In this document: positions 1-64,000 of the stretch, piece after piece
Position numbering within the stretch: position 1 is the stretch's first letter
Layout: each line of letters opens with the position of its first letter
IMG/VR virus record: IMGVR_UViG_3300005043_000001
Location: 1-64,000 of that record
DNA length: 64,000 bases
DNA from: a virus
Direction: 5' to 3' (one strand)
Notes under the pieces: generated by a model
Databases searched by the model: none
Seen by the model: only the letters and a program-made list of their open reading frames with translations
Told to the model about the DNA's origin: nothing
Program-made: the position numbers and the translations under genes

Positions 1-128
1 AGCCTGCGAAGAAAGATAAAAAAGTGACGTTAAAGTCTGTTGAAAAATTGTCTGACGAAGACATTGAAGAGTGCTACACAGAAGTACTCGACATCGTTGA
101 GCCAGAAGATGAAGAAGACGACGATTAA
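1..128 (+). CDS. C-terminal end of an acidic protein (partial)
   Basis: An open frame runs from the window edge to TAA at 126-128 and gives 41 residues. It is lysine-rich at first and ends in an acidic tail (EPEDEEDDD). Acidic tails of this kind are common on phage single-stranded-DNA-binding proteins, but too little is visible to assign a function. The stop lies just upstream of the promoter at 132-160. The start lies outside the window. Confidence 0.6.
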   Translation, partial: PAKKDKKVTLKSVEKLSDEDIEECYTEVLDIVEPEDEEDDD

Positions 129-131
129 GCA

Positions 132-160
132 TTGCTTTATCTAAAATAGTGTATTACTAT
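132..160 (+). promoter_or_regulatory. sigma70-like promoter of the structured RNA region
   Basis: TTGCTT at 132-137 and TACTAT at 155-160 are separated by exactly 17 bases. The same -10 hexamer with 17-base spacing recurs at 1431-1459, 10079-10107, 50695-50723 and 52781-52809. Initiation would fall near 167, just before the hairpin at 170-198. No gene follows for 1.3 kb, so the product is probably a non-coding RNA. Confidence 0.6.
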
Positions 161-169
161 TGTTGAACT

Positions 170-198
170 TGCTAAGGGAACCCCAAGCTCCCTTAGCA
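170..198 (+). ncRNA. hairpin at the predicted 5' end of the RNA
   Basis: TGCTAAGGGA at 170-179 pairs perfectly with TCCCTTAGCA at 189-198 around a 9-base loop. It starts within a few bases of the predicted transcription start. It could protect the 5' end, or act as a transcription end for the upstream gene, but no T-run follows. Confidence 0.55.
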
Positions 199-211
199 CT
201 ATAACCGAAAC

Positions 212-266
212 CCTTCTCTATGTTGAAGATGCTCGATACGTCTTTTCATTAGAGTCATAGAGAAGG
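212..266 (+). ncRNA. long-stem hairpin
   Basis: CCTTCTCTATG (212-222) pairs perfectly over 11 bp with CATAGAGAAGG (256-266). A second inner stem, GAAGA 225-229 with TCTTT 241-245 (one G-T pair), can stack beneath it. No reading frame explains the pairing. Confidence 0.55.
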
Positions 267-276
267 TGAGTAGGCC

Positions 277-371
277 AAGTGTTTATTTGGAAGGGGTTAG
301 CTCAATGGTAGAGCCCTGGCCAAGGTCAAAGACGGGGGTTCAATTCCCTTACCCTTTCCAAATAAGCATTT
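277..371 (+). ncRNA. tRNA-like structure 1 with 21-bp extended acceptor stem
   Basis: The tRNA geometry is clear: acceptor AAGGGGT 291-297 with ACCCTTT 351-357, TA at 298-299, D stem GCTC/GAGC (300-303, 311-314) with a GG-containing loop, and T arm 334-350 with loop TTCAATT. The anticodon position holds only a 4-bp stem with a 4-base loop (317-328), shorter than the usual 17 bases, followed by a 5-base variable loop. The acceptor continues outward without a break to 277/371, giving 21 bp including three G-T pairs. A normal mature tRNA would not carry this extension. A degenerate tRNA gene is the alternative. Confidence 0.65.
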
Positions 372-379
372 TAACTCAA

Positions 380-453
380 CCAATGTAAGTTGGTATATTA
401 GGGCATGTCATCTGACACCTAACCGAGTAAAACGACTAGGGGTATCCCCAGTC
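380..453 (+). ncRNA. three short hairpins between the tRNA-like elements
   Basis: The first has ACCAA and TTGGT arms around TGTAAG (about 380-394). The second pairs TTAGG 398-402 with CCTAA 418-422 and, inside, TGTC with GACA (406-409, 414-417). The third pairs GACT-GGGG (434-442, one bulged A) with CCCC-AGTC (446-453) around a TAT loop. All three lie between the two long-stem tRNA-like structures. Confidence 0.45.
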
Positions 454-464
454 AAATAAATTAA

Positions 465-562
465 AAGTGTTCATTCAGATGGGGTATAGCGACAACGGTA
501 GAGCACCTTAGTACAAGGCGGATGGAGGGTTCGACTCCCCAGCCCTATCTGAATGAGCATTT
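465..562 (+). ncRNA. tRNA-like structure 2 with 20-bp extended acceptor stem
   Basis: A GG-containing D-like loop (489-504), an anticodon-like arm and a T-like arm with loop TTCGACT (530-536) sit inside a continuous 20-bp stem pairing 465-484 with 543-562. The anticodon-like loop TAGTACA (509-515) would place GTA at the anticodon position, as in tRNA-Tyr. The D stem has only two good pairs and the T stem has mismatches, so it is a poor tRNA. The outer stem matches structure 1 in length and flanks but differs by paired changes (T-A to C-G at two positions, G-C to A-T at another). This indicates that the pairing itself is conserved. Confidence 0.65.
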
Positions 563-665
563 AAAAGAATTTCCTGTATAGTACTAGTGTAACGACTGGG
601 AGGGCGCGGGACGCAATGTAGCATCGGGGTTGACTGACGTTCTGCCTGCTACACTTTTGATTGAC

Positions 666-701
666 TATTCTCTCAGACCTAGCGCTAGGTCTGAGAGAAT
701 A
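666..701. repeat. perfect 36-bp palindrome
   Basis: The 18-base arm 666-683 is the exact reverse complement of 684-701, with no spacer and AGCGCT at the centre. In RNA it would form a near-perfect hairpin; in DNA it could extrude as a cruciform or bind a dimeric protein. No T-run follows, so it does not look like a terminator. Confidence 0.85.
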
Positions 702-760
702 TGTGAGGGCTGTTACCCTTGCGGTCAATTACGAGTAAGGACGATAAGAATTAAAAGTTT

Positions 761-812
761 TACCAGTAGACTTAAATTAAATTTTAGCGTCTGCAATCGT
801 AGTTTACTGGTA
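761..812 (+). ncRNA. hairpin with 8-bp closing stem
   Basis: TACCAGTA (761-768) pairs perfectly with TACTGGTA (805-812), and GAC/GTC can continue the helix inside (769-771, 789-791). The loop is very AT-rich. It lies directly upstream of tRNA-like structure 3. Confidence 0.5.
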
Positions 813-821
813 GATTAAATA

Positions 822-870
822 TGGATGGTTAGAGTTGGTAGCTCTTAGGTTCGATTCCTAAAACCATCCA
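822..870 (+). ncRNA. tRNA-like structure 3 lacking the anticodon arm
   Basis: The 49-base unit has a perfect 7-bp acceptor (TGGATGG 822-828 with CCATCCA 864-870). Its D-type arm is GAG/CTC (832-834, 842-844) with loop TTGGTAG. A perfect 5-bp T arm (845-849, 857-861) has loop TTCGATT. The D arm is followed immediately by the T arm, so the anticodon arm and variable loop are absent. Acceptor stem plus T arm is the minimal substrate known for RNase P, so it may be a processing signal or a tRNA mimic. That role is inference. Confidence 0.65.
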
Positions 871-980
871 CCGAATAGGAGTCCTTCGCCTCAATCGGCT
901 TAGGGAAATATACTGTAGTAACCAGCGCTTCGGGCGGGTTGCCATAGGGCTAGTTGGAAATCTAAGCAGCTCCACCGAAT

Positions 981-1042
981 AGAACAAGTGGCAGTCAATT
1001 GACTTTATAATCGAAAATTGGGGAAAGCTGCACACTTGTTCT
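981..1042 (+). ncRNA. hairpin with 14-bp stem
   Basis: AGAACAAGTG (981-990) pairs with CACTTGTTCT (1033-1042), and after one bulged A the helix continues as GCAG (991-994) with CTGC (1028-1031). The 33-base interior has a weak CAATT/AATTG pairing. A copy of CCACCGAATAG overlaps its 5' side and another follows tRNA-like structure 3. Confidence 0.55.
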
Positions 1043-1227
1043 TCCTATCCTCTGAGGGGTGGACGCAAGCACCTAGACCGGCGTTCGGAAGCGGCCTAGT
1101 AGTAAAGGGTACAGTAAAAGCCTTGTACTTCCGATAGCAAATAAGAGGTTAGGTGAATCGTTTACGTCAGGTTGCGAGAACCCTTATAAAGTGAGTGCAT
1201 TCAATCACTCCAACCGTATTTCTTAAT

Positions 1228-1299
1228 GGGCCGGTATTAACTGGAATAGGCGCTAGTTAATTCCTATAAAGAGAGTAGCTAACCTTACTACTCCGGCCC
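1228..1299 (+). ncRNA. three-way-junction-like RNA fold
   Basis: GGGCCGG (1228-1234) pairs perfectly with CCGGCCC (1293-1299). Inside are two further hairpins, TTAACT/AGTTAA (1237-1242, 1255-1260) and AGTAG/CTACT (1274-1278, 1288-1292). An alternative inner pairing GGAAT/ATTCC (1243-1247, 1259-1263) competes with the first, so a switch between two folds is possible. Confidence 0.5.
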
Positions 1300-1306
1300 C
1301 ACCTAT

Positions 1307-1364
1307 AAGAGGAAGGTACGTGGATTGTCAAACGCCATGCGCCATGTATTGACCTCCTCTTTTT
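1307..1364 (+). terminator. intrinsic terminator of the RNA region
   Basis: AAGAGGA-GGT (1307-1317, one bulged A) pairs with ACCTCCTCTT (1352-1361) and runs into a T-run to 1364. Inside the loop GTCAA/TTGAC (1328-1332, 1349-1353) can also pair. A weaker hairpin with a T6 tract (about 1390-1427) may add a second termination point before the DUF2800 promoter. Confidence 0.6.
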
Positions 1365-1430
1365 ACTGTGTGACTCTCCTCCCGAAAGCCGTCTCTTTTA
1401 GCGTTGATGGTGAGTAGGGACTTTTTTCTC

Positions 1431-1498
1431 TTTACTTCCTTAAAAGACTGTAGTACTATAAAACCTCAATTTTGTAAAATATTTTTTGAGGCACTTTT
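1431..1498 (+). promoter_or_regulatory. promoter and SD-sequestering leader of the DUF2800 gene
   Basis: TTTACT (1431-1436) and TACTAT (1454-1459) are 17 bases apart, matching the phage's common promoter type. The short leader contains CCTCAA (1464-1469), which pairs with TTGAGG (1486-1491). GAGG in that arm is the only good Shine-Dalgarno sequence, 7 bases before the ATG at 1499. The ribosome site can therefore be closed in a hairpin. Confidence 0.6.
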
Positions 1499-2767
1499 AT
1501 GGCACATAGTAGAATAGGGCCAAGTGCTGCTAAGCGATGGATGAATTGCACAGGCAGCATAGACCTTATACAATTCCTTAGATCACAAGAAAAAATACCC
1601 CTGAAGAGTCCTACAAACAAGGCTTCGGAACTGGGTACCGCTGTCCACTATGTGGGTGAGCAAGTCCTACTAAAAACACGTCGCGTTAACCAGTTTAAAA
1701 ATATTCCTGTTAAAGTTGATGAGATGAAGTTTCCTGTGTTGCTGTCCCAAAAGAATTTGGATGATGCACAGGCTTACGTAAGCTTCTGTAGGAAAGCAAA
1801 GGAGCAGCACCCTGGTAAGATGGTAGTCGAAGAGACTTACGACCTTAGTAAGGTGTATGACGCCCCAATAGGCGGCACGACTGACTGTAGTATCGTTGGC
1901 AGAGTGCTACAAGTAATTGATTATAAGAATGGAGCCTTTCCTGTTTACGCAGAGGGCAACCCACAAATTATGATCTATGGCTTAGGTGCCTATTATAAAT
2001 ATAGAAAGGTGAAAAAGATTCGCAAAATTCGCCTTGTTATATTCCAACCAAACGCCCGTGATAAACATGGCCCCGTTCGTGAACACACAATGCACCTTCA
2101 TGAATTATTGAAGTGGGAAAAAGAGGAATTAATCCCTGCACTAGAAACTATCAAAAGTGGTAAAGGTGTGCTAATACCTTCCCGCGAAAACTGCATGTTC
2201 TGTGAAGCTAAAGGGTTTTGTAAGGCTCTTAAAGAACAGAAACCAAAACTTGTCAAGGATATGATTGTAAGTTCTTCGCTTATACCAATGCTTGATTCAG
2301 GTAGTTTGCCAAACCCAGAAGAGTTAAACGAAAAAGAATTGATAAGTGTTTTACAAAACGCCGATCATGTAATAGAATTTTACACAGCTTGTAAGAAACT
2401 TGCCAAATCGAAACTTGAAACCAACAAGACTGCCTTACCTGGCTTCGGACTAAGACCAAACCTTGGGAACCGTAGTTACCGATCTGACAAGATTCTTACA
2501 AGCACCCTAGAGGAGTACGACGTATCCTTAAGGAGTATAAAGGTAGCAGCCAGCGAACGCTTCATGACTGTTCCCGAATTAGAGTCGTATGTAAGTACTA
2601 CACTAGAATGGGATAAGGATGATGTTGAAGAGTTCATGGATAAAGTTACTACAAGAAAGGTATCTAGCCACGCGCTAGTCCCTGTCTCTGAGGCAGCAAA
2701 TGATTTTGCCGAAGCGATGAAATCTAATCCGAAAATCAGAAAACGACGTAAAAAGGTAATAAGTTAA
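1499..2767 (+). CDS. DUF2800 family protein, Cas4/RecB-like nuclease
   Basis: The 422-residue protein starts with the family hallmark: a Ser-Ala-Trp motif and a cysteine near residue 17 (GPSAAKRWMNCTGS, where most members have CPGS). A PD-(D/E)XK core follows at about 124-144, with GTTDC and then VIDYKNG supplying the acidic and lysine residues. A C-x2-C-x5-C cluster (about 231-240) together with the first cysteine could hold an iron-sulphur cluster, as in Cas4 and AddB. In phages this family sits in replication or recombination modules, as here with DUF2815 and PolA. The nuclease role is inferred from motifs. The leader can hide its ribosome site. Confidence 0.85.
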   Translation: MAHSRIGPSAAKRWMNCTGSIDLIQFLRSQEKIPLKSPTNKASELGTAVHYVGEQVLLKTRRVNQFKNIPVKVDEMKFPVLLSQKNLDDAQAYVSFCRKAKEQHPGKMVVEETYDLSKVYDAPIGGTTDCSIVGRVLQVIDYKNGAFPVYAEGNPQIMIYGLGAYYKYRKVKKIRKIRLVIFQPNARDKHGPVREHTMHLHELLKWEKEELIPALETIKSGKGVLIPSRENCMFCEAKGFCKALKEQKPKLVKDMIVSSSLIPMLDSGSLPNPEELNEKELISVLQNADHVIEFYTACKKLAKSKLETNKTALPGFGLRPNLGNRSYRSDKILTSTLEEYDVSLRSIKVAASERFMTVPELESYVSTTLEWDKDDVEEFMDKVTTRKVSSHALVPVSEAANDFAEAMKSNPKIRKRRKKVIS

Positions 2768-2768
2768 T

Positions 2769-3617
2769 ATGGCTAATCCATTTAAAGTTCTACTTGGTTC
2801 TAAAGGTTCTCCGGTACGTTCTTCATTCATGTTCGTTCGTGAATTGCAAGAAGATGAGCATGGAAATAAAAAGTGTAAGACTGGTATCCTACTTCCCAAA
2901 TCCGACACTGCCACTTTTAAAAAGATGGTGAAAGCAGTTAACGCTGCGGGACAAAAGAAGTTTGGTTCGAAGTTCAATGTTAAAACCACTAATAAAAATG
3001 TGCCATTTCGGGACGGTGATAAACTTGCCAAAGATCCTGACAGTTCGGTGGGCAAAGAAGCCAAAGGGCATTGGGTTCTAACTGCTATTGGGTATAAGCT
3101 ACCTGATATTCAAAACCGTAAAAATGAAAAGATTATTGATGACGACGAGATTGAAGAAACAGCCCGCTCGGGTAACTACTTCCTAATCAGCGTTACTTTT
3201 AAAGGTTTTGAGAAAGGCGGTAATTCTGGCGTTCGAACTGAATTAAATAACATCATGTATGTCAAAGAGGGCGAAGCTCTTGATGGTTCAATGAGTGGTG
3301 AAGATGAATTCCGTGAACACGCCATGGATGATGACGAAGAGCTGGATGAAGACGGAATGAAAGCGCTTTTCAAGAAGGCAAAGAGTGCCGACAAGAAAGC
3401 CGCTAAAAAAGCGTTAAAGGAAACGGGTGAATCCTCAATTGGTGAAGTTGATGAAGAGGATTACGAAGACCTAGCTGAAGCACTTCGTGAAATAGTTGGC
3501 GAGGAAGAAGAGGACGAAGAAGAAGAGGATGACGAAGAAGAAGAAGAAGAAGAAAAGCCTAAAAAGAAAAAGAAAAAGTCTTCTGACAAAAAGTCCTCTC
3601 GCCGGTCTCGCCGTTAA
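2769..3617 (+). CDS. DUF2815 family protein, probable ssDNA-binding protein
   Basis: This 282-residue protein starts one base after the DUF2800 stop. The first 170 residues resemble DUF2815, a family found next to DUF2800 and PolA in phages and thought to bind single-stranded DNA. From about residue 180 it becomes strongly acidic, with long runs of Glu and Asp. It then ends in a lysine/arginine/serine tail (about 255-282). An acidic tail followed by a basic tip is unusual. A terminator follows at 3635-3666. Confidence 0.8.
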   Translation: MANPFKVLLGSKGSPVRSSFMFVRELQEDEHGNKKCKTGILLPKSDTATFKKMVKAVNAAGQKKFGSKFNVKTTNKNVPFRDGDKLAKDPDSSVGKEAKGHWVLTAIGYKLPDIQNRKNEKIIDDDEIEETARSGNYFLISVTFKGFEKGGNSGVRTELNNIMYVKEGEALDGSMSGEDEFREHAMDDDEELDEDGMKALFKKAKSADKKAAKKALKETGESSIGEVDEEDYEDLAEALREIVGEEEEDEEEEDDEEEEEEEKPKKKKKKSSDKKSSRRSRR

Positions 3618-3634
3618 GTTGCTAGTGTAAAATT

Positions 3635-3666
3635 AAAAAAGCCGGTACTCTTGTACTGGCTTTTTT
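3635..3666 (+). terminator. intrinsic terminator after DUF2815
   Basis: An A-run followed by GCCGGTAC pairs with GTACTGGC (one G-T pair) around TCTT and ends in six Ts. The A and T runs also pair, so it can work in both directions. Confidence 0.85.
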
Positions 3667-3679
3667 ATGCTTAGGATTA

Positions 3680-5740
3680 ATGAAAATGAAATTGAACCCC
3701 AAAAGATATGAAGATCAAGTTTTCGTAGATATAGATTTCGAAACGAGGTCACTTGCCAACATCAAGGATGTGGGGGCAATGAAGTACGCCGAACACCCAT
3801 CGACACAAATGCTTATTGTGAGTTGGCAGTTTAGCAACAGTGACAGGAAGTATAGTTGGAACCCTTTTACTAGCAGGAGAAAGGCACCAACTGCACTACT
3901 AAGGGCCATACGTAGAAAGGAAGTTTTCCTACGCGCCTTTAACAGTGAGTTTGAATTTTGGATATGGAACCTTGTTTGTGTTCGCCAATTCGGTTGGCCG
4001 GAAATGAAAAACAATAGGTTCTATGATGCTATGGGCCAATCGGTTGCTTCTGCTTTCCCTGCCAATCTGAATGACGCCGCGTTGCGCTCTCGTGCTGCAC
4101 ACCTAAAGAATGAAGATGGAAAGGATTTAATACAGTTCTTCAGTGTACCTATAAAGGACACTACAGTATTTCGTGATCCTCGAATGTTCAAAAAGGAGTT
4201 CAAACAGTTTGTAGCTTATTGTGATGATGACGTTGCCGCGCAAAAAGCAGTATGTAATGCCACACCTGTACTAAGCCCAGCAGAACAAGACGTGATGTTC
4301 CTCACTGAAAAGATGAATGAGCGGGGCATACCTATTAATGTTGAGTTCGTTCGCAGTGCATTGAACATGGTTAATATTGCACAACGGCGAATGGATAAAC
4401 GTGCAAGGGCTATACTAGTAGAAACAGGTTGTCGTGGTGACTTCCATTCCCTTAGTCAAAGAGATGCTGTAAGGAACTGGGCGAAAAAACGGGGGCTCGA
4501 CATCCCCAACATGCAAAAGGAAACCATTCAAAACTTTATTGACGAGGATATTATAAGTGATCCCTTGGTTAAAGAAGTTTTACAAATGCGCCTCCAACAC
4601 GCTAAGACTAGTACTGCAAAGTATAGGACTATGCTTGCGCAAACTGACGTTAATGGTTTTATTCATGGTTTTATTAAGTATCATATCGCTAAGACTGGTC
4701 GTTGGGGCGGTCGTGGTATGCAGATACAGAATTTCCCCAAGCCTGGAAAGTCATTACCTAAAACTCCAAGTGACTGGAAAGAATATGATAAAGTTATTGA
4801 CCAGATCGTTAAAGCGATTGAAGACGAAGATGTAGATTGGCTGTTAGAATACCATCCCGACATAATGGAAATACTTGCTGGCTATTTGCGTGCTGCGATT
4901 CAAGCGCCAAAGGGTTACAAGTTTGTCAGTGCGGATTATGGCCAAATCGAAGCGCGGGTTGTTCTATGGATTGCCGGTTCCAAAAATGGCATGAAAGATT
5001 TTGGTGGTGATGGAAAAGTATATGAAGCAATGGCCGCTTCCATATATGGTCTGAACATAAAGAAGATCACCAAAGATAGTATCCACCGCTTCATAGGTAA
5101 GCAGACTGTACTAGGCTCCGGCTTTGGAATGGGTTGGGAAAAGTTTATCACATCTTGTTGGGATGTTGCACAGGTTCGCGTAGATAAGAAAACAGCACAG
5201 AAGGCGATAAATGGTTACAGGGAACGGTACTTTGAAGTAGTAGCCCTATGGAAAGCAGCAGAAAAAGCAGCCATGGAAGCTGTTCGCCGCCCCGGTAGAA
5301 GGGTAAAGGTTAACAAGTTTGTATCATACAAGATGCGTGGCAAGCATTTGTACTGTAAGTTGCCTAGTGGTCGTGAATTATGTTACCCTTTTGCATGTAT
5401 TAAAGATGCGAAGTACTTTAAGACTACAAAACCTCAACTACACTTTGAAGGAAAAGATTCTAAGACCCAACAATGGTCTTTGATGAAAACCTACGGGGGT
5501 TCATTAGTAGAGAACTTTGTACAAGCAATCGCAAGAGATATAATGGCCCATGGAATGTTCAACGCTGAAAAAGCAGGGTACCCCACAATATTCTCAGTTC
5601 ACGATGAAGCTGCTGCACTTGTTAAGAAGAAGTTCGGTAGCGTTAAGGAATACGAAAAACTCCTTTGCATCCTTCCACGTTGGGCTAAAGGCTGTCCAGT
5701 TGTCGCAGAAGGTTGGCAAGGTAAATACTACAGGAAATAA
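3680..5740 (+). CDS. family A DNA polymerase with 3'-5' exonuclease domain
   Basis: The 686-residue enzyme replicates the phage genome. The N-terminal DnaQ-like exonuclease starts with DIDFETRS (residues 17-24, the D-x-E metal site) and has a later YCDDDV motif near 178. The polymerase domain shows motif A SADYGQIEAR near 418, motif B with KQTVLGSGFGMG near 474 and motif C VHDEAAAL near 640. There is no 5'-3' exonuclease domain, as usual for this phage group. AGGA lies just upstream of the ATG; a second ATG two codons on is possible. The upstream terminator separates it from DUF2815. Confidence 0.95.
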   Translation: MKMKLNPKRYEDQVFVDIDFETRSLANIKDVGAMKYAEHPSTQMLIVSWQFSNSDRKYSWNPFTSRRKAPTALLRAIRRKEVFLRAFNSEFEFWIWNLVCVRQFGWPEMKNNRFYDAMGQSVASAFPANLNDAALRSRAAHLKNEDGKDLIQFFSVPIKDTTVFRDPRMFKKEFKQFVAYCDDDVAAQKAVCNATPVLSPAEQDVMFLTEKMNERGIPINVEFVRSALNMVNIAQRRMDKRARAILVETGCRGDFHSLSQRDAVRNWAKKRGLDIPNMQKETIQNFIDEDIISDPLVKEVLQMRLQHAKTSTAKYRTMLAQTDVNGFIHGFIKYHIAKTGRWGGRGMQIQNFPKPGKSLPKTPSDWKEYDKVIDQIVKAIEDEDVDWLLEYHPDIMEILAGYLRAAIQAPKGYKFVSADYGQIEARVVLWIAGSKNGMKDFGGDGKVYEAMAASIYGLNIKKITKDSIHRFIGKQTVLGSGFGMGWEKFITSCWDVAQVRVDKKTAQKAINGYRERYFEVVALWKAAEKAAMEAVRRPGRRVKVNKFVSYKMRGKHLYCKLPSGRELCYPFACIKDAKYFKTTKPQLHFEGKDSKTQQWSLMKTYGGSLVENFVQAIARDIMAHGMFNAEKAGYPTIFSVHDEAAALVKKKFGSVKEYEKLLCILPRWAKGCPVVAEGWQGKYYRK

Positions 5741-5744
5741 GATT

Positions 5745-6341
5745 ATGTCAAGTGACCCAATAGAAACAAAAGAAACAGCAGTACCAGTACCTGATAAAGT
5801 ACGCGCAGCTAAAAAGAAAAGGCATCCCCTGCTTTGCAGTTGTGATGAATGTTCTGTAGTAGTAGGTAGGACAAAGGAGCTAAACCCTATTGCGGTAGAA
5901 GAACCACAACCGCAGGAGATACACCCCAGCCACTGCTGTTGCTCTGTTTGTAAACCAATGATGCTGTCTAATAGTGGTACTGAACTGGAGATGTCAGAAA
6001 TCGAGATTAAAAGTGGAGATACTGTAACAATGTCAGATATATATACGCCTACGCTGGACGGGCTATCAGTATCTGAAAAAGAGGTAGGAAAGCATTACAA
6101 CATCGTCCTTTATCGCTATTTAACAGATGAAGAAATTGAATCAAGAACTGTTAAAATAAAGCTCGACCCATATCGCCTAGCAGAACACTACACTTTCAGT
6201 AGCTCCGCAATGGAACACATTTTCAAGAAGTCGATACGCAACACCTCTAAAGGTGCGACTGAAGAAAAAGTACTTACTGAAATTATAGCAACTGCTAAGC
6301 GTCAACTTGAAATACTAGAAGAAAGGAAATTAAACCTGTGA
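5745..6341 (+). CDS. hypothetical protein with duplicated cysteine motif
   Basis: This 198-residue protein of no recognised family starts at 5745, four bases after the polymerase stop. AGGA at 5732-5735 supports that start over upstream in-frame ATGs inside the polymerase gene. The N-terminal third contains two similar cysteine clusters, HPLLCSCDEC (about 26-35) and HPSHCCCSVC, that could bind two metal ions such as zinc. The rest is mixed helix with a basic, coiled-coil-like C-terminus. Its position suggests an accessory replication role, which is only a guess. Confidence 0.7.
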   Translation: MSSDPIETKETAVPVPDKVRAAKKKRHPLLCSCDECSVVVGRTKELNPIAVEEPQPQEIHPSHCCCSVCKPMMLSNSGTELEMSEIEIKSGDTVTMSDIYTPTLDGLSVSEKEVGKHYNIVLYRYLTDEEIESRTVKIKLDPYRLAEHYTFSSSAMEHIFKKSIRNTSKGATEEKVLTEIIATAKRQLEILEERKLNL

Positions 6342-6580
6342 ATATTAAAGAAGAGTTTAAAAAGCTAACAAGTTTCAAGGCCAAGGCTACCGCAGTGGGC
6401 ATAGCAGTAGCTGTAGTAGTTATAATACTGTCGGGGCTTTGGACTGTTCGTTGGGTCGTGATCAACTTCAATGCTGTTACCATTCACAAGTCAACCTATA
6501 AGGTACCAGAGTATGACCGCGTTTGTCTTATAGTATCCAACTCTGAAGACCTGTCTGTAGATTGTTGGAGTGAGAAATGA
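6338..6580 (+). CDS. small single-span membrane protein
   Basis: The 80-residue product starts at GTG 6338, overlapping the previous stop (GTGA), with AGAAAGGA upstream. Residues 15-40 form one long hydrophobic segment (AVGIAVAVVVIILSGLW) after a lysine-rich start, followed by a short tail with two cysteines. The function is unknown. Confidence 0.65.
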   Translation: MNIKEEFKKLTSFKAKATAVGIAVAVVVIILSGLWTVRWVVINFNAVTIHKSTYKVPEYDRVCLIVSNSEDLSVDCWSEK

Positions 6581-6993
6581 GAAGGATAAAAGCGGCGTTT
6601 CAATTAGAACGTTTCTCCGGTCGCTATAAAGTGTATTCCCAAATGTTTAATCAGGAACAGGAAGCCGCAGGGGAAAAACCCTTCATCAAATTACTATATG
6701 TTGATGCAGAAGAAACAAAGGGTCTTGATTTCATAGCCGTTGAAGTCGAACTAGGTTTACGTATGGAGGGTGAAAAGATATGCCCTCCTGCAATAGGATC
6801 AACATGGGTGCATTCTAACAAAAATGTCTACGAAGTGATGCTTATCACTAACCAAGAGTCAACTAACCCAATGTACATGCCTACTGTAGTATATATGAAT
6901 GCAGACACTGGCAGTACCTGGACACGCCCTTTGCATGATTGGTACAGAAGCATGACTTTATGTGACTTCAAGTATAAAAAGGAGGAGTTTTAA
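6577..6993 (+). CDS. hypothetical protein
   Basis: The 138-residue soluble protein starts in an ATGA overlap with the gene before it and ends in a TAATG overlap with the next. It contains an aspartate/glutamate-rich stretch near 45-60 and a central segment with GSTWVHSNKNVYEV, reminiscent of small beta-barrel folds. No family is recognised. Confidence 0.7.
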   Translation: MRRIKAAFQLERFSGRYKVYSQMFNQEQEAAGEKPFIKLLYVDAEETKGLDFIAVEVELGLRMEGEKICPPAIGSTWVHSNKNVYEVMLITNQESTNPMYMPTVVYMNADTGSTWTRPLHDWYRSMTLCDFKYKKEEF

Positions 6994-7337
6994 TGTCCGA
7001 ATCAAAAGCTGCACAACTGAAAAAGAAAAAAGGGGAGCGTAAAAGGCTTCTCGAAGAAGAGCGGGCAATTCAGGCAGAGTTAGATGCGGGGGTAGAGGAG
7101 CGTAAAGAAGCGCGTAAGGAAGTAACCGCATGTAGGTTAGTTGTCGAAGGGCATATACTTTCCTTGCGTATTGCTGGTAGTGATATGAGTGGCATCATTT
7201 CTAAACAGCAAACCTTTACCAAGTTCGACCGTTACAAAGAGTTTCAAGAGGAGTTGCTAAATAGAACGGATGAGTTACTAACCGCAGCAACGGAACACAA
7301 CCAAGCTATACAGAAGGTTAAAGACCTTGGCGGCTAG
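6993..7337 (+). CDS. hypothetical coiled-coil protein
   Basis: The 114-residue protein has a highly charged N-terminal half (lysine, glutamate and arginine heptads, residues 5-50) predicted to form a coiled coil, then a second helical segment. It shares the TAATG overlap with its upstream neighbour and overlaps the VRR-NUC gene by 11 bases. The function is unknown. Confidence 0.65.
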   Translation: MSESKAAQLKKKKGERKRLLEEERAIQAELDAGVEERKEARKEVTACRLVVEGHILSLRIAGSDMSGIISKQQTFTKFDRYKEFQEELLNRTDELLTAATEHNQAIQKVKDLGG

Positions 7338-7674
7338 GCGCGAAAGTTCTATAGAAACTTCGTTTAATACTGAGGCGGCAAAGAACTTCTTCCTCAGTAT
7401 TAAACTTATTGCTAATAGCAGAAATGGCTTCCCTGATCGAACGTGTTTCGGTAAGGGAGGCCATATCTTTTTTGTAGAATTGAAAAGACCTAAAGAAGAC
7501 CCAAGGCCAAATCAGTATTACTGGCACCGATTACTAAAACGAATGGGGTTTAGATGTTATGTCTGTAAGACAACGGACGAAGCGAAGAAAATCTTTAAAC
7601 TTGAGCGGCGATACCAAATGGATTCCTCATCAATACCAACTAAGCGCCATCGCAAGAGGGTTTCGACAAAATAA
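7327..7674 (+). CDS. VRR-NUC domain nuclease
   Basis: The 115-residue protein carries the compact PD-(D/E)XK nuclease motifs of VRR-NUC: GFPDR at 34-38, FVELK at 49-53 and a glutamine at 63 before a helix. Stand-alone VRR-NUC enzymes next to a SNF2 helicase are a standard pair in phage replication modules and are thought to resolve or trim branched DNA. The start is TTG at 7327, inside the previous gene. The C-terminal 40 residues overlap the helicase frame. Confidence 0.85.
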   Translation: MAARRESSIETSFNTEAAKNFFLSIKLIANSRNGFPDRTCFGKGGHIFFVELKRPKEDPRPNQYYWHRLLKRMGFRCYVCKTTDEAKKIFKLERRYQMDSSSIPTKRHRKRVSTK

Positions 7675-9058
7675 GTTAGCGTACTTTCTAGATCCTGGCT
7701 TAGGGAAGACCACTATAATACTACAGTTATACAAGATGCTAAAGCAGTATGGTAAAGCGAAAGGCATCCTGTTAATTGCACCTATTCGTGTGATGGAATT
7801 AGTGTGGCCTTTGGAGATTCAGAAATGGCCCAACTTCCGCCACATAAAAATCAACATCATGCATGGCCCAAAGAAAAAGCTAGACTACGACGCAGATATA
7901 AACATCATTAACCCTGCGGGTCTCCCCTGGCTTAAAACACAACTGCACAACGTACGTGTTAAGAAGTGGCCATTTGATATGATGGTAGTCGATGAAAGCA
8001 CAATGTTTAAAAATTATGACAGTGCTAGATTCATGCTACTACAGAACTACTTTACTAAAAAGATGTCTCGCCGGTACATTCTAACAGGTACGCCAATCCC
8101 TAATGGTTACATGCAGTTATTCAGCCAATTCAAGATTGTTGATGAAGGGCGTTCTCTTGGTAAAAACATAACTGACTTTAGGTACCATTACTTTAAACCT
8201 GTTGGCCCACCTCAGTATAGGCAGTTTAAGTTACGCGATGGTGCAGACAAAAAGATTAATAAAAAGATAGCGCGTTATGTCTGTAGAATGTCAGCAGAAG
8301 AGTATTTGAAACTTCCACCAATATCTATTAATACTATAAAAGTAGATATGCCTAAAAAGGCGATGAAACAATATGAGAAATTACGTGATGAACAGTTCTT
8401 GCAAGTTGGTATCAAAGAAATCTATCCGCCAACCGCTGCAAGTCTCGGTCAAAAGCTCCACCAGATCGCAAATGGCAACCTATACGAAAACTGGGATGTA
8501 CTTGAGAAAGGGAAAGTACCTTCCGCAGCAAAGCGACCCTATATTAAGTTTCACAATGCCAAGATCGATGCACTTAAGGAACTTCAGACAGAACTACAAG
8601 GTAAACCTCTCTTTGTCGCGTACTGGTACCACCACGATCTTATTACACTCCAAGCGGCGTTTCCTAAAGCCATCATCATTAATTCTAAAACCACATCTAA
8701 ACAAGCGGCAAAGATAGAACGCGATTGGAATGCCGGAAGGATACCAATGCTAATAGCACAGCCCGCATCTGTTGCCCATGGGCTTAACTTTCAAAAGGCC
8801 GGAGGCGATGTTGCATGGTACTCATTAGTATACGACTTCGAACTTTATGATCAGTTTATCAAAAGGTTATGGAGACAAGGCGCAATTGATAAAGTTATGG
8901 TACACTTCTTAATGACCCGAGGCACTATTGATGAAGCAATATTCGAGAAGCTAATGGGAAAGAAAGTAGTACAGGATGACTTTTATGAAGTTATGAGAGT
9001 TTATCAACGCCAACTTAAAAAGGATATGGACTATGAACAAAGTAATAGAGCGGCTTAA
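7559..9058 (+). CDS. SNF2/DEAD-like superfamily 2 helicase
   Basis: The protein of up to 499 residues has an N-terminal PHQYQLSAI element (Q-like motif), Walker A DPGLGKT near residue 44, a DEST box near 144 in place of DEAH, TGTPIPN, and C-terminal motifs HGLNFQKAGG near 406 and RLWRQGAIDKV near 435. It would use ATP to move on or remodel DNA, probably with the VRR-NUC enzyme. The start is uncertain: ATG 7559 overlaps the nuclease gene by 116 bases, and TTG 7601 would remove a basic stretch while keeping all motifs. Confidence 0.9.
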   Translation: MSVRQRTKRRKSLNLSGDTKWIPHQYQLSAIARGFRQNKLAYFLDPGLGKTTIILQLYKMLKQYGKAKGILLIAPIRVMELVWPLEIQKWPNFRHIKINIMHGPKKKLDYDADINIINPAGLPWLKTQLHNVRVKKWPFDMMVVDESTMFKNYDSARFMLLQNYFTKKMSRRYILTGTPIPNGYMQLFSQFKIVDEGRSLGKNITDFRYHYFKPVGPPQYRQFKLRDGADKKINKKIARYVCRMSAEEYLKLPPISINTIKVDMPKKAMKQYEKLRDEQFLQVGIKEIYPPTAASLGQKLHQIANGNLYENWDVLEKGKVPSAAKRPYIKFHNAKIDALKELQTELQGKPLFVAYWYHHDLITLQAAFPKAIIINSKTTSKQAAKIERDWNAGRIPMLIAQPASVAHGLNFQKAGGDVAWYSLVYDFELYDQFIKRLWRQGAIDKVMVHFLMTRGTIDEAIFEKLMGKKVVQDDFYEVMRVYQRQLKKDMDYEQSNRAA

Positions 9059-9749
9059 AGAGCCGTCCAGTTGGGCAGGACTAGCAATCCTAGCCTTGGT
9101 AGCATTACAAATTATACCGGCAGAACAAGGCATTATGCTTTTAGATGTTGCCAATAGTGGAGGGTTAACAGCAATAGCAGAAGTAGCCCAACCCGCTGCG
9201 GAAGTATTAGCACCTGTAGCACAGGAAACCAATTGGCTTAAGATAGGTCTTAATGTTCTTGGTATTGCGTCAGGTGTTGGTGCTTTGGGATCAATGATAT
9301 TACCGGAAGGGAGGAAAGTAGTACTAGCATTATTGATGTTGCCTACTATGCTCTTATTCTCCGGTACTGCTACTACAGTAGAAGCAGCTACCTTTTCGAC
9401 GCTTAGTTGGGAGTTACCCACCGAAAGGATAAATGGAAAACCCTTAGCAGGAAACGAGATAGGTGGCATACTGATACACACCACACATCCAGACGGGACA
9501 ATAACGGTCTATGACGAAACGGATGGTAGCGCAACTGAGTATATCTTTACGCCCACTGTTAATGGCGTGTATCGTTTTACTGTTCAAGTGTATGATAAGA
9601 CAGAGCCTAACGTGGTACGAGGGATAATGTCTAAACCAGTAGCAGGGTTATACGATGAGGGAGTCAGTCCACCAGCCCAAATGCCGCTTACAATAAGGGT
9701 AACTTGTGATGTTGTTACTAACTGCGATTTTGAAATATTGAATGAGTAG
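9033..9749 (+). CDS. membrane-anchored protein with beta-sandwich-like C-terminus
   Basis: The 238-residue protein overlaps the helicase end by 26 bases and has AAGGA upstream. The N-terminal 115 residues contain three hydrophobic segments (about 13-40, 70-90 and 95-118), giving a holin-like or general membrane layout. From about 120 it becomes a Thr/Val-rich domain with the strand pattern of a fibronectin type III or Ig-like fold (YIFTPTVNGVYRFTVQVYD). No family is assigned. The C-terminal domain probably faces the periplasm. A terminator follows. Confidence 0.7.
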   Translation: MNKVIERLKEPSSWAGLAILALVALQIIPAEQGIMLLDVANSGGLTAIAEVAQPAAEVLAPVAQETNWLKIGLNVLGIASGVGALGSMILPEGRKVVLALLMLPTMLLFSGTATTVEAATFSTLSWELPTERINGKPLAGNEIGGILIHTTHPDGTITVYDETDGSATEYIFTPTVNGVYRFTVQVYDKTEPNVVRGIMSKPVAGLYDEGVSPPAQMPLTIRVTCDVVTNCDFEILNE

Positions 9750-9764
9750 CTAAAGTAATGTAGT

Positions 9765-9793
9765 AAAAAGGCAGCCTTCGGGTTGCCTTTTTT
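9765..9793 (+). terminator. intrinsic terminator
   Basis: AAAAAGGCA pairs with TGCCTTTTT around a CC-TTCG-GG inner hairpin and ends in a T-run. It closes the replication operon. A possible promoter (TTGCCT, 18 bases, TATACT) starts within it and would serve the next gene. Confidence 0.9.
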
Positions 9794-9832
9794 ATGCGCA
9801 AGTGTTTATACTGTAGGAGGAGGAAACAAATT

Positions 9833-10090
9833 ATGGCACTAAACGGATTCGATGACGGCAGTTTTAACCATGGCCCCTTAAAAGAGGTCAGTAAATCTAA
9901 CATAACAAGCGAAGAGTTAGCAGGAGATGTAGAGGCGTTCCTAGCCCAAGGTGGAAAGGTAACCTTAGAAGCCCCACAACAAGCAGTACCATGGCATGAA
10001 GCAAGAGATTACATAAAGGCCAATAGGGACAAACTAATGGAGCCACTGAACAAACCTTACGATATTACATCAAAAGGCTATACAAAATAA
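9833..10090 (+). CDS. small protein resembling SutA-type RNA polymerase modulators
   Basis: The 85-residue protein starts at ATG 9833 after a very strong ribosome site (AGGAGGAGG). An upstream in-frame ATG would bypass that site. The central VEAFLAQGGKVTLEAP resembles the conserved FLxxGGKVxxI core of SutA, a small acidic transcription modulator that binds RNA polymerase in Pseudomonas. This is remembered motif similarity over about 15 residues, so the role is tentative. The rest has no recognised features. Confidence 0.65.
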   Translation: MALNGFDDGSFNHGPLKEVSKSNITSEELAGDVEAFLAQGGKVTLEAPQQAVPWHEARDYIKANRDKLMEPLNKPYDITSKGYTK

Positions 10091-10107
10091 AAGTAATGTA
10101 ATACTAT
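10079..10107 (+). promoter_or_regulatory. promoter with TACTAT -10 box
   Basis: TATACA (10079-10084) and TACTAT (10102-10107) are 17 bases apart. They precede the gene at 10155 and overlap the end of the gene at 9833. The type matches the promoters at 132-160 and 1431-1459. Confidence 0.5.
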
Positions 10108-10154
10108 AGCGACCTCTTAACCAAAAACACATTAAATTTAAAGGAACAATAGAA

Positions 10155-10628
10155 ATGACAGAAGCAGCCCCCCGCAAAAAGCGAGTAAGTATCGCTTCTA
10201 CTTGTAAAGAAATGATCATCGCTGACAAAACAACCAAAGCCATCCTAGTTAAGCTAATGAAAAAGTTTGGCCCAGGCACTGAATTGGATAAATCCGAAGA
10301 GCGCCTTGCTGACAGCATTAAGTATTACACCACACAGCTATTCAGCTTCGGTCAAATTAACGAAAAAACTAAGTACCGTCATCTTCAAAAGATGGGTCGC
10401 GGTAAAGGGGAAGGCAAATCAAAAGTAGAAGAAGAAGAAGCCAAGCCAAAAGTGAGCCGCAAGAAGAAAGCAGAGCTAAAGTCAGACGCAGTAGCAGCAA
10501 AGGCGAAGGCGAAGGCGAAGGTAGAAGCCGTCGAAGAAAAGCCAAAGGCGAAGGTAAAAGCCAAGTCGAAGAAAGCCGCCCCGGTCAAGAAAGCTGGGCG
10601 CAAGAAGAAGAAATCAGCCGCGAAGTAA
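10155..10628 (+). CDS. basic histone-H1-like tailed protein
   Basis: The 157-residue protein starts with AAGGA six bases before the ATG. The first 80 residues look globular and carry the IKYYTTQL motif, a form of the WYRSQL signature of a small domain widespread in phage proteins. The gene at 63424 has the clearer version. Residues 85-157 form a lysine/alanine tail with repeated KAKAK units, like the C-terminal tail of histone H1, and probably bind DNA or RNA. Another long frame overlaps this tail (10406-10810). Confidence 0.75.
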   Translation: MTEAAPRKKRVSIASTCKEMIIADKTTKAILVKLMKKFGPGTELDKSEERLADSIKYYTTQLFSFGQINEKTKYRHLQKMGRGKGEGKSKVEEEEAKPKVSRKKKAELKSDAVAAKAKAKAKVEAVEEKPKAKVKAKSKKAAPVKKAGRKKKKSAAK

Positions 10629-10810
10629 TTGATGGTGTTGTTTATCTGGTGGGGGAAAATGCTCTTGGCCCCCATGGTGTTCTTACTAGAGTAACAGTTG
10701 TTAGTACAGCTTCATGGGTGTCAGGTTTTACCACTTGTGGGCCAAAAGGTAAAGAACGTGCTAGAATGAAATTAATTTCATACATTGCACACAAGAATTA
10801 CCAGGACTAG
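10406..10810 (+). CDS. overlapping -1 frame ORF with globular C-terminus, start unresolved
   Basis: In the -1 frame relative to the gene at 10155, a stop-free stretch of 134 codons runs from 10406 to TAG at 10808-10810, five bases before the next start. The part after 10620 reads like a normal protein (VIDGVVYLVGENALGPHGVL, then a TCGPKGKERAR segment) and extends 60 residues past the stop of the histone-like gene. I find no ATG and no good ribosome site; GTG 10649 is the only plausible start. Options are ribosomal frameshifting from the upstream gene, an unusual start, or a sequence error. Confidence 0.4.
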   Translation, partial: RGRQIKSRRRRSQAKSEPQEESRAKVRRSSSKGEGEGEGRSRRRKAKGEGKSQVEESRPGQESWAQEEEISREVIDGVVYLVGENALGPHGVLTRVTVVSTASWVSGFTTCGPKGKERARMKLISYIAHKNYQD

Positions 10811-10814
10811 CACG

Positions 10815-11096
10815 ATGGCAAACGTTAAAAATATACCTCCCTATGATTCCAGTAGGGAGGTTCCTCTCTCTTCAATTGAAGAAGGTCATGCATGCCTTTT
10901 GAAAATCAAAGGCACACATTCTCTTTACATCGTAGGCAGGATTGGCAATACACCATTAGTATTGGATTGTCCAGATCACCAGCCAAATAAAAATATACTG
11001 ATAATGAACTTAAACTCGGGAAGGATTGTAAATAAGCATCCTTTACAAGTGGTCGTCCCTGTCCACTGTAAGATGATAGTTCGTAATAAGGCGTAG
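10815..11096 (+). CDS. hypothetical protein
   Basis: The 93-residue protein starts at ATG 10815 with AGGA upstream. A TTG ten codons earlier lies inside the overlapping frame. It contains many short beta-type segments (ACLLKIKGTHSLYIVGRIG). It is the last gene of the left plus-strand block and converges with the endolysin gene, which ends at 11105. No family is recognised. Confidence 0.6.
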   Translation: MANVKNIPPYDSSREVPLSSIEEGHACLLKIKGTHSLYIVGRIGNTPLVLDCPDHQPNKNILIMNLNSGRIVNKHPLQVVVPVHCKMIVRNKA

Positions 11097-11104
11097 GTAT
11101 TACT

Positions 11105-11608
11105 TTATTGAGAACGTCGCTCCAACTGTAAGTGACCAAGATCTAAGAAGGGTTTCTTATTCAGTGCCAACATTCGGCGTGTGTATCGCTGTGATTCTTT
11201 TTTAACGTCATTGATCCGGGTTAAAGGCTTGTCCCAACACCCGCCCCAAATCATTTCTACCTTGTGTTCTATGCATGCCCTTTGGAACGCTTCGATAATG
11301 GGGAAGTAATACTCGTGAACCCAAGTACCCCCATCCGGCCCATAAGCCATAAAATCGATTGCTAAGCGCTTCTGGTGCATACTTATACCTGTACCAGTGA
11401 AATTGCCTATCCTCAGTCCCTTGGGTATGCCATTGAGCTTAGACTTGTTGTTCCGGTAGATCTTCAACTGTTCTTCGTCTGTACGCAGTCCTGATATAAT
11501 GGCAATGTCATAAGGGGTATATGTCAACGCTGTTTGTGCAACTTTTGCCATTTGGTGATCGACTGTAGAAAGTATCTGTATGGAACGTTTGCCGTAGCGG
11601 AAGCTCAT
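11105..11608 (-). CDS. endolysin, M15-type L-Ala-D-Glu peptidase
   Basis: The 167-residue enzyme cuts peptidoglycan stem peptides at lysis. It has the peptidase M15/VanY pattern: SGLR at 39-42, the zinc ligands in SMHQKRLAID (H78, D85), WGGCW at 121-125 and the third ligand in DLGHLQL (H159). No signal peptide is present, so a holin must release it. It is the last gene of the structural operon, next to two candidate membrane lysis proteins. Confidence 0.9.
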   Translation of the reverse strand: MSFRYGKRSIQILSTVDHQMAKVAQTALTYTPYDIAIISGLRTDEEQLKIYRNNKSKLNGIPKGLRIGNFTGTGISMHQKRLAIDFMAYGPDGGTWVHEYYFPIIEAFQRACIEHKVEMIWGGCWDKPLTRINDVKKESQRYTRRMLALNKKPFLDLGHLQLERRSQ

Positions 11609-11609
11609 A

Positions 11610-11888
11610 TCAAGACCCTTTGTTCATTAACTCTCGTAGACCCACGAATAGCGCTGTACCAACGCCGCCTATGACTGTCAAGATAGCAGCAGTAAAACCG
11701 ATTGTTCTTAAGCTTTTTGCTGACTCACGAAGATTACGAAGGTAGGAGAAGTCTTGTTGTAATTTGATGGGGTCACTTGAATCAATGCCGCAACGAGTGA
11801 ACGCTCTCATTACGGTCTTTTCCATTATCTCCTCTAATTCCGCCTTAGTTAAAGCTATCTGTACATTCTCTTCATTCAATGGGGGCAT
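11610..11888 (-). CDS. single-span membrane protein, candidate holin
   Basis: The 92-residue protein has an amphipathic N-terminal part (LTKAELEEIMEKTVMRAF), a basic helix, one hydrophobic segment (about 63-84, TIGFTAAILTVIGGVGTALFVG) and a short basic tail. The size, single span and position directly beside the endolysin suggest a holin or holin-like protein. Holins are too variable for proof from sequence. Confidence 0.65.
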   Translation of the reverse strand: MPPLNEENVQIALTKAELEEIMEKTVMRAFTRCGIDSSDPIKLQQDFSYLRNLRESAKSLRTIGFTAAILTVIGGVGTALFVGLRELMNKGS

Positions 11889-11962
11889 TAGGCTACATCC
11901 GGTACGTGTATTTAATTTATACTAACCATAATAGCCCAACCCTTCCCATTTGCCCAGCTACT

Positions 11963-12340
11963 CTATTGCACTCCAATGTAATGCGCGGCGGGTATAAGTG
12001 TTATTGCAAGACAAAGGAAAGTTAATGTACCACTGATCACAAAGTAAATTCGCTTAGGCATCTTCCATCCCCTATACTCCCAACCTTTAAACCAACCCTT
12101 CTTAGTTCCCCACTTATCACACGCTACACAATAAGTAAAGTCCATGAAAGGCGTTCGTAACGTTCGCAAATTCATACAGTCTAAACGTGTTCGGGGCTCC
12201 TCCATTAGTGGGATGTAAACACCCACCCCATTATCCTTATTCTCCTCTGCAACTTCCCTGTCATCCTCCCTGCTTTTACACAGCAGGGGTTTTGAGTTGC
12301 GTTTGATCATAGCCTTAATTTCTTCTTCGTGATTTTTCAT
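11963..12340 (-). CDS. C-terminally anchored small membrane protein
   Basis: The 125-residue protein has a charged N-terminal half, a CVAC pair near residue 71 with tryptophan-rich surroundings, and one hydrophobic segment near the C-terminus (about 98-118, FVISGTLTFLCLAITLI). Its place between the tail-tip gene and the holin candidate suggests a lysis role such as a spanin-like or regulatory protein. This is unproven. Confidence 0.6.
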   Translation of the reverse strand: MKNHEEEIKAMIKRNSKPLLCKSREDDREVAEENKDNGVGVYIPLMEEPRTRLDCMNLRTLRTPFMDFTYCVACDKWGTKKGWFKGWEYRGWKMPKRIYFVISGTLTFLCLAITLIPAAHYIGVQ

Positions 12341-12355
12341 TTACATACCTTAATT

Positions 12356-15300
12356 TTAAATTGGAATATCAACTCTCATATATGCTATCCAAGTCTCAGT
12401 TGAATAGTAACCTGTCTTAACATCATACCCCCTAACTTCAAGCCTTAACACAAAGTTATCGCCGGGGGCAAACAAGTCTGCTGTCTTTGTATTATCGGTG
12501 TCATGGTTTGTGTCTCCATTCGCATCCTGAGTCCCATCAAACAGCATCGTTATGTCCTGTCCTTCTCCCGGTATATATGTTCCTAGTGCAAGAGCGTTTG
12601 ATTCATCCAGCGTATCAACATCAACGCCAGGATTAGCAGCACGCCACACAACACCCCTTCTTATAAACCTTCCTTGGTCAGAACCATACAGGCTCTTGCT
12701 GTAGAAGTAGTGGGTGTTTTCAGCATCTGTTGCGCCTATCCCTAGCAGTGCGCTAGTATCATTATTATAGTACTTAACTTCTATAAAGTCTGATCCTATA
12801 GTAGGTTTATTTGAGTTCCCCCTACCATATATGTTCATCTCGCCACTTGCAGGAAAAGCTTGCTGATCTATGACCCTACGTCTACCCGCCCACGTTATAG
12901 GCAATATTTCTTGGGTGTGGATATATCTATTAGCATCCACCACGTCAACGTCAGCAAGGTTTGCAGTTAGCTCTTTAAAAGACTGGGATACATACTCAGG
13001 CATGTTCCTTATACTAACTGCAAAATCAAACTGGTTTAACGGCCTAAGACCTATATCATTAGAAGTGAAGTCTTGGTATATAGGATCAGAGGTTGATATA
13101 CCCCCAAAGTCAGAAGCGCCTAACAAACCTATTCTATTAACAGGGCTGACTTGAACCTCATCATTCTCATCAACGTAAGTAGTACCATTTAAAGGTAGTG
13201 TAGAGATATGGGATAGGTCTATCATCCAAATGTTAGAACCTATAGGCCACGAATACATCTTACTGCCAAAGACGGTTCTATAGAAATCAAATGTCACATC
13301 TGAGTTACCTTCCTCGTAGTCTGTTATTTCTCGTATCCATATAAACTCATACTGGGAGGCATCTGCATTCGCTATAACGCATAAATTATAGGTATCCAAA
13401 CCTCTATAAGTCTGATCAAAACTAGGGTTTATCGACCCTGGTTTAGTTGACAGAGTAATAGCCCCATTCACAGGGGGAGCTGAAAAGTCATCGTCATACA
13501 ATACTCCGATAGGAACACCAAACTCATCCACACCTGGCTCCTTTCTAGTACAGGTGACCTGAGTATTACCAAAGACTAGCCAGCTCCCATTTAAGGGGAC
13601 TTCACTTTTCGCGTCTATAACTTGTGTAGTTACATGCTTAGTAGGGAAATGGCGTTTAATCCCTTCTACCCCTCCATCTCCTGTAGTAAATACATACTTG
13701 GGTGTGGCCATGTTAGGCGTTTCAAATAATGGTAGAACATGCACCTTATCATCGCGTGCCATGAATCGAGGAACTTCTATAAATACTATACTAGAGTCTG
13801 GTGGGCCACCAACGACTACAGCAGGGTCTATTTGTATAGTAACGCCAGTAGTAGTACCAAATACCAGGGTTCCCAAACCATCTAACACAGCATCAGCAGG
13901 GGTTGATATATGCCAAGTCGCTTTTAAGTTCTCTATATCCTGCACAAAGCTATCTGTAATATTATTTACCCAAGTAGTACCACCAATCTCTACACTTCGG
14001 ATATAGTTTCTCTCGTAATAGATTGGTTCTCCTACAGTACCAAGGTTAACAAGATCGATTATTATAGTTAATGACTTAGTAGCTGTAGCCTTATGATCAA
14101 TCTGAACTTTCCTGACATCGCTACCATTAAACGCAGGGGTGTTACAGGTACCAAATAAAGGTGCTTGCTTAACTCCACTGCCTCCATAACTGCTAAATCC
14201 TAAAAAGTCTCCGTCATCTCCCCCTAACACATCAATTATTATATCGCCGGTTATTACAGTAGAATCACCATCTGGGTAACCTATGTCCGGGTCTCCTGCA
14301 TTGCCCAAGATGTCAGAATCAAAAATACTTGAATCCTCTCGGAACGCATCTTCAACAACGTTCGCAACTATTACTTCGCTGTTAGCATCGCCGTAATTAA
14401 CTGTTTTAACCCGAGCAACAAAGTCAACAAGTCCAAGAGGTGACCAGTTGATTACTATAACATCCCCTTTCTTTATATCAAATGCTGCTCTTGTAAGTGT
14501 AACTTCCATTGGCTTAGGTGCAGAAGCCAGCATGCGCATTTCACGCCAAGCCACCTTTTGCGCAACAGTTTCATTAAGCAACATCTTGTATGGCATTTCT
14601 AAACTGTTGATGTTACCAATAGATTGCATGGCCGCGTTGTTAAAAGCTACCGCAATCTGAGGAGTATAGTTTCGCCTTCTGTCAATGTAGGCAACTTTGA
14701 ATTCAGTGTTAACTGTATCCGCAGACGTTTGGGCCAATTGATTAACAGTCTTTATTAGGTCATCTGTGAAACTCGTACGTACAAAGCTCGGGTCTGTCTC
14801 TACTCCTGTACTATCCCCTGTAGTGTTATTCTTTAGGTCATCAAGTTCCCAGTCATCACGTAGTAACCGCAAAGACAACTTACCTGTATCTCTGTCAGTT
14901 TCTATTATTCCGTTTATGTGCTTTAGTATTTCATCCTTTATATTATTCATGGTTGCTTTTTCATGCAACTGTATTGATATTCCAAAATTGGCATTAAACA
15001 GAACAACGCCAATAGTTAAAAAACTAATATCATCAATAGAGGCAGCGGGGATAGCAGCCCCGAACAAAGGACTGGTTAATAACTCGTACAGTACAAAAGC
15101 TGGGTTTGCATCATACCTAGCGCGTGAATCCCCATCTGTATATGCGCCATCATTAATAGAGAAGTAAGGATCACCACCAACGCCCGCAAAAGGGTTAGGC
15201 AATCTTTCTAGTTCAAACTTCAACTGCCTTACAGAACCATTAGTCCCCCACATTCCATATATAGAAGCCCACGACACGTTCCTAAGAGCCCAAAACCTAG

Positions 15301-15883
15301 TTGGCTCATACACGTTAGCCCTACCTGAAACGTTTTGCATGGAAGCGTTGTTCCAATCCTCCCCATTATCCAAGAGTGAATCAGGGTGTCCTCGGTTAAA
15401 TCTAAAAACTAGATCTGGGCCGCCAGCCCTAAACCCATATAAGTCTGGGTTTCTGAGGTTAAAGTATTCATTCAAGAACGGCCTATGTGGGATAAAGTGT
15501 GTCGATATTTGTTCAGGTGTCATGTACCCGATATGGTCAGCATCCGCAAAGACTAGATAGTTATCAGATATAAAGGAAAGCATCCTAACGTCAGAGCCAT
15601 AGCAGAAAGTTACTCCTATACTAAGCCCATAGTGGTACCCAGCCAATTGATCCTCTATGTAGAAAGGTACTGTCACTAACGCTCCCCTCTCTATTACATT
15701 AGGTGACTCATGTAGTACAGTACCTGCGATGTATGGTATTGCCCTGCCAGCATCCGCAGTAGGAAACTTAAACTCACCTTCGCCTAAAGGCTTTAGCGAT
15801 GCATTAGGTGACGCAGCAACTGCCGCTTGTGCAACTGCCACAGCCACAATAACTATTACTATGTATATTAAAATTGTACCCAT
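12356..15883 (-). CDS. tail tip protein, J-like host-specificity protein
   Basis: At 1175 residues this is the large protein expected at the distal end of a siphovirus tail. It begins with an unusual hydrophobic helix (residues 5-24) followed by a GRAIPYIAGTV motif typical of tail-tip hub proteins. The body is a long series of beta-rich domains. Genes for a BR0599-type protein and the tape measure lie upstream in the expected order. It probably forms the central tip and contacts the host receptor. Confidence 0.75.
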   Translation of the reverse strand: MGTILIYIVIVIVAVAVAQAAVAASPNASLKPLGEGEFKFPTADAGRAIPYIAGTVLHESPNVIERGALVTVPFYIEDQLAGYHYGLSIGVTFCYGSDVRMLSFISDNYLVFADADHIGYMTPEQISTHFIPHRPFLNEYFNLRNPDLYGFRAGGPDLVFRFNRGHPDSLLDNGEDWNNASMQNVSGRANVYEPTRFWALRNVSWASIYGMWGTNGSVRQLKFELERLPNPFAGVGGDPYFSINDGAYTDGDSRARYDANPAFVLYELLTSPLFGAAIPAASIDDISFLTIGVVLFNANFGISIQLHEKATMNNIKDEILKHINGIIETDRDTGKLSLRLLRDDWELDDLKNNTTGDSTGVETDPSFVRTSFTDDLIKTVNQLAQTSADTVNTEFKVAYIDRRRNYTPQIAVAFNNAAMQSIGNINSLEMPYKMLLNETVAQKVAWREMRMLASAPKPMEVTLTRAAFDIKKGDVIVINWSPLGLVDFVARVKTVNYGDANSEVIVANVVEDAFREDSSIFDSDILGNAGDPDIGYPDGDSTVITGDIIIDVLGGDDGDFLGFSSYGGSGVKQAPLFGTCNTPAFNGSDVRKVQIDHKATATKSLTIIIDLVNLGTVGEPIYYERNYIRSVEIGGTTWVNNITDSFVQDIENLKATWHISTPADAVLDGLGTLVFGTTTGVTIQIDPAVVVGGPPDSSIVFIEVPRFMARDDKVHVLPLFETPNMATPKYVFTTGDGGVEGIKRHFPTKHVTTQVIDAKSEVPLNGSWLVFGNTQVTCTRKEPGVDEFGVPIGVLYDDDFSAPPVNGAITLSTKPGSINPSFDQTYRGLDTYNLCVIANADASQYEFIWIREITDYEEGNSDVTFDFYRTVFGSKMYSWPIGSNIWMIDLSHISTLPLNGTTYVDENDEVQVSPVNRIGLLGASDFGGISTSDPIYQDFTSNDIGLRPLNQFDFAVSIRNMPEYVSQSFKELTANLADVDVVDANRYIHTQEILPITWAGRRRVIDQQAFPASGEMNIYGRGNSNKPTIGSDFIEVKYYNNDTSALLGIGATDAENTHYFYSKSLYGSDQGRFIRRGVVWRAANPGVDVDTLDESNALALGTYIPGEGQDITMLFDGTQDANGDTNHDTDNTKTADLFAPGDNFVLRLEVRGYDVKTGYYSTETWIAYMRVDIPI

Positions 15884-16803
15884 TACAAACTACCCCATGT
15901 AGCGCCGTTCAATGTGGAGCCTACTGGATTCTTAGTAGGCAAATCGGGAAACCCTAAATAGTTAATACTGTTACCATACGAACCAGTAGGGTCTTGTTCT
16001 GCAAATAGTACATCAGCAGCAGGAAGGACAAAGTTGTCTGCACATATCGTCCGCTCCCCCTGACATCCAGGGGCAAGAGATACCACACTCCCTATCATTA
16101 GTACAGGAATAGGTACTAGCAATGACAGCTTGAGGTTAGCCGTATCTTGCCCTATCACAGTTGCAAACTCTTGGCCTAATCGCATTGTACCCCCAAGATG
16201 TGCGTCATCGTGTATCCCCTCAAAACCGCCAGGGAATACAGGCATCGCATCTAATACTACTGTAAGACCCTTATCCTCAATAGCAGTTATCACTGCTGTC
16301 TCTTCATACAAAGCCCTATCCAATCTACAGAACTGATCATAGATTGTGTGGTTGCAACGTGATTGATGTGTCATTCTTAAAATGAAACGATCTAGAAAGT
16401 TTGATATAGAGTTAGTAATGATTTGTGCATTAGTGTCATCGCGCCAAGTTACAGTCTTAACAACACCTGTATAGATCTCCCGCTTTTCGTCATCAGGGTC
16501 AAAGGCATGATACCTTGTAATAGTAAATGTAACACTGTCCAATGGTATACGCTCAAAAAAGAAAAGGGCTAAAGGGTTGTCCCTGTTAACTTCTATAGGC
16601 AGCTCTTCCCCCTCTTCAGTGTTGCTTGTATTAATGTCCCCCCTCTTCATAAAGGTGGGAAGGTACACATCACCATTATAGGATACCGGCTCTTGACCTG
16701 AGGTATAAGTATACTTGGTACCATTCCCTTGATACGTGAACAGGTATAGTTCTATAGGACTAAACAGCCCTGTACTACTTGTCTCTGCTGCTATGAATGT
16801 CAT
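15883..16803 (-). CDS. phage BR0599/DUF2163 family tail tip protein
   Basis: The 306-residue protein has the family signature: an N-terminal beta domain, a central RCNHTIYDQFCRLDR segment, a second cysteine pair in CQGERTIC, and NYLGFPDLPTKNP near the C-terminus. Related proteins in lambda-like tails and gene transfer agents (DUF2163) use four cysteines for an iron-sulphur cluster, and four are present here. It probably links the tail tube end to the tip protein encoded next. It overlaps both neighbours by one to four bases. Confidence 0.85.
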   Translation of the reverse strand: MTFIAAETSSTGLFSPIELYLFTYQGNGTKYTYTSGQEPVSYNGDVYLPTFMKRGDINTSNTEEGEELPIEVNRDNPLALFFFERIPLDSVTFTITRYHAFDPDDEKREIYTGVVKTVTWRDDTNAQIITNSISNFLDRFILRMTHQSRCNHTIYDQFCRLDRALYEETAVITAIEDKGLTVVLDAMPVFPGGFEGIHDDAHLGGTMRLGQEFATVIGQDTANLKLSLLVPIPVLMIGSVVSLAPGCQGERTICADNFVLPAADVLFAEQDPTGSYGNSINYLGFPDLPTKNPVGSTLNGATWGSL

Positions 16804-18467
16804 ATTATATTCACCAATGGTATGGATACTGTTGATTTATTTGGGGACTCATGCTTTATTTCTATGTCATCGTCATTGAACCGTACAAGGTGCATAAAAC
16901 ACACCATCTGTACATCATCAGCAACGACTAACGATCTAGTTAGTGCCGGTACAAATGATATGTCCTTTTGATTGAGGAGGGTTGCTATAGCATTATGTAC
17001 TGTACCGTCTGTAAACTGAAACTGAATACCGTATGTTCCGGCGTATTCCTCAATACCGTTTAGTCCATCCGCTGTTATTATTGTAGAGCCAATATCAACA
17101 GTCAGGGTGCCTATCACGATGTCGGGCCTGTGAGAAGGTAAATAGAACCCCCCAACTCTTCCCCTCATGTAGTAAGTGAACCTTTTAAACAAAGTTATCT
17201 GGCTAGTGTCCTTAGCAGTGTAGTTAAGAGTGTAGTAATCCCTAACCTTAGCAGCCAGTAAAACCATGTCCACGTTACCAGAATCATGATCGTTGAAAGC
17301 CCTCGTTGTCAGAGAGCCAGCTTTTACACCCGAGAACACTCTATTTAAGAAAGGCCAAACCAAATATCCATCTAGCGTTTCCCATCCTGCATCTGTGAAG
17401 GTTGTCATAAGTGGAGTGTCCCACTTATAATAAGTGGATGATTCAACCTCTAAAGAGATAGAAACTACGTCATTCGCTCCATAAGACACTTCCGGCTTTT
17501 CCCTGAGGAAGCCCGTTATCATAGGCATTACCCAAGCGCTATCTGTTATTTGTATAGTAGTAGGTGTAATAGTTGTAGTCGTTGCCTCAACTTGCGTTAT
17601 AGTGACAACTTCGTCAGCAGCTTTTCTGTTGTATACAAATAATGAGTCATTCACCTGTACATCCCAATCGTCACTACCGAAAGGTAATACCGTTGACGCT
17701 GGCCCAAGATTTGAAACAGGCAATGCTTCCCGCCACATTGGAAAAGAGAAGTGATCCTTTTCACTATTACGCAAAACTGCTAAGAACCTGCTTGCTTCTG
17801 GCCCATCCAACATCCAGTTAAACTTTGCCGTCAGTCTAGGGTGCTGGCGTACCACACCCCTAAACTCTGTAGTATATGTAGTAGCTATGCGTGACAAGTA
17901 GCCTAGCTTTTCTATCATAGGGAACTCGGGTACCGATGTCTGTGTGGAGGTACGAACACCCGTTACCATTAGTACAGTAGTAGCACCATTGGTAAACGTC
18001 CAAGTAATGCTAAACGCTATGTCATCATCCCCATCCCCCGGTATGGTAACTAGCTGGGCTGTTGATGAAAGACGGTCTATTGTTTCTCCGGGGTTAATTC
18101 CTACTAATACTATGGTAGGGTCAGAAATTACTATAGTAGCTACTGTAACCTCATTGCTGTGAAGAAACCTGTTGTATAGGATAAATCCATATGCAGTGTC
18201 ATTTAAAACGGAACCCACATTAAGTGCTTGAGGATCTGCTTCAACATAGTTGTATACTATTTCAGATAAGCCACCTGAGATAACGCCTGCCAATACATCA
18301 GGTGCTATAGCTATTACATTATGAACCCCCGTCGCAGTAGCACCTATAATACCATGAGACTTTCCATGCAAGGTGTCAGCCCTCCTACCATCTGTATACA
18401 TGGTAGGGGTATAAGTAAGCGCATGGAGTGACAGCGTGGTGGCTAAAGATCCAGTAAAGGTAGCCAT
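16800..18467 (-). CDS. distal tail protein
   Basis: The 555-residue protein lies between the tape-measure-proximal genes and the BR0599-type gene, where distal tail proteins are encoded. It is beta-rich, with a central segment (RGVVRQHPRLTAKFNWMLDG) resembling the ring-forming part of minor tail proteins near tail tips. I cannot name a family with confidence. Confidence 0.65.
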   Translation of the reverse strand: MATFTGSLATTLSLHALTYTPTMYTDGRRADTLHGKSHGIIGATATGVHNVIAIAPDVLAGVISGGLSEIVYNYVEADPQALNVGSVLNDTAYGFILYNRFLHSNEVTVATIVISDPTIVLVGINPGETIDRLSSTAQLVTIPGDGDDDIAFSITWTFTNGATTVLMVTGVRTSTQTSVPEFPMIEKLGYLSRIATTYTTEFRGVVRQHPRLTAKFNWMLDGPEASRFLAVLRNSEKDHFSFPMWREALPVSNLGPASTVLPFGSDDWDVQVNDSLFVYNRKAADEVVTITQVEATTTTITPTTIQITDSAWVMPMITGFLREKPEVSYGANDVVSISLEVESSTYYKWDTPLMTTFTDAGWETLDGYLVWPFLNRVFSGVKAGSLTTRAFNDHDSGNVDMVLLAAKVRDYYTLNYTAKDTSQITLFKRFTYYMRGRVGGFYLPSHRPDIVIGTLTVDIGSTIITADGLNGIEEYAGTYGIQFQFTDGTVHNAIATLLNQKDISFVPALTRSLVVADDVQMVCFMHLVRFNDDDIEIKHESPNKSTVSIPLVNII

Positions 18468-18470
18468 TAA

Positions 18471-19526
18471 TTAAACCTCTTTTAGGACGGCATAGCCATA
18501 ATGCCCTGAGTCAAATTGAGAATCCTCAGGATAGAATGCAGAGGTTGTGGTTACGTCATCCCTCTTAGCTATATCCGTAGAAGTGGATTTCTTTATAAAG
18601 GGAAATACCACATATGTATCACCCCCTATAATGATTTCTGCCTCTGCTGTAAGACTAAATAAGGATACCACATACGTTTTTTGCATATTACCAATATGTC
18701 TATATCCCTGCACAGACCCCTCTTCATACCATAGCCACTGTGGCTGTAATAAGAACACATTTCCTGTTGCTAAGTTTGGGTTATATTCCATCGCCCTGTT
18801 TATAAGAGGGTAGTCAAATGCTCCTATGTGGGTGATAGACTGTGTGTGACCCCCTTTGGCAAACCCTTGCCAGTTATCCGCGTCTCCTGGCTGTTCACAG
18901 TTAACAAAGAAATTAGCAGGGCTTTCCAATCCTGTAGTAAGGTCATGAGTAATTGTCTGTACATGGTGCCCTAGGCCATGTGCATTTGACGCAGTAGCAT
19001 TAATCCCGGCCTTTACCGTCTCACCACTAGTGGAAGCACCAAAGTAAAACCCACCTACCCATGTGCCGACTTTTTCTAGAAAGCCAAAGGTCAAGTGTTG
19101 GTAAACGCCGCCTATCCTAACAGAAACCCAAACTCTCTCTTCGCTAGTAAATATCTTGTAGTTTACTGTCTGATCCACAGCACCATGAAATAATGCACAT
19201 GCCCAAGGGTCATTAGCATTCCCTGTAGGCCCATCAGTTTGTCTAGCTGTCCATGAGGCACCCAGATTGTCATACCCCATTCCTCCTCTTATACCAAAAC
19301 CGCTACTAGCATTAAGGGCGTTAGTTTCTTCAGTTAGGAATAAGTTATTAATTGCTGATATAAAAGTGACAGTTTCTAACGTTGTCGCTTTCTGCATAGT
19401 TATTCTACTGCCTGTGCCTTCTACTACATCCTCTAATATAGACCACGTTGTCTCAGCCGCGATCTCATCAGTTATTACCGTTAGAGCTGCGCCAAAACTT
19501 GCGCTGTTCCCGCTTAAGAATCCCAT
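18471..19526 (-). CDS. minor tail/virion structural protein
   Basis: The 351-residue protein starts at the ATG overlapping the upstream stop (TAATG), with GGAGG seven bases before. An in-frame ATG eight codons earlier is less likely. Its centre (VWVSVRIGGVYQHLTFGFLEKVGTW followed by YFGAS) repeats a layout seen in the protein encoded at 19526: a flat VxVxIxxxxxxxxFG strand pair followed by a gly-rich YP/GG segment. The two may be diverged paralogues forming adjacent tail parts. Confidence 0.65.
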   Translation of the reverse strand: MGFLSGNSASFGAALTVITDEIAAETTWSILEDVVEGTGSRITMQKATTLETVTFISAINNLFLTEETNALNASSGFGIRGGMGYDNLGASWTARQTDGPTGNANDPWACALFHGAVDQTVNYKIFTSEERVWVSVRIGGVYQHLTFGFLEKVGTWVGGFYFGASTSGETVKAGINATASNAHGLGHHVQTITHDLTTGLESPANFFVNCEQPGDADNWQGFAKGGHTQSITHIGAFDYPLINRAMEYNPNLATGNVFLLQPQWLWYEEGSVQGYRHIGNMQKTYVVSLFSLTAEAEIIIGGDTYVVFPFIKKSTSTDIAKRDDVTTTSAFYPEDSQFDSGHYGYAVLKEV

Positions 19527-20449
19527 TATATAGCCTCCATTACATACCAAGAATCAACGCCGCTAGTGAGGGGGTGTCGAAATGCGTGATACGTTATACC
19601 CCCTGCGACTATAGTATCTCCATTTGATATAGGAGAAAATCCACCTATCCTGAAAAACCCATCTAGTGTTATAGTAATGCCTAGATCAAATTCAAGGACA
19701 AAGGAAGTTATGGGGTATACCGTCCACACTTCTCCTATGCCTGTTCTTTTATTACTAAAGAAGCTGGCGGGGTAAGGGTACGTTTGGTTTAACGCTGTCT
19801 CCCCCATGGTATAAGGGAGGTTATCCGTATGAGCAATTGCAGCACAGCTAGTTTCATTTATAAGAAAACATTTCAGTAGATTTGACCCACTGTTATATGC
19901 TATCCCCCCTAGTACCGAATTACTGGTAGCAACGGTAAAATTACCATTGTTTATGTACACGCCACCTATAAGGGCTGGGTACGCATACTCGTCTATTCCA
20001 ACATTCGTTAGAGGGGTGCCGAAGGAAAGGGGAAAGGCTATGTCATCTATATGTACTACAATATTAATCCGAGTACCTGTAGCGGACACATAGAGTTTCA
20101 TGTTAGAAGTACCCAGTGGTATGCATGGCCATATGTCACCACCCCCTCTATGCTCCTGGTCATCATAATCCTTTCCAGAGTCATAAGAGAATAATATACT
20201 AGCCATCAAACCGTACTGGGCTCCTATTGGATTACTCTCCGTCTGAACGGCTATGTAGATCTTATGGTCAGCGTCAAGACCTACCGACTCTAGTATAACC
20301 CTCCTTTCAGTGTTGCCTGTTACAGGAGGGATGTAATCCTCTCTTGGGTACACTTCTGTCCACCCTTCTGCTACTGCCATATCGATCACTTTATTAAATA
20401 CTTCTTTATGATCTGAGTAAGGCGCTCCACTACCATTAAAAAATGTCAT
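19526..20449 (-). CDS. minor tail/virion structural protein
   Basis: The 307-residue protein is encoded directly after the tape measure gene. It contains the pattern RINIVVHIDDIAFPLSFGTPL with YAYPALIGGVYIN, found in several phage virion proteins and echoed in the next gene. It is likely to be part of the distal tail. No catalytic motif is visible. Confidence 0.65.
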   Translation of the reverse strand: MTFFNGSGAPYSDHKEVFNKVIDMAVAEGWTEVYPREDYIPPVTGNTERRVILESVGLDADHKIYIAVQTESNPIGAQYGLMASILFSYDSGKDYDDQEHRGGGDIWPCIPLGTSNMKLYVSATGTRINIVVHIDDIAFPLSFGTPLTNVGIDEYAYPALIGGVYINNGNFTVATSNSVLGGIAYNSGSNLLKCFLINETSCAAIAHTDNLPYTMGETALNQTYPYPASFFSNKRTGIGEVWTVYPITSFVLEFDLGITITLDGFFRIGGFSPISNGDTIVAGGITYHAFRHPLTSGVDSWYVMEAI

Positions 20450-20453
20450 CTAT

Positions 20454-23297
20454 TTATACTCCTAGCGCTGCTTTAAATGCGGCTTTGTCTGTACGAATTG
20501 TGTTTATCATAACTCTTTTACCAGCCGCTGTACCTAACGCCGCTATCATTGAGTCAACATCCACGACGTTGATAACGGCAACATCCCCACCTCCGGCCTG
20601 TTGTTGTACTTCCCCACCGATAGTACCTGTTTTTGCAGAACTATCCTCAGAAGTACTAACACTGCCTCCACCAGCCAAACGAAGAGTCTCCCCTCTGTTC
20701 ATCCGTTGTAGCATGGCCTCATTCTCTTTAGCAGCCTTCGCATTTACTACGAATTCGCCATTACTAAGCATAGCAGGAATATCATCTGACCTCGACCCTC
20801 CCGGCCCACGTACACGCCCACCATCTGCGAACACGTTACTGGAAGCAAAAGCCATTAACGCTATCACCGCAGCAAGGCCCGCAGCAGCAGAGGCACCAAA
20901 TGTAGCTCCCGCTTGTGCAGTTGCCGCAGGTAGAGCAGTTGTCAAAGTGGCAGTGTTGTTTGCCGCTACTACTGCTGTAGTAGAGGTGGAGACAGCCGCA
21001 GCCGTAGCACCTTGTGCAACAGTGATTGCCTGCATCCCCGTACCAAACAATTGTGCTTGTACAAAGTTTGCAGCTTGCTCGATACCAATCTGAATAACAG
21101 CGCTCAATAACTCTTGAGTAATAGTTGAAGCTGCATTTCGCATTGTATCACTAAAGTTTTCACCATTGACAATTGCTTGGGTTAACGCATCCCCAATGCT
21201 TTCCTTAAAGGCAAGACCCGCAGCACCAAAGGCACCTGTTAAGGCTGCTTGCATCGATTCAGTTTTACCAATTACTTCTTGCAGTCCTACTACAATAGCA
21301 TCAGTAAAGGAGCCCTCCCCTTTTGACACCGCTAATTCAGCTTGTGCTACTTGTAGCGCGTGCATTCCAGTAGTCATTTCATTAACTGAAATGAGCCCTT
21401 CCGCACGCAAAGCAATCAACGCTTTCTCTTGAGTGATTAGCTCCTCTTGAGGTTCACGCAGATCTCTTAGTATAGTATTATACTCGCCCATTGTCTGGTT
21501 AGCTCTTAACTGCACTTCAACCGCAGCTAATTGAGATTCAGACAAACGGAATTTAGTTTTTTGGTTTATCCTTTCAAGCTCAATTGCAATCTCTCTTTCT
21601 TTACTAGTCCTACCAAGCACCTCCGCTTCTTTAGTCAGGTTGGCCAAATAGGTATCAAACGCTTTACTTGATATACCATCACGTGCTTCTTTGTCCCTCT
21701 TAAGTTTTGCGATTTCCTCGGCCTGCTTTTGCTCAGCTTCTAACTCAGACTTACGGCGAGCTTCTGAGACCTTTAACGTTTCTGCTGTGATCTTATCAAC
21801 CGCAGTCCCTATATAGTCAAAAGTAATACTATCGACAAAGGTTTTCTGAATTGCTGTACCAAGACCCGCAGCAGCACCTGTGAACTTATTCTCTATCCTT
21901 CCAAGATCCGCTTTGCTAAACAGATCTAATCCTGCTAAATCTCGAACGAAGTTGATACCGTCAATTGAAAAGTTGATTAGCTTCTCAATATCACTAATGG
22001 AACTGTTCACCATTAGAACAAATATATCACCCAGTGCAGAAGGAAGACCTGCGAGGGTTAATGGAATAGCCTTGCCTAATGCTACAAAGATACCAATGAC
22101 TCCATTCGCTCCTATTCTTGCTGCATTGATCAATGCGTCAGGGGTTGTACCAATGATCTGTATAAGAGCTTCCATAGTGCCCTTGACAGTGTTTACTACA
22201 GTATCAAAAGCTTCTCCTACGAACTGCCCCACAAATGCGAATTCAGTTTGTATTACGTTAACAGTAGCTGTAGCAGCATCACCCAAGGTTATGAGTCCAT
22301 CTCCACTAATGGATATTTCGTCTCTGAAAGCAATCAGGTAACCAATAGCCGCAGCGATACCAACCCCTAGTACTACAAAAGGATTCGTTGCTAATACAAA
22401 AGTCAGTCTCTGTACGCCCTTAATGGCAGCGCCTACGCCTTGCTTAGCAAATATAATGCTAAGAGTTATGCCCGCAGCTTGTGCGCCATTGGTTAACTGG
22501 TCAAGGTTATCTGATAAGAATATTATAGTTTTAGCAAGTGTCTCTGTAATACCATGTGCTGTACTAAACCCACCTACTGCCTGTAGAACATTGTTTCGTA
22601 ATACATCAAATGCTTGGCTAATTGTAGGAATGGACTTTAAGAAATCTTCATCAAGACTTTTGCCCGCTTCTCTAAATGCTACAATTATCTGCTTAGAGGT
22701 GATTAACCCCATCGCGGCGTATTCCCTTAACTCACCACGTCCAACCTCGAAGCTTTCCGCTATTACATCCGCAACTTTTGGCAATTGCTCTAAAACTGAT
22801 CTAAGCTCATCGCCCCTCAAAGTTCCGCTCGCCATACCCTGTGAGAACTGTATAAGAGCATTTCCGGCTTCTGTTGCTGTTGCACCTGATAACGCTACCG
22901 CTTTGTTTAACGATTCAGTAAAGCGAAGAGTCTCAGCTTGTGATAAGCCAAGGTTCTTAGTAGCCGCAGCAGTACGCGCATAAACAGTAGCGGTTGTTTC
23001 AAAGCTTTGACGGGTTAAATTCGATATGCGGAATAGCTCGCCGGTTACAGCGGTCAGCTCTTCCTGATTATCGGTAACAGTTCGAATTCTGTTTTGTAGT
23101 GTAGTATATGAATCTGCAAGGTCAGAGAGTTTCTTGATACCAACACCAGCACCCGCAAAGAAAAAGACGGTATTCATAGCCCGTCTTAAGCGGTTCGCTG
23201 TCATCTCAAGAGAGTTTAACCTTCTCTCAACTACCCGAGTGCCGGTAACAGCAGCACTCGGGTCTATTGTGATTCTAATTCTAAATTCGTTTGACAT
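20454..23297 (-). CDS. tape measure protein
   Basis: The 947-residue protein sets tail length and guides DNA exit. The N-terminal 250 residues show the tape measure domain (RRLNSLEMTANRLRRA, LTRQSFETTATVYARTA, GDELRSVLEQLPKVA). A central hydrophobic region (about 300-345) and long coiled coils follow, and the end carries the FADGGRVRGPGG and SNGEFVVNAKAA motif typical of family members. The frameshifted chaperone gene lies directly upstream, as in most siphoviruses. Confidence 0.92.
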   Translation of the reverse strand: MSNEFRIRITIDPSAAVTGTRVVERRLNSLEMTANRLRRAMNTVFFFAGAGVGIKKLSDLADSYTTLQNRIRTVTDNQEELTAVTGELFRISNLTRQSFETTATVYARTAAATKNLGLSQAETLRFTESLNKAVALSGATATEAGNALIQFSQGMASGTLRGDELRSVLEQLPKVADVIAESFEVGRGELREYAAMGLITSKQIIVAFREAGKSLDEDFLKSIPTISQAFDVLRNNVLQAVGGFSTAHGITETLAKTIIFLSDNLDQLTNGAQAAGITLSIIFAKQGVGAAIKGVQRLTFVLATNPFVVLGVGIAAAIGYLIAFRDEISISGDGLITLGDAATATVNVIQTEFAFVGQFVGEAFDTVVNTVKGTMEALIQIIGTTPDALINAARIGANGVIGIFVALGKAIPLTLAGLPSALGDIFVLMVNSSISDIEKLINFSIDGINFVRDLAGLDLFSKADLGRIENKFTGAAAGLGTAIQKTFVDSITFDYIGTAVDKITAETLKVSEARRKSELEAEQKQAEEIAKLKRDKEARDGISSKAFDTYLANLTKEAEVLGRTSKEREIAIELERINQKTKFRLSESQLAAVEVQLRANQTMGEYNTILRDLREPQEELITQEKALIALRAEGLISVNEMTTGMHALQVAQAELAVSKGEGSFTDAIVVGLQEVIGKTESMQAALTGAFGAAGLAFKESIGDALTQAIVNGENFSDTMRNAASTITQELLSAVIQIGIEQAANFVQAQLFGTGMQAITVAQGATAAAVSTSTTAVVAANNTATLTTALPAATAQAGATFGASAAAGLAAVIALMAFASSNVFADGGRVRGPGGSRSDDIPAMLSNGEFVVNAKAAKENEAMLQRMNRGETLRLAGGGSVSTSEDSSAKTGTIGGEVQQQAGGGDVAVINVVDVDSMIAALGTAAGKRVMINTIRTDKAAFKAALGV

Positions 23298-23305
23298 AAC
23301 CCACC

Positions 23306-24084
23306 TTATTTGTCTTTCTTAAAAGCCTCCTGGTAGGTGGAGTCGAGCGCAAACATGGCCTCTGTGAATATCTCTACAAACTCAGGATCTAGTTTTTTAT
23401 ATTGGGTAGCATAATACTGTATTTTGTCCCACGGTATCGCTCCACCCTCGTATCTCCTGCAAGTCATTAAGTCAAAGTAGCTACTTAAATAAAATGATTC
23501 TACTACAGTCTGGTAAGGCTGCTCTAAATACCAATCCGGTAGATCCCTCCCTTTGGCAATCGCCGCTTCTACCTGAAAGCCATCCTTGGCAAATTTGATT
23601 TTATACTCAAGCAGCTCTTTTAGTTTTTTAGGTACTCCTCTTTGTCTTCTTCGGAAATCACTTCTTCAGGCAAGGCAACAAACGTTTTTGGTTCCGCTGC
23701 AATACCCCGAATTTTATCAAATACCCAATTGGGTAGCTCACTTAAGAACTCCTCACAGTCCTCAATAGAGAATGGAACCTCCCCCATTACACCTTCTTTG
23801 TTTTCCCCTGGCATGTGTTCCCAACCAACAATAACGTACCCTGGATAGATAGCTTTATCATCCCCTCGCATTACATCAAGACCATAGTTACCAGCAGCGT
23901 GGAGAGTGCGATTTCGTTTCGCATTTGTCTTCGCTTGCTTTTTTAAGGTTCTGAAGTAAGGCACATTGGTTTCTTGTGCAGGGGCTAAGATAAGCGCTGT
24001 CTTAGCGCCTATCTCAGGAAGTGCCATTGTGAAACGTGAATTTGTATCGACTACTAATGATTTTAAATTTCCGAACTTAGACAT
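23306..24084 (-). CDS. tail assembly chaperone fusion made by -1 frameshift (GT type)
   Basis: The frame of the chaperone at 23620 can shift by -1 on the heptamer AAAAAAC (23629 to 23623) and continue for about 107 codons to TAA at 23308-23306, nine bases before the tape measure start. The extension starts LKKLKELLEYKIKF and ends YQEAFKKDK. It has no start of its own and an open, protein-like sequence. The fused product would be 259 residues. This is the known lambda G/GT strategy: the long form recruits tape measure to tail tube subunits. Confidence 0.85.
23620..24084 (-). CDS. tail assembly chaperone, short form (G type)
   Basis: The 154-residue protein starts with AAAGG upstream and stops at TAA immediately after the slippery heptamer. 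The end (EDKEEYLKN) is acidic. Its position between the tail tube and tape measure genes and the frameshift site identify it as the short chaperone, although the sequence has no strong family signature. Confidence 0.85.
   Translation of the reverse strand: MSKFGNLKSLVVDTNSRFTMALPEIGAKTALILAPAQETNVPYFRTLKKQAKTNAKRNRTLHAAGNYGLDVMRGDDKAIYPGYVIVGWEHMPGENKEGVMGEVPFSIEDCEEFLSELPNWVFDKIRGIAAEPKTFVALPEEVISEEDKEEYLKN
23623..23629 (-). promoter_or_regulatory. programmed -1 frameshift slippery site
   Basis: Read on the minus strand the heptamer is A-AAA-AAC in the X-XXY-YYZ register relative to the chaperone frame (codons CTA AAA AAC TAA). Both tRNAs can re-pair after slipping back one base. The stop codon of the short form follows at once, which usually favours the shift. 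Confidence 0.85.
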
Positions 24085-24093
24085 AGTGTTACC

Positions 24094-24113
24094 TTTAATT
24101 TAATTTAATTTAA
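24094..24113. repeat. TTTAA tandem repeat, four units
   Basis: Four perfect 5-base units lie in the short gap between the tail tube and chaperone genes, immediately upstream of the chaperone's ribosome site on the minus strand. The region is AT-only and would be unstructured, possibly aiding ribosome access. Confidence 0.8.
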
Positions 24114-24125
24114 TGTACTTACTAT

Positions 24126-25610
24126 TTATAGAAATGGGTTTGCTGGGTCGATAGGTAGAGCATGGTTGAAGATTGTAATGCCTATAGATGTATTAAAGGC
24201 ATCATCAGCGTAAGCCTCACCTGTAGTACTAATAAGCACAGTTTCATTTACTGGGAATGATCGAGCCCCACCACCAAGAGTCAATGAAGGAATATCGAAA
24301 GCGATCGTACCATCATCATTTGTTAGACGGAAATCTAACGAAACAGTAGCGTTACTTCGAATTCGCTCAGCTACTACAGAGTTTGAGAAGATCATTTCGG
24401 CTTCGAAACCAATCTCCAAGTTACCCGCGTTGATGTACTTAGCACCTGTTACACCCAAAACGTTCTCAGGAGTTACGTTGTTGTTGATTGTAATGCTTAA
24501 CGATTTAAAGTCAGAAGTAAGACCTGTATCATCAACATCAGCAACACGAATACGGGCGATGTCCGCAGAAGTGTTGAATGCAGTAGTGTACTGAGGATCA
24601 GTAGGAGTTGCTGCATTAGTTGCACGACCTGCAACATTCACAGGGGGTGCAGTATCTGTACCGATGAAACCAGGAGCAAGCGTCGCTTTATCTGTCAAAG
24701 GTGTTTCGAATGTAAGCTCATTACACAAGTTGCCTCGTGCATACTCATACATAGGAAGGTCACCCGCATCAAGAGTAGCGTATTCTAATTCGAACTGATA
24801 AGAGCGCTCAATATAATTTGGATTATCCGTAGGGACGTTACGAACGAACTTACCAAAGTACATGTCTATCAATTGCGAAGCGTCAGCTTCTGTAGTAAAC
24901 GTAGTGAGAGCTTTATCAAACGTTAGAACATTTGCGGCTACACTAGATACTCGAATCAACCCGCTGTTATCTGCTGCTGCAAATTGGTTGGCTGCAAGGA
25001 ACCCACCAACATGAACACTCTGACCGGCAACTAATCCCAATAGTGTAAGGTCTTGGGAAGTAGTAGTAAGGTTGTTAGCATCCAATACATCAAGATCACC
25101 TACTGCGAATCGATGTCCTACAACTTCTACTAAAAAGTTTTCAGTAACATCTGTTAACGCCGCAATAGTAATACTGGTATCAACAGTAACCGCAGTAACA
25201 ACATGCAAACCATTGTCTGCTGTAGCGGTAAGACCTGTAACACGTACCAAAGTGTTGACTATAATATTACTAGTCTCTGCCATGGTAACAACGCCGGTCG
25301 CAACGTCGGTTGCAGTAAGAATATCCCCGCCGCTAAATGCAGAGAAGCAAAACCCTTCAATAAAGTCCTGTAGTGAACTCATTGTCAAATCTGCATTGAT
25401 CTCTACTGAGGATTCAATGTTAGTGATGGTTCCCTTTCGTCGCTGTCGATTTTTTGAAATCGGATTACGTGCAACTGTTGAGATATTCGCCCCAAAGGAT
25501 GAAATATCGTTAGGCTCCAATGTAAACCAAGAAGGTGACGCGAACAGATTGCCCAGCGTTTCCTCAATGGAGTATTGTAGGTTGGTGTTATTCGTTAAAC
25601 TTCTTGGCAT
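24126..25610 (-). CDS. major tail tube protein
   Basis: The 494-residue protein is encoded just before the tail chaperones. The start (SLTNNTNLQYSIEETLGNLF) and the RNPISKNRQRRKGTITNIES segment match phage tail tube proteins. About residues 120-240 form an inserted Val/Thr-rich domain, probably an Ig-like decoration on the tube surface, which explains a length above the usual 200-300. The C-terminal half returns to tube-like beta structure. Confidence 0.82.
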   Translation of the reverse strand: MPRSLTNNTNLQYSIEETLGNLFASPSWFTLEPNDISSFGANISTVARNPISKNRQRRKGTITNIESSVEINADLTMSSLQDFIEGFCFSAFSGGDILTATDVATGVVTMAETSNIIVNTLVRVTGLTATADNGLHVVTAVTVDTSITIAALTDVTENFLVEVVGHRFAVGDLDVLDANNLTTTSQDLTLLGLVAGQSVHVGGFLAANQFAAADNSGLIRVSSVAANVLTFDKALTTFTTEADASQLIDMYFGKFVRNVPTDNPNYIERSYQFELEYATLDAGDLPMYEYARGNLCNELTFETPLTDKATLAPGFIGTDTAPPVNVAGRATNAATPTDPQYTTAFNTSADIARIRVADVDDTGLTSDFKSLSITINNNVTPENVLGVTGAKYINAGNLEIGFEAEMIFSNSVVAERIRSNATVSLDFRLTNDDGTIAFDIPSLTLGGGARSFPVNETVLISTTGEAYADDAFNTSIGITIFNHALPIDPANPFL

Positions 25611-25622
25611 TGCTTTTACCCC

Positions 25623-26027
25623 TTATTTGATTTCATAATATTGGAACTGGACTGTCACTGAGACCCTTCGCCAATTGTTTTTAGTGCCTTCTGGCATTAT
25701 ATCACCATCATTGAACACCACACCACCAATCGTCTCGCCCTCAAAAAGGTCTCGTATACGTTCTGCGTATACATCTTCGTTATATTCCCCTGTGCGGGGC
25801 TGTCCATAGACCTCTACAACTAGTAACTGTCTGCGGATATAACGTCTCTTACCCTTACTGTTTAGCGACTCCTGGCCCCCCGGTAAACCCTTTATAGTTA
25901 AGCGTACCCAGTTGCCCGATTCAGGCTCTGTAAAGTCATCGTCTTCAAGGTCATATGGTGTTTCATCACCCCAGTCATCAACAAATGTATTATAGACGAC
26001 TTGACGCGCTTCGTTAAGTGTGGTCAT
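25623..26027 (-). CDS. tail terminator protein
   Basis: The 134-residue protein has the size and strand-helix pattern of gpU-type tail terminators (LNEARQVVYNTFVDDW, then RRQLLVVEVYGQPRTGEY, and a C-terminal VSVTVQFQYYEI strand). It lies between a tail completion candidate and the tail tube gene, the usual place. It would cap the tail tube and join it to the head. Confidence 0.75.
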   Translation of the reverse strand: MTTLNEARQVVYNTFVDDWGDETPYDLEDDDFTEPESGNWVRLTIKGLPGGQESLNSKGKRRYIRRQLLVVEVYGQPRTGEYNEDVYAERIRDLFEGETIGGVVFNDGDIMPEGTKNNWRRVSVTVQFQYYEIK

Positions 26028-26416
26028 TGGCTAAATCTCCTCCCTCGTAGGGACAGTATGGCAGTTATTATAGATAATTGCACAAACCCTGCGGGTGCTT
26101 GAGCCGACCACCCCTTATTCAGAAGAGAGATATAGTCCACATTGTTAGTAATGTAGAGTGAGCCCATAGGTAGCTTGTATCCACGCAACGTACTGAAGCC
26201 CGAGCTTTGTATGGAGGAGTTAAGACTCTTACCGTAAACGCCAGCTTCTCCCTCAAATGATTCACCAATAGAAGGAACCCAGTTAGTAATAGCATGTGCA
26301 GTATCCTCTGGCGTCGTCTCGGTAAGAGTCAACGCTACTTGTTCCGTTACAACTACGGCGACCTTCTCAATGAATCGATTAAGGTCGCCAATTAGTAGTG
26401 CAGTTTGTTTAGGCAT
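26024..26416 (-). CDS. tail completion/neck protein (HK97 gp10-like)
   Basis: The 130-residue protein overlaps the terminator gene by four bases. The segment SLYITNNVDYISLLNKGWSAQAP followed by a C-terminal helix is typical of gp10-like head-tail joining proteins, which carry a YAxxxExG-type loop at this place. It would act in the neck. The functional name follows from motif and order. Confidence 0.7.
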   Translation of the reverse strand: MPKQTALLIGDLNRFIEKVAVVVTEQVALTLTETTPEDTAHAITNWVPSIGESFEGEAGVYGKSLNSSIQSSGFSTLRGYKLPMGSLYITNNVDYISLLNKGWSAQAPAGFVQLSIITAILSLRGRRFSQ

Positions 26417-26447
26417 AGTCCTTCCCTTCTACTTTGACCCTTACAAT

Positions 26448-26476
26448 AAAAAAGGGACTTTAGAAGTCCCTTTTTT
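26448..26476. terminator. bidirectional intrinsic terminator
   Basis: AAAAAAGGGACTT pairs perfectly with AAGTCCCTTTTTT around TAG, giving 13 bp and T-runs on both strands. It separates the capsid-side genes from the tail genes on the minus strand, so tail expression may need read-through or another promoter. Confidence 0.9.
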
Positions 26477-26480
26477 ATGA

Positions 26481-26759
26481 TTAATCCTTTTTCTTCTTTC
26501 GCCGAGAGGGCTTGTCTTTCTTTCCCTTCTCAACCTCTACTACAGGAACAGGAGATTTACTCGCCTTTTGTTTCCGAGCCTTTAACTCATCTTCGCTGAT
26601 AAGTTTACGGGTTCTCAACATCACTTCCATTTTACGCGGAGTAATAGCAATGTTCTTATATAAGAAAGGGACGCCAATCGCATATTCTTTACCGGCATAC
26701 CGAAGGGCTTTACCTGTAAATAGCTTCATTCCCTTTATGAATAATACTGTCTGTCTCAT
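26481..26759 (-). CDS. small basic hypothetical protein
   Basis: The 92-residue protein lies between the capsid gene and the neck genes. The first 55 residues include KLFTGKALRYAGKEYAIGVPF, and the end is a lysine-rich tail. Small proteins in this position often sit at the head-tail joint, but no family is recognised. Confidence 0.65.
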   Translation of the reverse strand: MRQTVLFIKGMKLFTGKALRYAGKEYAIGVPFLYKNIAITPRKMEVMLRTRKLISEDELKARKQKASKSPVPVVEVEKGKKDKPSRRKKKKD

Positions 26760-26779
26760 TGGGTACCACCTTTAAATAG

Positions 26780-26803
26780 GTTACCCCACCGAAGTGGGGT
26801 AAC
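26780..26803. promoter_or_regulatory. strong hairpin between capsid and downstream gene
   Basis: GTTACCCCAC pairs perfectly with GTGGGGTAAC around a four-base loop (10 bp). On the minus strand it lies after the capsid gene and before the ribosome site of the next. It lacks a T-run, so it may be a processing or stability element instead of a terminator. Confidence 0.7.
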
Positions 26804-26823
26804 TCACTATACTACTTTATTTA

Positions 26824-27783
26824 TTACGATGTTGCTGCTGGAATGTAAGTTCCAAGATCAACCGCAATTTGCTTAACAGCATAAGCCATACCGATTTCGA
26901 TACGATCAGATTCAATTGCTTCCATTCGGAACTTCTTGATACGAGAACCGTAAGCAGAAGCGCCGTATAGACCATCCCAGCTAAATGTGTAACCAGCCGA
27001 CGCTGTCATTAAGCCAGGGTTACGGTTAGAGTAACAGATCAAACAACCATGCTTGTTGGCGATGAATGAGATTACATCCGTTGCGCCTTCTTTTGCTGTG
27101 TTCTGAATTGCATTTAGTACAATAATGCGTTCCATCTCGAACAACTCTGCAAGCTGTTGATGCTTAGTGATTGCGATACCTGAAGTCTGACCAGCTTTAA
27201 TACGGTCAACTACGTCAGGGTGATTCTTAAGCTTGTTGTAAACGTTACGGCCTAAAACCATAGTGTTTGCAATCTTGCCTGTTTTTTCTAACATGTCAGT
27301 AACGATTTCTTCAATGTCAGTGATAGGATCACTTGCGTCATCCTGCCATCCAGTTGCAACCGTTGCATCAGTTCCCCAATTACCGGCAGAGAAGAAGTTT
27401 GCACACCAGTTAGCTTCACGGAAAAGATTCGCTTTATCAGTAACGAATGTTACAGCTTCACGATCCAAAGCTAATGGAGAATCTTGGTTGGCACGACGTT
27501 GATCATCAATGTCATGGTGGAAGCCATAGACTTTACAGAAGTAGTTATCCTGCCCTAGTTTGTAGCCGCTACCTTTGGTTTCTGTACCAGGGGCGCGTTC
27601 TTCCATCTCATTACGAAGGAAGTCACCTTGGTCATATGTATAGAACAAATCGCTTTGCATCTGTACAGGGATGTTAGGGAAAATACTATCCGTCTGAAAC
27701 ATTGATTGATCTTGGATAAGAGCAATGGATATATTGCTCAAAGGTTTGTTGATATGCACATCACTAGCTAATGGTGTAGGCAT
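26824..27783 (-). CDS. major capsid protein
   Basis: The 319-residue protein is encoded after protease, scaffold and decoration genes. It starts LASDVHINKPLSNISIALIQ and has the VYGFHHDIDDQRRANQDSPL segment and AITKHQQLAELFEM typical of the E-like/phage major capsid group with an HK97 fold. A clear GAGGAAT ribosome site precedes it. There is no long N-terminal scaffold domain, in keeping with a separate scaffold gene. Confidence 0.88.
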   Translation of the reverse strand: MPTPLASDVHINKPLSNISIALIQDQSMFQTDSIFPNIPVQMQSDLFYTYDQGDFLRNEMEERAPGTETKGSGYKLGQDNYFCKVYGFHHDIDDQRRANQDSPLALDREAVTFVTDKANLFREANWCANFFSAGNWGTDATVATGWQDDASDPITDIEEIVTDMLEKTGKIANTMVLGRNVYNKLKNHPDVVDRIKAGQTSGIAITKHQQLAELFEMERIIVLNAIQNTAKEGATDVISFIANKHGCLICYSNRNPGLMTASAGYTFSWDGLYGASAYGSRIKKFRMEAIESDRIEIGMAYAVKQIAVDLGTYIPAATS

Positions 27784-27846
27784 CTTTCTTATTCCTCAAA
27801 AATTTATAATTTGGTTAAATATTACAGTTAATAAAAAAGCTGCTTA

Positions 27847-28248
27847 CTATAGGACGTGTGGGCTAATCAACAGGATGGAACCAATCTCATCGATCACTCC
27901 ACCATCTTCAACGATACCACGAACAACATCGCCAACACCGGCCACAACCGCTCGACCCGACGCATCAGATGTTACGTTTTGTCCAGGGGTCACAGTGCCA
28001 CCAAGCAAAATCTTACTAATACCCTGAACCTTTACAGGGGCTGCTTGATCTGCTGCGGGCTTAGAATCCAAAACGCCATAAGCGAGAAGACCTGCACCAC
28101 AACGAATCATTGTCGGTACTGCTGTAGTACCACCAGCAATTACAAAACGTTGAAAACCGCTAGTAGCGCCGGTACCTGTCAATGTGTCACTAGACAAATC
28201 GGTAGTGATTATTTTAGTGACTTTTACTAAGTTACCTTCTAAAGACAT
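27847..28248 (-). CDS. head decoration protein (DUF2190-like)
   Basis: The 133-residue protein immediately precedes the capsid gene in transcription order. Its pattern of small beta strands with Gly/Val-rich turns (AGLLAYGVLDSKPAADQAAP, GGTVTPGQNVTSDASGRAVV) fits DUF2190-type capsid stabilising proteins. Confidence 0.75.
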   Translation of the reverse strand: MSLEGNLVKVTKIITTDLSSDTLTGTGATSGFQRFVIAGGTTAVPTMIRCGAGLLAYGVLDSKPAADQAAPVKVQGISKILLGGTVTPGQNVTSDASGRAVVAGVGDVVRGIVEDGGVIDEIGSILLISPHVL

Positions 28249-28279
28249 GATAAAACTCCAAATAAACTAATTCTGTTTT

Positions 28280-28304
28280 ACTACGGTATGTTAAGTACTG
28301 TAGT
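28280..28304. promoter_or_regulatory. inverted repeat upstream of the decoration gene
   Basis: ACTACGGTA and TACTGTAGT pair at eight of nine positions around a 7-base loop. The element lies in the gap between the scaffold and decoration genes, about 30 bases before the decoration start on the minus strand. It may be a hairpin that sets expression of the abundant capsid proteins. Confidence 0.55.
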
Positions 28305-28309
28305 GGCTA

Positions 28310-29443
28310 TTAAGCAAGCTGCTTATAAAGAGCTTCACCTTCTTTCGTGTTTAGGACGGCATCATAAGCAACAGTGAAAGTTACACCATGCTTATCTTGA
28401 TGGGTCTTGGCCATTGCATCAAGCTCATCATTTGCATCAGTAACTGACTTTTCAGTAGTTACACCTTCAATATTGAATGCTTTTTTCATGCCGACGTTTT
28501 GAGCGGTAACAATTTTCATTACTTCATTTTTAACTGTTACATCGCTAATGGTATCAACAGCTTTTAGCAAAGCAACCTTATGCTCTTCAGCGCCAGGAAC
28601 GTGACTAAGCTCAACACCAACACGAGATTTATAAAGCGAAGTAAGCTGTGAAGCTTCTAGTGCTTTATTAGTAGTAACCATCGCATCCATATTCTTGGCC
28701 ATGGCCAACATTGCAGGATCACAAGACTTACGGAACTCGATACCTTCAAGGTTAGTGAATACAACGGGGTCTTCAGACGTAGCGGCTTTTACCAATGCGT
28801 CACGACCTTCAGTTTCCATTTCTTGGAATATTGCTTTGTTAGTATCATTCAATGTGGCGTAATGAGATTTATGTAGGTCAGTCATTGAGGCTAGTGCAGT
28901 AAGTACTGCCACTTGCTTAGTTAACTCTAAAACCTTTTTGCCGTCATCAGTCACTTTATCATCTGTTTTAGACATTTCTATATCCTTCTTTGGGATTGTG
29001 GCTGGAACAGCCTCGGTTGATTTATTTAATTCTTGAACTTCTTTTGCAAATTTTCTAATACGAAGAGCCCCACTTTTATTAAGTGCGGTAAAATCCTCTT
29101 CGCTCTTCTTCATATCTTGAATGGTAGCACCAAATGACTGTAGTACCTCACCAAATGAAGCGGTAGGATCATCGTACTTCGTGATATTCCAGATGATGTC
29201 ATAAGCAGCATCTTCAAATGCGTCAGTGTAATCCCACATCTTGTAGATAACACTTCGAATACTTTCCTGCACTTCCATATTTTCAACAGCGGCAAGAAAG
29301 AGATTTTTTGCAAGCTCTTCGTCGTTACCTGTTTTAACCATGGCAACTGTAGAACCCGTTTGGGCTCCAATGGGAACACCCGAAATTTCCTTCAATACCA
29401 ACTTGCTTGCTACCTGTTTGTTTGTATTACCGTCAGCACGCAT
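28310..29443 (-). CDS. capsid scaffold protein with internal start
   Basis: The 377-residue protein follows the protease gene by five bases. Residues 1-155 are mixed and could belong to the protease module. Residues 157-377 are highly helical and charged, as in scaffold proteins. An internal in-frame ATG (28975) has AAGGA upstream and would give a 221-residue scaffold alone (start MSKTDDKVTDDGKKV), a nested arrangement known in other phages. No protease motif is seen here. Confidence 0.72.
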   Translation of the reverse strand: MRADGNTNKQVASKLVLKEISGVPIGAQTGSTVAMVKTGNDEELAKNLFLAAVENMEVQESIRSVIYKMWDYTDAFEDAAYDIIWNITKYDDPTASFGEVLQSFGATIQDMKKSEEDFTALNKSGALRIRKFAKEVQELNKSTEAVPATIPKKDIEMSKTDDKVTDDGKKVLELTKQVAVLTALASMTDLHKSHYATLNDTNKAIFQEMETEGRDALVKAATSEDPVVFTNLEGIEFRKSCDPAMLAMAKNMDAMVTTNKALEASQLTSLYKSRVGVELSHVPGAEEHKVALLKAVDTISDVTVKNEVMKIVTAQNVGMKKAFNIEGVTTEKSVTDANDELDAMAKTHQDKHGVTFTVAYDAVLNTKEGEALYKQLA

Positions 29444-29448
29444 TGCTT

Positions 29449-29871
29449 TTACTCCACATCAATCCAGGCAGCAGCACCACCTATTGAAAAATCTTTATAC
29501 TCACCAGACTTAAACTTGGCAAGCGTTTCGTCATCTGAGACATAAACAGTCACGAGAACACCAGATTTACCCTTGGTGTCAATATCCAGACTCTTGGCTA
29601 GATCCAATGATAGTGGATAAGCGAAGCGAACGCTACCCATGGGCTCCCCTTCATGGCACGCCTTCATTACAGTTTCTTCCTGCATGAACACATTCCAGCC
29701 TTCAAGAGCCACTTGCTCGGGTATATGCTGGTTGTCAGTGTCGAAGTAGTCCTCACCATTGCTTTTGCAGACCTGGCCCCACCCAAACACTAAACGTAGC
29801 TCAGAATCGATTTTATCGACTCTGGACAGGGTTACACTACCCTCTTTATGCATTTTGACTAATTTGGACAT
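29449..29871 (-). CDS. prohead protease, XkdF/peptidase S78_2 type
   Basis: The 140-residue protein shows the XkdF-like pattern: RLVFGWGQVCKSNGEDYFDTD with an early Asp, a histidine in ACHEGEPMG (about 92), VLVTVYVSDDETLAKFKSGE and the serine-containing DFSIGGAA motif near the end. It would trim scaffold and capsid during head maturation. It sits directly before the scaffold, as expected. Confidence 0.85.
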   Translation of the reverse strand: MSKLVKMHKEGSVTLSRVDKIDSELRLVFGWGQVCKSNGEDYFDTDNQHIPEQVALEGWNVFMQEETVMKACHEGEPMGSVRFAYPLSLDLAKSLDIDTKGKSGVLVTVYVSDDETLAKFKSGEYKDFSIGGAAAWIDVE

Positions 29872-29929
29872 TATGTCCCTCCTGTTGATACAATTCTAAT
29901 CTACTAATTGCTTTTTGTAAAATCTTATG

Positions 29930-30295
29930 CTATCTGCCTTGACAAACGAAGGTAGCCCCCGCAGGATCTCGGGCCGGAACACCTGCAATTTCCCAAGTTT
30001 CCTCTTCAATGAAGATGGTATCCCCTATCATGGGTATCTGGCCCCCTTCGATCAGAGCAGCCATTAGAGTTATCTTTCTATCCCTACGCTTGATAGAAGT
30101 GCCGTTAAGCTCCAAGTCAGTATAGGACTCAATAAACCCCTCTGCACCATAAGCTGTTTCTGTGGCATCGAGCATCTTTGTTCTATTGGCCGGGTCTCTG
30201 CCACCTGACACAACTTTGGTAAGGACAGCAGGGAGCAAGTTTCCTTTCATCGCATCCCCTACCAATCCTGCAATATCCGTATCAAATAAATTCAT
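29930..30295 (-). CDS. head completion/structural protein
   Basis: The 121-residue protein lies between the fibre block and the protease. Its end (GDTIFIEEETWEIAGVPARDPAGATFVC) resembles small beta-barrel head-tail stoppers. The assignment rests on size, fold pattern and place. Confidence 0.6.
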   Translation of the reverse strand: MNLFDTDIAGLVGDAMKGNLLPAVLTKVVSGGRDPANRTKMLDATETAYGAEGFIESYTDLELNGTSIKRRDRKITLMAALIEGGQIPMIGDTIFIEEETWEIAGVPARDPAGATFVCQGR

Positions 30296-30300
30296 GTGTT

Positions 30301-30660
30301 CTACCTCTGCTTGTAATTGACGCCAAAGGATCGTTCATACTTCCGGCCTTGTGGCGATGTGGTGAAATTCACTTTACCTTCCATGACAATTCCCGCTTGA
30401 TCAAACTCAGGGTCATCCTGATTGAGTATGTCTATCGAAGCCCATACAACAATCTTTTTACTTGTCACATCTAAAGAGACAGGGTTGTCATCTCCTACGC
30501 CATCAAACTTCCACCCTAGTCCAGTAGTTAATACAGTAAGTACAACTGTAGGCAGCTCAATGACCTCTGTATCTTCTAACTGACCTGTTAGGTTCAAAAG
30601 AAAATCGGTATAGTCGCCAGGATCTGGCGTCTCTTCTGCTGTAATTAGATTAGTTGTCAT
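30301..30660 (-). CDS. hypothetical virion-associated protein
   Basis: The 119-residue protein is beta-rich (VVLTVLTTGLGWKFDGVG, SKKIVVWASIDILN) and its start overlaps the stop of the repeat protein gene. Several short proteins of this layout accompany phage fibre genes. No specific function can be given. Confidence 0.6.
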   Translation of the reverse strand: MTTNLITAEETPDPGDYTDFLLNLTGQLEDTEVIELPTVVLTVLTTGLGWKFDGVGDDNPVSLDVTSKKIVVWASIDILNQDDPEFDQAGIVMEGKVNFTTSPQGRKYERSFGVNYKQR

Positions 30661-31931
30661 AAGTCCACTGTCCTAGATTTATTTGAGGTGAAAATGATTT
30701 CTCTTGAACCCGCAGTAGGATATTCAATAATCCTTCCATTAGGTGTTGTAATTTCGTAGTCATCACGCCCTTTCACTTTTGCGTTTCCTGCCTTAACTAC
30801 TCCTGTCACCTCGAAGATGAATCCGGCAAAGGATGTGACTTTTGCATTACCTGCTTTAACCACCCCCGTTGCAAACTTCGAGTTACTTACTGCTGCGTTG
30901 CCTTCAACCTTAGCATTGTTAGCTTTCACTACTCCTATTGCATCATGTTCTACATTAGCATTACCAATGATCTTGGCGTTACCTGCTTTTACAATGCCAT
31001 TTGCAGCTAGGTTAGAATCTGCGTTACCTACAATCTTAGCACTATTTGCTTTAACTGCACCAAAGGCAAACTTACCTTGTCCAGCATTACCAACGATCTT
31101 AGCATTGCCAGCTTTTACCACACCATCTGATTGTCTTTCAACACTCACTAAGGATACGACTTTAGCATTGCCCGCTTTAACTGCACTAACTGTAGTCTGT
31201 ATGATTCGATCAGCAAGGCTAACAACCTTTGCATTGCCCGCCTTAACAACAGCATCATCGCTTCTGACTGTTCGTAGTGCATCACCAGTAATAACTGCAT
31301 TGCCTGCTTTTACTACCCCGTTCGAGACGTGTTGTCCTGCGGTAGATGAGTTACCTACAATTTTAGCATTACCTGCCTTTACTACTCCTGTGCTTGAATG
31401 GTCAATGTTAGATGCACCAACTACTTTCGCATTACCTGCCTTAACCGCTCCTGAGGCGTTAGTGACATTATTGACAGCAGCGTTACCTACTATAGTAGCA
31501 TTACTTGCTTTAACCGCGCCACCAGACTGCCTCTCAACCCCTGCTAAGGATATGACTTTAGCGTTGCCCGCTTTAACTGCACTAGTCGTAGTCTGCACAA
31601 TCCGATCGGCAATGCTGACAACCTTTGCATTGCCTGCCTTAACAACAGCATCGTCACTTCTGACTGTTCGCATCGCATCGCCGGTAATGACTGCATTACC
31701 CGCTTTTACTACGCCACTTGAGTTGTGCTGTCCTGCGGTAGAAGAGTTACCCACGATTTTAGCATTACCGGCCTTAACTGCACCGACAACTTGGAGGATG
31801 GGGATAGCATTACCCAGCACTTTTGCATTGCCTGCTTTTACCACCCCACTAGAGCTGTGAACCACATCGCCCTGTAAAATCGATGGGGTTTTTCCTATTG
31901 CTCTGCTGTTAAATGCACTTGTGTTATTCAT
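30657..31931 (-). CDS. tandem-repeat fibre-like protein (VKAGNAK repeats)
   Basis: The 424-residue protein is built almost wholly from 17 copies of a 20-27 residue unit centred on G[VA]VKAGNAK[VI]xGNA. Copies 2-6 and 8-12 are near-identical blocks, so five units were duplicated together. The regular Val/Ala/Gly-rich pattern suggests a beta-solenoid or triple-stranded fibre shaft. The C-terminal 45 residues (from about GRDDYEITTPNGRI) are non-repetitive and may be the tip. A long antisense frame is only a by-product of the repeats. Confidence 0.8.
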   Translation of the reverse strand: MNNTSAFNSRAIGKTPSILQGDVVHSSSGVVKAGNAKVLGNAIPILQVVGAVKAGNAKIVGNSSTAGQHNSSGVVKAGNAVITGDAMRTVRSDDAVVKAGNAKVVSIADRIVQTTTSAVKAGNAKVISLAGVERQSGGAVKASNATIVGNAAVNNVTNASGAVKAGNAKVVGASNIDHSSTGVVKAGNAKIVGNSSTAGQHVSNGVVKAGNAVITGDALRTVRSDDAVVKAGNAKVVSLADRIIQTTVSAVKAGNAKVVSLVSVERQSDGVVKAGNAKIVGNAGQGKFAFGAVKANSAKIVGNADSNLAANGIVKAGNAKIIGNANVEHDAIGVVKANNAKVEGNAAVSNSKFATGVVKAGNAKVTSFAGFIFEVTGVVKAGNAKVKGRDDYEITTPNGRIIEYPTAGSREIIFTSNKSRTVDL

Positions 31932-34351
31932 TACGCTGGGAACTCCCCAATTACCGCAAGCATGTCAGCTTGAGAAAGGATAGAAGGTATCAATACAATA
32001 TCATATATCAAGCCATTTAGGTCTAGTGAACTTGAAGAAGACAGCGCACCTATGAACACCCCTGTTGTGGTATTGGTATTAACCGCCATAGCTGTTTGAG
32101 TTGAGTTTATCACCCCGGCACTGTCATACATTTTTGTTTCTAATGTGGAGGCATTGAAAGTAACTACCATCGTTGTAATTACATCTTGAGGGAAGAAATC
32201 GCCTGTAGACGTATGCACATCCGATATTGAGCTGTTGCCTTGCATCCTAAGTTCAAAGCCGCTGTTTGTTTTTATCCCCATGGCATTACCAGTGTTAAAG
32301 TAAATACCTTCATTCGCAGCGTTGGATTTTCTCTCAGTTCTTACAATGAATGTCCAGTCTCCACTAGAAGGTATGGCTCCACCTGTGGGAACCTCCAACC
32401 TACCATCGGTATCATTGCCCCTTAGATTTATTGCACCTCCATCTAAGGTTACTCCTCTACTCGCTACAGGGAATGCATGGAAACCATTTCCTGACTGATC
32501 AAGCCAATCCACTGAAGGGGCGTTTACGCTTTGCCCTATACCCTTACGGAACCAAACTATAGGTGATAATGCCAATGTTGGTGAGGCATTGTGCTGCTCT
32601 GTTAGTACACTAGTAAACGTTCCATTCCCTATGCTATTTATTGCATACATTCTAAAGTCGTAGTCAGTGTCCGCTGCTGGCGCTGTAAACGCATGACTTA
32701 CTGTAGCCTGAGATGCTATAGGTATATCCGCTATTTCTACACCAAAGGTTCCCACCCCGGTTTCCCTTACCTGTATAACGTAGCTAGTTACTACAGGGTC
32801 AAAGACCAATGCGTCCCATGTTATTTGAAGCTGTGTTGACCCATCAGCTACTGCAAAGTTTGCAGGGGCTGAAGGTACAATATCTAGCAATGGTGTTTCT
32901 GTTAGTAAGCTTTCATTAGAAAACCCTACCGCAGATCTACCCCTAAGCTCAACCTCATATTCAATACCGTTCGTTAGTCCTGTAAATATATGGGATGTTT
33001 GAACATTTGTTTTTGTTACTACAGAACCATAACTACCCCCACTAGGCTTTATGCGTAACTGATAATCAATGATAGGTTCTGGCTTCTCATCAATGTCTGG
33101 TGTCAGATCCCAAGTTACAGTTAGTTGCTCTTCTTGCTCCGTTATTAAGGGATTCACCATTGCTAAGGGTCGTTGAGCCCAGAAATTTCTATTGCCATAA
33201 CCTACCGCTTCAAGGTAAGCCTCATAGAACTGTAGTCCCCTTTCTCTTTGTCCCGCTGCGTCAGTATGTAGATTTCCTACTCCCGCATAAGTCCAACTAT
33301 TATTAACGGGCTTGTAAACGCACATATGGTTCGCATCAGCCAAAGCCTGCATATCCTCTCTGATCTGATTACCATTAGCTGTTGCTAGTTCTCTAATGCC
33401 TCCTATTATGAAAGGAACCATGTTTAGGCTACTTTGCTTCGCATTAAATGTTATGCCGGTTCCATCCCTTAATGCATCTATAAAGCCTTGTGCTGCTGCT
33501 TGCCATTCACCAGGGTCTAATGTTCCGCTAAGCGTATCTGACTCCCCTTGCTGTAGTACTATAACTTCAATTTCGTTATCTGGGTGAGCAGCAAGAAACT
33601 CATTTATCATTAGTACAGTATAAAGGTACATTGAGCCCGACGGTGTAGCCCACTCTTGTGAACTCTGTGTAAATGCTGTACTACCATGCCCGCAAGGTAG
33701 TATACAAGTTCTCGCGTTTGTGTGCCGGACTCTGCCCCTAGACATAGCTTTTGCAAAAGTTAAACATGGGCCTGCGCTTGTTGGCCGGGTAGTCCCTGTT
33801 ATATCTGTTGAATTTGAGGAAGCGTTGCCATCTGTTGCATGATCTAAAGGCTCTGTAGCTATAACAAACCTATCCATGATATTAGTGTCATCAGCCTCAA
33901 AAGCGGAATGGTCTAACGTATATCTAGCACTCTTCCTGTACTGTAGTATGTTAGCATCCGGCACATCTAGTATAGGGTCATAACCTAACATTCCCGCACT
34001 CTCGTCTTCCCCGTTATGCCCCACAAGGTTAGACTGTCCTGCCATGACCTGTCCTAACATCCCTCCTAAGTTTGAATTGAATATGTACTCATCAAAAGCA
34101 GACATTATGAAAACACCGTTCTCAAAATAGAACCCACTTGCATTATTCTCGTGGAAAGTTTCTATCCATAAGCCTTCAGACGTAATGGTACCTTCAACCA
34201 ATACGCTATAATTCACATCGACTTTATCTGTTATGTAATACCAACCCCTAGAATTAATAGCGGCTGTTTCAGCCCCCACTACCGCAGTAAGCCGGAAGGG
34301 GGCTGACGTATCAGTTGAAGTGTATTCGACCCTCGTTTTTAATCCTGACAT
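31931..34351 (-). CDS. fibre protein with SGNH esterase, FnIII and LamG-like domains
   Basis: The 806-residue protein has an N-terminal adaptor-like region (1-95). An SGNH/sialate O-acetylesterase-like domain follows, with block I GQSN at 105-108, QQGESD near 265 and LHTDAAGQ near 361. Then come two fibronectin type III domains (about 395-590) and a LamG/concanavalin-like domain (about 595-806, WFRKGIGQ...WLDQSGNGFHAF). It probably removes acetyl groups from host surface sugars during adsorption. The residue three before the block V histidine is Gly, where Asp is usual. Confidence 0.82.
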   Translation of the reverse strand: MSGLKTRVEYTSTDTSAPFRLTAVVGAETAAINSRGWYYITDKVDVNYSVLVEGTITSEGLWIETFHENNASGFYFENGVFIMSAFDEYIFNSNLGGMLGQVMAGQSNLVGHNGEDESAGMLGYDPILDVPDANILQYRKSARYTLDHSAFEADDTNIMDRFVIATEPLDHATDGNASSNSTDITGTTRPTSAGPCLTFAKAMSRGRVRHTNARTCILPCGHGSTAFTQSSQEWATPSGSMYLYTVLMINEFLAAHPDNEIEVIVLQQGESDTLSGTLDPGEWQAAAQGFIDALRDGTGITFNAKQSSLNMVPFIIGGIRELATANGNQIREDMQALADANHMCVYKPVNNSWTYAGVGNLHTDAAGQRERGLQFYEAYLEAVGYGNRNFWAQRPLAMVNPLITEQEEQLTVTWDLTPDIDEKPEPIIDYQLRIKPSGGSYGSVVTKTNVQTSHIFTGLTNGIEYEVELRGRSAVGFSNESLLTETPLLDIVPSAPANFAVADGSTQLQITWDALVFDPVVTSYVIQVRETGVGTFGVEIADIPIASQATVSHAFTAPAADTDYDFRMYAINSIGNGTFTSVLTEQHNASPTLALSPIVWFRKGIGQSVNAPSVDWLDQSGNGFHAFPVASRGVTLDGGAINLRGNDTDGRLEVPTGGAIPSSGDWTFIVRTERKSNAANEGIYFNTGNAMGIKTNSGFELRMQGNSSISDVHTSTGDFFPQDVITTMVVTFNASTLETKMYDSAGVINSTQTAMAVNTNTTTGVFIGALSSSSSLDLNGLIYDIVLIPSILSQADMLAVIGEFPA

Positions 34352-35596
34352 TTATACCACCACTACGTTTGTAAATGTATTTGTGTAAGCAGTATAGATG
34401 ACTTTGGCAAACTCACGATGGGCATTAGCGTCAATATAGAAATCACTGGCATCAGTAAGATACCCAGCATCCATTTCTGCAAAAGCGATGTTTCTTAATC
34501 GTGAAGGGGTCGCCGCCAAGATTGCTTCTATCGACGTAGCTTCGGCTCCATTTGTCGTAATGAAGTCTTTAGGCAACCCACAAACTACTACAGGAACATT
34601 AGAGAAGTCCGTTTGCAGAGTGTTACCTGTAAAGGCATCATCCCTAAACTTATCCACCAATGCATCTAGAGCTGCTTCAAACGCTCCGCTCGCTGCTGCG
34701 ACTGAATCATTTATTCCTAAGGAGATAACAATCATTGCAATCTTGTTATATTCATTCTCCGCTAGTGCAGTATTTACAGCATCTTGAGTAGCTATGTACA
34801 TAGACCCAGAGGTTACAGTCCATTCCCCTGTACTAAAACCACTTGCAAGCGTTTTTCCTAAGGGTAACAGTACTGTCTGTCTCCCCCATGCCCGTCTATG
34901 GTAATACTCTCTGCCTAGTGCTGGCCCAAAGCTCACGCTATTAGCCGGGGGGAATAACCCGGCGTTATTAACATGGGGTAAAGGTTCCATTGCAGGCAAA
35001 TACTTATTTGTAACTTCTGCATTTGTATCAGTACCCGCGTGTGCTGCATTAGCTATTAAAGATCCTAAGTTTAGTGTAAGGACACTCGCGTCAACAAAGT
35101 CCAGTACCTCACTCCATCCAAGAGTGGATAAGGACGTTCCATTATTCCCTACCCCATTACCATCTCCACATACAACGATGATGTCTCTACCCTCCTCTTG
35201 GGCATCCGACATTTGTTTTGTCGGTACCGAAGAGTAGATATTTACAGCACCTGTAAAGGTGGGCATAGAGTTATCTGTCTCACTTGTCTCCTCTAACTCA
35301 TTAACTGCTAACAATGTACCTGTAGTAGTAAAAGTAGCAACCACATTTGCCCATATGGCTTTATTCGAGGCTAGTTCTATCATGAAATAGCCTCGTGTCC
35401 CGTCAACTAGTGTATTAGAGGCCAGGTCTAGCGTTAAAGTGAATGGTGAAGCTGTTTGCGGGGAAGTCCCTACAACCCTATTAATTACTTGATTCATAAT
35501 ATCCTCTATCTGTGCAGGGAATGGATGTGTAATTGGTACTGCAACTACACGCGCCCTTCGTGGAAAACCACTTAAGCCAAGCCTAGAGGCACCCAT
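34352..35596 (-). CDS. SGNH-hydrolase-like fibre protein, probably inactive
   Basis: The 414-residue protein aligns by pattern with the esterase domain of the next gene: VVCGDGNGVGNNG near 144 against AGQSNLVGHNG, SLGINDS near 294, and DFYIDANAHREF near 388 against NLHTDAAGQRER. The catalytic serine position holds Gly (GDGN) and the histidine position Ile, although the Asp is kept. It may be a binding-only relative. The genes abut by one base. Confidence 0.72.
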   Translation of the reverse strand: MGASRLGLSGFPRRARVVAVPITHPFPAQIEDIMNQVINRVVGTSPQTASPFTLTLDLASNTLVDGTRGYFMIELASNKAIWANVVATFTTTGTLLAVNELEETSETDNSMPTFTGAVNIYSSVPTKQMSDAQEEGRDIIVVCGDGNGVGNNGTSLSTLGWSEVLDFVDASVLTLNLGSLIANAAHAGTDTNAEVTNKYLPAMEPLPHVNNAGLFPPANSVSFGPALGREYYHRRAWGRQTVLLPLGKTLASGFSTGEWTVTSGSMYIATQDAVNTALAENEYNKIAMIVISLGINDSVAAASGAFEAALDALVDKFRDDAFTGNTLQTDFSNVPVVVCGLPKDFITTNGAEATSIEAILAATPSRLRNIAFAEMDAGYLTDASDFYIDANAHREFAKVIYTAYTNTFTNVVVV

Positions 35597-38500
35597 TACA
35601 CAATCACAAAGTTATCAGTGTTAAGTGGTGCTTCTGTTATTGCATCAAACGTCAACACTTTCGTTGTACCATTATACCCTGTGATCGTTGTTGACTGTTT
35701 AGCAAGAGTCCCTGATACAAATATCAACAAGCTGTCTTTGTAATGGTCGTTAGTTGTCTCAGTTAGGTTTGTAGACATTTGAGTTATGGATAAAGTGCCT
35801 GTAACCGCTGCACCAATCTCAATGCCCTGTGTGGACTGTGCAAGGTTAGTTGCTGCTTCAGTATTACCACTAATCTGAACAATGTCCGCAGATACTTGAT
35901 CACTGGTAGGGTCAAAGTTATTTAACGCTGCAACTTGTACCTTGGTAGAGAACCCCTGCTTATTAATTGTTACAGCCCCGCCAGAGTTATCAACTATTAC
36001 CATGTCCCCTGCAATGTTTACTGTACCCCCTATGCAATTAGCGTTGATTACTAACTCATGTGACTCACCGTTTAAGTTTACAGTATCAACACCTGACTGA
36101 CCTAAATTTTGTAATTCAAGCCCACCCGCCCAGTGATGTATCTCAATATGAGTATTGCCAATAGCAACTCCAAAATCAACGATGGCTGGTGTAGCGTCCG
36201 CAGAGGTGAAGCAATCCCTAAGAGTGTACTTACCTGCGGCTCCTAATGTTAGCACTCCTGATATAGAGCTATTCAAAACTCCTGCTGGCGGCATTGTTAC
36301 ATTCGTTAGCTTACATGTATCAAATACTACTTGAATGCTACCAATAGCCACACCTGAAAGCAGTGCTTCTACAAAGACAGCTCCACCAACATCCTGACCC
36401 CCTAAAGCGATGCTTGCGCCTCCACCTTGGAAACCATATCCTACATACGCTTGGGCTAGTGTAAAGGATGAGAATCTTAAACTAGTTAGCGTCTTTAGTC
36501 CTAGACTCTCTAGTATTGTAGTAGCTGCTGCAATTGTAGAAACATTATTCTCACTTGTACCATCCACATAGTCAATGGTATTAGTGTTAGAGCCATTTGT
36601 GTCAAGCCATACAGACCCATCTTCATAGCCTGCAATACTTTTACGGTTAAGAGCTGCAACTTGAATCACGTTTACTGCTGCGCCTGAAACATCCGTTACA
36701 TTTTCCCAGATACCTCGTATATGCACATCTCCGCCAGTACCACCTACTGAGATAGTACCTCCTGTGCCTTCAAGACTTACATCATCTCCAGCTTCTACAT
36801 TCAAAAGGACAAGCCCGCCTGACCAATCTCTAATGTTTAGGCTACACGCACCAACACCCGCCCCTAAGTCTATAGTGGGTGAGCTTTCCCCTGCGACTAG
36901 TGAATTACAATCCAACAAGTCAAACTCACCTGCTGACCCTAGTGTCATCATAGCAGTAAACCCTGTTCCTCCATTAATTCTACAAGGGGGTAAAGTCACA
37001 GTACCCAGTTCACAATGTTGAAACTGTGGTTTACCCGTTGCTGTAGCAATGCCCGACACTTTAGGCCCAAAGAACCAAGAGTCCGATATGTCTTGTCCCC
37101 CTAATGCTAATGCCCAATTAAATCCTGTCCATACTTCATTATCGTGGGATTCACTAAAGGTTATACTAGACCCATTAGAAACTTGGAATCTATGTAGACC
37201 CATGTTAGTGGCTATGATAATAGCGTCTGCTAGTGTTAGTACTGGGTTATCTGCTGTACCATTTACAAAACTTTCAGTTCCGGCTACACCATTAACAGTA
37301 TCTATCCAGACAGCCCCACCAGAGTATCCTACTGATTGGCTAACCACTGAGTAATCACACAATATTCTATCAGTAGCTAACAAACTGCCATTCGCGCTTT
37401 GGATTCTAAAACGTACCTCTCCTAAATCTCCACCTGTACCTACATGTCCTGTAGTAAGTGAGAATATGTGGTTCTGTACACTTATAGTGTTGGAGCCTAT
37501 CAATGCCCCTACTTGTTCCCATGTTGTTGAGGTAAAGTTCCAAGCGAAGAAGTTCCAATCACTTGCGTTACCCTGCAAGTACCCTATCCATTCAACTGCA
37601 ACAGGAACTCCGTTACCGCCAACGCTGAATATGTAATATACATCTGTGGCACCGGCGTCTTCAATGATGTGGTATATGCCATCTTGTTGGGTGGTGGAAT
37701 CCTCCGTATTAACTTCTGAAGTACCTGTGGTGATAACAAAACCGTTAGGTGAAGGTATGGCTGTAGTAGATACCGCTGCACTACCTGCTGAGAAGTTATT
37801 AGCCTGCGCTTGTGTAGCAGGGAAAGTATCTCCCGTTAGTCCTGTAGTATCAAACTGCAATTCAATGTTGGCTCTTGCCACTTCCCCAATGTTGAAAGAC
37901 TTAGAATCATCTAGTATTGTCACAGCCCCGCCAGAGTTGTCTATGACATTTACATGACCAGATACAACTAGTGTGCCACCTGTGCAACTCGCTGCGAGTA
38001 TTAGACTTTCACAAAAACCTGAGATATTTAAAACATCCGTACCATTGGCTCCTAAATTCTCTACAACTAAGTTTCCTCCAAGCCACCCCCTTAGATAGGT
38101 GTCAGTTGAGCCTGTTGTTAGTCCAAACTGTAATGTTAGTGCTGTACTACTAAAAGAGGAACCACAACTAGCAAAAGTGTATGTTCCCGCTACGAAGGTG
38201 AAGGTGCCATTAATAGTTAAGAGTGTTGCAAGCAACCCCGGTAGTGTAACGTTATCCATACGTCCTTGCAGAAATACAAGGGTAGCTGTGGATGTTCCTA
38301 CACCTGTTAGTATTGCATTAATGAATGAACAGCTCTCTATAGACTGTCCATTAAGATCTACAATATAGCCTATGCCATCAAACTCAAAACTGTCATATGC
38401 TTGGGCAAGTTGTATTGTAGTATTTCTTGAAACCCTGAACCTCTTAACCCCAACAGAAGTAGAAAGCGTTGTAGCTGCTGCAATGGTAGAAACTGGGTTA

Positions 38501-39441
38501 TCTGCAACACCATCCACGAATACCTCAGTATTCGTATTAGCTACACCGGAGTCTAACCAGATTGCCCCACCTGCATAACCTATTGATTGAGCGACTACCG
38601 CATAGCCCATTAAAATTCTATCTATTCGTAATGTGGCTGAAGAAAGCGTAGCACTTTCAAATCTGATCCTTACCTTCCCTTTATCCGCGCCTGCACCCGT
38701 ATTTCTTGCCGTAAGAATGTATGGGAACTCATCATTTGTAGAACCATTCTTACCACTAAACTCTCCTACTACATCCCAACTCGCACCTATCCAGTCATAC
38801 GCATACACAGTAAGGTCATCATTACCTCCTGTTAAATATCCATTTACAATGGCATCAGTAGCAACACCAGCCCCTGTCACATTAAACTCATAGTATAAGT
38901 CTAATGTTCCTGCACTATCTGTATGCTCATGCCTAACGCCGTCAATCGTTTCAGTGTCTGTGAAGAGGTTGCTTGATTGGGCACCTGTTGTTAGGAGGTA
39001 ACCACTGGCAACTGTCGCTATGGACGCACTACCGACCGATAAAGAACCTAGCTGATCCTGTGAGGCGGGAAATGACTCCCCTATTAGCCCTGTTCCGTCA
39101 TACTGTAGTTCTAAATTATCTGCTGCTGTCGAGTCCCCTGATATGGCTACAACATCTACTAGTATATTAGTAGGCTCTGTTGGGATGGTAAAAGAAGCTG
39201 TGACACTTGACGCATGGGTAAATAGTAGGCCTACCAAATCCCCATTCATCTCTGCGGCTGTTAGGTCAACTGTCCACTGTCCATTCCCCTCATGCACCGG
39301 CGTAACATCAGCAATGGCTGTCTGTGCGCCCCCATCTAGAGTGTAGTAGCCTACCGGGGTTCCTGTTGTTACATCTACCCCCAAAGGGGTTATCATGTTA
39401 AAGGGAAAACCTGTGACTGCGGTGTTTTTCTTAAAAGTCAT
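35596..39441 (-). CDS. large fibre protein with triplicated beta-helix module
   Basis: The 1281-residue protein starts with an adaptor-like domain (1-95) and then holds three related modules of about 300-400 residues. Each has a GGAIWLDSGVANTNTEVFVDG-type start followed by DNPVSTIAAATTL and a run of short strands like a right-handed beta-helix. The variants are GYAGGAIWLD, GYSGGAVWID and GYEDGSVWLD. Such modules form shafts or receptor-binding parts in marine phage fibres. The C-terminal 100 residues differ and may cap the trimer. Confidence 0.78.
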   Translation of the reverse strand: MTFKKNTAVTGFPFNMITPLGVDVTTGTPVGYYTLDGGAQTAIADVTPVHEGNGQWTVDLTAAEMNGDLVGLLFTHASSVTASFTIPTEPTNILVDVVAISGDSTAADNLELQYDGTGLIGESFPASQDQLGSLSVGSASIATVASGYLLTTGAQSSNLFTDTETIDGVRHEHTDSAGTLDLYYEFNVTGAGVATDAIVNGYLTGGNDDLTVYAYDWIGASWDVVGEFSGKNGSTNDEFPYILTARNTGAGADKGKVRIRFESATLSSATLRIDRILMGYAVVAQSIGYAGGAIWLDSGVANTNTEVFVDGVADNPVSTIAAATTLSTSVGVKRFRVSRNTTIQLAQAYDSFEFDGIGYIVDLNGQSIESCSFINAILTGVGTSTATLVFLQGRMDNVTLPGLLATLLTINGTFTFVAGTYTFASCGSSFSSTALTLQFGLTTGSTDTYLRGWLGGNLVVENLGANGTDVLNISGFCESLILAASCTGGTLVVSGHVNVIDNSGGAVTILDDSKSFNIGEVARANIELQFDTTGLTGDTFPATQAQANNFSAGSAAVSTTAIPSPNGFVITTGTSEVNTEDSTTQQDGIYHIIEDAGATDVYYIFSVGGNGVPVAVEWIGYLQGNASDWNFFAWNFTSTTWEQVGALIGSNTISVQNHIFSLTTGHVGTGGDLGEVRFRIQSANGSLLATDRILCDYSVVSQSVGYSGGAVWIDTVNGVAGTESFVNGTADNPVLTLADAIIIATNMGLHRFQVSNGSSITFSESHDNEVWTGFNWALALGGQDISDSWFFGPKVSGIATATGKPQFQHCELGTVTLPPCRINGGTGFTAMMTLGSAGEFDLLDCNSLVAGESSPTIDLGAGVGACSLNIRDWSGGLVLLNVEAGDDVSLEGTGGTISVGGTGGDVHIRGIWENVTDVSGAAVNVIQVAALNRKSIAGYEDGSVWLDTNGSNTNTIDYVDGTSENNVSTIAAATTILESLGLKTLTSLRFSSFTLAQAYVGYGFQGGGASIALGGQDVGGAVFVEALLSGVAIGSIQVVFDTCKLTNVTMPPAGVLNSSISGVLTLGAAGKYTLRDCFTSADATPAIVDFGVAIGNTHIEIHHWAGGLELQNLGQSGVDTVNLNGESHELVINANCIGGTVNIAGDMVIVDNSGGAVTINKQGFSTKVQVAALNNFDPTSDQVSADIVQISGNTEAATNLAQSTQGIEIGAAVTGTLSITQMSTNLTETTNDHYKDSLLIFVSGTLAKQSTTITGYNGTTKVLTFDAITEAPLNTDNFVIV

Positions 39442-41334
39442 TTAGTGTATTCCTATTAGTCTATTAGTGTTTTTTGCCCAAGCTGCGCTATAGATCTGTA
39501 CTGGCGGCGGCGTTTGCCAATCAATATCATCATTCAGTGTTAAAGCGGTGTTGGCATCTGCTATTTCACCTGTTGTAAAGTTCCTTTCAGTCTCTATAAA
39601 GAGGTAACGAATGTTAGCCTTCACTCCTCTGTTTGCTGAACCCCTGTTACCTACAACAAAACTGCCTGAGGTCGATGTCATCTCAGCAAGAGCAGAATTT
39701 AGAGAAATACCATTGGCCTGCTGAGTTTCTTTTACATTTCCATAATAGACTTCAACCCTGTCCGCTTGAACAGCTTGGCTGGTGTCAACGTTAATCGTTA
39801 TTAGCTGCTTGGCTGGTGAAGGTAATAACACCTCATACTCTTGTCCTGACGCAGCGTTATTCCATCTTAACTGCATTCCAGAAGTAGTGAAAACTACACC
39901 TAATATACCATTGCCGCTATCTTCACCAAAATGGAATATACGAGAACCAAAGTTATGATAATCAATTACTTCCGCATACAGCATTATGCAGAGCTTTGTA
40001 ACACCATTAAGCTTTGTCGCTATAGTGCCGTTGTCTTTAGCATTAGCACGCTGAGCATATGCAGCACCCGAGGTAGCTGGGTCTGCTGTAAAATTAATGC
40101 CTGTACCTGTAGCGTCACTTATAAATTCTGCTTTATCTGTTTGGTAATTAATTAGTAGGTCGTTAGCTGAGTCGTTACTATCTTCTAAGTGTGTAGTACT
40201 TGTACCTGTACCTATACAAAAGTGTTCTACTACTATATTATTAACAGATGATACAACGTTTGCTGTCATTGCTATAGTGGCTGTTTCTGCCTGTATCGCA
40301 AGAGTCGCTGTTTTAGTAGTAGAGGATGTTGTTTCAGTCCAAGCACCAGATGACGCCCAGTCTCCATTTCCTGTTTGGTTTGCATACTCCGCAGTTATCC
40401 ATGCTGCACCCAGTAGAGACTTTCTGATTCGAGCTTCACAGACATTACCATTTACGAAACGCTCACTTGACGCATCGAAATAAGTACCAATTCTGAAATC
40501 GCCATCAGTCGTAAGTGTTTGACCATTATCAGTGCCTTTACTAACGCCGTCTTGGAAAAACTCAATTGTGCCAGTACCGACATCCGCTTGCATTTTGCTA
40601 GTGGTGTTCGCCGCTGCTTGGGTACCCCCTACAGTTTCATCTCCCGCTCCATTAACCCTGACCTGACCATTCAATTTCATTTGGCAATAGTCAGTACTTG
40701 GGTCGTATCTATTACCAAACAGCCCTTTAGCATTGTTTAGTAGTGTAGCATTATAAAATATTGAGAAGTTGAAATCCCCGCCAGTGACTAAAGCCGCTGT
40801 ACTGGCAAGAGATATTGCATGGGTATTACCAAGACCAGACCACACGTCACCAAAAGGGTGGTTAGTTGATACTGCCGAAGGCGGGGAGGTACCAATAGTC
40901 AGTTGTCCATGGTGACCGTTACCCGTTGAATCGACATACTCACCCGCAGTGCCGTCTCCTGTCTCCCTAAGGTGGAGAACAGCCTCGTAGTCTACCCATA
41001 CTGCATTTCGACCGAACGCCGCAGCTACAGCAGGTTGTGTGGTCTCAGACTCGTGCGTTTCAAAGTAGATCGTTGTTCCTGTTGCTGCTGTAGGGATTCT
41101 TACCCACACAACCGCATTAGCGGAGCCACTGGACACTAAGGTCACAATGTCTAATGGAAGTTGAGTCCCTTTCCCACTATCGGTATATGCTCGAAGATCT
41201 CCGCCACCGTTAAGGATGGCATTGGCTGTCCCGTCTAAGGACACTGCTGGAAAATCCGCAGTCTTGATAACAAGGGGCATTCCCGTATGCGAACCTGTTA
41301 TAGTCGGTAAAGTGTATAAAAAATTGTAAGACAC
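39442..41334 (-). CDS. fibre protein with DUF2341- and LamG-like domains
   Basis: In this 630-residue protein residues 1-105 match the DUF2341 pattern (GMPLVIKTADFPAV, GSANAVVWVRIPT, TTIYFETHE), often found before lectin-like folds. Residues 110-335 form a LamG-type domain (VWVDYEAVLHLRET, DSTGNGHHGQL). A second lectin-like domain follows to about 600. The architecture suggests sugar binding. It is the first of the five fibre-like genes in transcription order. Confidence 0.75.
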   Translation of the reverse strand: MSYNFLYTLPTITGSHTGMPLVIKTADFPAVSLDGTANAILNGGGDLRAYTDSGKGTQLPLDIVTLVSSGSANAVVWVRIPTAATGTTIYFETHESETTQPAVAAAFGRNAVWVDYEAVLHLRETGDGTAGEYVDSTGNGHHGQLTIGTSPPSAVSTNHPFGDVWSGLGNTHAISLASTAALVTGGDFNFSIFYNATLLNNAKGLFGNRYDPSTDYCQMKLNGQVRVNGAGDETVGGTQAAANTTSKMQADVGTGTIEFFQDGVSKGTDNGQTLTTDGDFRIGTYFDASSERFVNGNVCEARIRKSLLGAAWITAEYANQTGNGDWASSGAWTETTSSTTKTATLAIQAETATIAMTANVVSSVNNIVVEHFCIGTGTSTTHLEDSNDSANDLLINYQTDKAEFISDATGTGINFTADPATSGAAYAQRANAKDNGTIATKLNGVTKLCIMLYAEVIDYHNFGSRIFHFGEDSGNGILGVVFTTSGMQLRWNNAASGQEYEVLLPSPAKQLITINVDTSQAVQADRVEVYYGNVKETQQANGISLNSALAEMTSTSGSFVVGNRGSANRGVKANIRYLFIETERNFTTGEIADANTALTLNDDIDWQTPPPVQIYSAAWAKNTNRLIGIH

Positions 41335-41362
41335 TTATTTTTCCCCTTGTATTAGGAATGTA

Positions 41363-41710
41363 CTATAGTGAAGCTGCATAGGTGAACGAGTCCACCCCTA
41401 CCTCATCCCCTGCCGTGATTATGGCAGAAGAAATAACAATATCCGCTACTGGAAAAGCGACTACTTCCGCACTACCACTCGTTTGAACTGAAACCTTTGC
41501 AATTGTCCCACCTGTTGCATTTGTGTCAGATGTAATTGCTGCTGCTGTTATTACCCCGGCAATCGCAGAAGGAAAGGCAGCGGCATTAAGAGGACATGTC
41601 GCAACTTCTGCATCACCCGACGTTTGAAACTCAATCTTTCCGCTATCCAACTGGTCACCAATAGCGTCGGCTAAAAGGTTCCTTGTTGCTGTTGGGTGTG
41701 TTGCTGACAT
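41363..41710 (-). CDS. small repeat-family protein, paralogue of the protein at 41997
   Basis: The 115-residue protein shares the layout TRNLLADAIGDQLDSGKIEF, FQTSGDAEVATC and a Ser/Thr-rich C-terminal half with the protein at 41997. Proteins with this ATRNxxxDAxxDQLD start are common small virion-associated proteins in phages. The exact role is unknown. Confidence 0.65.
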   Translation of the reverse strand: MSATHPTATRNLLADAIGDQLDSGKIEFQTSGDAEVATCPLNAAAFPSAIAGVITAAAITSDTNATGGTIAKVSVQTSGSAEVVAFPVADIVISSAIITAGDEVGVDSFTYAASL

Positions 41711-41714
41711 CGCT

Positions 41715-41942
41715 TTAGCCCTCTGCTCTCTTCTTGATGTAGGCTAAGTCAATTTTACACTGACTGTCACCATTCTTTACACCAAGTTCTAAATACTCGA
41801 TTAGTTTTGGATTCTTAACATAAACATCACGGTAGTCTTGGTCGGTACCAGCGTGAACCTTTATATCAGGAACTGTATTCTTTTCTACTCTTGGAAAGCG
41901 AATCATTACTGCGGTTGCTTTCACTAAATTAATTTCGCTCAT
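41715..41942 (-). CDS. hypothetical protein
   Basis: The 75-residue protein lies between two paralogous small genes. It is soluble and of mixed charge (MIRFPRVEKNTVPDIKVHAG). No family is recognised. A perfect hairpin lies upstream at 41962-41990. Confidence 0.6.
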   Translation of the reverse strand: MSEINLVKATAVMIRFPRVEKNTVPDIKVHAGTDQDYRDVYVKNPKLIEYLELGVKNGDSQCKIDLAYIKKRAEG

Positions 41943-41961
41943 GTTAATACCTTAATGGGGT

Positions 41962-41990
41962 GGCTGCATTAGTACATTACTAATGCAGCC
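41962..41990. promoter_or_regulatory. perfect 13-bp hairpin in the connector gene gap
   Basis: GGCTGCATTAGTA pairs perfectly with TACTAATGCAGCC around a CAT loop. It lies between the genes at 41997 and 41715 on the minus strand. No T-run follows, so a role in RNA processing or partial termination is more likely than a full stop. Confidence 0.75.
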
Positions 41991-41996
41991 TATCAC

Positions 41997-42356
41997 TTAG
42001 TCCATGCACTCATAGGTAAGTGAGGTAACCGCAACTTGGTCAGTTGGTGCGATAGTCAAAGACGAAATGATTATCTCTGTTGCTGACGTTCCTACAGTAA
42101 TGCCCAGTACGATCTCAGTTCCGCCAGAATTACGGAATACTGCATGATCTACTACGCCACCTACTGCGGAGGCATCCGAAGTAATAGCATTAGCTGTTGC
42201 TACGCCCGCTACACTTGCACCAAATGCTGTTGCAGCAAAATCGCACGTTGCTACTTCGGCATCACCGGATGTTTGAAACTGTAGATCACCATTATCAAGC
42301 TGGTCAACTACTGCGTCAGTTACTAAATTTCGTGTCGCTAAGATGTGGGTTGGCAT
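41997..42356 (-). CDS. small virion-associated protein, paralogue of the protein at 41363
   Basis: In this 119-residue protein the segment FQTSGDAEVATC is identical in the copy at 41363, and both start with ATRNL..DA..DQLD. The two genes are separated by one unrelated gene, so a duplication was followed by insertion or the pair diverged as neighbours. Confidence 0.68.
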   Translation of the reverse strand: MPTHILATRNLVTDAVVDQLDNGDLQFQTSGDAEVATCDFAATAFGASVAGVATANAITSDASAVGGVVDHAVFRNSGGTEIVLGITVGTSATEIIISSLTIAPTDQVAVTSLTYECMD

Positions 42357-42538
42357 GGTCGTGTTTCCTCTTGTTTCTGATAGATGTACTCTCTATCACT
42401 TTCGGATAACATGAAATTGCCTTTGTCGTCCTTAGCGGTAAAGAATACTGAAGGTATAGCATTCCAGTTATCAAATTTTACGTTTCCGCCACTTGCTACG
42501 GATGATCTAACAACTGAAACTTTTGCTCTGTATGTCAT
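42338..42538 (-). CDS. hypothetical protein
   Basis: The 66-residue protein begins with VSVVRSSVASGGNVKFDNW and ends within the next gene's start (19-base overlap). Its place beside connector genes suggests a small virion part, without proof. Confidence 0.55.
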   Translation of the reverse strand: MTYRAKVSVVRSSVASGGNVKFDNWNAIPSVFFTAKDDKGNFMLSESDREYIYQKQEETRPCQPTS

Positions 42539-42556
42539 AATAATTTTCCTTTAATT

Positions 42557-43105
42557 TTAAACGGTATCGTAATTGGTGCTTGCGAAGAAACTTTCTTGAT
42601 CAACACCAGAGGCGAACCCCGGCGTTACTTCAAAGGAGGAACTTGCCAACACATTAAAGTACTGCAATATTTCTTGAGGAAACACTGCGCCTTTATCCGT
42701 ACCAGGAGTAGTCTCGTAATATTTTACTTTGACTGTTCCCGCTTGGACTTCTTTTATCTGCCCTTTGGCAGAACTTTCAAAACCTGTATTTATTCCTAAG
42801 TATAGTGCTAGTTCGAATTGACCGAATTTTGCAATCTCCGGTATCTCTGCACTATCTAATGCATCGCCCTCCCCATCGACAAGGCCGGTACGGGGAAAAG
42901 GCGCTAGTTGTGCTGAATCAGTCTTCTCCCCATCCCATGACATGTTTTTCATGGCCATGAATGCAGTAACCATCGCTCTTTTCTTCTTTGTAGTACTAAA
43001 AGAGCACCATTGGTCGAAAAACAGCGAAGTTTGGAAATAATCCTCACTTTCTTGGAATGTACCAAGAGTATTGGTACCTACTACTAAATCAATTGACTTG
43101 GCCAT
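42557..43105 (-). CDS. DnaT-like head-tail adaptor protein
   Basis: The 182-residue protein directly follows the portal gene in transcription order. Its pattern, TKKKRAMVTAFMAMKNMSWDG, then APFPRTGLVDGEGDAL and IPEIAKFGQFELALYL, matches the DnaT-like ssDNA-binding/adaptor family whose phage members serve as head-tail adaptors. The structural role is more likely here. Confidence 0.72.
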   Translation of the reverse strand: MAKSIDLVVGTNTLGTFQESEDYFQTSLFFDQWCSFSTTKKKRAMVTAFMAMKNMSWDGEKTDSAQLAPFPRTGLVDGEGDALDSAEIPEIAKFGQFELALYLGINTGFESSAKGQIKEVQAGTVKVKYYETTPGTDKGAVFPQEILQYFNVLASSSFEVTPGFASGVDQESFFASTNYDTV

Positions 43106-44637
43106 TAGTCTTTTTCACTCTCGGTTTTTCCACTTACTTGGCTGGGTGTAGTCTTTTCACCCCCTGGAAGTTCTGTACTTTTACCCGTTATCTTCAGGTA
43201 TTCTTCAATATCCCACTTTTCCTGAGGGGAAATACCAAGTAATTGACGTAATTCGTTAATAGCAGGGTCATTAGGGTGTAAAACAGCACCGGACTTAGCC
43301 AAATCATTAAGAGCCTTGGTAATTGTCTCAACTTCGCTTAATTGAATCTCTTCCGGCCATACTTTGGGCCTTAGTGCCTCAGGAACACCGTTCATGTCCC
43401 AAACTGGCTTCCAAAGCTGTCGATCATACCCTGCGGCTTGCTCTTTTAGGCTGGATGATACTATAAGAAGGAAATTCTTACTGTTATCCTTAGATAGTGC
43501 TTGTGTACCTACTTTACCGGAACCTAATAGCAATTGCTGTACACCAATGCCCCGAGCTAGGTCGTGGGTCATTCTATCAATAGCATTGGCAATTTCACCT
43601 TGTGAGCTGCTTTGTGCTGTTAATAGGTTTAAATCCCACTGCTGTGCTTGAGAAGGTGTTACTGCACTACTTTTATCGGTATATATCGCAGAATCCATTA
43701 CCATACCCAATTTAGGGTTACGGATGTGGTTCGTGATAAAATTCTTTAATGGGGATAGGATTTGATCCTTCTGTTCAGGAGAGATGATCTTACGCTTCTG
43801 CATGTCATCTAGTACACTAAGTGGAGCCCGCCCCACTGGGATACCTCGAAGGTCGGTCTCAAAACCAAACCCCTCTAACTCCAAATAACGCGCTAATGTT
43901 TCCGCAGGCTTTACCAAGTGTCGGAATATCCCGAGACCTTCTGGCGAATCGGTTAGTGTATCATCCAATAAGTATACTAATTTCCATATTGGGATTTTGT
44001 ACTCTTCACTGGTAATAGGGTCACGTTGGGTTATTGCATCAATGTAACCGTCTTTATCTTGGTGCCATCGTTCTATAGTACTTTGTGGACGTGGCGCTAG
44101 GTCGAATAGTCCTATAGCACCATCCTCTCGTATTTTAGGTATCCACTGTTGCAGACTGAAGCCATGGAACCGATACATTGCACCCTTACGGACAGCATTT
44201 GCCCATGTGCGCTTCATATCTCCCATGATCGATACGGCTAGATCAGCGTACTTCTTTGCCTCCTCAGAGTCATTGGCTGGGGTAACCTGCCATTTCGCAT
44301 TAGAGAGCATGTTGAGGAAATACCGGACTCCTGCACCCACAATGGAAGTGTTGATCAGTATGTTCTGGTATGTCACATACTTGGCAGCACCTGTAAGTGA
44401 GGGGTTAGCCTCGTCAGAAGCAACCCAACCTTGGTAGATAGGCGCTCCTATCGTTCCGCTAATGTCCATTGGTTCTATGCCTTGCTTCTCCAACTCAGCA
44501 TTCACCTTCTCCATAGCACTGAAGTACGCTTCCTGGGAACCCTCCTTCATTACAGTGTTAACTAACGCTGCGTCGGCTTCACCCACTGATAAGCGCTGTT
44601 CCTCTGTCTGCGTAGTCGTTGTTGTCGTTTTCGTCAT
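43105..44637 (-). CDS. portal protein (DUF935-like)
   Basis: The 510-residue protein forms the dodecameric DNA channel of the head. It shows SIVGAGVRYFLNMLSNAKWQV, an AMYRFHGFSLQQWIP segment and the C-terminal GIGVQQLLLGSG and KEQAAGYDRQLWKPVWD of the Mu-type/DUF935 portal group. I chose ATG 44637, which has GAAGG eight bases upstream; a GTG nine codons earlier is weaker. The start overlaps the terminase end by 59 bases. Confidence 0.88.
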   Translation of the reverse strand: MTKTTTTTTQTEEQRLSVGEADAALVNTVMKEGSQEAYFSAMEKVNAELEKQGIEPMDISGTIGAPIYQGWVASDEANPSLTGAAKYVTYQNILINTSIVGAGVRYFLNMLSNAKWQVTPANDSEEAKKYADLAVSIMGDMKRTWANAVRKGAMYRFHGFSLQQWIPKIREDGAIGLFDLAPRPQSTIERWHQDKDGYIDAITQRDPITSEEYKIPIWKLVYLLDDTLTDSPEGLGIFRHLVKPAETLARYLELEGFGFETDLRGIPVGRAPLSVLDDMQKRKIISPEQKDQILSPLKNFITNHIRNPKLGMVMDSAIYTDKSSAVTPSQAQQWDLNLLTAQSSSQGEIANAIDRMTHDLARGIGVQQLLLGSGKVGTQALSKDNSKNFLLIVSSSLKEQAAGYDRQLWKPVWDMNGVPEALRPKVWPEEIQLSEVETITKALNDLAKSGAVLHPNDPAINELRQLLGISPQEKWDIEEYLKITGKSTELPGGEKTTPSQVSGKTESEKD

Positions 44638-46195
44638 CTTCTGCGCCTTCCAACACTTCCCCACCAGAAGGCAGGATCATTTGATTAGTTAACATGTCCG
44701 TAATAGCGTCTACTGTAGGATCAATTTGGTCATCATGCTTGTGGGACATAAGCGGCGAGAACTTACGAAACTCGGCCTTATACTCAAATATCCACTCTGC
44801 ATTAAGAGGTATCCAGACGTTCCCTATGTTGATCTGAGGGACGGCTCCGTATGCTCTTGTAACCTTATCCTTAAATCGTGTGATAGCGCCTATGGGTAAC
44901 TGGGTACTGTTCTTGATGTTCTGAATCAATGATGTACCAGAGGACTTCTCCTCCACCAGCACATCAGTTACCGCTATACCTCTAACATTAGCAAACCCTA
45001 CGATCTTATTCCAGAAATCAACTAATGTACTTTCTAACTCAGGTGCCTCTACTTTACCACGAAACTGGTCGAGTAGGAATATACCAAGAGTCGGGGAGTA
45101 ACCCCAAGCCTGGAACACTGTGTAATCGTTCTCCTCACCCGTTTTCTCTGCGGTGTCACAATATACCCGTATGAAGGATAGATCACTTGGCAGTACGTTC
45201 CATAGCTTCCAGAACTGGTCTTTAAAAATGGCACCACCCTTTGGCGATGGTGATTGATGATACTGGGAGGCAGTTGTGTAAGGATCTGCTTTGTCCATCT
45301 GATCTAGATCAGCTTGAGTGTGTTTAAAGGGCCACAATGGCCCCTCATTCAAGTCATACGGAATAGGGATGCCATGGGTGTACTCTTTTGGGTACCAGTC
45401 TTCTATACGGCCTTTAGGGATAGGCGATGGTAAAAACAAATGGTGCCACATCTCCCCGGTTCCACCCTGTAGTAAAAAGCCGGTTGGGTCGTCCTCGTGG
45501 ATACGCTGCATGATTAATATCATGGGCGTGTGACTCTTCCTGGCAAGGCGTGAATGGAAGGTGTTCATAAAACGTTGGTTGATTTTATTACGAACCGTTT
45601 CCGAAAAAGCATCGTCCGGTTTTATCGCATCATCAATTATGAAGGCACCCTGAAACCCATCCTTAAACTTTCCGGCACGAAACCCAGTGATAGGCCCACC
45701 GGATGCTGTTGCATAAACTCCACCACCATGCTCTGTGTACCATTTCTTTTTGGCGTTCGAGTCCATCCTAATGCGGGCCTCAAACATCATTTGGAATTCT
45801 GGTGTTTCAACAATGTCCTTAGTCTTCTGAGAATTTTCTAGTGCAAGTTCATCCGAGTAAGTGGTGTGAATAAACTTAGCACCTGGATTAATCGCTAGGC
45901 CACGAGACATGAAAAAGATTACTGCAAGTTCTGTCTTAGTGTAGCCAGGAGGTACGTTTATTATTAGTCGTGTAATCTCACCCTTGATCACCCTGTCTAG
46001 CGTTTCAGCCATTAGGATGTGATGGGGAGATACTTGAAACTCCATCGCGTCTCTTACATTAAAAAAATACCTAGCATAGGCTAGGTTGTCAGTAAGTAGA
46101 TGGTGCCGGAGCATTCGGATTTCGTTGGGCGTCCATATGACATCCCCGTCGTCCGTAATGTCAGACTGTTGATCTGGTGTCCATATAGCGCCCAT
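44579..46195 (-). CDS. terminase large subunit
   Basis: The 538-residue protein packages DNA. The ATPase has Walker A VPPGYTKT at 81-88, the GGPITGFRAG turn at 166-175, Walker B AFIIDD at 184-189 and a coupling segment LIMQRIHEDD at 227-236. The nuclease has D347 in VYCDTAE, a second acidic cluster near 405-417 and HDDQID at 488-492. AGGA precedes its ATG inside the stop region of a 31-codon gene. Two other genes upstream repeat some of these motifs. Confidence 0.95.
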   Translation of the reverse strand: MGAIWTPDQQSDITDDGDVIWTPNEIRMLRHHLLTDNLAYARYFFNVRDAMEFQVSPHHILMAETLDRVIKGEITRLIINVPPGYTKTELAVIFFMSRGLAINPGAKFIHTTYSDELALENSQKTKDIVETPEFQMMFEARIRMDSNAKKKWYTEHGGGVYATASGGPITGFRAGKFKDGFQGAFIIDDAIKPDDAFSETVRNKINQRFMNTFHSRLARKSHTPMILIMQRIHEDDPTGFLLQGGTGEMWHHLFLPSPIPKGRIEDWYPKEYTHGIPIPYDLNEGPLWPFKHTQADLDQMDKADPYTTASQYHQSPSPKGGAIFKDQFWKLWNVLPSDLSFIRVYCDTAEKTGEENDYTVFQAWGYSPTLGIFLLDQFRGKVEAPELESTLVDFWNKIVGFANVRGIAVTDVLVEEKSSGTSLIQNIKNSTQLPIGAITRFKDKVTRAYGAVPQINIGNVWIPLNAEWIFEYKAEFRKFSPLMSHKHDDQIDPTVDAITDMLTNQMILPSGGEVLEGAEDDENDNNDYADRGTALISG

Positions 46196-46199
46196 GGTG

Positions 46200-46295
46200 T
46201 TATTTCCTTCTTGGCTCTGTTATTAATACACCCGGCTTCTGCTCGGTACCTTTTTCTTTTTCTTCTTTTGCTTTTTCCTCTTTACCACTCGACAT
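46200..46295 (-). CDS. 31-residue lysine/glutamate-rich protein
   Basis: A small frame starts in a TAATG overlap with the terminase-like gene at 46295 and ends five bases before the large terminase. Its sequence is almost all Lys and Glu at first, then GVLITEPRRK. It may serve mainly to couple translation. The coupled start and the lack of gaps support it as real. Confidence 0.5.
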   Translation of the reverse strand: MSSGKEEKAKEEKEKGTEQKPGVLITEPRRK

Positions 46296-46756
46296 TATAA
46301 ATCATCCTCGTGTATTCGTGTTTGCATTACTACTATAGGAGCATCCTTATCTAGACGTTTTATCATAGTGTCCATGAATCGTTTATTCATGTTCACCCTG
46401 TCATCATGTATATCATCTACAATAAGAATCGTAGGCTTTGCATTGCCCATGCCTCTTATGTTCTGACGCCTCCATTCCTTTTCAGTATTCGCAGGTGCCG
46501 GGGCTTGATGATATTGGCTTGACCAAGTACCCTCCATTTGTTTGCGGCGTTCCTCGGGGTCTATCTTCCCTATGATCTCCAGAAATTCATCCTTAGTATT
46601 ATTACCCCAGTCCCATACTACAGTTTTCTCTGACCCCTCCTTAGCAGGATCAACTCCTACCATTGTAGGTACTTGGTCAAACACGTCAGTGATCCTTTTG
46701 GCAAATTCTTTTTGGCGATCTTTAGTTAACGGGGTACTTTGTGTAATAGTAGGCAT
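46295..46756 (-). CDS. terminase-like protein with motifs in altered order
   Basis: The 153-residue protein resembles parts of large terminases. GVDPAKEGSEKTVV (34-47) is like the first nuclease strand. SSQYHQAPAP (79-88) matches SQYHQSPSP of the large subunit. ILIVDDIHDD (110-119) and VVMQTRIHEDD (142-152) match the Walker B and coupling segments. In the large subunit the ATPase motifs come before the QYHQ segment; here they come after it. Walker A is missing. It may be an accessory packaging protein or a rearranged remnant that stayed open. Confidence 0.6.
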   Translation of the reverse strand: MPTITQSTPLTKDRQKEFAKRITDVFDQVPTMVGVDPAKEGSEKTVVWDWGNNTKDEFLEIIGKIDPEERRKQMEGTWSSQYHQAPAPANTEKEWRRQNIRGMGNAKPTILIVDDIHDDRVNMNKRFMDTMIKRLDKDAPIVVMQTRIHEDDL

Positions 46757-46758
46757 AT

Positions 46759-47151
46759 CTATTCCTGTAAGCTCGGCTTGTCATCTAGTATAGGATAAAG
46801 AATGAAACATGGTGTCATAGGACAAAGGCGGGGAAAGTATAAATCGAAATGCGCTATGTTCACATCGTACATTATAAGCGCACCTTGAAACCCTTGCCCT
46901 GCTCTGCGACCTGCTTGGTGACCCGAGACAGGACGCCCCGCCAACATAACTCGAATCGCTCCTTTATGTTTTGTAATAACAGTATTCACTTTCGTGGCAT
47001 GAGGGTTGATCATCTCTTTCAACTCATGCCTTAGTGAGTCTACTAGCGTAGTCTTTTGTTTCTCCGTTGCTACTACCACTAGGAACCAACATGAAGGGTT
47101 CTTAAACATCTCGCTAGTAATGTAATCGCTGATCTCTTCTAAATTTCGCAT
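46759..47151 (-). CDS. terminase-like ATPase-core fragment protein
   Basis: In this 130-residue protein GRPVSGHQAG (72-81) and GFQGALIMYD (87-96) match GGPITGFRAG and GFQGAFIIDD of the large terminase with the same spacing, and the preceding 50 residues fit that region. Walker A and the second catalytic acid are absent (MYD in place of IDD). It starts in a TAATG overlap with the gene at 47151. It could be a regulatory relative or a remnant. Confidence 0.6.
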   Translation of the reverse strand: MRNLEEISDYITSEMFKNPSCWFLVVVATEKQKTTLVDSLRHELKEMINPHATKVNTVITKHKGAIRVMLAGRPVSGHQAGRRAGQGFQGALIMYDVNIAHFDLYFPRLCPMTPCFILYPILDDKPSLQE

Positions 47152-47684
47152 TAGTATCTCGAATCAAATTTCTTTTGAAACAGTCGCACTTCTTTACTTG
47201 TCAGCGGCTGCACTTTTTGTACTGTTAATTCCCCACTCACCTGCACATTGCGTTTCTTCGAGTGAACATATTCCGCGATCTGTTTCGCTGCGGCTTGTGA
47301 CTCTTGTAATGTTACCGGGGCTTCCTCATACTCATTTTCGATCATATACACCAAATCCTCCCAATAATGAGAGTGAGATGGGGGTGCGTCGTCCTGGTAA
47401 TGGTCTTGTATCAATTTCAGGTGCGTATAAATGTTCGAATTCCGGCGCGGGTCGCGTCCTGACATGATCGTTGCAAGAAACTCTAATGGCATGGGGGTGC
47501 CGGTCTCCTCACACATATCAAACACTTTCTTCTCTACATCGTCCATCGCTTCTCTATCCACACTCTGTATGGAACTATCAAGCGCGGCGTCAGCGGACGC
47601 GGGGGCTGTAGCCTTTCTGCGTCTTCGCTTTTTGGGCTTCTCCGGTTCTTCTTTAATTGTCTTCTTACGTCGTCTGATTGCCAT
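47151..47684 (-). CDS. probable terminase small subunit
   Basis: The 177-residue protein is the first gene of the minus-strand operon. The basic start (RRRKKTIKEEPEKPKKRRRR) could bind DNA. MPLEFLATIMSGRDPRR followed by a helical stretch resembles the core of some small terminase subunits, and the C-terminal ELTVQKVQPLTSKEV is a usual oligomer-type tail. Position supports the call; sequence support is moderate. Confidence 0.6.
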   Translation of the reverse strand: MAIRRRKKTIKEEPEKPKKRRRRKATAPASADAALDSSIQSVDREAMDDVEKKVFDMCEETGTPMPLEFLATIMSGRDPRRNSNIYTHLKLIQDHYQDDAPPSHSHYWEDLVYMIENEYEEAPVTLQESQAAAKQIAEYVHSKKRNVQVSGELTVQKVQPLTSKEVRLFQKKFDSRY

Positions 47685-47717
47685 CTTTTAGCCAATTTAG
47701 CGAATGTATTTACCAAA

Positions 47718-47745
47718 AGTGTAACACAGCCTTGAAAAAGTGCAA
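47718..47745 (-). promoter_or_regulatory. promoter of the late (virion) operon
   Basis: On the minus strand TTGCAC (47745-47740) and TACACT (47723-47718) are 16 bases apart, ending about 34 bases before the ATG at 47684. It faces away from the early promoters across the control region. Confidence 0.55.
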
Positions 47746-48303
47746 AATTGGGTTATATACCACTTTCTTGGTGGCGAAGCGGATGGGGTGTTTTAGGTGT
47801 TAGTATAGTAGTATTTAGAAGGGGGGTGCTGGTGCCCTGGGGGTGGGATTGTTTGATTGAATTTGCGTATATAAGTACTACAGTATTAATGATTGGTGTT
47901 ATTTTTTAAAAATTATTTTTGTATATACGAATTCGTGTATGTAAGTACTATAGGGGGGTTCCCGTGACTAAACGTGACTGGGTAGTCATATCTAGTCTTG
48001 TACGAAATATAGTTTTTGTGAAGTGAAACCCCCCAGATCCCCCCTACCCCCTTCCGTAAAATCGCGTTTGGCCCTTGAGTGACCGTACACCCCTATCAAT
48101 CCATCATCTGTATGTATCTATCATTCTCTCAACCTCCTCAATGTGTGATTACATTATGGCTTAGTACTACACTATTGTCAATCATTCATTTAGTATCAAT
48201 CCTCTTTATGTATGTGTATGTCTATCCCCCGTCTCAGTACACACATAGTACTACAGTAGCATTCAGCACGTCAATGATTCATTTCATTTATTACTATACA
48301 TAC
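47746..48303. other. divergent control region, no gene seen
   Basis: About 560 bases separate the late and early operons. I see G-runs (about 47819-47848 and 47955-47960) and a C-rich stretch (48029-48051). There are two similar AT-rich segments with TATATAAGTACT or TATGTAAGTACT (near 47869 and 47938) and a small palindrome ACGAATTCGT between them. A 92-codon frame on the plus strand here is rich in rare low-complexity sequence and lacks a ribosome site. The region may hold an origin or a packaging start, which is unproven. Confidence 0.5.
48029..48051 (-). other. G-tract cluster, possible G-quadruplex
   Basis: The minus strand carries runs of five, six and six Gs separated by two and four bases. 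The long runs could each supply two tetrad edges. It lies in the divergent control region. Confidence 0.4.
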
Positions 48304-48328
48304 TCTGTACATACCTATACTGTACAGA
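48304..48328. promoter_or_regulatory. operator-like inverted repeat TCTGTACA-N9-TGTACAGA
   Basis: Two perfect 8-base half-sites lie 9 bases apart, 26 bases before the start of the first early gene at 48354. The half-site TGTACAG recurs at 48555 and 48579. This is the layout expected for a dimeric repressor or activator. The regulator is not identified. Confidence 0.6.
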
Positions 48329-48353
48329 CTCTTTACACAAGGGGGTGGATACA

Positions 48354-48554
48354 ATGAAGCGACTGCATATCAAGTTATTGGTACACATGGGTACAATACA
48401 CGACGCGGATACAATAGAGCGCGTGTACAAGGGAAGCCGGGTAGATAAGCACATAGTCAGTGTAGATCTATCACTGGACGACGTGGCACACTTTGAGCAG
48501 ACTATACATGACACCGGTATATTAAAGATTACAGGGGGGATTGAATACGAGTAG
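48354..48554 (+). CDS. hypothetical protein, first early gene
   Basis: The 66-residue protein has the strong ribosome site AGGGGGTGG before ATG 48354; a GTG three codons earlier is less likely. It contains HIVSVDLSLDDVAHFEQTIH, a compact alternating helix and strand pattern. Its position between TGTACA sites suggests it is expressed alone and possibly autoregulated. Confidence 0.65.
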   Translation: MKRLHIKLLVHMGTIHDADTIERVYKGSRVDKHIVSVDLSLDDVAHFEQTIHDTGILKITGGIEYE

Positions 48555-48600
48555 TGTACAGGGTCTGTATATAATCACTGTACAGGGGGTGTATATAAGG
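48555..48600. repeat. two direct repeats TGTACAGGG-(N3)-TGTATATAA
   Basis: Copies at 48555-48574 and 48579-48598 are 24 bases apart and match at nearly all positions. They combine the TGTACA half-site with a TATATAA box. They lie directly after the gene at 48354 and may be paired operator-promoter sites. Confidence 0.65.
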
Positions 48601-49117
48601 GGGTGCTACATAGAGACCCCTTTTCCTCTAAAGTTAGGTAGTACAGGGGTATATAGAGCGTGAGGTAACGCTTTGTACTACAGGGGGCCAATTTCTACAG
48701 CTAATTGTATCCATACCATGTGCATAAAGCATACAGAGTATTGATGTAACCACCTTTTTATAGCGTATTTCGCGTTTTTTGTCACGTTGCATCGTTTTTT
48801 CCATTTTCCATTTCCCCCTACACGTATAAAAAATAAAAAGCTTGTATATATTTTCTTTTTGGCGACCTAAATAAAAGTACTACACTATTACATTTACACA
48901 ACTTTACTATATCTCAAAAACACAAAAAACAGGACAATAGAACATAAACTAAGATATAACCTATAAAAATAGGGCTTTAGTTGAAATAAACAACATTTCA
49001 AACGTGACATAGTACTTTCACACTTATATGCGTAAAACGCTCAATACCCTGGTATACCAAGCTAATATGTGTATAATCAACATTACTAAGTTAGAACAAC
49101 CCCCGAAACCTTTATTA
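48601..49117. other. AT-rich regulatory stretch without clear genes
   Basis: A promoter candidate has TTGGCG 48859-48864, 16 bases, and TACACT 48881-48886. An inverted repeat TTGAAAT-N7-ATTTCAA lies at 48981-49001 and is operator-like. A 65-codon frame starting at 49028 overlaps the next gene and is not supported by a ribosome site. Confidence 0.45.
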
Positions 49118-49144
49118 TATAAAGAGTATGTACACAATGATATT
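49118..49144 (+). repeat. direct repeat copy A (partner at 49488-49515)
   Basis: TATAAAGAG, two variable bases, TGTACACAAT and then ATATT occur here and again at 49488-49515. Copy B supplies the -35 box (TTGTAC) of the promoter at 49498. Copy A overlaps the first possible start of the next gene. Both contain a TGTACA site and may bind the same regulator. Confidence 0.6.
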
Positions 49145-49484
49145 GGACAACCTCACACGCCAAACAATAGAATCACACATAAAAGCGAAACTAAGACATT
49201 ATGTAGGGGTGCAAAAGAACGATAACGCGAAACGTGGGTTTATGGGTACCAGGGGCGTTAGTATGCAAACGAGTGCCAAGCATGGCATCCTATACAGTGT
49301 AATAGTGACGTGCAAAGGTGAAAGTTCAATGAGAGCATGTCAGAAAGGGCTAGGTGCATATAAGAAAGTGAACGAAGCAATATTTGCATGGAACTACGCG
49401 CAAACTTTGCTTTTCGGTACCAAGGCAGAAGTACAACCCTTTATAGCAGGCGAACCAAGGCCAAAACGAAGAAAGCGAAATTAA
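49137..49484 (+). CDS. hypothetical basic protein
   Basis: The 115-residue protein could start at ATG 49128 or 49137. I prefer 49137 because the GAG before 49128 is too close to serve it. It includes VSMQTSAKHGILYSVIVTCK and ends in a basic tail (PKRRKRN). It lies between two copies of a direct repeat. No family is recognised. Confidence 0.6.
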   Translation: MILDNLTRQTIESHIKAKLRHYVGVQKNDNAKRGFMGTRGVSMQTSAKHGILYSVIVTCKGESSMRACQKGLGAYKKVNEAIFAWNYAQTLLFGTKAEVQPFIAGEPRPKRRKRN

Positions 49485-49487
49485 TTG

Positions 49488-49573
49488 TATAAAGAGCTTG
49501 TACACAATTCATATTACTGTATTATTAAACACATACCAACAAGCAACCAACGCAACACGCGGAGCAAATCAAA
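49488..49573 (+). promoter_or_regulatory. early promoter-leader cassette 1
   Basis: Direct repeat copy B (49488-49515) provides TTGTAC (49498-49503), followed after 16 bases by TATTAT (49520-49525). The leader ends ACGCAACACGCGGAGCAAA before the ATG at 49574. The GGAG in it is the Shine-Dalgarno site. Six more cassettes with the same leader end occur downstream. Confidence 0.75.
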
Positions 49574-49840
49574 ATGACAAACACACAAGCAAACATTGTT
49601 ACAAACGCACAACAAGAACTACGAGACAGCGATGCAACACGAGGACTAGACGTCAATCAGTTAGGCGCATTAGATAAGTGCGTTAAAGCGCTCATCATGC
49701 AAGAGCGTTGCACACTAACTTTCGGAGCGTACAAGAACGATTACAAGGTTAGCGAGATAAATATAGAAGAGCAACGCATAGTACTTAGAGATAGACGCGG
49801 AGGTACGCGACTAACCGATTTTTCAGAATTAGACGGTTAA
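49574..49840 (+). CDS. hypothetical protein
   Basis: The 88-residue protein is expressed from cassette 1. It has an N-terminal helix with LDVNQLGALDKCVKALIMQ and a strand-rich second half (VSEINIEEQRIVLRDRRGG). No family is recognised. A hairpin follows at 49852-49875. Confidence 0.7.
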   Translation: MTNTQANIVTNAQQELRDSDATRGLDVNQLGALDKCVKALIMQERCTLTFGAYKNDYKVSEINIEEQRIVLRDRRGGTRLTDFSELDG

Positions 49841-49851
49841 CAATTACATAC

Positions 49852-49875
49852 AAGGGGTGTATACAACACCCCCTT
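49852..49875 (+). terminator. G/C-rich hairpin after the gene at 49574
   Basis: AAGGGGTG pairs with CACCCC-TT (one bulged C) around TATACAA. No T-run follows, so termination would be weak. The GGGGTGTAT sequence echoes the repeats at 48579-48598. Confidence 0.45.
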
Positions 49876-49903
49876 AGCTTCGCCACCCAATAGGATACAG
49901 ACC

Positions 49904-50008
49904 ATGTACAGATTATTTTTAGTTATACCGTTAATTTTTGTTGTGGTTTACATCTTACCATTGGTTGACGTGGCTACTACACTCACAAACGCGCTCAACG
50001 GGGTTTAA
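49904..50008 (+). CDS. 34-residue membrane peptide
   Basis: After AGGAT upstream, the frame encodes one hydrophobic span (LFLVIPLIFVVVYILPLV) and a short polar end. It stops one base before the GTG of the next small frame (TAAGTG). The tight packing supports it. Confidence 0.55.
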   Translation: MYRLFLVIPLIFVVVYILPLVDVATTLTNALNGV

Positions 50009-50092
50009 GTGTTTGATACGGGTTGGACGTTGGTTTTAATATTCGGGGGCGTACTGTTCGTTGACGCCATTGCAAACGCAATACTATATTAA
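50009..50092 (+). CDS. 27-residue membrane peptide, GTG start
   Basis: The GTG directly follows the TAA of the gene before. The product is a single hydrophobic span with WTLVLIFGGVLFVDAIANAI. It ends 10 bases before the next ATG. Its reality rests on gapless packing. Confidence 0.45.
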   Translation: MFDTGWTLVLIFGGVLFVDAIANAILY

Positions 50093-50102
50093 GGGTTATA
50101 TC

Positions 50103-50327
50103 ATGGCTAAGTATACAAAATTAAAGATTGTAGCAAACGAAGGATTAGATAACGAAGTAACACTTATACAACGAACGCAGAACACTTTTTGTGTGTTCTA
50201 TGGGGACGTTGAGTTTCCACATAGTCACGTTGTAGAACGGGGCGATTATGCGCGGGCTATGCGAGAGTTTAGCGAGTGTGTTGCACATAGCGCCAATTGT
50301 ATGGGTAACAACATTAAATTGAATTAG
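50103..50327 (+). CDS. hypothetical protein
   Basis: In this 74-residue protein AAGGG precedes ATG 50103. An earlier in-frame start lies inside the membrane peptide frame and is unlikely. The sequence has strands (YTKLKIVANEGLDNEVTLIQ) and a C-terminal helix with two cysteines. No family is recognised. Confidence 0.65.
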   Translation: MAKYTKLKIVANEGLDNEVTLIQRTQNTFCVFYGDVEFPHSHVVERGDYARAMREFSECVAHSANCMGNNIKLN

Positions 50328-50330
50328 CGC

Positions 50331-50408
50331 TTGCGTGTATCTTAGTACTGTATTATATTTAACGCACTGAAACAAAACACACCAACGCATAGCGCGGAGC
50401 AAATTATT
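50331..50408 (+). promoter_or_regulatory. early promoter-leader cassette 2
   Basis: TTGCGT (50331-50336), 17 bases, TATATT (50354-50359), then CACTGAAACAAA and ACGCATAGCGCGGAGCAAA before the ATG at 50409. Both leader blocks are shared with cassettes 3, 4, 5 and 7. Confidence 0.75.
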
Positions 50409-50687
50409 ATGCCTAGACCTATCCTTGTTAAAGTTGTATCAATCGAAATCGCAAACACTCCTGTAGAACATGCATCATATCTTTATGAGTACAGCCGCAA
50501 CGCTACCAAGGTAGCAGGCACAAAAGAAGTAAAAATGAGCTATGCAATGTTTGTCCGTTATGTTGAAAACTTCTACATGGGTAATGACAACGCTAAACAC
50601 TTATCTTATTACCGCGAAGTGTTATCAAGTATTAACGAACATTACTCTGATATTGAAGGCGCTATACTTATTTTTCAATTCCGTTAA
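50409..50687 (+). CDS. hypothetical protein
   Basis: The 92-residue protein is expressed from cassette 2. It starts PILVKVVSIEIANTPVEHAS with mixed helices after it. It is the only gene before the next cassette, so it is probably transcribed singly or by read-through. The function is unknown. Confidence 0.68.
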   Translation: MPRPILVKVVSIEIANTPVEHASYLYEYSRNATKVAGTKEVKMSYAMFVRYVENFYMGNDNAKHLSYYREVLSSINEHYSDIEGAILIFQFR

Positions 50688-50694
50688 AATAAGC

Positions 50695-50765
50695 TTTACA
50701 GGGGGTTATTAGTCCTATACTATTAACCCACTGAAACGAACAACGCAAAGCGCGGAGCAAACCAA
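50695..50765 (+). promoter_or_regulatory. early promoter-leader cassette 3
   Basis: TTTACA (50695-50700), 17 bases, TACTAT (50718-50723), then CACTGAAACGAA and ACGCAAAGCGCGGAGCAAA before the ATG at 50766. Confidence 0.78.
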
Positions 50766-50894
50766 ATGATTAAACGTGACACTCGCAAAGATACATTGTT
50801 AATCAAAGTTGTTGATACATTCCGCGACGGTGAGTTGTTAAGTTCTACAGTTACATTTTTTGGCCTATTCACATTCAACAATAAGCGAGCTTAA
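50766..50894 (+). CDS. 42-residue hypothetical protein
   Basis: The small frame directly follows cassette 3 with its GGAG site, which supports it strongly despite its size. The sequence is basic at the start (MIKRDTRKDTLLIKVV) and ends with a hydrophobic VTFFGLFTF stretch. Confidence 0.65.
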   Translation: MIKRDTRKDTLLIKVVDTFRDGELLSSTVTFFGLFTFNNKRA

Positions 50895-50897
50895 GCC

Positions 50898-51059
50898 ATG
50901 CATACTGAATACACAACCAACCTAGTACTACAGCAGCAAGCACCTATAAAGGCCGCGTTCGTTAACCCTAACAAAGTACACAAGACCAACACACAAAAGC
51001 GCCTAGACGCCATTCTAGCCAGCGACACCACTAACCCTAACACATGGATGATAAAATAA
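50898..51059 (+). CDS. 53-residue hypothetical protein
   Basis: The ATG at 50898 lies four bases after the previous stop, and the next gene begins one base after its stop. It is rich in Asn, Thr and Lys (FVNPNKVHKTNTQKRLDAIL). No family is recognised. Confidence 0.55.
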   Translation: MHTEYTTNLVLQQQAPIKAAFVNPNKVHKTNTQKRLDAILASDTTNPNTWMIK

Positions 51060-51060
51060 C

Positions 51061-51306
51061 ATGGCCACTACTACACAAGAAAAGTTTGCACGCTCTCAAC
51101 GTAAACGCGATAGCTTTTTTGATGCATACCTTAACGGAAACAAGATGACAGCCCATGCCATTGTTAGTGCAATGACCAAATACGAAATTTATCAATTGTG
51201 TATGGATACATCAAACCGATTCGAAACCAACATAGAGACCGGCACAAGTTTTGAGCATGCACGTTGTCACACATTCATACAAAACGTTTTAACGGGTGAT
51301 TCATGA
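51061..51306 (+). CDS. hypothetical protein
   Basis: The 81-residue protein is mostly helical, polar and basic at the start (EKFARSQRKRDSFFDAYLNG). It overlaps the next gene by four bases. The function is unknown. Confidence 0.65.
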   Translation: MATTTQEKFARSQRKRDSFFDAYLNGNKMTAHAIVSAMTKYEIYQLCMDTSNRFETNIETGTSFEHARCHTFIQNVLTGDS

Positions 51307-51725
51307 GATACGTTAGCAGTGCAAGCCTATCAATCCACCATACCACCACCCGACAAGTCAAAGGCGTTCGTGTGTGCGTCAAATATACCCTACAAGAGAC
51401 GTTTAACAAGATCGCTCACCATATGCTTATGCAAGGCAAGCGAAGCATGGACTATACAGGAACCGTCTGTAAGTATCGTGGGGATATGGGGCTAAAATGT
51501 GCAATTGGTACACTAGACCCTTTCAGCCTGCTAGTGGAAACCGATAGCGTTTGTGACGAATATAATTTAGAGATCCTTGCACGCCTTGGTTACCCTGTTA
51601 ACGCTAAAGCACAAGAAGTATATGAACGACTACAGTATGTGCATGATGAAGTAATGCCGCAAGATTGGAAAGCAACGCTTAAGGCACTAGCATTTATTTG
51701 GCACCTGGAATTTATAAACCGATGA
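51303..51725 (+). CDS. conserved-type phage protein with cysteine motif
   Basis: The 140-residue protein has a central pattern, FNKIAHHMLMQGKRSM followed by CKYRGDMGLKCAIGTL, that I recall from other phage and bacterial small proteins (a C-x-Y-R...C-A-I-G element), but I cannot name its family. It overlaps both neighbours. Confidence 0.68.
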   Translation: MRYVSSASLSIHHTTTRQVKGVRVCVKYTLQETFNKIAHHMLMQGKRSMDYTGTVCKYRGDMGLKCAIGTLDPFSLLVETDSVCDEYNLEILARLGYPVNAKAQEVYERLQYVHDEVMPQDWKATLKALAFIWHLEFINR

Positions 51726-52798
51726 AACGTAGCTACGTAGAAAAGATAACCATAGTACTATCTGGTCAATACTCAAATAGTATAAAAATTGATGCCTTGC
51801 ATGAGTTAATTACATTCGTGGCCAATGAAAAAGAATCACACGCCCAGATTAAACGAGGCATAACCGCTTTAATTAAACAAATCATTATAGCATTAACCCC
51901 ACCCCCCATATTTGAAGGACGTGAAAACGTGAGTAATACAGTAGATACGCTAAACGAAATACTTAAGCAACGTACACTATCAGCCAATGAGAAAATTGAC
52001 CAATTAAGCAAAGTAGCGACCCACATTGAAACCAACGCCAATATAGACAATGACTATTCGCGAAACACTCATAGAATCGCAAAAACTGATTTAATAACCC
52101 ACATTAAAATGCTGTTAAAAGGTAATGTACCTACAGCAACACCTCAAGGACACAAAAACGTGAGTACTACAGTAACCGCACTAAACGAGATATTAACAAG
52201 CGTAGCCAACACAAAAGAAAAGTTAGTTGCGTTGACTCAACTAAAAGCAAAGGTAGACAGTAATAAAAAAGCAGCTACAGAAATAAGAGAGGACAGCTCT
52301 ATATTAGTACAGCAAGTATTTCAACTGCTAACAACGTTTCATGCTTTTAACATGGCTAACATCCCAACACCAAAGACACCAACAACGCGAACTACTGTAG
52401 CGCCCTTGGACTTAAGCAAAGCAGCATTCGAAGCACATTTCACAGAGCAAAAATTGATTGTAGGGGATGTTATAGAGTTAACCAGTGTTTGCAGTGCAAT
52501 TACTGACATACCTAAACACTTCTTACTAAATGGGCCTAAAGGTGATTGGTCTATGGGTCGTGGTACTGTTAAGTTTACGGGGGAGTTAATCCACCTTATA
52601 GGGGATTATGTTGTTATTGATATATCAGATAGCCTATTGGCAGGCTATCGCGTTACATGTATGAAAGTAAATGACAAAACGCGAAAGGTAGAATTCTTTC
52701 AAAGTAAAGACAGCGAGCCTTATATAAAGGACGTGTATTTAAAAGGAAGTATGAAAGTTGAAAAGAAAACCGAAATAGTATTGACGCCCCTAACCTAG
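51722..52798 (+). CDS. hypothetical protein with three helical repeats
   Basis: The 358-residue protein starts at ATG 51722 in an ATGA overlap; a TTG eight codons earlier is less likely. The first 210 residues hold three diverged repeats of about 65 residues, each with a L-N-E-I-L/EK-L-x-x-L core (TVDTLNEILKQRTLSANEKI, TVTALNEILTSVANTKEKL). The C-terminal 140 residues form a different, strand-rich domain with a short ELTSVCSAITDIPKHFLLNG segment. The gene at 52854 is a single-unit relative of the repeats. Confidence 0.7.
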   Translation: MKRSYVEKITIVLSGQYSNSIKIDALHELITFVANEKESHAQIKRGITALIKQIIIALTPPPIFEGRENVSNTVDTLNEILKQRTLSANEKIDQLSKVATHIETNANIDNDYSRNTHRIAKTDLITHIKMLLKGNVPTATPQGHKNVSTTVTALNEILTSVANTKEKLVALTQLKAKVDSNKKAATEIREDSSILVQQVFQLLTTFHAFNMANIPTPKTPTTRTTVAPLDLSKAAFEAHFTEQKLIVGDVIELTSVCSAITDIPKHFLLNGPKGDWSMGRGTVKFTGELIHLIGDYVVIDISDSLLAGYRVTCMKVNDKTRKVEFFQSKDSEPYIKDVYLKGSMKVEKKTEIVLTPLT

Positions 52799-52853
52799 TA
52801 CTATACTATTAACGGACTGAAACAAATAACCAACGCATAGCGGAGCAAACCAC
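52781..52853 (+). promoter_or_regulatory. early promoter-leader cassette 4
   Basis: TTGACG (52781-52786), 17 bases, TACTAT (52804-52809), then GGACTGAAACAAA and ACGCATAGCGGAGCAAA before the ATG at 52854. The -35 box lies inside the end of the previous gene. Confidence 0.8.
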
Positions 52854-53048
52854 ATGGCTAGTATCATTAAGCAAATAAATCTTATCAAATTCTCAACTAT
52901 GGAGGCAGGCGAAAAAATCGTTAGCCTTCACAATGTTTTAAACACAATTAATATCGAGAAAATGGGTACTGATAACGCGGCTAAATTTGAAAGTTTATGT
53001 GGTATCGCTTCACTCGCTAAAAAATGTATTCGGGAGCTGTCACAATGA
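52854..53048 (+). CDS. small helical protein related to the repeats at 51722
   Basis: The 64-residue protein has the pattern TMEAGEKIVSLHNVLNTINI followed by a helix ending CIREL, matching one repeat unit of the protein at 51722. It starts after cassette 4 and overlaps the next gene by four bases. Confidence 0.68.
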   Translation: MASIIKQINLIKFSTMEAGEKIVSLHNVLNTINIEKMGTDNAAKFESLCGIASLAKKCIRELSQ

Positions 53049-53440
53049 GCCAACGTAGAGAGATTTTGGTTCCTATGAAAAAGCCCACTAAAAAGTTTAA
53101 GGCTAACTATAAGCAACAATTGGACGATGGTATATTTGAGAAAATCGGTGACTTGCATTATAAAAAAGTATTTGGAAAGGTAGCCATTTTTAATATTGAT
53201 GCGCCGAAAGTTGTTAAGTTCTTTTTACAAGAAAATGATAATGAAGAGGTGTTTCTGCTACACTTCGCAAGTGGTGCAAAGATTTGCAGCCTAACACCAA
53301 CAAAGCTTAAGTATTGCCGTTCGTATGTGTCCATGAAAGACCGCACAGCCGCGAAGCTTGCAATATTCGATATAATCAACAGGGTAGGACTTGAAAAGGT
53401 GCTACAACAATTTGACAGCTTACCAGTGGTGAACACATGA
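53045..53440 (+). CDS. hypothetical protein
   Basis: The 131-residue protein starts at ATG 53045 in an ATGA overlap. It has a basic N-terminus and a segment VFLLHFASGAKICSLTPTKL. No family is recognised. Confidence 0.65.
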   Translation: MSQRREILVPMKKPTKKFKANYKQQLDDGIFEKIGDLHYKKVFGKVAIFNIDAPKVVKFFLQENDNEEVFLLHFASGAKICSLTPTKLKYCRSYVSMKDRTAAKLAIFDIINRVGLEKVLQQFDSLPVVNT

Positions 53441-53565
53441 CCGAAGAGGAGATAAAAACCGCACAGGATTGGTATGTAAACAAAGGTTATGACCTTATTA
53501 CCATAGCGCAACATTTTGATGTATCAGTATGGTTTCTAAAATCCAAAATTAGAAAAGGTGTTTGA
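53437..53565 (+). CDS. 42-residue helix-turn-helix-like protein
   Basis: The gene starts in an ATGA overlap. The short sequence YDLITIAQHFDVSVWFLKSK fits a helix-turn-helix of the kind found in small DNA-binding proteins (IAxxFxVSxxxLxxKI). Being so short, it would act as a minimal binding domain or dimer. Confidence 0.58.
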   Translation: MTEEEIKTAQDWYVNKGYDLITIAQHFDVSVWFLKSKIRKGV

Positions 53566-53567
53566 AT

Positions 53568-53687
53568 ATGAACGTCGAACTAATTGCACAAATGTTTTTT
53601 GTTCTAGCAATAGCGCCCGGTTTAGTTGGCGGGTTAATTCACATAGCAATTAAAGTTAAGGCAGGCCAATGCTTAAGAAGTTTCTAA
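53568..53687 (+). CDS. 39-residue membrane protein
   Basis: A single hydrophobic span (IAQMFFVLAIAPGLVGGLIH) is followed by a short basic tail. It overlaps the next gene by 19 bases. Its start lies two bases after the previous stop. Confidence 0.5.
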   Translation: MNVELIAQMFFVLAIAPGLVGGLIHIAIKVKAGQCLRSF

Positions 53688-53935
53688 GTATATTTAAAAT
53701 AAAGCACGTTGAAAAGTGGGCGCAAGTATTAACAGATTTATTCTATTGCGTTTATGTCATTGCGTTTGTTCGAATAGGAATGAATGCTATTGACTACTTT
53801 AGTACCACTGGACACGAACACCCCTTCTTATTTATCATTGGCGTACTGTTCACACTAACAGTTACAGCGGTGGGTTCTAAGCTTTTAGAATTAGGTTCTG
53901 TTTTCACAATTAGAAAGATCATAAAAGTAGTATAG
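53669..53935 (+). CDS. two-span membrane protein
   Basis: The 88-residue protein has two hydrophobic spans (about 20-40 and 50-75) after a basic N-terminus (MLKKFLSIFKIKHVEKW). It lies last in the unit before a strong hairpin. No family is assigned. Confidence 0.62.
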   Translation: MLKKFLSIFKIKHVEKWAQVLTDLFYCVYVIAFVRIGMNAIDYFSTTGHEHPFLFIIGVLFTLTVTAVGSKLLELGSVFTIRKIIKVV

Positions 53936-53947
53936 TATCTACTTGCA

Positions 53948-53978
53948 ATAGGGGAATAGTAGTGTATTATTCCCCTAT
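53948..53978 (+). terminator. perfect 11-bp hairpin after the unit
   Basis: ATAGGGGAATA pairs perfectly with TATTCCCCTAT around a 9-base loop. It ends the unit started by cassette 4. There is no T-run, so termination efficiency is uncertain. The 70 bases up to cassette 5 hold nothing else clear. Confidence 0.55.
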
Positions 53979-54054
53979 CACTCTGATAAAGGGAGGCGAG
54001 GAGGTGCCTGCTATTTGAGCAACTAAATTAATTCAATTCTTTTTATCAATTCGC

Positions 54055-54134
54055 TTGTGTTAGTCCTATAGTCTGTTAATATTACCACATCGAAACAAAA
54101 CAACGTACCAACGCATAGCGGAGCAAAAAATACC
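54055..54134 (+). promoter_or_regulatory. early promoter-leader cassette 5
   Basis: TTGTGT (54055-54060), 16 bases, TAATAT (54077-54082), then TCGAAACAAA and ACGCATAGCGGAGCAAA before the ATG at 54135. It drives the ArdC gene. Confidence 0.75.
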
Positions 54135-55055
54135 ATGGCTAAGAAATCATTTGTTAAAAAAGATGTTTACCAAGAAGTTACCAACAAGATCATTGCGAAA
54201 CTCGAAGCTGGAACCGTTCCATGGGTTAAAGAGTGGGACAACCAAGGCAACAATCTTTCAAAACCCCTACCTTACAATTTCGACTCCGGCAACATGTACA
54301 GTGGAATGAATATTTTATCATTGTGGATGAGTGAGGAAGAGAACCAATTTACTTCCAATGCCTGGATGACATTCGCACAAGCCAAGAAGAAAGGCGGCAA
54401 CATAATCAAAGGGCAAAAGGGAACGTCTCTATTCTTTTTTAAGTTTGTCGAGAAGGTTTGCGCGGACACTGGGACAGATAAGTCCTACGCAATGCCTAAG
54501 CCCTTCACAGTGTTTAACCTAGACCAGATTGAAGGTATCGAGTTGCCAACGTGTGAGGAGCAACCACAGCCCCATAATGGGCCAATTAATACTGGCGTGT
54601 TACTCTCTTACATGATCGATCAAGGCATTAAGCTAACAGACGGCAAAAACACTGCTTACTACTCCCCAACTGTTGACCGCATAGGAATGCCACCCCGCGA
54701 ACAGTTCCACAGCGAGAGCGCCTATTTTGGGACTCTGGCGCATGAATGCATACACTCGACTGGACACAAGAAGCGTCTAGACCGATTCAGCAACATAACC
54801 GACATACTTGACACCGTACCAAGCCCTAAGAAAGAATATGCATTTGAGGAATTGATTGCAGAACTAGGCGCGGCTTTCCTTTGTGCTGAAACCGGAATAC
54901 AAAAAGACAATGAACAGACAGCCGCATATATTGGCCACTGGTTAAAGTGTCTTAAGTCCGATAAGAAGTTTATTGCACAAGCCGCAAGCCGTGCATCAAA
55001 GGCGACTAAGTATATAAACGAAGCCGCAGAAATTAAACTAGAAAAGGCCGCATAA
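54135..55055 (+). CDS. ardC: ArdC-type antirestriction protein
   Basis: The 306-residue protein has an N-terminal ArdC single-stranded-DNA-binding domain (YQEVTNKIIAKLEAGTVPWV, KGGNIIKGQKGTSLFFFKF, about 10-130). A C-terminal zincin-like domain has HECIH near 201-205 and the further Glu in EELIAELGAA near 237. ArdC proteins protect incoming DNA from host restriction. As a gene behind a strong early promoter it fits a role just after injection. All visible catalytic residues are present. Confidence 0.9.
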   Translation: MAKKSFVKKDVYQEVTNKIIAKLEAGTVPWVKEWDNQGNNLSKPLPYNFDSGNMYSGMNILSLWMSEEENQFTSNAWMTFAQAKKKGGNIIKGQKGTSLFFFKFVEKVCADTGTDKSYAMPKPFTVFNLDQIEGIELPTCEEQPQPHNGPINTGVLLSYMIDQGIKLTDGKNTAYYSPTVDRIGMPPREQFHSESAYFGTLAHECIHSTGHKKRLDRFSNITDILDTVPSPKKEYAFEELIAELGAAFLCAETGIQKDNEQTAAYIGHWLKCLKSDKKFIAQAASRASKATKYINEAAEIKLEKAA

Positions 55056-55300
55056 TGGCAAACCAGAACCAAGCAGCAAAGGAAAGATACAAGGCGCAGT
55101 TTGTCGCCTTGTACGGGGGAGGGTTTGAAATTATGACCCGCCAGCAAAAACACCACGAATGGGAGAGCGCAATGAACATGCGACGGTCGTTAGGTGTAAA
55201 AACGTGGGTTAGCCCCTACAAGCCAATTAGAGCTAAACCGAATCATAACAAGTTTGGGCCTAGCACTCTTCCACTCTCTCGCCTCCCATTATCAAGGTGA
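55055..55300 (+). CDS. hypothetical protein downstream of ArdC
   Basis: The 81-residue protein is linked to ArdC by a TAATG overlap. It is basic and has few hydrophobic stretches (RQQKHHEWESAMNMRRSLG). It may be co-expressed for the same defence role, but nothing in the sequence proves it. Confidence 0.62.
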   Translation: MANQNQAAKERYKAQFVALYGGGFEIMTRQQKHHEWESAMNMRRSLGVKTWVSPYKPIRAKPNHNKFGPSTLPLSRLPLSR

Positions 55301-55343
55301 TAGGGTTAATATACTGTAGTACTTTTAATAGGTCAAGTACAAA

Positions 55344-55547
55344 ATGGATATGATTGTATTGTTTGTTTCAGGGAATGAAGGTATTGGTAGCGACTATGCA
55401 ATCATTCCGTCAAATAAATTTGAGTTACAAGACGCAGCTAAAAAACTACGCGCTGATATGAGCGTTCGAAAATTCGAGCAGGTAAATTATTTTAATCTGC
55501 CTGGGCGTGTATCTGAAATTAAATATAGTAAATGGTTAACGTTATGA
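55344..55547 (+). CDS. hypothetical protein
   Basis: The 67-residue protein follows a 43-base gap with TATACT (55310-55315) and GTAGTACT, a probable promoter. Its sequence has a strand, helix and strand pattern (IVLFVSGNEGIGSDYAII). It overlaps the next gene by four bases. Confidence 0.62.
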   Translation: MDMIVLFVSGNEGIGSDYAIIPSNKFELQDAAKKLRADMSVRKFEQVNYFNLPGRVSEIKYSKWLTL

Positions 55548-55756
55548 GTGGCCCTTTAAAGTTTATTAGTATTAGGGTAATAGGAAAGCGAAGGGGCGTA
55601 GATCTTGTAGTGTTTCCAAATATAGGCAGCTCTATAAAATTGCATGGTGTCCTTAATAGCGGTGATAGCTTTCGCCCTGAAACAATAGCGGATTGTGACG
55701 CCTTAATTGAACAGATAACCCGGATAAAAGAGGAGCTAAAGAAATGCGAAAATTAA
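55544..55756 (+). CDS. hypothetical protein
   Basis: The 70-residue protein starts at ATG 55544 in an ATGA overlap; a GTT-side start four codons earlier is less likely. It is strand-rich at first, with a C-terminal helix (LIEQITRIKEELKKC). The function is unknown. Confidence 0.6.
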   Translation: MSGPLKFISIRVIGKRRGVDLVVFPNIGSSIKLHGVLNSGDSFRPETIADCDALIEQITRIKEELKKCEN

Positions 55757-56049
55757 GAGCGGCAGGAATGCCACTACATGGGCGTAGTAGTGTAAGCCAA
55801 ATGCTAGTATCTATTCGTGATGGCGAAGTTAGCGAGATAACCGCAAAGGCTTGGATTAAAAACAGTATTACTTATAGGGCAAAGTCCATGCCCGCACGTA
55901 TGGCCAAACGTACTGCTATTATTGTAGGTTGTGCCACTACGTTAGACGATGGCTTTGTATTGGACTTGATTTGCCTCGTACTAGATCAGATGGAAAGCGC
56001 GGAAGTAAAAACCCTGAATCGTAAAAAAGTTAAGGAGGTGTTGAAATGA
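55744..56049 (+). CDS. hypothetical protein
   Basis: The 101-residue protein has GAGGAG upstream in the previous gene. It is helical and basic, with SSVSQMLVSIRDGEVSEITA at the start. The sequence has some likeness to small helix-turn-helix folds but no clear match. Confidence 0.62.
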   Translation: MRKLRAAGMPLHGRSSVSQMLVSIRDGEVSEITAKAWIKNSITYRAKSMPARMAKRTAIIVGCATTLDDGFVLDLICLVLDQMESAEVKTLNRKKVKEVLK

Positions 56050-56345
56050 GCATAAAAAGCCGAAATGCAGTGATAACCAAGATACTATATGAGTGTCAAT
56101 TTAACGTAGGCAAGGCAAAATTTGTAAATGTACAGCGTTGCAGGTCTCCCTTCCAATTCTTTGCAACTGCTAAGTATGGCAGAGAAGGGCAAAAATTAGA
56201 TAAGCCTCGTGTTATGCTTTTCACTGTAGAGATAACCAATATAGTCGGAAGGTCTAACGATATTGTAAAAAGTGTATTGGTATTCGAACGACACGAAAAG
56301 GTAAACTTTGATAATGACGACAACACGAACAGCGCTAATACTTAA
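56046..56345 (+). CDS. hypothetical protein
   Basis: The 99-residue protein overlaps its upstream neighbour by four bases. It is strand-rich (KPRVMLFTVEITNIVGRSND) and ends with an Asp/Asn/Thr tail that overlaps the next gene. No family is recognised. Confidence 0.58.
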   Translation: MSIKSRNAVITKILYECQFNVGKAKFVNVQRCRSPFQFFATAKYGREGQKLDKPRVMLFTVEITNIVGRSNDIVKSVLVFERHEKVNFDNDDNTNSANT

Positions 56346-56505
56346 CCTAGAAGCCATTATAAAACTATACGAGTTTCCGCCAGGGGGAAGTGGTTCTGTT
56401 ACTATTAGTTTACACACCATGCAAGAGATAATCGAGGTTTTGAAATTCGATGAGCATAATCAGCAAAGAACTACGAAAGAAGAAACAAAAAAGCCTTGTA
56501 CGTAG
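56314..56505 (+). CDS. hypothetical protein
   Basis: The 63-residue protein starts at ATG 56314 inside the end of the previous gene; TTG 56308 is an alternative. It is helical with a YEFPPGGSGSVTISL loop. It overlaps the next gene by 56 bases, so the frames compete, and its status is moderate. Confidence 0.5.
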   Translation: MTTTRTALILNLEAIIKLYEFPPGGSGSVTISLHTMQEIIEVLKFDEHNQQRTTKEETKKPCT

Positions 56506-56647
56506 ATGTAGAAGGCTAAAATCCAGAGTCTTGATACTTGAGGATGTTGTGAAAAATCAAAAAATTACAATCGCCAGGTTAGAAGAGGAAGCGCTACAAA
56601 TAGAGTATGATAGTATTGATGACTTCAACGCTAGAACTGTGTTTTGA
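56450..56647 (+). CDS. small basic coiled-coil protein
   Basis: The 65-residue protein has a very basic first half (KELRKKKQKSLVRRCRRLKS) followed by a leucine-rich coiled coil. The gene at 56644 has the same type. GAGG lies upstream. Confidence 0.55.
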   Translation: MSIISKELRKKKQKSLVRRCRRLKSRVLILEDVVKNQKITIARLEEEALQIEYDSIDDFNARTVF

Positions 56648-56823
56648 AAGCCAAAAAGCGCACCCCAATGGTAAAGCTTAAGGCTAAACTAAAACGCCGT
56701 GAACGTAGGATAAGCGACCTTAAATACAGAATATCCAGAGTAAAGGTAGTACTAGAAAAAGCTGAAAGGAGGGCGCAAGACTGGCAAAATGAACATGATA
56801 TAAAAATGGGTTATTGGCGATGA
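56644..56823 (+). CDS. small basic coiled-coil protein, TTG start
   Basis: A TTGA overlap with the previous stop starts a 59-residue frame rich in Lys and Arg (KLKAKLKRRERRISDLKYRI). It ends in an ATGA overlap with the next gene, which supports it. Its resemblance to the gene before suggests duplication or a shared role. Confidence 0.5.
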   Translation: MKAKKRTPMVKLKAKLKRRERRISDLKYRISRVKVVLEKAERRAQDWQNEHDIKMGYWR

Positions 56824-57125
56824 GTAAAAAAGAGAAGATAAAACAACGCCGTTCACAAATGCTAGTACACTCTTATATCTATTATCAATTGAATCAGAGT
56901 GTGGTTACAGATGACACTTGGCAACGATGGGCCAATGAACTAGTCAAGTTGCAAAAGTCTAGACGTGGGCCGGTTAAGATCAATTGGTATGACGAAGCGT
57001 TTGCAGACTGGGACGGCTCAACGGGTTGTCACTTGCCTAAGGACTTTTGGGTTCATTCAATTGCAACAAGACTATTGACACAACTTGCACCACCTAAACT
57101 TAAACGACGGAGACGGAAAAAATGA
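56820..57125 (+). CDS. hypothetical protein
   Basis: The 101-residue protein starts at ATG 56820 in an ATGA overlap; a TTG two codons earlier is possible. It is basic, with a DTWQRWANELVKLQ helix and a basic tail (PKLKRRRRKK). No family is recognised. Confidence 0.62.
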   Translation: MSKKEKIKQRRSQMLVHSYIYYQLNQSVVTDDTWQRWANELVKLQKSRRGPVKINWYDEAFADWDGSTGCHLPKDFWVHSIATRLLTQLAPPKLKRRRRKK

Positions 57126-57388
57126 ATATTGAACCAATAATGATATTGTTAGCAAAGTCTTATATAGTAATTGCGGTTTTGCTTTTCGTAGGGTTCCATT
57201 GTAAGAACTTAAGAAAATCAAAAAGAAGTTACATTGCACAGCAGATTAAGCGCGGAAATACAAAGGCAGTAAACCAAGTACTCGCACGACCATCAACATT
57301 TTATGTCGCGTATACCTTTTTTGCATTAACTGTATCAATGATATGGCTATTTCGTGCAAACTTAGTAAATCAGTTATTGAAATTTTAA
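57122..57388 (+). CDS. two-span membrane protein
   Basis: The 88-residue protein has hydrophobic spans near 7-25 and 60-80, separated by a basic loop (KNLRKSKRSYIAQQIKRG). The same layout is seen in the protein at 53669. It starts in an ATGA overlap and ends inside the next promoter. Confidence 0.62.
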   Translation: MNIEPIMILLAKSYIVIAVLLFVGFHCKNLRKSKRSYIAQQIKRGNTKAVNQVLARPSTFYVAYTFFALTVSMIWLFRANLVNQLLKF

Positions 57389-57443
57389 TTAATAGTAGTA
57401 TAGTAGTTACAACTTCAACGCAAACAGCGGAGCAAAAAATATT
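57377..57443 (+). promoter_or_regulatory. early promoter-leader cassette 6
   Basis: TTGAAA (57377-57382), 16 bases, TATAGT (57399-57404), then a short leader with CAACGCAAACAGCGGAGCAAA-type end before the ATG at 57444. This copy lacks the CTGAAACAAA block. Confidence 0.75.
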
Positions 57444-57884
57444 ATGTCAGGTATCAGACAGTTAGTTAATATCACTTTCACAGCAAAGACCGGATTATCC
57501 CATACTGAGTACACAAGCGGAACCACTGCACAAATTCTGTATTACTGTGAAAATATAAATCAATCCTTTGCATCCACTTCTGAATATGAAGTTATTGGAA
57601 CCGACCATGAGGACTACAACAAAATAACACAAGCCGAAGTTTGCATATTGGATAGTGAGCCCCCAAAGCATGACATTCCAGATGAACAGTCACGAGTACA
57701 GTTAACGCACCTTAGTGGGCGCACAAGTAGTATAGTAATACCAAACCTAGAAAGGTCTAAGTATCTAACGGTTTCGGGTTCTATGCCACACCATTCACAG
57801 TTTTTGCCTAAGTCTAATAAAGACTGTCAAACACTTATTGATTTTCTAGAACATGTTAAAAATACTTTGCCAGTAGGTGTCTAA
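57444..57884 (+). CDS. hypothetical protein
   Basis: The 146-residue protein is the first gene after cassette 6. It contains strands (LVNITFTAKTGLSHTEYTSG) and a C-terminal helix. No family is recognised. It overlaps the next start by one base. Confidence 0.66.
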   Translation: MSGIRQLVNITFTAKTGLSHTEYTSGTTAQILYYCENINQSFASTSEYEVIGTDHEDYNKITQAEVCILDSEPPKHDIPDEQSRVQLTHLSGRTSSIVIPNLERSKYLTVSGSMPHHSQFLPKSNKDCQTLIDFLEHVKNTLPVGV

Positions 57885-58141
57885 TGAGCGGTAGAAGAAA
57901 GAATCCACATGTTAGCGGTAGAAGTATGCTACATGCAAAATCTGGTTTAATGCTTCACGAGGTATGGAAGGTTAAGGCGGACGGTAGCTTAGGTAACCAC
58001 CCACAGTTCTACGTTTTGTTCTGTAGTGATCAAGGCCACGACCACAGCGGCTTAAACGTCGGAGACCTGTACAGCAGAGGCACCGGCACAACGGCAACAG
58101 TTAATAATAATTTTGTAGAGGTGAAAGGAAATGTTCGGTAA
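57884..58141 (+). CDS. hypothetical protein
   Basis: The 85-residue protein starts in a TAATG overlap. It includes QFYVLFCSDQGHDHSGLNVG with several histidines that could bind a metal. The function is unknown. Confidence 0.6.
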   Translation: MSGRRKNPHVSGRSMLHAKSGLMLHEVWKVKADGSLGNHPQFYVLFCSDQGHDHSGLNVGDLYSRGTGTTATVNNNFVEVKGNVR

Positions 58142-58511
58142 GGATAAAAGCCATATACCCGCAGCAAGAGACAGCTATGGGAGAATGATACAGAATAATT
58201 TTAGGGGTCACCCCAAGGCAAAGATAGGTCATCCCGACGTTTACCGAATCATGCCGTCAAAAGATGGGGGCTTTCGTATGATGATGAATGAGCAAGTCCC
58301 AAGCCGAATGGGTGTACAAGCAGAAACAGAATGCAAAGTTATCTGGTTTACTGGGGATGAGTTCGCGCATTTAGTAGAACACGCTAAGCCCTATATGGAG
58401 GTACACGCGGCTAAACGCAAGAAAGCCGACGCCATACTAGCCAAAGCCATGGAACACGTCTCCCCTGAAGATCTGGAGCTTCTAAAAGAACTTGGACATA
58501 ACATCTCATGA
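58131..58511 (+). CDS. hypothetical protein
   Basis: The 126-residue protein is basic at the start with a C-terminal helical region (LAKAMEHVSPEDLELLKELG). AAAGGAAA precedes its ATG inside the previous gene. No family is recognised. Confidence 0.63.
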   Translation: MFGKDKSHIPAARDSYGRMIQNNFRGHPKAKIGHPDVYRIMPSKDGGFRMMMNEQVPSRMGVQAETECKVIWFTGDEFAHLVEHAKPYMEVHAAKRKKADAILAKAMEHVSPEDLELLKELGHNIS

Positions 58512-58843
58512 AACAAAATATAAAAAATTTCTTAGCCTTAAAAGTAGATGACTTAAATTTTCGTGATATGCTTGGCGTATTAAAATTAGATCAAGGTATT
58601 ACGTTAAAAATAGTAAATGGCTGTGTGTGGCTAAATGGATGTACAGAGGATGTACAGTTAAGACCTAATGAGGTTATGGTTCTTTGGCACGTAACCAACC
58701 ATATTAAGTGGTCGAAGGATGAGAGCGACCGAAAAGCACAGATACTAAAAAGCCTGATAGATGACATCGAAGCATGGGACGAAGAAGAGCAGGAACTTTT
58801 AGAACAACATTACAAAGAAAAGTATTGTAATACTAAGTTATAG
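58508..58843 (+). CDS. hypothetical acidic protein
   Basis: The 111-residue protein starts in an ATGA overlap. It ends in an acidic helix (DDIEAWDEEEQELLEQHYKE). The -35 box of cassette 7 overlaps its end. Confidence 0.62.
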   Translation: MKQNIKNFLALKVDDLNFRDMLGVLKLDQGITLKIVNGCVWLNGCTEDVQLRPNEVMVLWHVTNHIKWSKDESDRKAQILKSLIDDIEAWDEEEQELLEQHYKEKYCNTKL

Positions 58844-58906
58844 TGTTATAGTAACCCCACTGAAACGAAACACACATTGTACCAACGCAACGCGGAGCAA
58901 ATCAAC
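58825..58906 (+). promoter_or_regulatory. early promoter-leader cassette 7
   Basis: TTGTAA (58825-58830), 16 bases, TATAGT (58847-58852), then CACTGAAACGAAA and an ACGCAACGCGGAGCAAA end before the ATG at 58907. Confidence 0.78.
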
Positions 58907-59584
58907 ATGAACACATTTGTAAAAGTACTACTAACAAACGAATCTCTAGAATTAGGAACCAAAGGGGCTTGGTTACAGAACAATCGCACCATTGAGATAT
59001 TCCTACAGCGTCAAGGTTGCGCCCGTTCATTTTATTGCTATCACCCTGAATTTGCAATTGAGCTAATGACATGGCAAGGCACCGACCAATTTTGTTTGAA
59101 GATGGGAAAGGTCTTTAATACTTATTATTCATTTGCTGAAGCCGTGAAAGACATTCCCGAAATACTAAAGCGCCAGGGCATTAAACGTACTGTAGTAATT
59201 AACTCCCAAATTATGGATTATATGTATGGTATGGATATGTACCCGTATCAAAACGACGACCGTATAATCTCCCCTTTCTTTTACTGTGAATACAGCGACA
59301 CAATCCGCACCGTTAAAGAGAACTATTGTTTACTTAGTTTCGGAAATGGAAAGTTTGATAAGCGTAACTATATTGTTGATTATGCAGAAGGAGCCGCACG
59401 CCATTTAGGCAACTTTGAAAAAGCGATCAGTACGGGCTTCCATGCTTGTGACATGAAGAAGGGGCAAAGCTACTGCAAGCGACGTTTGGCATGGTTAGCG
59501 GGTGAATACGCCATATCAGAATTTGAGGGCAACATACACTTAGCCTTTGTTAATAAAGACATGACCAGGATAAAAAGACCATGA
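58907..59584 (+). CDS. hypothetical protein
   Basis: The 225-residue protein starts at ATG 58907 right after cassette 7; an in-frame start upstream lies within the leader. It is one of the larger unknown early proteins, with tyrosine- and cysteine-rich stretches (MDYMYGMDMYPYQNDDRIIS, HACDMKKGQSYCKRRLAW). No catalytic pattern or family is recognised. Confidence 0.68.
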   Translation: MNTFVKVLLTNESLELGTKGAWLQNNRTIEIFLQRQGCARSFYCYHPEFAIELMTWQGTDQFCLKMGKVFNTYYSFAEAVKDIPEILKRQGIKRTVVINSQIMDYMYGMDMYPYQNDDRIISPFFYCEYSDTIRTVKENYCLLSFGNGKFDKRNYIVDYAEGAARHLGNFEKAISTGFHACDMKKGQSYCKRRLAWLAGEYAISEFEGNIHLAFVNKDMTRIKRP

Positions 59585-59991
59585 ATGACGAAATGAGAAA
59601 TAAAATTAGAAGGGTCGCTGAATTAGAAATAATGGCGGACGTTGACCTGCGAGCAAAGGGCGTGCTAACTAAAGTAAGACGCCCCTTCTATCAGTCTCTA
59701 TCGTCTAATTGGGAAGCAGCGAACGCTAGAAAGGAAGTAGCAAAAACAAAAAGTGACATTCTTCTTGTAATGCGCACCACAGTACAGGACTTAACAGAAG
59801 CGGACGTGAGCGAGTTAACCACCCAAGCGCTAAGAATGAATAGATACTTATTCACAGTCGCCGCCGTATTAGAACAAAACTTAAAAGTAGTAAAGATTCA
59901 GGTTAAACTATTTTACAAGTTCACCCCAAACCAATGGGAACATTATGTCAAAGCCGTTAATACACGATTTTCAAAAACTCTCACCGTCTAA
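59581..59991 (+). CDS. hypothetical protein
   Basis: The 136-residue protein starts in an ATGA overlap. It is largely helical (DLTEADVSELTTQALRMNRY) and overlaps the next gene by 47 bases. Confidence 0.62.
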   Translation: MNDEMRNKIRRVAELEIMADVDLRAKGVLTKVRRPFYQSLSSNWEAANARKEVAKTKSDILLVMRTTVQDLTEADVSELTTQALRMNRYLFTVAAVLEQNLKVVKIQVKLFYKFTPNQWEHYVKAVNTRFSKTLTV

Positions 59992-60286
59992 AGCAAGCAA
60001 CTGGCTATCATGCCCCGGAACATTAGAAATGAAACATTCAAAAAACAAGCCGCCAAAAAAGCCCGTATATTTTTTACTAGTTTTACCAAGGGGAGGAACC
60101 GGGCGGGAGATTTGCGCCTTTAGTTCTAATGCAAAACGCAACGCCTATGCAAATACACGAGGTGATAACGTACTAACAATAGTTGTCGCCCGTAAAGGCA
60201 ACACTAACATTACACGAATGAGTAATGAAGATTTTAACGATTGGCTAGAACTAGCAGAACACTATATCGATGAAAAGTTAGGTTAA
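59945..60286 (+). CDS. small protein with DUF2800-like N-terminal motif
   Basis: In this 113-residue protein the start LSPSKASNWLSCPGTLEM is close to the N-terminal hallmark of DUF2800 nucleases (SPSxAxxWLxCPGS), better preserved here than in the full-length gene at 1499. The nuclease core and the cysteine cluster that follow in real members are absent. It may be a fragment, a decoy or a regulator sharing the first cysteine-containing element. GGGA precedes its ATG. Confidence 0.6.
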   Translation: MSKPLIHDFQKLSPSKASNWLSCPGTLEMKHSKNKPPKKPVYFLLVLPRGGTGREICAFSSNAKRNAYANTRGDNVLTIVVARKGNTNITRMSNEDFNDWLELAEHYIDEKLG

Positions 60287-60302
60287 CCAGGAGACTAGCG
60301 CC

Positions 60303-60638
60303 ATGTTGAAAATGCATATTAGCCAATTTACCCAAGTAGAAGTGACTAGAAACAATGTAAACGAAAAGTCCAAACGCGAAGTGTATCTTACAACGGCGTT
60401 AGGCTTTGAAGGTACCAACATTGAAACGCTAACAGATAAAGTTATTGAGTACTTTAATGTACCTCGTGACATGTTAAGCGTAGACCACTACCCAAACTGC
60501 GGTAAGTATTGGGTCACCTTTAGAACCTATACTAAAGCAAACGCCAACCACGTTAACGAGTGGCCCACTTACTCTAAACGGTTTACTGAGCGCGGTATCA
60601 TGTTGCACAGAAACTTATTTATAGTAGTAGCAAGCTAA
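60303..60638 (+). CDS. hypothetical protein
   Basis: The 111-residue protein has CAGGAG upstream. It starts with strands (MLKMHISQFTQVEVTRN) and has a central helix and a strand-rich end. No family is recognised. Confidence 0.64.
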   Translation: MLKMHISQFTQVEVTRNNVNEKSKREVYLTTALGFEGTNIETLTDKVIEYFNVPRDMLSVDHYPNCGKYWVTFRTYTKANANHVNEWPTYSKRFTERGIMLHRNLFIVVAS

Positions 60639-60889
60639 TGACTTGGTATAGGAAGAAAAGTCCTTACACCGTTTGGGTTCGTGTGTTTCAACCCAAGGCG
60701 GGGGGCGGGGAGTACATAGGGGGCATTTGGCGAGTACCACGAAAGATGGCTAGATCTGGAACTCTCTATGTTATCCACCATTACGAATTGCATCAAGTGT
60801 TTAAGGATGCGGACGGAATTTATATAAGGTTGATAAAACGTGAAACGAAGGAAGAACTTTGGAAGTATAAAGAACGCCCACGTAATTGA
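60638..60889 (+). CDS. hypothetical protein
   Basis: The 83-residue protein starts in a TAATG overlap. It is basic and strand-rich (YTVWVRVFQPKAGGGEYIGG). The function is unknown. Confidence 0.6.
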   Translation: MTWYRKKSPYTVWVRVFQPKAGGGEYIGGIWRVPRKMARSGTLYVIHHYELHQVFKDADGIYIRLIKRETKEELWKYKERPRN

Positions 60890-61148
60890 GCATTTGCTAA
60901 ATGATTACAAGGGTAAAATTGATTTACTGACTTGGCTCATTGACCATGGCAGCCCGAGATACCAATTGATAACAGTTGGTATAGTACTAAAAACAATCCG
61001 CCGTAAAATTAGTAAAGAGGTATTAGGTTATGCAGACCCATTGGAACAAACGAGGAGTCACGTTGTTCGAAGTGCTAGTAGTCATCTTCACATTGTTAAT
61101 AATAACGATAGTAGGCCATTGCGCAAACGAGGGAAGCCTAAGCAATGA
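60840..61148 (+). CDS. hypothetical protein, GTG start, overlaps both neighbours
   Basis: The 102-residue frame starts at GTG 60840 within the previous gene and runs 119 bases into the pilin-like gene. Its centre (AHVIEHLLNDYKGKIDLLTW) looks protein-like and fills a 140-base gap otherwise empty. The C-terminal third overlaps the clearly coding pilin frame and may be non-functional tail sequence. Confidence 0.45.
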   Translation: MKRRKNFGSIKNAHVIEHLLNDYKGKIDLLTWLIDHGSPRYQLITVGIVLKTIRRKISKEVLGYADPLEQTRSHVVRSASSHLHIVNNNDSRPLRKRGKPKQ

Positions 61149-61449
61149 CGCTGTTGATAGCATGGTCTGTACTGGGCGTGGTACGTGCGCACCTATTAAG
61201 GCCATAGCTCTAGACAGCGAGCTTGTGATGGTTGCCGGTTGCCCTGATTTGCAGCTACTTAGCATCCAATTAGAGGTTAATGGCTTCTATGACACCAGCG
61301 TTGTGCTGGAAGGCTGTACAGAGATAGAAGACCCGAGCAAGGTGTTACTATTGCGTGATGATGGTTTGTTCTCACAGGTTAAATACAAGGGCAGGAAGCT
61401 ATACATGCCTTCTGTTCACTTACCAACTGATTACCAGGGTACACCATGA
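61030..61449 (+). CDS. type IV prepilin-like protein
   Basis: The 139-residue protein has a textbook prepilin start: an eight-residue basic leader, Gly9 at the cleavage position, then VTLFEVLVVIFTLLIITIVG with Glu at +5 and a long hydrophobic helix. The canonical sequence is G|FTLxE; here +1 is Val. After the helix comes a polar domain with several cysteines (C near 47, 53, 70, 96) that could form disulphides. A phage-made pilin could enter and disturb host type IV pili, for example to block superinfection; that role is inference. It sits among small membrane proteins. Confidence 0.72.
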   Translation: MQTHWNKRGVTLFEVLVVIFTLLIITIVGHCANEGSLSNDAVDSMVCTGRGTCAPIKAIALDSELVMVAGCPDLQLLSIQLEVNGFYDTSVVLEGCTEIEDPSKVLLLRDDGLFSQVKYKGRKLYMPSVHLPTDYQGTP

Positions 61450-61625
61450 CCCCGGTAATGGTGCTAGTCTCTAAAATTCTGTTAATGATGATTGTAATTT
61501 TAATCATAGGCGGACTTATCTACGAATGGACAGTGCGAATTCTCGACAGCAGAAGAGCAAGAGCAATTAAAAAGTGGGAAGCAGAACGCCACGACCCCAG
61601 CCCAAAGGAGCAAAGAAAAAAATGA
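61446..61625 (+). CDS. 59-residue membrane protein
   Basis: The gene starts in an ATGA overlap with the pilin-like gene and ends in an ATGA overlap with the next. One hydrophobic span (SKILLMMIVILIIGGLIYEW) is followed by a charged cytoplasmic-type tail. It may work with the pilin-like protein. Confidence 0.6.
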   Translation: MTPVMVLVSKILLMMIVILIIGGLIYEWTVRILDSRRARAIKKWEAERHDPSPKEQRKK

Positions 61626-62275
61626 AAGACGTTAGCAGCATTACAGAGATACTAGCAGGACTGAGAGACATTCCAGATGCAACTCTTAATATGAGTCGCC
61701 GAAACTGTCACGTTAAAGGCTTATATAGCATAGTGCTACACAAAGATGAGGATACAGGACAACTAACCCGCATGTTCATGGCAGAGCCCCGCCATACCTT
61801 GCATATGAACCTAAACGTTATGAATAGCATGTCACTAGGCATTCACAGCCACCTTTATGACATTGACTTGATTAGGCTTGTTGGTAACCCTATTAACCTT
61901 ATATACCAAGAGAGCGAAACGGGAATTGTCACTAGGGAATATTCTTTTGAATCCCTAGTGACAGGGGGTAGAGGTGCAAGGTATGAAAATAAGCAGAGCA
62001 TTTTACGTTTGGTGGAATACGACCAATTCCGAATATCCTCCTTAAGCTCTGATATTTTACACACCATCTATGTTCCTGAAAGTCAAAGGGCGTGCTGGAT
62101 TGTAAAGGAGGGGTTAAAGGTTAGTACTACAAACCGATTATTCAACAACATGGAAAACATGGAATGTATTGGGCATGAGACTTTCTTACCTCACCTCTAT
62201 GTAAAAGATAACCCTTCTAATTTTATACGCAGCTTTGTTCGTGAGTTCTTCGATAGCACAAGGAATTTACACTAA
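61622..62275 (+). CDS. hypothetical protein
   Basis: The 217-residue protein starts at ATG 61622 with GGAG upstream; an in-frame ATG 16 codons before lies inside the previous gene. It is soluble, with a repeated N-M-N/S-M-S segment near 65. No family is recognised. Its end overlaps the next start by one base. Confidence 0.66.
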   Translation: MKDVSSITEILAGLRDIPDATLNMSRRNCHVKGLYSIVLHKDEDTGQLTRMFMAEPRHTLHMNLNVMNSMSLGIHSHLYDIDLIRLVGNPINLIYQESETGIVTREYSFESLVTGGRGARYENKQSILRLVEYDQFRISSLSSDILHTIYVPESQRACWIVKEGLKVSTTNRLFNNMENMECIGHETFLPHLYVKDNPSNFIRSFVREFFDSTRNLH

Positions 62276-62469
62276 TGGGACGCCGACAAAACGACGGAAG
62301 TAATGACTGGATTGGTATATTGATTTCAGTTGCCATACTAGGGGTGCTTTGCATAGCAACTGCCCCCGCGTATATAGAGTGCAAAACCAAAGGGGGCCGC
62401 GTTATGCAAAGTCTATTTTCCGTTGAGTGTATAAAAGATGAAAAGATAATTGAATTGGAGTTTGGATGA
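62275..62469 (+). CDS. small single-span membrane protein
   Basis: The 64-residue protein has one hydrophobic span (WIGILISVAILGVLCIATAP) followed by a short domain with two cysteines (ECKTKGGRVMQSLFSVEC) that could form a disulphide outside the membrane. Confidence 0.6.
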   Translation: MGRRQNDGSNDWIGILISVAILGVLCIATAPAYIECKTKGGRVMQSLFSVECIKDEKIIELEFG

Positions 62470-62978
62470 TGGCAACCTTATATGTTTTAGCAATTATTGC
62501 ATGCTCTATTATAGCAACTGCTACTATAGTAACTTATAACATTCTGTATAACCCACCGAAGCCAAAGGTATTCTTCACTTATATAAGGGAAAACGGTGTT
62601 GCAAGGATGGGGGTAACCAATTGCCCAGAACATGCAGAGAGAAATAGAGGGAGAACAAAGCGGTATTATGACGACCTGATTGCAAACCACCCAATGCCGC
62701 CATGCAACCCACCACGAAAACAGGTATCAGCCCCTAAAGTAGTACAAGAGTTAGTTGTTAAACTATCCCTAGATGATAGCGAAATACTAAAGTGGTTAGA
62801 AAGTGAAGAAGGCGCTAAAAGAGTTATAAAGAGTATAATACAAAGCAAGCCCCGAACAGTTGTAGACCATAGTGCGATGATGGAAAAAGCCACTGCCACA
62901 ACTAGTATGCACCAACCTACAGATGTTATGGAATGGCACAAAGAAGCGCTAAAAACCATGGAGAAAAAAGATGGATAG
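62466..62978 (+). CDS. N-terminally anchored membrane protein
   Basis: The 170-residue protein has an N-terminal hydrophobic span (ATLYVLAIIACSIIATATIV) followed by a polar, proline-containing region and helices. It starts in an ATGA overlap with two ATGs in a row. The function is unknown. Confidence 0.62.
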   Translation: MMATLYVLAIIACSIIATATIVTYNILYNPPKPKVFFTYIRENGVARMGVTNCPEHAERNRGRTKRYYDDLIANHPMPPCNPPRKQVSAPKVVQELVVKLSLDDSEILKWLESEEGAKRVIKSIIQSKPRTVVDHSAMMEKATATTSMHQPTDVMEWHKEALKTMEKKDG

Positions 62979-63240
62979 CATAGGACGTAAAAAAGAGTTT
63001 GAAGAATGGTTGGAAGGTAAGCCACAAGTAATACTTGATCTAGCAGAGAAGCTAGAGCCCTGGAATAGATACAGGGTAAAGAAGACAGGACAACACTGTC
63101 ACTTAATTTCCTATTTTGAAGATGGTACTGTTACCATTAACATCTATGGACATGACGACGAAATCAGAGACGCAATGTATAAGACGATGCCTATACATGT
63201 ATTTGGGATTAAGCCGGAAGATTTAGAAATAATAGAATAA
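62971..63240 (+). CDS. hypothetical protein
   Basis: The 89-residue protein overlaps the end of the gene before by eight bases. It starts with a charged helix (KKEFEEWLEGKPQVILDLAE) followed by strands (HLISYFEDGTVTINIYGHDD). No family is recognised. Confidence 0.62.
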   Translation: MDSIGRKKEFEEWLEGKPQVILDLAEKLEPWNRYRVKKTGQHCHLISYFEDGTVTINIYGHDDEIRDAMYKTMPIHVFGIKPEDLEIIE

Positions 63241-63245
63241 AAGTA

Positions 63246-63273
63246 TTGTAGTACTAAAGCAGGTGTGTATAAT
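63246..63273 (+). promoter_or_regulatory. promoter with TATAAT box
   Basis: TTGTAG (63246-63251), 16 bases, TATAAT (63268-63273) preceded by TGTG. The following leader lacks the GCGGAGCAAA block, so it is a different leader type. It serves the genes from 63306 onward. Confidence 0.7.
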
Positions 63274-63305
63274 GTCCCTATTCCTTGAGAACACAGGACA
63301 ACATT

Positions 63306-63434
63306 ATGAAGTCACACACAAACACTGAAAAATGTATAAAAGAAATTGAAGTTAAGATGCTTTTAGGTACAATGAACGTCCAAGCCGCACTAGCGGAATT
63401 GAGAATATTAGGGGAGTTTAGAAATGTCAGATAA
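63306..63434 (+). CDS. 42-residue helical protein
   Basis: The gene has AGGACAAC upstream of the ATG. Its sequence is helical with IKEIEVKMLLGTMNVQAALA and EL-rich stretches. It overlaps the next gene by 11 bases. Confidence 0.55.
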   Translation: MKSHTNTEKCIKEIEVKMLLGTMNVQAALAELRILGEFRNVR

Positions 63435-63804
63435 CAAAGTAAGACGCCGAAGAAAAAAGAAAGTTGCTCCTAAGGTTGAAGTGGTTCTCGAAGCAGTTTC
63501 ATTAAAGAAACAAAATTCCGGCGCACCAATTCAAGAAGGCTCAATCCGCCAACGTGTTTTGAGTATGATACAAATGAACATGAGCAATGACGATATTGTT
63601 GCCATGATAAATGAACAGACACCAGAAAGTGCGTTTAACCCAAGCCAATGCACTTGGTACCGTTCACAGTTTGCAAAGTCATTAAAAGAGAATGAGCAAT
63701 TGCAGGAGTGGCAGCATCCTACACAATCCGCAACTTTTAAGGAATGGCACTACAGCCTTCCATGGGATGAGATTAACGAATTTTTAATGTCTAAAGGAGA
63801 ATAG
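63424..63804 (+). CDS. protein with phage WYRSQ-type domain
   Basis: The 126-residue protein has a basic start (VRRRRKKKVAPKVEVVL) followed by a domain with NMSNDDIVAMINEQTPESAF and CTWYRSQF, a small module common in phage proteins. The histone-like protein at 10155 has a more diverged form. The role may be nucleic-acid binding, based on the basic tail. Confidence 0.66.
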   Translation: MSDNKVRRRRKKKVAPKVEVVLEAVSLKKQNSGAPIQEGSIRQRVLSMIQMNMSNDDIVAMINEQTPESAFNPSQCTWYRSQFAKSLKENEQLQEWQHPTQSATFKEWHYSLPWDEINEFLMSKGE

Positions 63805-63808
63805 AGCA

Positions 63809-64000
63809 ATGTCAGAATTTGCAAAGTTTATAGAAAACCTATTTAGTAACACGCCAGAGCAAATAAAGCCAGATGCTGTACTAACCCGAGAACAACTGCT
63901 AGAAGTTTACAACCCTACTGATTTTATGCCTATTACACTAAAGCATTTGATTGAGTTAATGGTTGCAGCAGATAAGCACATGGATTTAGCTGATAAGTTT
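63809..64000 (+). CDS. hypothetical protein (partial)
   Basis: Sixty-four codons run from ATG 63809 to the window edge with no stop. The start (SEFAKFIENLFSNTPEQIKP) is acidic and helical. It follows the previous gene by four bases. No family is recognised. Confidence 0.6.
   Translation, partial: MSEFAKFIENLFSNTPEQIKPDAVLTREQLLEVYNPTDFMPITLKHLIELMVAADKHMDLADKF

Follow-up and report, generated by a model that had tools for sequence, protein, structure and literature searches.

Genomic context of the insert

The window (the whole stretch of DNA that was analysed, 64,000 nucleotides) opens a contig of 74,374 bp whose ends overlap by 99 bp, which indicates a circular phage genome of approximately 74.3 kb. 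The contig was binned with a 4.15-Mb bacterial genome, and an IMG/VR copy of the same phage was identical across the 7.8 kb compared. A gene-free insert near the start of the window has a primase gene and a 218-aa ORF for an acidic protein on its upstream side, and genes for a DUF2800/PD-(D/E)XK protein, an Enc34-type ssDNA-binding protein (SSB) and PolA downstream (Table 1). As the earlier note had stated, no supported gene is present in the insert: its longest ORFs encode 62–68 aa and the five that were tested had no PHROG match. Neither the rest of the window nor the related phage loci examined contain a longer stretch without ORFs.

Comparison of PolA placed Pseudomonas phages KPP23 and RSP (49.5%) closest among named phages. 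Three relatives (L005/KPP23, L009 and L058) share the gene order, but have only ~20–160 bp at the site of the 1.37-kb insert, and the insert is thus specific to the window phage among the relatives seen. Relatives with a protein-coding counterpart had been named as evidence that would speak against an RNA; the three examined simply lack the insert. No ordinary tRNA genes occur elsewhere in the phage, and ARAGORN, applied to the window, detected no tRNA. Positions 54135–55055 strongly match phrog_7245, a family of anti-restriction proteins (E 3e-76).

Predicted structure of the insert

The earlier note described 1.2 kb packed with RNA structure, bracketed by a promoter and a terminator. Folding bears this out for ~700 nt. 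Against shuffled sequences, the minimum free energy (MFE) z-score was −7.7 for 167–1364 and −8.6 for 167–870 but −1.6 for 871–1364, while 15 segments of 704 nt from other parts of the phage gave a mean of −0.6 and a minimum of −3.6; structure in the 3' third is therefore not above background. Sub-domains within the 5' part also scored low (−6.6 for 167–600; others in Table 1). The computed fold contains the more than ten long stems that had been reported, as well as the hairpin at the predicted start and the three-way junction. In the helix that closes the multibranched domain, the inner pairs have a probability of 0.9 or more and the outermost of 0.5–0.65. An exact 12-nt repeat, TCCACCGAATAG, occurs at 867–878 and 971–982, and the CCGA of either copy could pair with UCGG near 895–898, which would give a possible alternative fold.

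Table 1. Features of the insert and armless tRNA-like elements found in other phages
Feature	Position	Strand	Evidence
Gene-free insert	129–1498	+	From acidic ORF (ends 128) to DUF2800 gene (starts 1499); ORF lists, gap analysis
Promoter claimed earlier, TTGCTT-17-TACTAT, unsupported	132–162	+	7/12 consensus
10-bp start hairpin, TGCTAAGGGA/TCCCTTAGCA	170–198	+	p 0.97, z −5.0
11-bp stem enclosing 7-bp hairpin	212–266	+	Fold, inverted repeat I4; 167–270 z −5.4
TLS1, tRNA-Gly-like, tRNA core 291–358	277–371	+	Rfam tRNA; continuous 21-bp acceptor stem; z −5.4
Hairpin GACT.GGGG/CCCCAGTC, TLS1–TLS2 spacer	434–453	+	Fold
TLS2, paralogue of TLS1	465–562	+	Alignment to TLS1; 21-bp acceptor stem; z −5.5
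Multibranched domain (palindrome, hairpin 759–814, TLS3)	595–900	+	Closing helix 602–612/881–891; z −7.4
Three-way junction	658–731	+	Helix 658–666/723–731 bearing 667–700 and 703–722; p 0.85–0.99
Perfect 36-nt palindrome, 18-nt arms, no spacer	666–701		Repeat search (I2)
14-bp stem	759–814	+	Fold; 755–820 z −4.1
TLS3, anticodon-armless tRNA-like	822–870	+	R2 model; 9-bp acceptor, D arm with GG, T arm with UUCGA
15-bp hairpin, amid weakly structured 3' third	981–1042	+	Fold; 975–1045 z −3.5
Imperfect terminator-like hairpin, then TTTTT	1307–1366	+	z −3.0
Armless tRNA-likes, other phages	L168, L174, L177, L185, L192, L196, L198, L204, L205, L208, L220, L222, L231, L239, L260, L261, L278, L339		Perfect acceptor and T arm, 8–11-nt middle

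The bracketing signals fared less well. The 17-spaced promoter placed at 132–160 was rejected, as it matches the consensus at no more positions than the best site in 1190 of 1334 45-bp stretches (89%), and it was absent from the output of the promoter scan. At the 3' end there is a weak terminator candidate at 1307–1361, a 7-bp-based hairpin with a long interior before the five T, but it is imperfect and was missed by a simple terminator scan. Transcription of the + strand would probably arise by read-through from the replication operon. The gene-free stretch between the replication genes very probably gives rise to a long folded RNA.

The position of the insert, directly upstream of the DUF2800-SSB-PolA operon and on the same strand, raises the alternative that it is a cis-acting leader, in which the fold itself, or the binding of a host factor to the tRNA-like elements, would control transcription or translation of the operon. 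CCTCAA at 1466–1471 can pair with TTGAGG over the DUF2800 ribosome-binding site (1466–1492), a possible translational switch. However, the relatives control the same operon with their short intergenic gaps, and the operon-proximal 871–1364 is the least structured part of the insert. A leader function therefore seems quite unlikely. A role at the DNA level, for instance as a site of recombination or an origin of replication, could be read from the perfect palindrome and the nearby primase and polymerase genes. Yet cumulative GC skew turns near 11 and 51 kb, away from the insert, and the tRNA elbow motifs, together with G-U wobbles that are conserved, point to RNA, which makes such a role highly improbable.

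The tRNA-like elements

All three tRNA-like folds reported for the insert were recovered, TLS1 with the Rfam tRNA model (44.9 bits, E 2.6e-6), TLS2 by paralogy to TLS1 and TLS3 with R2 (25.8 bits, E 2.2e-7), an independent model made from armless tRNA-likes of other phages (both E-values over 64 kb and from a short calibration). A strict tRNA-like search had a match in one of 1000 dinucleotide shuffles of the region, compared to two elements in the real sequence. The tRNA core, consisting of the acceptor, a D arm with GG and a T arm with UUCRA, is present in the three elements, in TLS2 as read through its alignment to TLS1. None of them has the 5-bp anticodon stem and 7-nt loop of a decoding tRNA.

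The closest ordinary tRNAs of TLS1 and TLS2 are tRNA-Gly. The TLS1 stem pairs with a probability of about 1.0, and between the two 21-bp stems there are four compensatory double changes, one single G-U change and no mismatches; sliding the partners out of register gave at most one double change. TLS1 and TLS2 are identical at 11/12 positions of the D-loop core and 11/13 of the T-loop core, versus 4/19 of the anticodon region. In TLS1 the anticodon arm has collapsed, with a GCCAA loop remnant kept and approximately four anticodon-stem bases missing, and in TLS2 it consists of 4 bp with a 5-nt loop, next to a degenerate D stem. At the level of these two sequences, the comparison shows that selection keeps the elbow and acceptor helix and not the anticodon. 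Since the whole RNA has no homologue, the covariation is intragenomic and applies to TLS1 and TLS2 only.

The same elements could be read as a decaying cluster of captured tRNA genes that has lost its function and has no RNA role now: TLS1 and TLS2 appear derived from tRNA-Gly, with deletions in the anticodon arm, and the phage lacks an intact tRNA gene. Decay does not account for compensatory changes without a single mismatch, for stems that exceed any tRNA acceptor or for an elbow kept while the anticodon diverged, and the armless elements of other phages combine perfect acceptors with extensive covariation (see section "Armless and extended-acceptor tRNA-likes in other phages"). We consider decay slightly less probable even than a leader function.

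TLS3 has the anatomy of the armless class, i.e., an acceptor, a D arm and a T arm with a middle too short for an anticodon arm, and it forms one arm of the multibranched domain. Its near-canonical acceptor-T stack is followed by ACC. This favours a processing module, in which the tRNA-likes act as punctuation, RNase P cuts TLS3 and RNase III cuts both 21-bp stems, so that several small RNAs would be released and the replication mRNA trimmed. Long perfect stems suit RNase III. On the other hand, the leader and trailer of TLS1 and TLS2 are fully paired, which is unfavourable to RNase P, and helix 602–612/881–891 closes the domain around TLS3, which also makes TLS3 a less convincing 3' terminus of the RNA. 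We regard processing by the two RNases as rather unlikely, but as the main rival to the function proposed below; a leader, a decaying cluster and a DNA element are less probable and rank lower.

Proposed function

The earlier note considered three possibilities: that the RNA is long and regulatory, that it is processed into small RNAs, or that it is a decoy for host RNA-acting defence. Of this, a structured RNA with three tRNA-likes stands, but its promoter-terminator bracketing is weak. Because the anticodon was lost while the elbow and closed acceptor helices were kept, a decoy or docking function fits best. We tentatively propose that the long structured RNA (core ~167–900) is a module between replication genes that acts as a non-decoding tRNA-elbow decoy. 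The proposal is drawn from the anatomy of the RNA, and the targets named are putative. The RNA would offer tRNA elbows to host tRNA-binding proteins as a mimic that is unable to decode, with RNase P as the first candidate partner and, alternatively, T-arm modifying enzymes or defence nucleases directed at the elbow and acceptor. The 5' and 3' ends of TLS1 and TLS2 are buried in a long duplex, which would prevent charging and CCA-tailing and make them poor RNase P substrates. They may thus bind and titrate a host factor instead of being used, while TLS3, with its acceptor of normal length, may be an RNase P substrate. An alanine-type G3-U70 pair is present in TLS1 and TLS2, but since their ends are closed we do not propose charging. 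A decoy of anticodon nucleases is disfavoured, as no element carries the canonical 7-nt loop on a 5-bp stem. The absence of an ordinary tRNA gene elsewhere in the phage argues against codon supply.

Relation to known RNAs

The full RNA is known from one genotype, and it has no relative in the collections searched. Apart from tRNA similarity at TLS1, blastn with the whole RNA in phages and plasmids gave nothing but chance matches, and a DNA search of 44 family genomes recovered the window phage alone. R1, a model of TLS1 and TLS2, found nothing except the window phage in 274 class genomes, ordinary tRNA-Gly only in 39 relatives and no match in 40 phage records. Candidate matches in L091 and in the other loci of the same search were due to chance, and those from a contig search of the genome collection were ordinary tRNAs or chance. 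The earlier note named no described phage RNA with this layout. In Rfam, tRNA was the sole family matched in the region. Neither a tmRNA (ARAGORN, Rfam) nor a group I/II intron or known ribozyme (no such Rfam family at E up to 10) was detected.

Large structured phage RNAs are the nearest parallels. GOLLD and ROOL RNAs form cages, and the GOLLD linker sometimes carries tRNAs (PMC12286853). Like GOLLD (RF02032), the window RNA is a large structured phage RNA, and in another phage (L227) an armless tRNA-like lies just 3' of GOLLD; but in the window RNA the tRNA-likes are internal parts, and 21-bp stems close two of them. ROOL (RF03087) is also large and structured and often lies near tRNA genes, and its copy in L256 abuts an armless tRNA-like. 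Neither model matched positions 100–1500 of the window (cmscan, E up to 10), whereas the same models gave 240 bits for GOLLD in L227 and 141 bits for ROOL in L256. The cages and the linker tRNAs suggest a possible functional parallel with the window RNA, short of any demonstrated relation to GOLLD or ROOL.

In mammals, mascRNA is a tRNA-like that adjoins MALAT1, is cut by RNase P and is released by processing. It, too, places a tRNA-like domain on a long noncoding RNA (PMC9777231); it is, however, mammalian and freed by cleavage, and the link to the window RNA is one of analogy only. Phage tRNAs have been described as countering tRNA-targeting defences (PMC10264068, PMC11555353, PMC13096335). 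The window RNA would resemble these as a tRNA-derived phage RNA that is possibly aimed at host tRNA-acting systems, but those phage tRNAs decode and the window tRNA-likes have no usable anticodon.

Armless and extended-acceptor tRNA-likes in other phages

A tRNA pattern with a shortened middle matched at least 119 IMG/VR contigs. The scans register exact motif matches only, and the retrieval patterns fixed D/T motifs or bottom stem pairs and left the upper stem pairs free. Among the matches listed, 30 distinct elements have a middle of 8–11 nt; 19 of these have 7/7 acceptor pairs and none 6/7, while a control site had seven pairs in 0/30. Nineteen armless elements were aligned, 18 of them IMG/VR sequences and the other taken from a cultured phage; 98.7% of cells were paired and 84 were double-changed, compared to 24 in shuffles, with double changes at every acceptor pair. 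ARAGORN listed none of the armless elements in the subset of loci to which it was applied. TLS3 shares their acceptor, D arm and T arm and likewise lacks an anticodon arm, but its D arm and middle are shorter, and it lies within a large RNA whereas the others are free-standing.

Most armless elements listed lie near ordinary phage tRNA genes or alone in short intergenic gaps, so that their role may differ from that of the long RNA. The idea that they always accompany ornate RNAs was dropped, since only 2/19 do among the matches listed. In L227, GOLLD (182–594) is followed by a tRNA-Tyr (604–686) and an armless tRNA-like (733–790) with ~95–97% identity over 60–62 nt in Lactobacillus brevis phages Lb, LBR48 and 3-SAC12. 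In L256, an armless tRNA-like (7297–7355, −) overlaps the 3' end of ROOL (7346–7926, −) by ten bases, an arrangement which suggests that RNase P could define that end. These two elements suggest a link to large phage RNAs. The frequent location in same-strand intergenic gaps and the position at the ROOL end would also be in line with the processing module considered above.

Returning to the elbow decoy, the recurrence of such elements in many unrelated phages suggests, as far as sequence comparison reaches, an overlooked kind of phage RNA that acts on the host tRNA machinery. The usual explanations of phage tRNAs are codon supply or the countering of defences by working tRNAs, and an elbow under selection without codon reading calls for another explanation. 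It is possible, though we hold it with somewhat more reserve than the decoy function itself, that an unrecognised phage class of anticodon-less tRNA-derived RNAs acts on host tRNA enzymes or defences and that the window RNA is a new ornate class. If so, the class would span free-standing armless tRNAs and closed extended-acceptor tRNAs, three such elements being built into the window RNA, and would offer small testable RNAs for asking how phages benefit from tRNA mimicry. In the literature searched, outside which most subscription papers fall, we found no description of anticodon-armless phage tRNAs. Annotation, where present, labels such RNAs as pseudo or undetermined tRNAs: the copies in the cultured Lactobacillus phages Lb and LBR48 are unannotated, that in 3-SAC12 is labelled pseudo tRNA-OTHER and that in Polaribacter phage Danklef Undet.

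Extended acceptors were found in three further phages, with 18 bp in L171, 17 bp in L329 and 16 bp or more in L294. The L171 element has a short, 4-nt anticodon loop. The L329 element (3360–3458, −) is a tRNA-Asn with a normal anticodon and an uninterrupted acceptor stem, and an extended stem thus does not imply loss of decoding. It lies within a tRNA array, of which the spacers likewise form long stems. The L294 element (5960–6140, −) is armless; immediately after it comes another tRNA-like, which is degenerate and unusual in the region of the D arm.

Follow-up and report, generated by a model that had tools for sequence, protein, structure and literature searches.

Between the genes for the small (TerS) and large (TerL) terminase subunits of the phage analyzed here we found two intact genes, designated P1 and P2, that are made of TerL pieces, as an earlier note on this DNA had claimed; a TerL HMM identified P1, P2, and TerL itself and nothing else. 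We put the probability at roughly 0.45 that P1 and P2 are accessory genes derived from TerL and maintained for an effect of their products on the packaging motor in trans. The pair is a real and unusual variant with a putative function and is apparently undescribed; such genes were not found described in the literature searched, the coverage of which was partial.

Genome context and arrangement of the genes

The window (the whole stretch of DNA analyzed, 64,000 nucleotides) corresponds to bases 1-64000 of a contig of 74,374 bp from a 22-contig assembly. The ends of this contig share a 99-bp overlap, and the join is crossed with 100% identity by an IMG/VR record of this phage; the contig is therefore a complete phage map, circular and ~74.3 kb long. 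Tail, portal, endolysin, polymerase, and helicase genes all appear intact. The independent UViG 3300029867_000007, an IMG/VR record of this phage, is interrupted at 46852 (within P2, right after its TerL-like part) and at 63118 but is otherwise 100% identical; no repeat of at least 12 bases was found at the 46852 break. Two other features of the sequence were recorded. The motif TAGTACTAYA, which has a palindromic core, occurs 15 times in the window compared with 0.55 expected from shuffles (e.g., at 48162-48171, 48246-48255, 1449-1460, and 33552-33563), and copies of the related AGTACTACA crowd the intergenic region at 47.7–49.1 kb. In addition, the part of contig C9 after position 64000 (L009) encodes a TerD-domain protein (1434-2021; Pfam E-value 3e-23) beside TerC (2220-3074; 2e-37) in a phage genome.

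TerS, P2, P1, TerL, and the small ORF before TerL are all on the complementary strand. TerL (44579-46195) is intact, its 538 residues running from Walker A (PPGYTKT) to the C-terminus, and it matched PHROG 38 (E-value 5e-100) and was 66% identical to that of Pseudomonas phage KPP23/RSP (ORF078 in KPP23). TerS (47151-47684; 177 residues) gave a weak match to PHROG 641 (terminase small subunit; E-value 0.024) and had 39–45% identity to the gene that immediately precedes TerL in relatives including KPP23. In the KPP23 annotation the gap between TerS and TerL is 25 bp. At 20 loci with TerS homologs found in a first scan the gap from TerS to the TerL match was ≤58 nt, with one exception (170 nt), and at 38 loci retrieved with a TerS alignment as the query, some of them on the same contigs, the distance was ≤62 nt except in the phage L110, described below. 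An apparent gap of 876 nt in L120 was an artifact of a split TerL, the ATPase half of which adjoins TerS. Since TerS and TerL adjoin in KPP23 and in almost every relative that has this TerS, we regard the P1/P2 region as an insertion. Apart from split TerLs and short downstream pieces in L118 and L140, there were no TerL-like fragment ORFs at the other loci. An unrelated 74-residue ORF lies between TerS and TerL in L034 (2265-2489) and the spacing is similar in L035 and L036, suggesting that the junction may accept small genes; the TerS proteins of these three loci are more distant from that of the window.

P2 (46759-47151; 130 residues) overlaps TerS by 1 nt, P1 (46295-46756; 153 residues) follows P2 after 2 nt, and the stop of P1 overlaps by 1 nt a highly charged ORF of 31 residues (MSSGKEEKAKEEKEKGTEQKPGVLITEPRRK; 46200-46295) that ends 4 nt before TerL and had no Pfam match. 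CGAGGA is found upstream of the 31-residue ORF and AGGA before P1, and each ORF has both a start signal and stop-start coupling. The mean in-frame codon scores were 0.18 for P1, 0.03 for P2, 0.17 for TerL, and −0.10 for TerS; out-of-frame controls averaged −0.27 and none reached the value of P1 or P2, while that of P2 was low among in-frame late-gene segments. With these overlaps and coding-like scores, the earlier proposal that the two genes are open and translationally coupled held up. A six-frame search of the insert with the TerL profile matched only the P1 and P2 frames and detected no remnants elsewhere; the broken frames, or remains in other frames, of a TerL pseudogene are absent from P1 and P2, and no relative was found with frameshifted copies of either gene, which the note had named as the sign of decay.

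Segment composition of P1 and P2

The TerL HMM was built from 87 TerLs and run against the 328 ORFs (read from stop to stop, minimum 60 residues) of the whole contig, where it matched only TerL (1e-232), P1 (7e-8), and P2 (3e-5), the next ORF having an E-value of 0.34. P1 and P2 scored 25.9 and 17.1 bits, respectively, whereas the best of their shuffled versions scored 8.7 and 7.5 bits; none of the 5000 shuffles made of each protein reached its score. As had been noted from the sequence, the GxPxxG...GFQGA block is in one gene, P2, and QYHQ, VDD, and RIHEDD are in the other, P1. Walker A was said to be missing from both and we found it in neither, the ATPase-core matches starting past it at profile positions 139 (P2) and 194 (P1). 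No non-terminase family outscored the TerL profile, the other outcome that the note had said would refute its reading. The best such matches were weak: P1 to the Pfam family DUF7294, an assignment that was rejected (E-value 6e-4, a score short of the family cut-off, and no counterpart in 12 related phages), and P2 to an internal-virion PHROG (0.01).

P1 consists of a linker segment followed by a Walker-B/helix/coupling-motif segment, which inverts the TerL order. TerL positions 291-309 align to P1 residues 72-90 (46487-46543; TWSSQYHQAPAP), identified with a linker HMM, and positions 194-229 to residues 119-153 (46298-46402), the TerL helix and coupling-motif segment, which ends in RIHEDDL-stop (TerL HMM domain E-value 5e-6). 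The claim that QYHQ precedes the ATPase motifs was borne out, as it occupies residues 81-84 while VDD (Walker B) is at 113-115 and RIHEDD at 147-152. Each of the two segments is significant on its own; because the QYHQ stretch alone matched a linker-only HMM (E-value 3e-6 as one sequence, with none of 3000 shuffles doing as well), chance does not account for the altered order. Residues 119-153 have 35–43% identity to aligned TerL segments and retain R120, R126, R134, and R147, which are invariant columns of that alignment, and P1 is no nearer to its own TerL than to other TerLs. The structure model of P1 was poor (pLDDT 58, pTM 0.29), and its N-terminal ~50 residues received no supported assignment; a tautomerase-like match (E-value 0.021) was weak and was dropped. 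A VGVDPAKEG stretch considered as a nuclease motif was equaled by 550 of 3000 shuffles and was rejected as unsupported, and a nuclease sub-HMM gave no supported match to P1, since 1184 of 3000 shuffles scored as well. Reading through the stop of P1 would add 2.7 bits of TerL match across lysine-rich sequence, which we took as chance.

P2 consists of a TerL-like ATPase-core piece and an unrelated 33-residue tail. The piece spans from after Walker A to the Walker-B strand and contains GRPVSG...GFQGA, with residues 52-96 (46864-46998) corresponding in the TerL HMM to TerL positions 139-182 (GGPITGFRAG...GFQGAFIIDD). Its Walker B is IMYD, the first acid being gone, compared with the retained VDD of P1. 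As both proteins hold the Walker-B strand region, their coverage of TerL overlaps and is not divided between them. P2 matched its own TerL by BlastP with an E-value of 5e-7 in a single comparison, the first 60 residues by themselves were not significant, and the nuclease sub-HMM gave a marginal match (9 of 3000 shuffles, E-value 0.004 as one sequence). An AlphaFold2 model made with TerL segments as the alignment had pLDDT values of 91–95 for residues 11-70 and below 50 for the tail, and in this model, partly guided by the TerL rows, the region is predicted to form the after-Walker-A part of the ATPase core. Its PDB matches included the terminases 8dgc_E (the best, E-value 0.038) and HK97 6z6d, with weak E-values.

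A related ORF in another phage and searches for homologs

A counterpart to the C-terminal part of P1 was present at the same junction in L110 (IMGVR_UViG_3300024265_000310), the TerL of which is 67% identical to that of the window; P2 had no counterpart there. The TerS-TerL interval of L110 contains a sole open frame of 60 residues (3889-4071; MTNPIKYPIIIDD...IIIQSRLHKDDSLI-stop), which begins 4 nt after TerS (ending at 3884), overlaps the TerL start (4068), and encodes a Walker-B/helix/coupling segment matching TerL HMM positions 178-228 (E-value 9e-8 as a single sequence). It shares 12 of 35 identical residues with P1, only the C-terminal third of P1 being in common, and like P1 it is no nearer to its own TerL than to other TerLs; the top PHROG match of both was PHROG 4758. 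Both have the coupling motif after Walker B, as TRIHEDD in P1 and SRLHKDD in the L110 ORF, and they end close after it, one residue past RIHEDD and three residues past RLHKDD, respectively. Before HxDD both have Q-T/S-R compared with MQR in 75 of the 87 TerLs, the window's own included; IMQ precedes the R in these 75, and IQT does so in one distant TerL. In a TerL tree the window phage and L110 fell within a seven-member clade (support 100/99) but were not sisters, and with fragment ORFs in only two of the seven phages at least two changes are needed on the tree, either one old gain and several losses or two gains.

Further searches identified no other relatives of either gene. By tblastn, neither P1 nor P2 had a match at E-values up to 1 in 50,697 phage records, nor did P1 in 72,556 plasmids; when viral contigs were scanned with P1, P2, and TerL singly, the same phage alone was returned, and relatives of P2 were found in none of the phage records, viral contigs, or junction loci. 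A scan for the inverted order (QYxQ-N186-RxHEDD) returned the same phage and two bacterial chance matches with translations that were not TerL-like. Among 54 host relatives there was nothing at an E-value of 0.001, only weak matches.

Possible function and alternative explanations

TerL is described in the literature as a ring with active sites at the subunit interfaces, and the D6E terminase has a trans-acting arginine finger, R158, between alpha3 and beta4 (PMC5727402). A profile search matched no solved terminase by sequence that would pair R158 with an arginine of P1. We propose that P1 would fold as the Walker-B strand/helix/coupling-strand unit of the ATPase, the unit common to P1 and the L110 ORF probably being the arginine-finger part of the D6E fold, and that P1 might dock at the TerL subunit interface or on TerS. 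Docked P1 would then tune motor assembly or ATPase activity, as a helper or a brake; a free P1-like copy, lacking Walker A, could bind a neighboring TerL and thereby promote or block ring assembly. P2, made together with P1, would supply a further piece of ATPase surface, and neither protein is expected to hydrolyze ATP alone. The trans-acting reading draws on both products being TerL-like, open, coding-like, and coupled, on the invariant arginines kept in P1, and on the L110 ORF at the same junction. It is weakened by the patchy distribution (two of seven), the lack of a relative of P2, the lost Walker-B acid of P2, the poor model of P1, the TerL-guided model of P2, and the assumption in our simulation that divergence followed fragmentation. 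We consider it less likely than not that such genes represent a new class of small TerL-derived proteins encoded at the TerS-TerL junction, in which linker and ATPase segments have been re-ordered into a new protein that inserts in trans at the interface of the TerL ring and controls the assembly of the packaging motor or its ATP hydrolysis.

The explanation we take most seriously besides accessory genes is that the pieces are what remains of a second TerL, a module exchange having left part of another TerL that was shuffled by deletions and rearrangement; this has a real chance of being correct, though short of even odds. The frames would be open because the event was recent or the pieces are short, and L110 would represent a different stage of this event or of one like it. 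Phages exchange terminase modules among themselves, and the pieces are internal, permuted, patchily distributed in the clade, and devoid of Walker A or nuclease, with the catalytic acid of P2 lost. In a neutral-decay simulation in which TerL was decayed to the observed identities (indels, start sites, and motif retention were not counted), the chance that the frame stays open was ~0.33 for the C-terminal segment of P1 and ~0.27 for the L110 ORF, so these short segments may each be open by luck, while that for P2 was ~0.04. The joint chance of ~0.004 is conditional on the three segments being independent and on all divergence following fragmentation, and it therefore puts selection only modestly ahead of decay. 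Retention of conserved columns was dropped as a sign of selection, as neutral decay from TerL gives a similar pattern, and retention of the motifs is partly an ascertainment effect. Against remains of a second TerL, there are no frameshifts and no TerL-like sequence in other frames, each ORF has start signals and stop-start coupling, and the piece terminates at the same motif in two phages. In the part of TerL that is most conserved, moreover, the pieces are no more than ~45% identical to any TerL, so that a recent event would require a donor distinct from all TerLs of the phage collection.

Other explanations are much less probable. Avs-type STAND proteins bind TerL, and the PDB chain that best matched the P2 model, 8dgc_E, is TerL in complex with Avs3; the pieces might accordingly imitate the TerL surface seen by the Avs1-3 host sensors and blunt or titrate the sensor. 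We think this improbable, as the match shows only that a model itself built from TerL rows is TerL-like, such a mimic could equally trigger the sensor, and the late-operon position between TerS and TerL suits packaging better. It is very unlikely that selection acts on the DNA, e.g., on a site within or close to the terminase genes at which packaging starts, with the proteins being incidental: packaging sites are often in or near the TerS gene, but the codon bias is of the coding type, the similarity to TerL is at the protein level with no notable DNA similarity, and the region has no Rfam match. Equally slim are the chances of an assembly artifact joining two phages within P2. The break of UViG 3300029867_000007 at 46852 leaves the N-terminal join of P2 resting on one assembly; however, both records hold P1 and the P2 tail, there is no repeat at the break, P2 is a coherent coding frame across 46852, and the contig closes on itself (99-bp overlap).

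If P1 and P2 are selected as accessory genes, they would be natural dominant-acting motor pieces made by the virus itself and a ready probe of TerL ring assembly. They would also reveal which surface of the motor is open to regulation in trans, the means by which a phage holds back or promotes packaging, and the capacity of terminase segments to yield new functional proteins on re-ordering. As relics, the two genes would document an exchange of terminase modules where TerS and TerL meet.

Comparison with known terminase systems

Like TerL of the KPP23/RSP type (PHROG 38), P1 and P2 have segments of the ATPase core and linker (GxxITG...GFQGA, QYHQ, VDD, and RIHEDD). In contrast to TerL, they have no Walker A or supported nuclease, are two ORFs adjoined by a complete TerL, and depart from the ATPase-linker-nuclease order, the linker coming first in the inverted P1, and Walker B is damaged in P2. 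Judged by sequence, P1 and P2 fail as members of TerL in Walker A, nuclease, and order. Split TerLs (an ATPase half of PHROG 4758 and a nuclease half of PHROG 5573) likewise have terminase domains on separate coupled genes, but their halves are together complete and in order, with no whole TerL present, whereas P1 and P2 are incomplete and permuted and a whole TerL is present at 44579-46195. Split TerLs occur with this TerS in most of L118-L144, as an ATPase ORF of ~295 residues and a nuclease ORF of ~255 residues with overlapping ends (e.g., L121, 3805-4692 and 4649-5428), and the QYxQ linker belongs to the nuclease half. The third terminase subunit of herpesviruses (pUL33/pUL51) is a terminase-complex protein thought to help assembly (PMC9611059); P1 and P2 would work alike if the accessory reading is right. 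The herpesvirus subunit is not TerL-derived and has no known sequence relation to them. The nearest thing to P1 and P2 is the L110 ORF, which, although it has no linker segment, N-terminal part, or accompanying P2, occupies the same junction, consists of the Walker-B/helix/coupling segment, has Q-T/S-R as in P1, and has an RxHxDD end.

Follow-up and report, generated by a model that had tools for sequence, protein, structure and literature searches.

The locus raises the question why seven genes of one phage should each be preceded by what appears to be the same start sequence, and whether that sequence acts as promoter DNA or in the messenger RNA. Within the window (i.e. the whole stretch of 64,000 nucleotides that was analysed), the core GCGGAGCAAA is found without mismatch at seven positions (49559, 50394, 50752, 52840, 54118, 57427 and 58892), all on the + strand, compared to a chance mean of 0.08 per genome and a maximum of 1 in 60 simulations with the same dinucleotide content. 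The original prediction of seven copies before seven named starts therefore stands, although its wording that the shared sequence is always directly before the ATG does so only in part: the core is present at all seven starts, but 4-7 nt upstream rather than abutting the start codon. Upstream of the core (by 3-5 bases) lies an equally invariant CAACGC, and the combined pattern CAACGC-N2-6-GCGGAGCAAA-N2-8-ATG matched 7/7 cassettes, with no further match in the host assembly or in 34 related genomes.

The window is part of a contig of 74,374 bp within a 4.15-Mb bacterial assembly, and because 99 bases are identical between its two ends, this contig is most simply read as a circular phage genome of 74,275 bp. 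The structural genes occupy the - strand and run leftward from ~48 kb to 12 kb, while the early and replication genes point rightward, beginning at 49 kb and continuing past the coordinate origin to ~11 kb; all seven cassettes stand on the + strand at the entry of this rightward region, at 49.5-58.9 kb. A second record found by terminase match, IMGVR_UViG_3300029867_000007, represents the same phage with 58 kb of identical sequence, but is without exactly 46853-63118, i.e. the cassette region.

Cassette 1 (49498..49573, + strand, like all others) has a -35 element TTGTAC (49498-49503), a -10 element TATTAT (49520-49525), a predicted +1 near 49532, CAACGC, and the core at 49559-49568, without a GAAAC box, ahead of a gene of 88 aa (49574-49840). 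In cassette 2 (50331..50408), TTGCGT at 50331 and TATATT at 50354-50359 place the predicted +1 at 50366 (ACTGAAACAAA), followed by the core (50394-50403) and a 92-aa gene (50409-50687). Cassette 3 (50695..50765) comes directly thereafter, with TTTACA at 50695, TACTAT at 50718-50723, a predicted +1 at 50730 (ACTGAAACGAA), the core at 50752-50761 and a gene of only 42 aa (50766-50894). The same -10 hexamer, at 52804-52809, is found in cassette 4 (52781..52853), here with TTGACG at 52781, a predicted +1 at 52816 (ACTGAAACAAA), the core at 52840-52849 and a 64-aa gene (52854-53048). Cassette 5 (54055..54134; TTGTGT at 54055, TAATAT at 54077-54082, predicted +1 at 54089 = ATCGAAACAAA, core at 54118-54127) precedes an ArdC-type antirestriction protein of 306 aa (54135-55055), which is the only one among the seven cassette genes with a recognised function. 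Cassette 6 (57377..57443) has TTGAAA at 57377, TATAGT at 57399-57404, a predicted +1 near 57411, no GAAAC box, and the core at 57427-57436, before a gene of 146 aa (57444-57884). Finally, cassette 7 (58825..58906) combines TTGTAA at 58825 and TATAGT at 58847-58852 with a predicted +1 at 58859 (ACTGAAACGAA) and the core at 58892-58901, leading into a 225-aa gene (58907-59584).

By alignment, sigma70-like -35/-10 pairs with 16-17 nt spacing are present upstream of all seven cores, as had been claimed, but promoter-like matches across the region are not above chance (38 found versus 33.7 +/- 5.3 expected), so that it is the common position of the hexamers, rather than their closeness to consensus, that carries the promoter claim. 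Intrinsic terminators between the units do not stand out either, terminator-like sites in the region being at chance level (11 found versus 10.8 expected). The "usual" upstream leader motif of the original prediction proved to be a GAAAC box that is present in five of the seven copies, in three variants (CTGAAACAAA in two copies, CTGAAACGAA in two and TCGAAACAAA in one), reading CTGAAAC in 4/7 and TCGAAAC in 1/7, but absent from copies 1 and 6 (gene starts 49574 and 57444). In copies 2, 3, 4, 5 and 7 the arrangement is constant, i.e. the -10 hexamer, six bases, and then ACTGAAAC or ATCGAAAC. Given the usual sigma70 geometry, the A of this box would be +1 and the box the first transcribed sequence, with a predicted 5' leader of ~33-48 nt. 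With the box at the predicted transcription start, the cassette would thus comprise a promoter, a whole 5' leader and a Shine-Dalgarno sequence. Among 5-mers following promoter-like sites in this phage, GAAAC ranks only seventh (7 seen versus 2.3 expected), which, like the two copies without the box, counts against the module reading given below.

A box at the first transcribed bases could conceivably imitate the host rRNA promoter rrn P1, of which the first bases in E. coli are ACTGACACGGAACAACGGCAAAC. In one of the seven copies, copy 3, the alignment to E. coli rrnB P1 does surpass that of 99.9% of shuffles, and an rRNA operon promoter with TATAATGCGCGCCACTGAAACGAAG is present in one genome from the host's order. 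However, a complete genome from the host's own genus has no such box at its rRNA promoters, and before rRNA it was shown in only 1 of 194 genomes of the order, which makes such imitation very improbable.

Among annotated phages, KPP23 and RSP of Pseudomonas aeruginosa are the nearest in terminase (65-66%), and KPP23 also has the DNA polymerase, helicase, primase and two further replication-region proteins in common with the window phage, at 38-62%. In KPP23, a cassette of the phage's own precedes at least seven accessory genes, in the order TTGAC, spacer with a TGTCCGGACA-type palindrome, -10, GTCGAAAC or AACGAAAC, an A/C-rich leader and a Shine-Dalgarno sequence, and GAAAC is the top 5-mer after -35/-10 pairs in this phage (10 seen versus 0.6 expected). 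RSP has the equivalent cassette, likewise with the TGTCCGGACA palindrome in the spacer. Both thus resemble the window phage in TTGAC, the -10, the GAAAC box at +1, the A/C-rich leader, GGAG and the accessory nature of the genes, as well as in homologous packaging and replication modules, but differ in the spacer palindrome (not found in the window), in the Shine-Dalgarno context and in the genes themselves: the cassette genes of the window phage have no homologue in KPP23, and the replication genes that the two phages share carry no cassette in either. The scan of related phages that had been proposed as a check therefore returned the same kind of leader before different genes. The announcement of KPP23 makes no mention of promoters or repeats (PMC4031330); the early promoter cassettes of KPP23 and RSP were found in the present analysis and are not described there.

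The proposal that genes were added as modules is borne out by these two phages. They are 95-97% identical in the cassette region, yet where KPP23 has a single ORF between two cassette genes common to both, RSP has a pair of small ORFs and then a full cassette with an 82-aa gene. Since this extra cassette stands between genes that RSP shares with KPP23, cassette plus gene is gained or lost as one piece. The genes downstream of the seven cassettes in the window phage are unrelated, with no blastp match among the seven proteins below E 0.4.

It could be argued that the cassettes are alike merely through recent duplication, and for KPP23 and RSP, of which the cassettes are 80-92% identical over 70-90 bp, recent copying is indeed indicated. 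In the window phage, however, identity between copies is 100% in GCGGAG and 76% over the following six positions, but only ~34-50% (ungapped) in the remaining leader, and from the third codon on it is 23-37% against a background of 26%, i.e. the similarity stops at the ATG. Because the flanks vary in both length and sequence, with spacer and leader near background between copies, while 16 core bases stay fixed, simple recent copying is not enough, and a purely neutral by-product is improbable.

The conservation does extend beyond the Shine-Dalgarno sequence, as first noted, through the invariant CAACGC and through GC and CAAA around GGAG. Only GGAG is able to pair with the tail of the 16S rRNA (the anti-Shine-Dalgarno). 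Neither rRNA pairing nor promoter function accounts for the GC before it and the CAAA after it, and some translational role is therefore possible. In its strongest form, this role would be control in trans, with CAACGC-N-GCGGAGCAAA as an RNA site for a phage or host protein (RegA-like or Start-Associated-Sequence-like) that switches the seven messages jointly. An invariant core in 7/7 copies with diverging flanks, conservation in excess of the pairing GGAG, and a weak CGC-loop-GCG hairpin predicted in copies 1, 3 and 6 would all fit such control. Yet no such hairpin is predicted for copies 2, 4, 5 and 7, the arms never vary and therefore offer no compensatory changes, and CAACGCAAA is also present in Pseudoalteromonas phage leaders without GCGGAGCAAA. 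The RegA domain (PF01818) had no match in the assembly, although the control genomes likewise gave none. The leaders, moreover, are no more structured than their shuffles (z -0.8 to +1.4 over the seven copies, none beyond -0.8), so that RNA-level switching is unsupported. Control in trans at the level of translation is accordingly unlikely, if less so than mere duplication, and joint control is more likely at the promoter than at the RNA level.

The start box itself recurs well beyond KPP23 and RSP, in Pbunavirus, PAK_P3, Vibrio, Klebsiella and Pseudoalteromonas phages. With the KPP23 leader as a short query, PAK_P3-like and Pbunavirus phages were matched, and in one gene also found in PAK_P3 the -10, box and leader are kept, whereas the palindrome is not. 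In Pbunavirus R12, several leaders of the form TTTACT...TATAGT...CATCGAAACG come with a different palindrome (TGAGGT...ACCTCA), and GAAAC is the top 5-mer after promoter-like sites in this phage (4 seen versus 0.3 expected); the early genes of the window phage have no homologue in the R12 stretch searched. Intergenic motifs with unclear function have been reported for PB1-like phages (PMC3008698), of which these R12 cassettes, differing from ours in the operator-like palindrome, are candidate counterparts. The leader half of cassette 2 has matches in Vibrio phages 1.016.O (E 1e-3) and 1.039.O (E 2e-2), the start region of copy 7 in Pseudoalteromonas phages (E 5e-3 to 2e-2), and among the latter H105/1 and BS5 have ACCCCACTGAAACGAAACAACGCAAAC before GGAG. 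More distant terminase relatives (L110-L188) had GAAAC leaders as scattered single sites only, and scans of IMG/VR and GTDB contigs for the GCGGAGCAAA cassette likewise gave, among the matches listed, single scattered matches only. In IMG/VR, TTGACA-TATAAT-CGAAAC gave at least 87 matches and its reversed-box control at least 81, totals that are not comparable; among the matches listed, the spacing peaks at 8 in 45 of 87 with the CGAAAC box, and a Shine-Dalgarno sequence plus ORF follows in 52/87, versus 31/81 with the reversed box.

Because distant and unrelated phages do likewise with related starts, the cassettes look like an expression module that can be used repeatedly, and less like a novel RNA switch. 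More specifically, we consider it about two-thirds probable that they are a portable early-expression module for the host's sigma70 RNA polymerase, of which we infer the transcription start, early timing, operator function and leader effect from the sequence. Each cassette would then be a complete start module, with a -35, a -10 with a possible overlapping operator, and ACTGAAAC at +1, followed by an A/C-rich unstructured leader and a moderate Shine-Dalgarno sequence in a fixed context. Such a module would have been copied before seven unrelated accessory genes, new genes arriving with it or beside it, and the seven units would fire together early because they have the promoter type, and perhaps a single operator, in common; the leader would give efficient promoter clearance and ribosome loading. 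This would also account for how phages add host-takeover genes, since a new gene would only need to land behind a standard start module.

The interesting part of the finding is the recurrent start box. Tentatively, and with the odds rather against it, the early promoters of many phages may have in common an initially transcribed element, ACTGAAAC/ATCGAAAC, that has gone unrecognised. Gammaproteobacterial phages that are unrelated and differ in their operators would use it, it would travel with accessory genes as a portable module, and it would act on clearance of RNA polymerase, on the nascent leader, or on both. If the box is functional across unrelated phages, it would offer a sequence handle for early genes in unannotated phages, as well as a natural series of variants in which promoter escape and the influence of the leader could be studied.

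By analogy, the closest precedent is found in the ESAS/SAS repeats of cluster K mycobacteriophages, where SAS is a near-invariant repeat over the ribosome-binding site, preceded by an ESAS promoter with an inverted repeat (PMC3203893, PMC11373665). As with SAS, the window cassettes are near-invariant over the Shine-Dalgarno sequence beyond rRNA pairing, lie a few nt before the ATG in one orientation, and are limited to non-structural genes of unrelated families; the SigA-like promoter and inverted repeat of ESAS may have a counterpart in the -35/-10 pairs aligned in 7/7 copies and in a candidate palindrome, ATAGTANNNTACTAT. Different are the consensus (GGGATAGGAGCCC versus GCGGAGCAAA), the copy number (11-19 versus 7 here), the host and phage lineage, and the transcribed leader between promoter and Shine-Dalgarno sequence, which is itself conserved in the window phage. 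Membership of the SAS family was ruled out, as the 13-bp GGGATAGGAGCCC, with up to 2 mismatches, had a single match in the window (15048, chance level) and none at the seven starts. SAS/ESAS-like motifs, with ten ribosome-binding-site motifs tied to an upstream conserved motif, were also described for Microbacterium cluster EF phages (PMC7302621), but these have an unrelated sequence (GGGAAAGGACCCC) and belong to unrelated phages. Stoperators of the mycobacteriophage L5 type (short oriented repressor sites that are not bound to start codons) were ruled out as well, 7/7 copies being tied to start codons.

What looks regulatory and is shared in KPP23, RSP and R12 is a palindrome within promoter DNA, so that joint control in these phages would most simply be transcriptional. 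Together with the unexceptional folding of the leaders, and with a GAAAC at the predicted +1 that recurs in unrelated phages with other operators, this lends no support to the RNA-binding or translation signal that had been put forward as the common switch. The best shared palindrome of the window phage is ATAGTANNNTACTAT, which overlaps the -10 and has its best example at 52795..52809 (cassette 4), with similar sites of 2 mismatches at 49511, 50342, 50709, 54068 and 57392; its score is reached by 0 of 100 spacer shuffles, a statistic that ignores any shared descent of the cassettes. An HTH_3 protein encoded at contig positions 64410-65330 is one candidate for a regulator that would bind there. 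The genome-wide words TACTGTAGTA and TAGTACTACA were rejected as operators, as they lie mostly within coding sequence and probably reflect codon preference. The strongest promoter-like site of the region (48153..48181, - strand, TTGACA-17-CATAAT) points leftward, towards the structural genes, and contains TAGTACTA within its spacer (48181-48153), possibly as a shared operator, which we regard as a lead rather than a result. The ATAGTANNNTACTAT element is also found in a promoter-like site before a TerD gene (contig position 65331).

In an IMG/VR record that is otherwise identical to the window phage over 58 kb, exactly positions 46853-63118 of the window are missing, and the whole cassette region, in which seven promoter-leader copies precede unrelated early genes on the + strand (49498-58906), falls inside this missing stretch. 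A promoter leader of the form TTGACA-TATAAT-CGAAAC (-35, -10 and start box) occurs in 2-3 copies in other phage contigs of IMG/VR, being L218, L228, L204, L232, L242 and L271 among the matches listed; the example from L218 reads TATAATGCACTCATCGAAACGAACTGGAG.

The structural and early modules run divergently, and the ~1 kb of poorly coding, repeat-rich DNA that separates them (window 48000-49130) contains several words of the TAGTACTAC type as well as the strongest leftward promoter-like site; it is a candidate control region or origin. A 28-nt direct repeat (86%; copies TTTATTATATAAAGAGTATGTACACAAT at 49111-49138 and TTAATTGTATAAAGAGCTTGTACACAAT at 49481-49508) precedes the first two early genes. 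In Pseudomonas phage KPP23 (L028), a near annotated relative by terminase, two clusters of GTAAAACGAAG direct repeats are found (9465-9602 and 40862-40909), which look like replication iterons.

Two short leftward ORFs upstream of the large terminase gene (window 46295-47151) may be what is left of a duplicated terminase: terminase large-subunit families are weak hits for the first (46295-46756), and the sole match of the second (46759-47151) is an internal virion protein family (E 0.01). Within the structural region there is also an internal repeat (31003-31779; ~82% identity over 302 bp, offset 396 bp). Near the start of the window, a tRNA at 291-358 is matched by Rfam and not called by ARAGORN. 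Finally, further along contig C9, of which the window is part, Pfam identifies two adjacent genes, one whose product has a TerD domain and one for a membrane protein of the TerC family (L009:5434-6021 and L009:6220-7074, L009 being a stretch of this contig; C9 65434-67074), an unusual cargo given the size of the phage.

Follow-up and report, generated by a model that had tools for sequence, protein, structure and literature searches.

The class III, or prepilin, signal is defined by a leader of 6-26 mostly hydrophilic residues, the last of which is Gly, followed by 21 mostly hydrophobic residues with a Glu at position +5 (PMC4471445). Several phage proteins that target the host pilus have been described, including D3112 Gp05 (Tip), DMS3 Aqs1, Pf4 pVII and QDWS Gp21, the targets of which have been reviewed as PilB, PilC/PilJ, or the expression of PilA/PilB (PMC11436027). 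These are functionally the nearest to what we propose here for the phage protein P0001, but, unlike for P0001, a prepilin signal is not described for them in that review.

Phage-borne prepilin signals are already known as a kind, and the idea is not unprecedented, since many virulent phages encode such signals and some of the proteins are annotated 'pilin' or 'type IV pilus subunit'. Small examples with canonical signals include P3_CHA0141c of PAK_P3-like phages (phrog_10597; 59 aa), KVP40.0030 (phrog_13280; 66 aa, annotated via PF00114), ValKK3 ORF231 (phrog_13280; 67 aa), which has been noted as pilin-like (PMC13142089), Delftia phage PhiW-14 gp119 (44 aa), the phrog_11263 proteins of Aeromonas T4-like phages (75-79 aa), a protein of Xanthomonas phage PhiXhv-16 (99 aa, annotated 'type IV pilus subunit') and one of cyanophage ACG-2014f (126 aa, annotated 'pilin'). 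PHROGs holds several prepilin-signal families, one of which is named 'pilin'. Longer proteins of ~210 aa are encoded by F10 (gp11, L268) and JBD68 (gp10, L269), both temperate P. aeruginosa phages; these are GspH/FimT-like and lie within the tail gene block, between the major tail protein gene and the tape-measure gene that they adjoin. In PhiXhv-16 (L270, 1501-1800) the prepilin signal is fused to a C-terminal phrog_902 domain (E = 9e-16, from residue 14), an arrangement that hints at the exchange of anchors on a periplasmic domain common among phages. We found no paper testing any phage prepilin-signal protein, within a literature coverage that is incomplete.

A further group is an IMG/VR family, MKQRGFTLIE...ISWGINGMTESRCIEGYKF...RQILDEFGKGVRC (L277-L331, e.g. 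L277:1501-1632), that consists of 43 distinct small viral proteins on contigs of up to 374 kb and combines a conserved prepilin signal, a drifting helix and an invariant Cys-pair domain; its PHROGs and Pfam matches are confined to the N-terminal signal. The family was gathered with its C-terminus (ISWGINGMTESRCIEGYKF...RQILDEFGKGVRC) as the sole query, and therefore the N-terminus was unselected in this search, although the seeds had earlier been found via the signal. Gly-1 is retained in 42 of the 43 proteins (Arg in the exception) and Glu+5 in 41 (Gln or Asn in the exceptions), and mean column entropy is 0.33 bits over the six signal columns versus 2.12 bits over the next 20 helix columns. 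Given that Gly and Glu are conserved while the helix drifts, at least one phage family keeps a prepilin signal and not a mere helix. This conservation is evidence on the phage prepilin-signal kind, and not on P0001 itself.

The window, the whole stretch of DNA analyzed here, covers the initial 64 kb of a contig of 74,374 bp. Both contig ends carry a 99-bp direct repeat, and the genome is thus closed, with a length of 74,275 bp. Phage genes include those for terminase, portal, tape measure, tail, DNA polymerase A, a primase-like protein and an SNF2-helicase. The phage is a siphovirus related to P. aeruginosa phages KPP23 and RSP, to the terminase of which its own is 66% identical, and KPP23 has been reported as virulent (PMC4031330). 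With terminase, portal, tape measure and polymerase on the same contig, P0001 sits in a phage genome and not in host DNA, and the suggestion of a sequence-only reading that the protein is phage-encoded is therefore borne out by the closed 74.3-kb siphovirus genome. Structural genes occupy the - strand, whereas small early-type genes, P0001 among them, are on the + strand. Among the - strand genes, ~10.7 kb of large-protein genes (window 30657-41334) lie between the portal-side and the remaining head genes, a block that KPP23 does not have at that place; one of its proteins carries SASA esterase, fn3 and LamG domains, and another has a weak DUF2341 match. The features of the P0001 locus are as follows.

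60840-61148, + strand: upstream ORF, GTG start, 102 aa, the last 39 codons of which run through the prepilin signal in a different frame.
61014-61020, + strand: Shine-Dalgarno-like AAAGAGG, 9 nt 5' of the P0001 ATG (from sequence).
61030-61449, + strand: ORF P0001, prepilin-signal protein, ATG start, 139 aa.
61030-61056, + strand: MQTHWNKRG, the P0001 leader peptide, with a predicted cleavage site following Gly9 (from sequence and the class III definition, PMC4471445).
61057-61119, + strand: 21-residue hydrophobic helix VTLFEVLVVIFTLLIITIVGH, Glu+5 codon at 61069-61071 (from sequence and AF2 model).
61120-61446, + strand: 109 residues predicted to be periplasmic, with five Cys at 31, 47, 53, 71 and 96; no relative and no family or fold match found; low-confidence beta-rich model.
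61446-61625, + strand: following gene, for a 59-aa protein with a membrane helix at its N-terminus, overlapping P0001 by 4 bases (ATGA).
61622-62275, + strand: 217-aa soluble protein with a weak match to phrog_8313, overlapping the gene before it by 4 bases.
62275-62469, + strand: 64-aa membrane protein, Cys pair after the helix, no family match.
62466-62978, + strand: 170-aa protein, N-terminal membrane helix.

P0001 carries a complete class III (prepilin) signal. Its N-terminus, MQTHWNKRG/VTLFEVLVVIFTLLIITIVGHCANEGS in the window translation (slash, predicted cleavage site), has a nine-residue leader with K7 and R8 that ends in Gly9 at -1, and continues with Val+1, Thr+2, Leu+3 and Glu14 at +5 in a hydrophobic stretch of 21 residues (10-30); ORF, basic leader, Gly-1, Glu+5 and helix are thus all as the sequence-only reading had described them. 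The motif is unique to P0001 among 640 ORFs of at least 30 aa in the phage contig, and random genomes of the same composition contained 0.01-0.017 motif ORFs of at least 60 aa per genome, with none of at least 100 aa in 360 simulated genomes. The Pfam N_methyl model (PF07963) aligns to residues 6-27 at E = 0.0023 and 17.9 bits (19.9 bits in the genome search), under the curated cut-off of 21.2. In a six-frame search with this single family of the 4.15-Mb bacterial genome bin that contains the phage contig, P0001 was 11th of 13 matches (E = 0.0039), below ten over-cut-off pilins and above the two weakest matches, and its leader is close to those of the binned host's own prepilins, such as the FimU-like NG/VTLVELMVVLA. 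A hydrophilic leader with K/R, Gly-1, 21 hydrophobic residues, Glu+5 and N-in topology are what P0001 shares with type IV pilins and pseudopilins. Unlike these, it scores below the Pfam cut-off, has no pilin domain match and, in a low-confidence model, no sign of an extended alpha-1, and its helix runs directly into a Cys-containing, possibly beta-rich part.

Similar to KVP40.0030, ValKK3 ORF231, P3_CHA0141c, phrog_11263, gp119 and the PhiXhv-16 and ACG-2014f proteins, which are mostly hypothetical genes of virulent phages, P0001 is small, phage-encoded and headed by a class III signal. However, the C-termini of these proteins show no relationship to P0001 and, for the most part, none to one another, and most are shorter (44-126 aa) with a canonical G/FTLIE. 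The MKQRGFTLIE family also parallels P0001 in that its signal and helix lead directly into a small Cys domain, modeled as beta-rich at an AF2 pLDDT of 70, but it does not align to P0001 past the signal. Full-length matches of P0001 to this family or to phrog_13280, 10597, 11263 or 3433 were not found, nor were significant homologues by tblastn in 50,697 phages, in IMG/VR, in GTDB contigs, in 192 related genomes or in 42 phage records that have a related terminase; sub-threshold matches in the related genomes (best E = 0.008, 30% over 73 aa) were set aside as noise. An exact DNA pattern for RGVTLFEV gave no match in IMG/VR. KPP23 and RSP, the nearest relatives, are without such a protein; the prepilin motif is absent from ~380 kb of DNA of phages with related terminases, KPP23 and RSP included, and PF07963 had no match in 42 whole records of such phages. 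IMG/VR contig 3300029867_000007 represents this phage too, with 100% identity across the compared 12.3 kb, and is neutral evidence, because a search of its 58-kb record did not find P0001. P0001 is a case of a real signal on an orphan protein, of a kind known from other phages.

P0001 heads a 2-kb cluster. Of the 15 phage ORFs that have a membrane helix at the N-terminus, 4 lie in this cluster (61030, 61446, 62275 and 62466), and the protein at 62275-62469 (+) recalls other small phage Cys-pair proteins. An ArdC anti-restriction gene lies ~6 kb away; its product (window 54135-55055, +) is ArdC-like and includes a metallopeptidase domain of the zincin-like type (phrog_7245, E = 3e-76).

The phage contig was binned with a 4.15-Mb Oceanospirillales-like genome, the PilD of which is closest (79%) to that of Oleibacter marinus and other Oceanospirillales. 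Co-binning suggests, short of proof, that this genome is that of the phage host. With gene names assigned from family match and gene order, the bin encodes PilA, PilB, PilC and PilD at C20:225-230 kb, with minor pilins at 263-270 kb and T2SS GspE-J at 361-366 kb, as well as two ATPases that resemble PilT/U. Given PilABCD, the minor pilins and GspE-J, a pathway able to process such a substrate is present in the bin. A further bin protein, G000:C19:116021-116077 (L026), QRGMSFISVLVVVF..., has a prepilin-like start with Ser at +5. Using the bin PilA as a query, we obtained matches in 180 phage records, some of which are chance or host contamination. A 44-aa pilin N-terminus gave no matches against phages, probably due to low-complexity masking that removed the query, and a longer host PilA query did recover phage prepilin-signal proteins that the 44-aa query had missed. 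Pilin matches in Acinetobacter 'phage MD-2021a' (L332, CAKLQH020000003.1) were set aside as likely host assembly; in this record ppdD adjoins an O-antigen ligase gene, and it is therefore probably a mislabeled bacterial chromosome.

Our leading proposal, tentative and held at somewhat short of an even chance, is that P0001 is a PilD-processed inner-membrane host-takeover protein that perturbs T4P and/or T2SS assembly. It is supported by the complete signal, of which ~0.01 would be expected by chance per random genome, by the machinery encoded in the bin, by the early-type gene region and membrane-helix cluster, by the likeness of the leader to host prepilins, and by the signals of other phages, including their conservation in the MKQRGFTLIE family. 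It is weakened by the lack of a homologue, the sub-cut-off Pfam score, the two-frame overlap described below, and the absence of a counterpart in KPP23 and RSP.

Alternatively, the prepilin-type signal could serve as a mere membrane anchor, PilD-dependent or uncleaved, for a Cys-containing periplasmic effector unrelated to pili or T2SS, which we regard as possible though rather unlikely. The single-sequence AF2 model of P0001 has a mean pLDDT of 54.8, with helix 12-33 its sole confident part, and this low-confidence model, built without homologues, ends the helix at residue 33 and contains no alpha-1C. The apparent lack of an extended alpha-1 helix, a Gly/Ser-containing break after the membrane helix and the five Cys would all suit an anchored effector, and the PhiXhv-16 fusion of a signal to a phrog_902 domain suggests that small ectodomains can ride on interchangeable anchors. 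However, a plain anchor requires neither Gly-1 nor a charged Glu+5 within the helix, and the MKQRGFTLIE family keeps both while its helix drifts. Two other membrane-associated roles were rejected: P0001 is not a lipoprotein, as His precedes Cys31 (VGHC) and there is no lipobox, nor a spanin or lysis protein, as an endolysin matching KPP23 ORF011 is encoded elsewhere (11.1 kb, - strand).

It is less probable that the signal is a coincidence, with P0001 an ordinary small membrane protein of a phage, anchored by its N-terminus, that has Gly-1 and Glu+5 by chance, or with a mis-called start that leaves the signal untranslated. The orphan status and sub-threshold Pfam score of P0001 are consistent with this, as is the bin protein at C19:116021 mentioned above (QRGMSFISVLVVV), a sub-threshold match that represents a near-miss signal without Glu+5. 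In addition, bases 61030-61148 (119 bases) are open in both P0001 and the upstream ORF, and codon statistics indicate that the coding frame switches within this stretch, where the choice of frame is ambiguous (-0.5 vs -1.7). Nevertheless, the P0001 start is favored by its good Shine-Dalgarno sequence and by an in-frame TAG at 61024, upstream of the ATG, and the P0001 frame is favored within the overlap because of the same Shine-Dalgarno sequence and the unusual composition of the upstream ORF tail, YADPLEQTRSHVVRSASSHLHIVNNNDSRPLRKRGKPKQ. Leader, Gly-1, Thr+2, Leu+3 and Glu+5 all fit, and only 0.01 such ORFs arise per random genome.

That P0001 is a pilin mimic in the strict sense, processed and incorporated in T4P or the T2SS pseudopilus to alter or cap the filament, is distinctly improbable: the full signal with Glu+5, a mature length of 130 aa in the minor-pilin size range and the host T4P/T2SS machinery in the bin speak for it, but no pilin-family match was found outside the signal in Pfam, NCBIfam or PDB, where weak PDB matches were set aside as chance, and the low-confidence model gave no fold match and shows no alpha-1C. 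The sequence-only reading had called P0001 pilin-like, which holds for the signal, with PilD, T4P and T2SS genes present in the associated bin, but not for any resemblance beyond the signal, and its further idea that the protein could be built into pili is unsupported, given the absent fold match and a helix that ends at residue 33 in the low-confidence model. Because the low-confidence model and the Gly/Ser break oppose an extended alpha-1, P0001 would be more likely an interferer than a pilus subunit.

As a host-takeover protein, P0001 would be inserted by its class III signal N-in/C-out in the inner membrane, where the host prepilin peptidase PilD may trim the nine-residue leader. Mature P0001, with Glu+5, could then enter or contact the T4P and/or T2SS assembly site while its putatively oxidizable ectodomain is held at the inner membrane. 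From there it may perturb assembly as a non-productive subunit, by blocking the platform, or by occupying PilD or PilS. Membrane prepilins can reduce pilus output, both by loading PilD and by being sensed by PilS, through which the expression of pilA is lowered (PMC13170266). The likely benefit to the phage would be altered adsorption or superinfection exclusion.

More broadly, lytic phages of pilus-bearing bacteria may repeatedly have acquired genuine prepilin-signal host-membrane effectors that use PilD, T4P or T2SS as target or delivery route, with P0001 an independent, longer member with a unique Cys ectodomain; we consider this conceivable, with some doubt. The phage T4P inhibitors that we found reviewed target ATPases of assembly, further proteins of the machinery or the expression of pilin, and entry through the prepilin pathway would be a different route. 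PilD serves T4P and T2SS alike, and therefore a protein that enters the prepilin pathway might act on twitching, on DNA uptake and on type II secretion at once. Strongly conserved prepilin signals occur in hypothetical genes of many virulent phages, therapy candidates included, and this general pattern is of more interest than P0001 alone.
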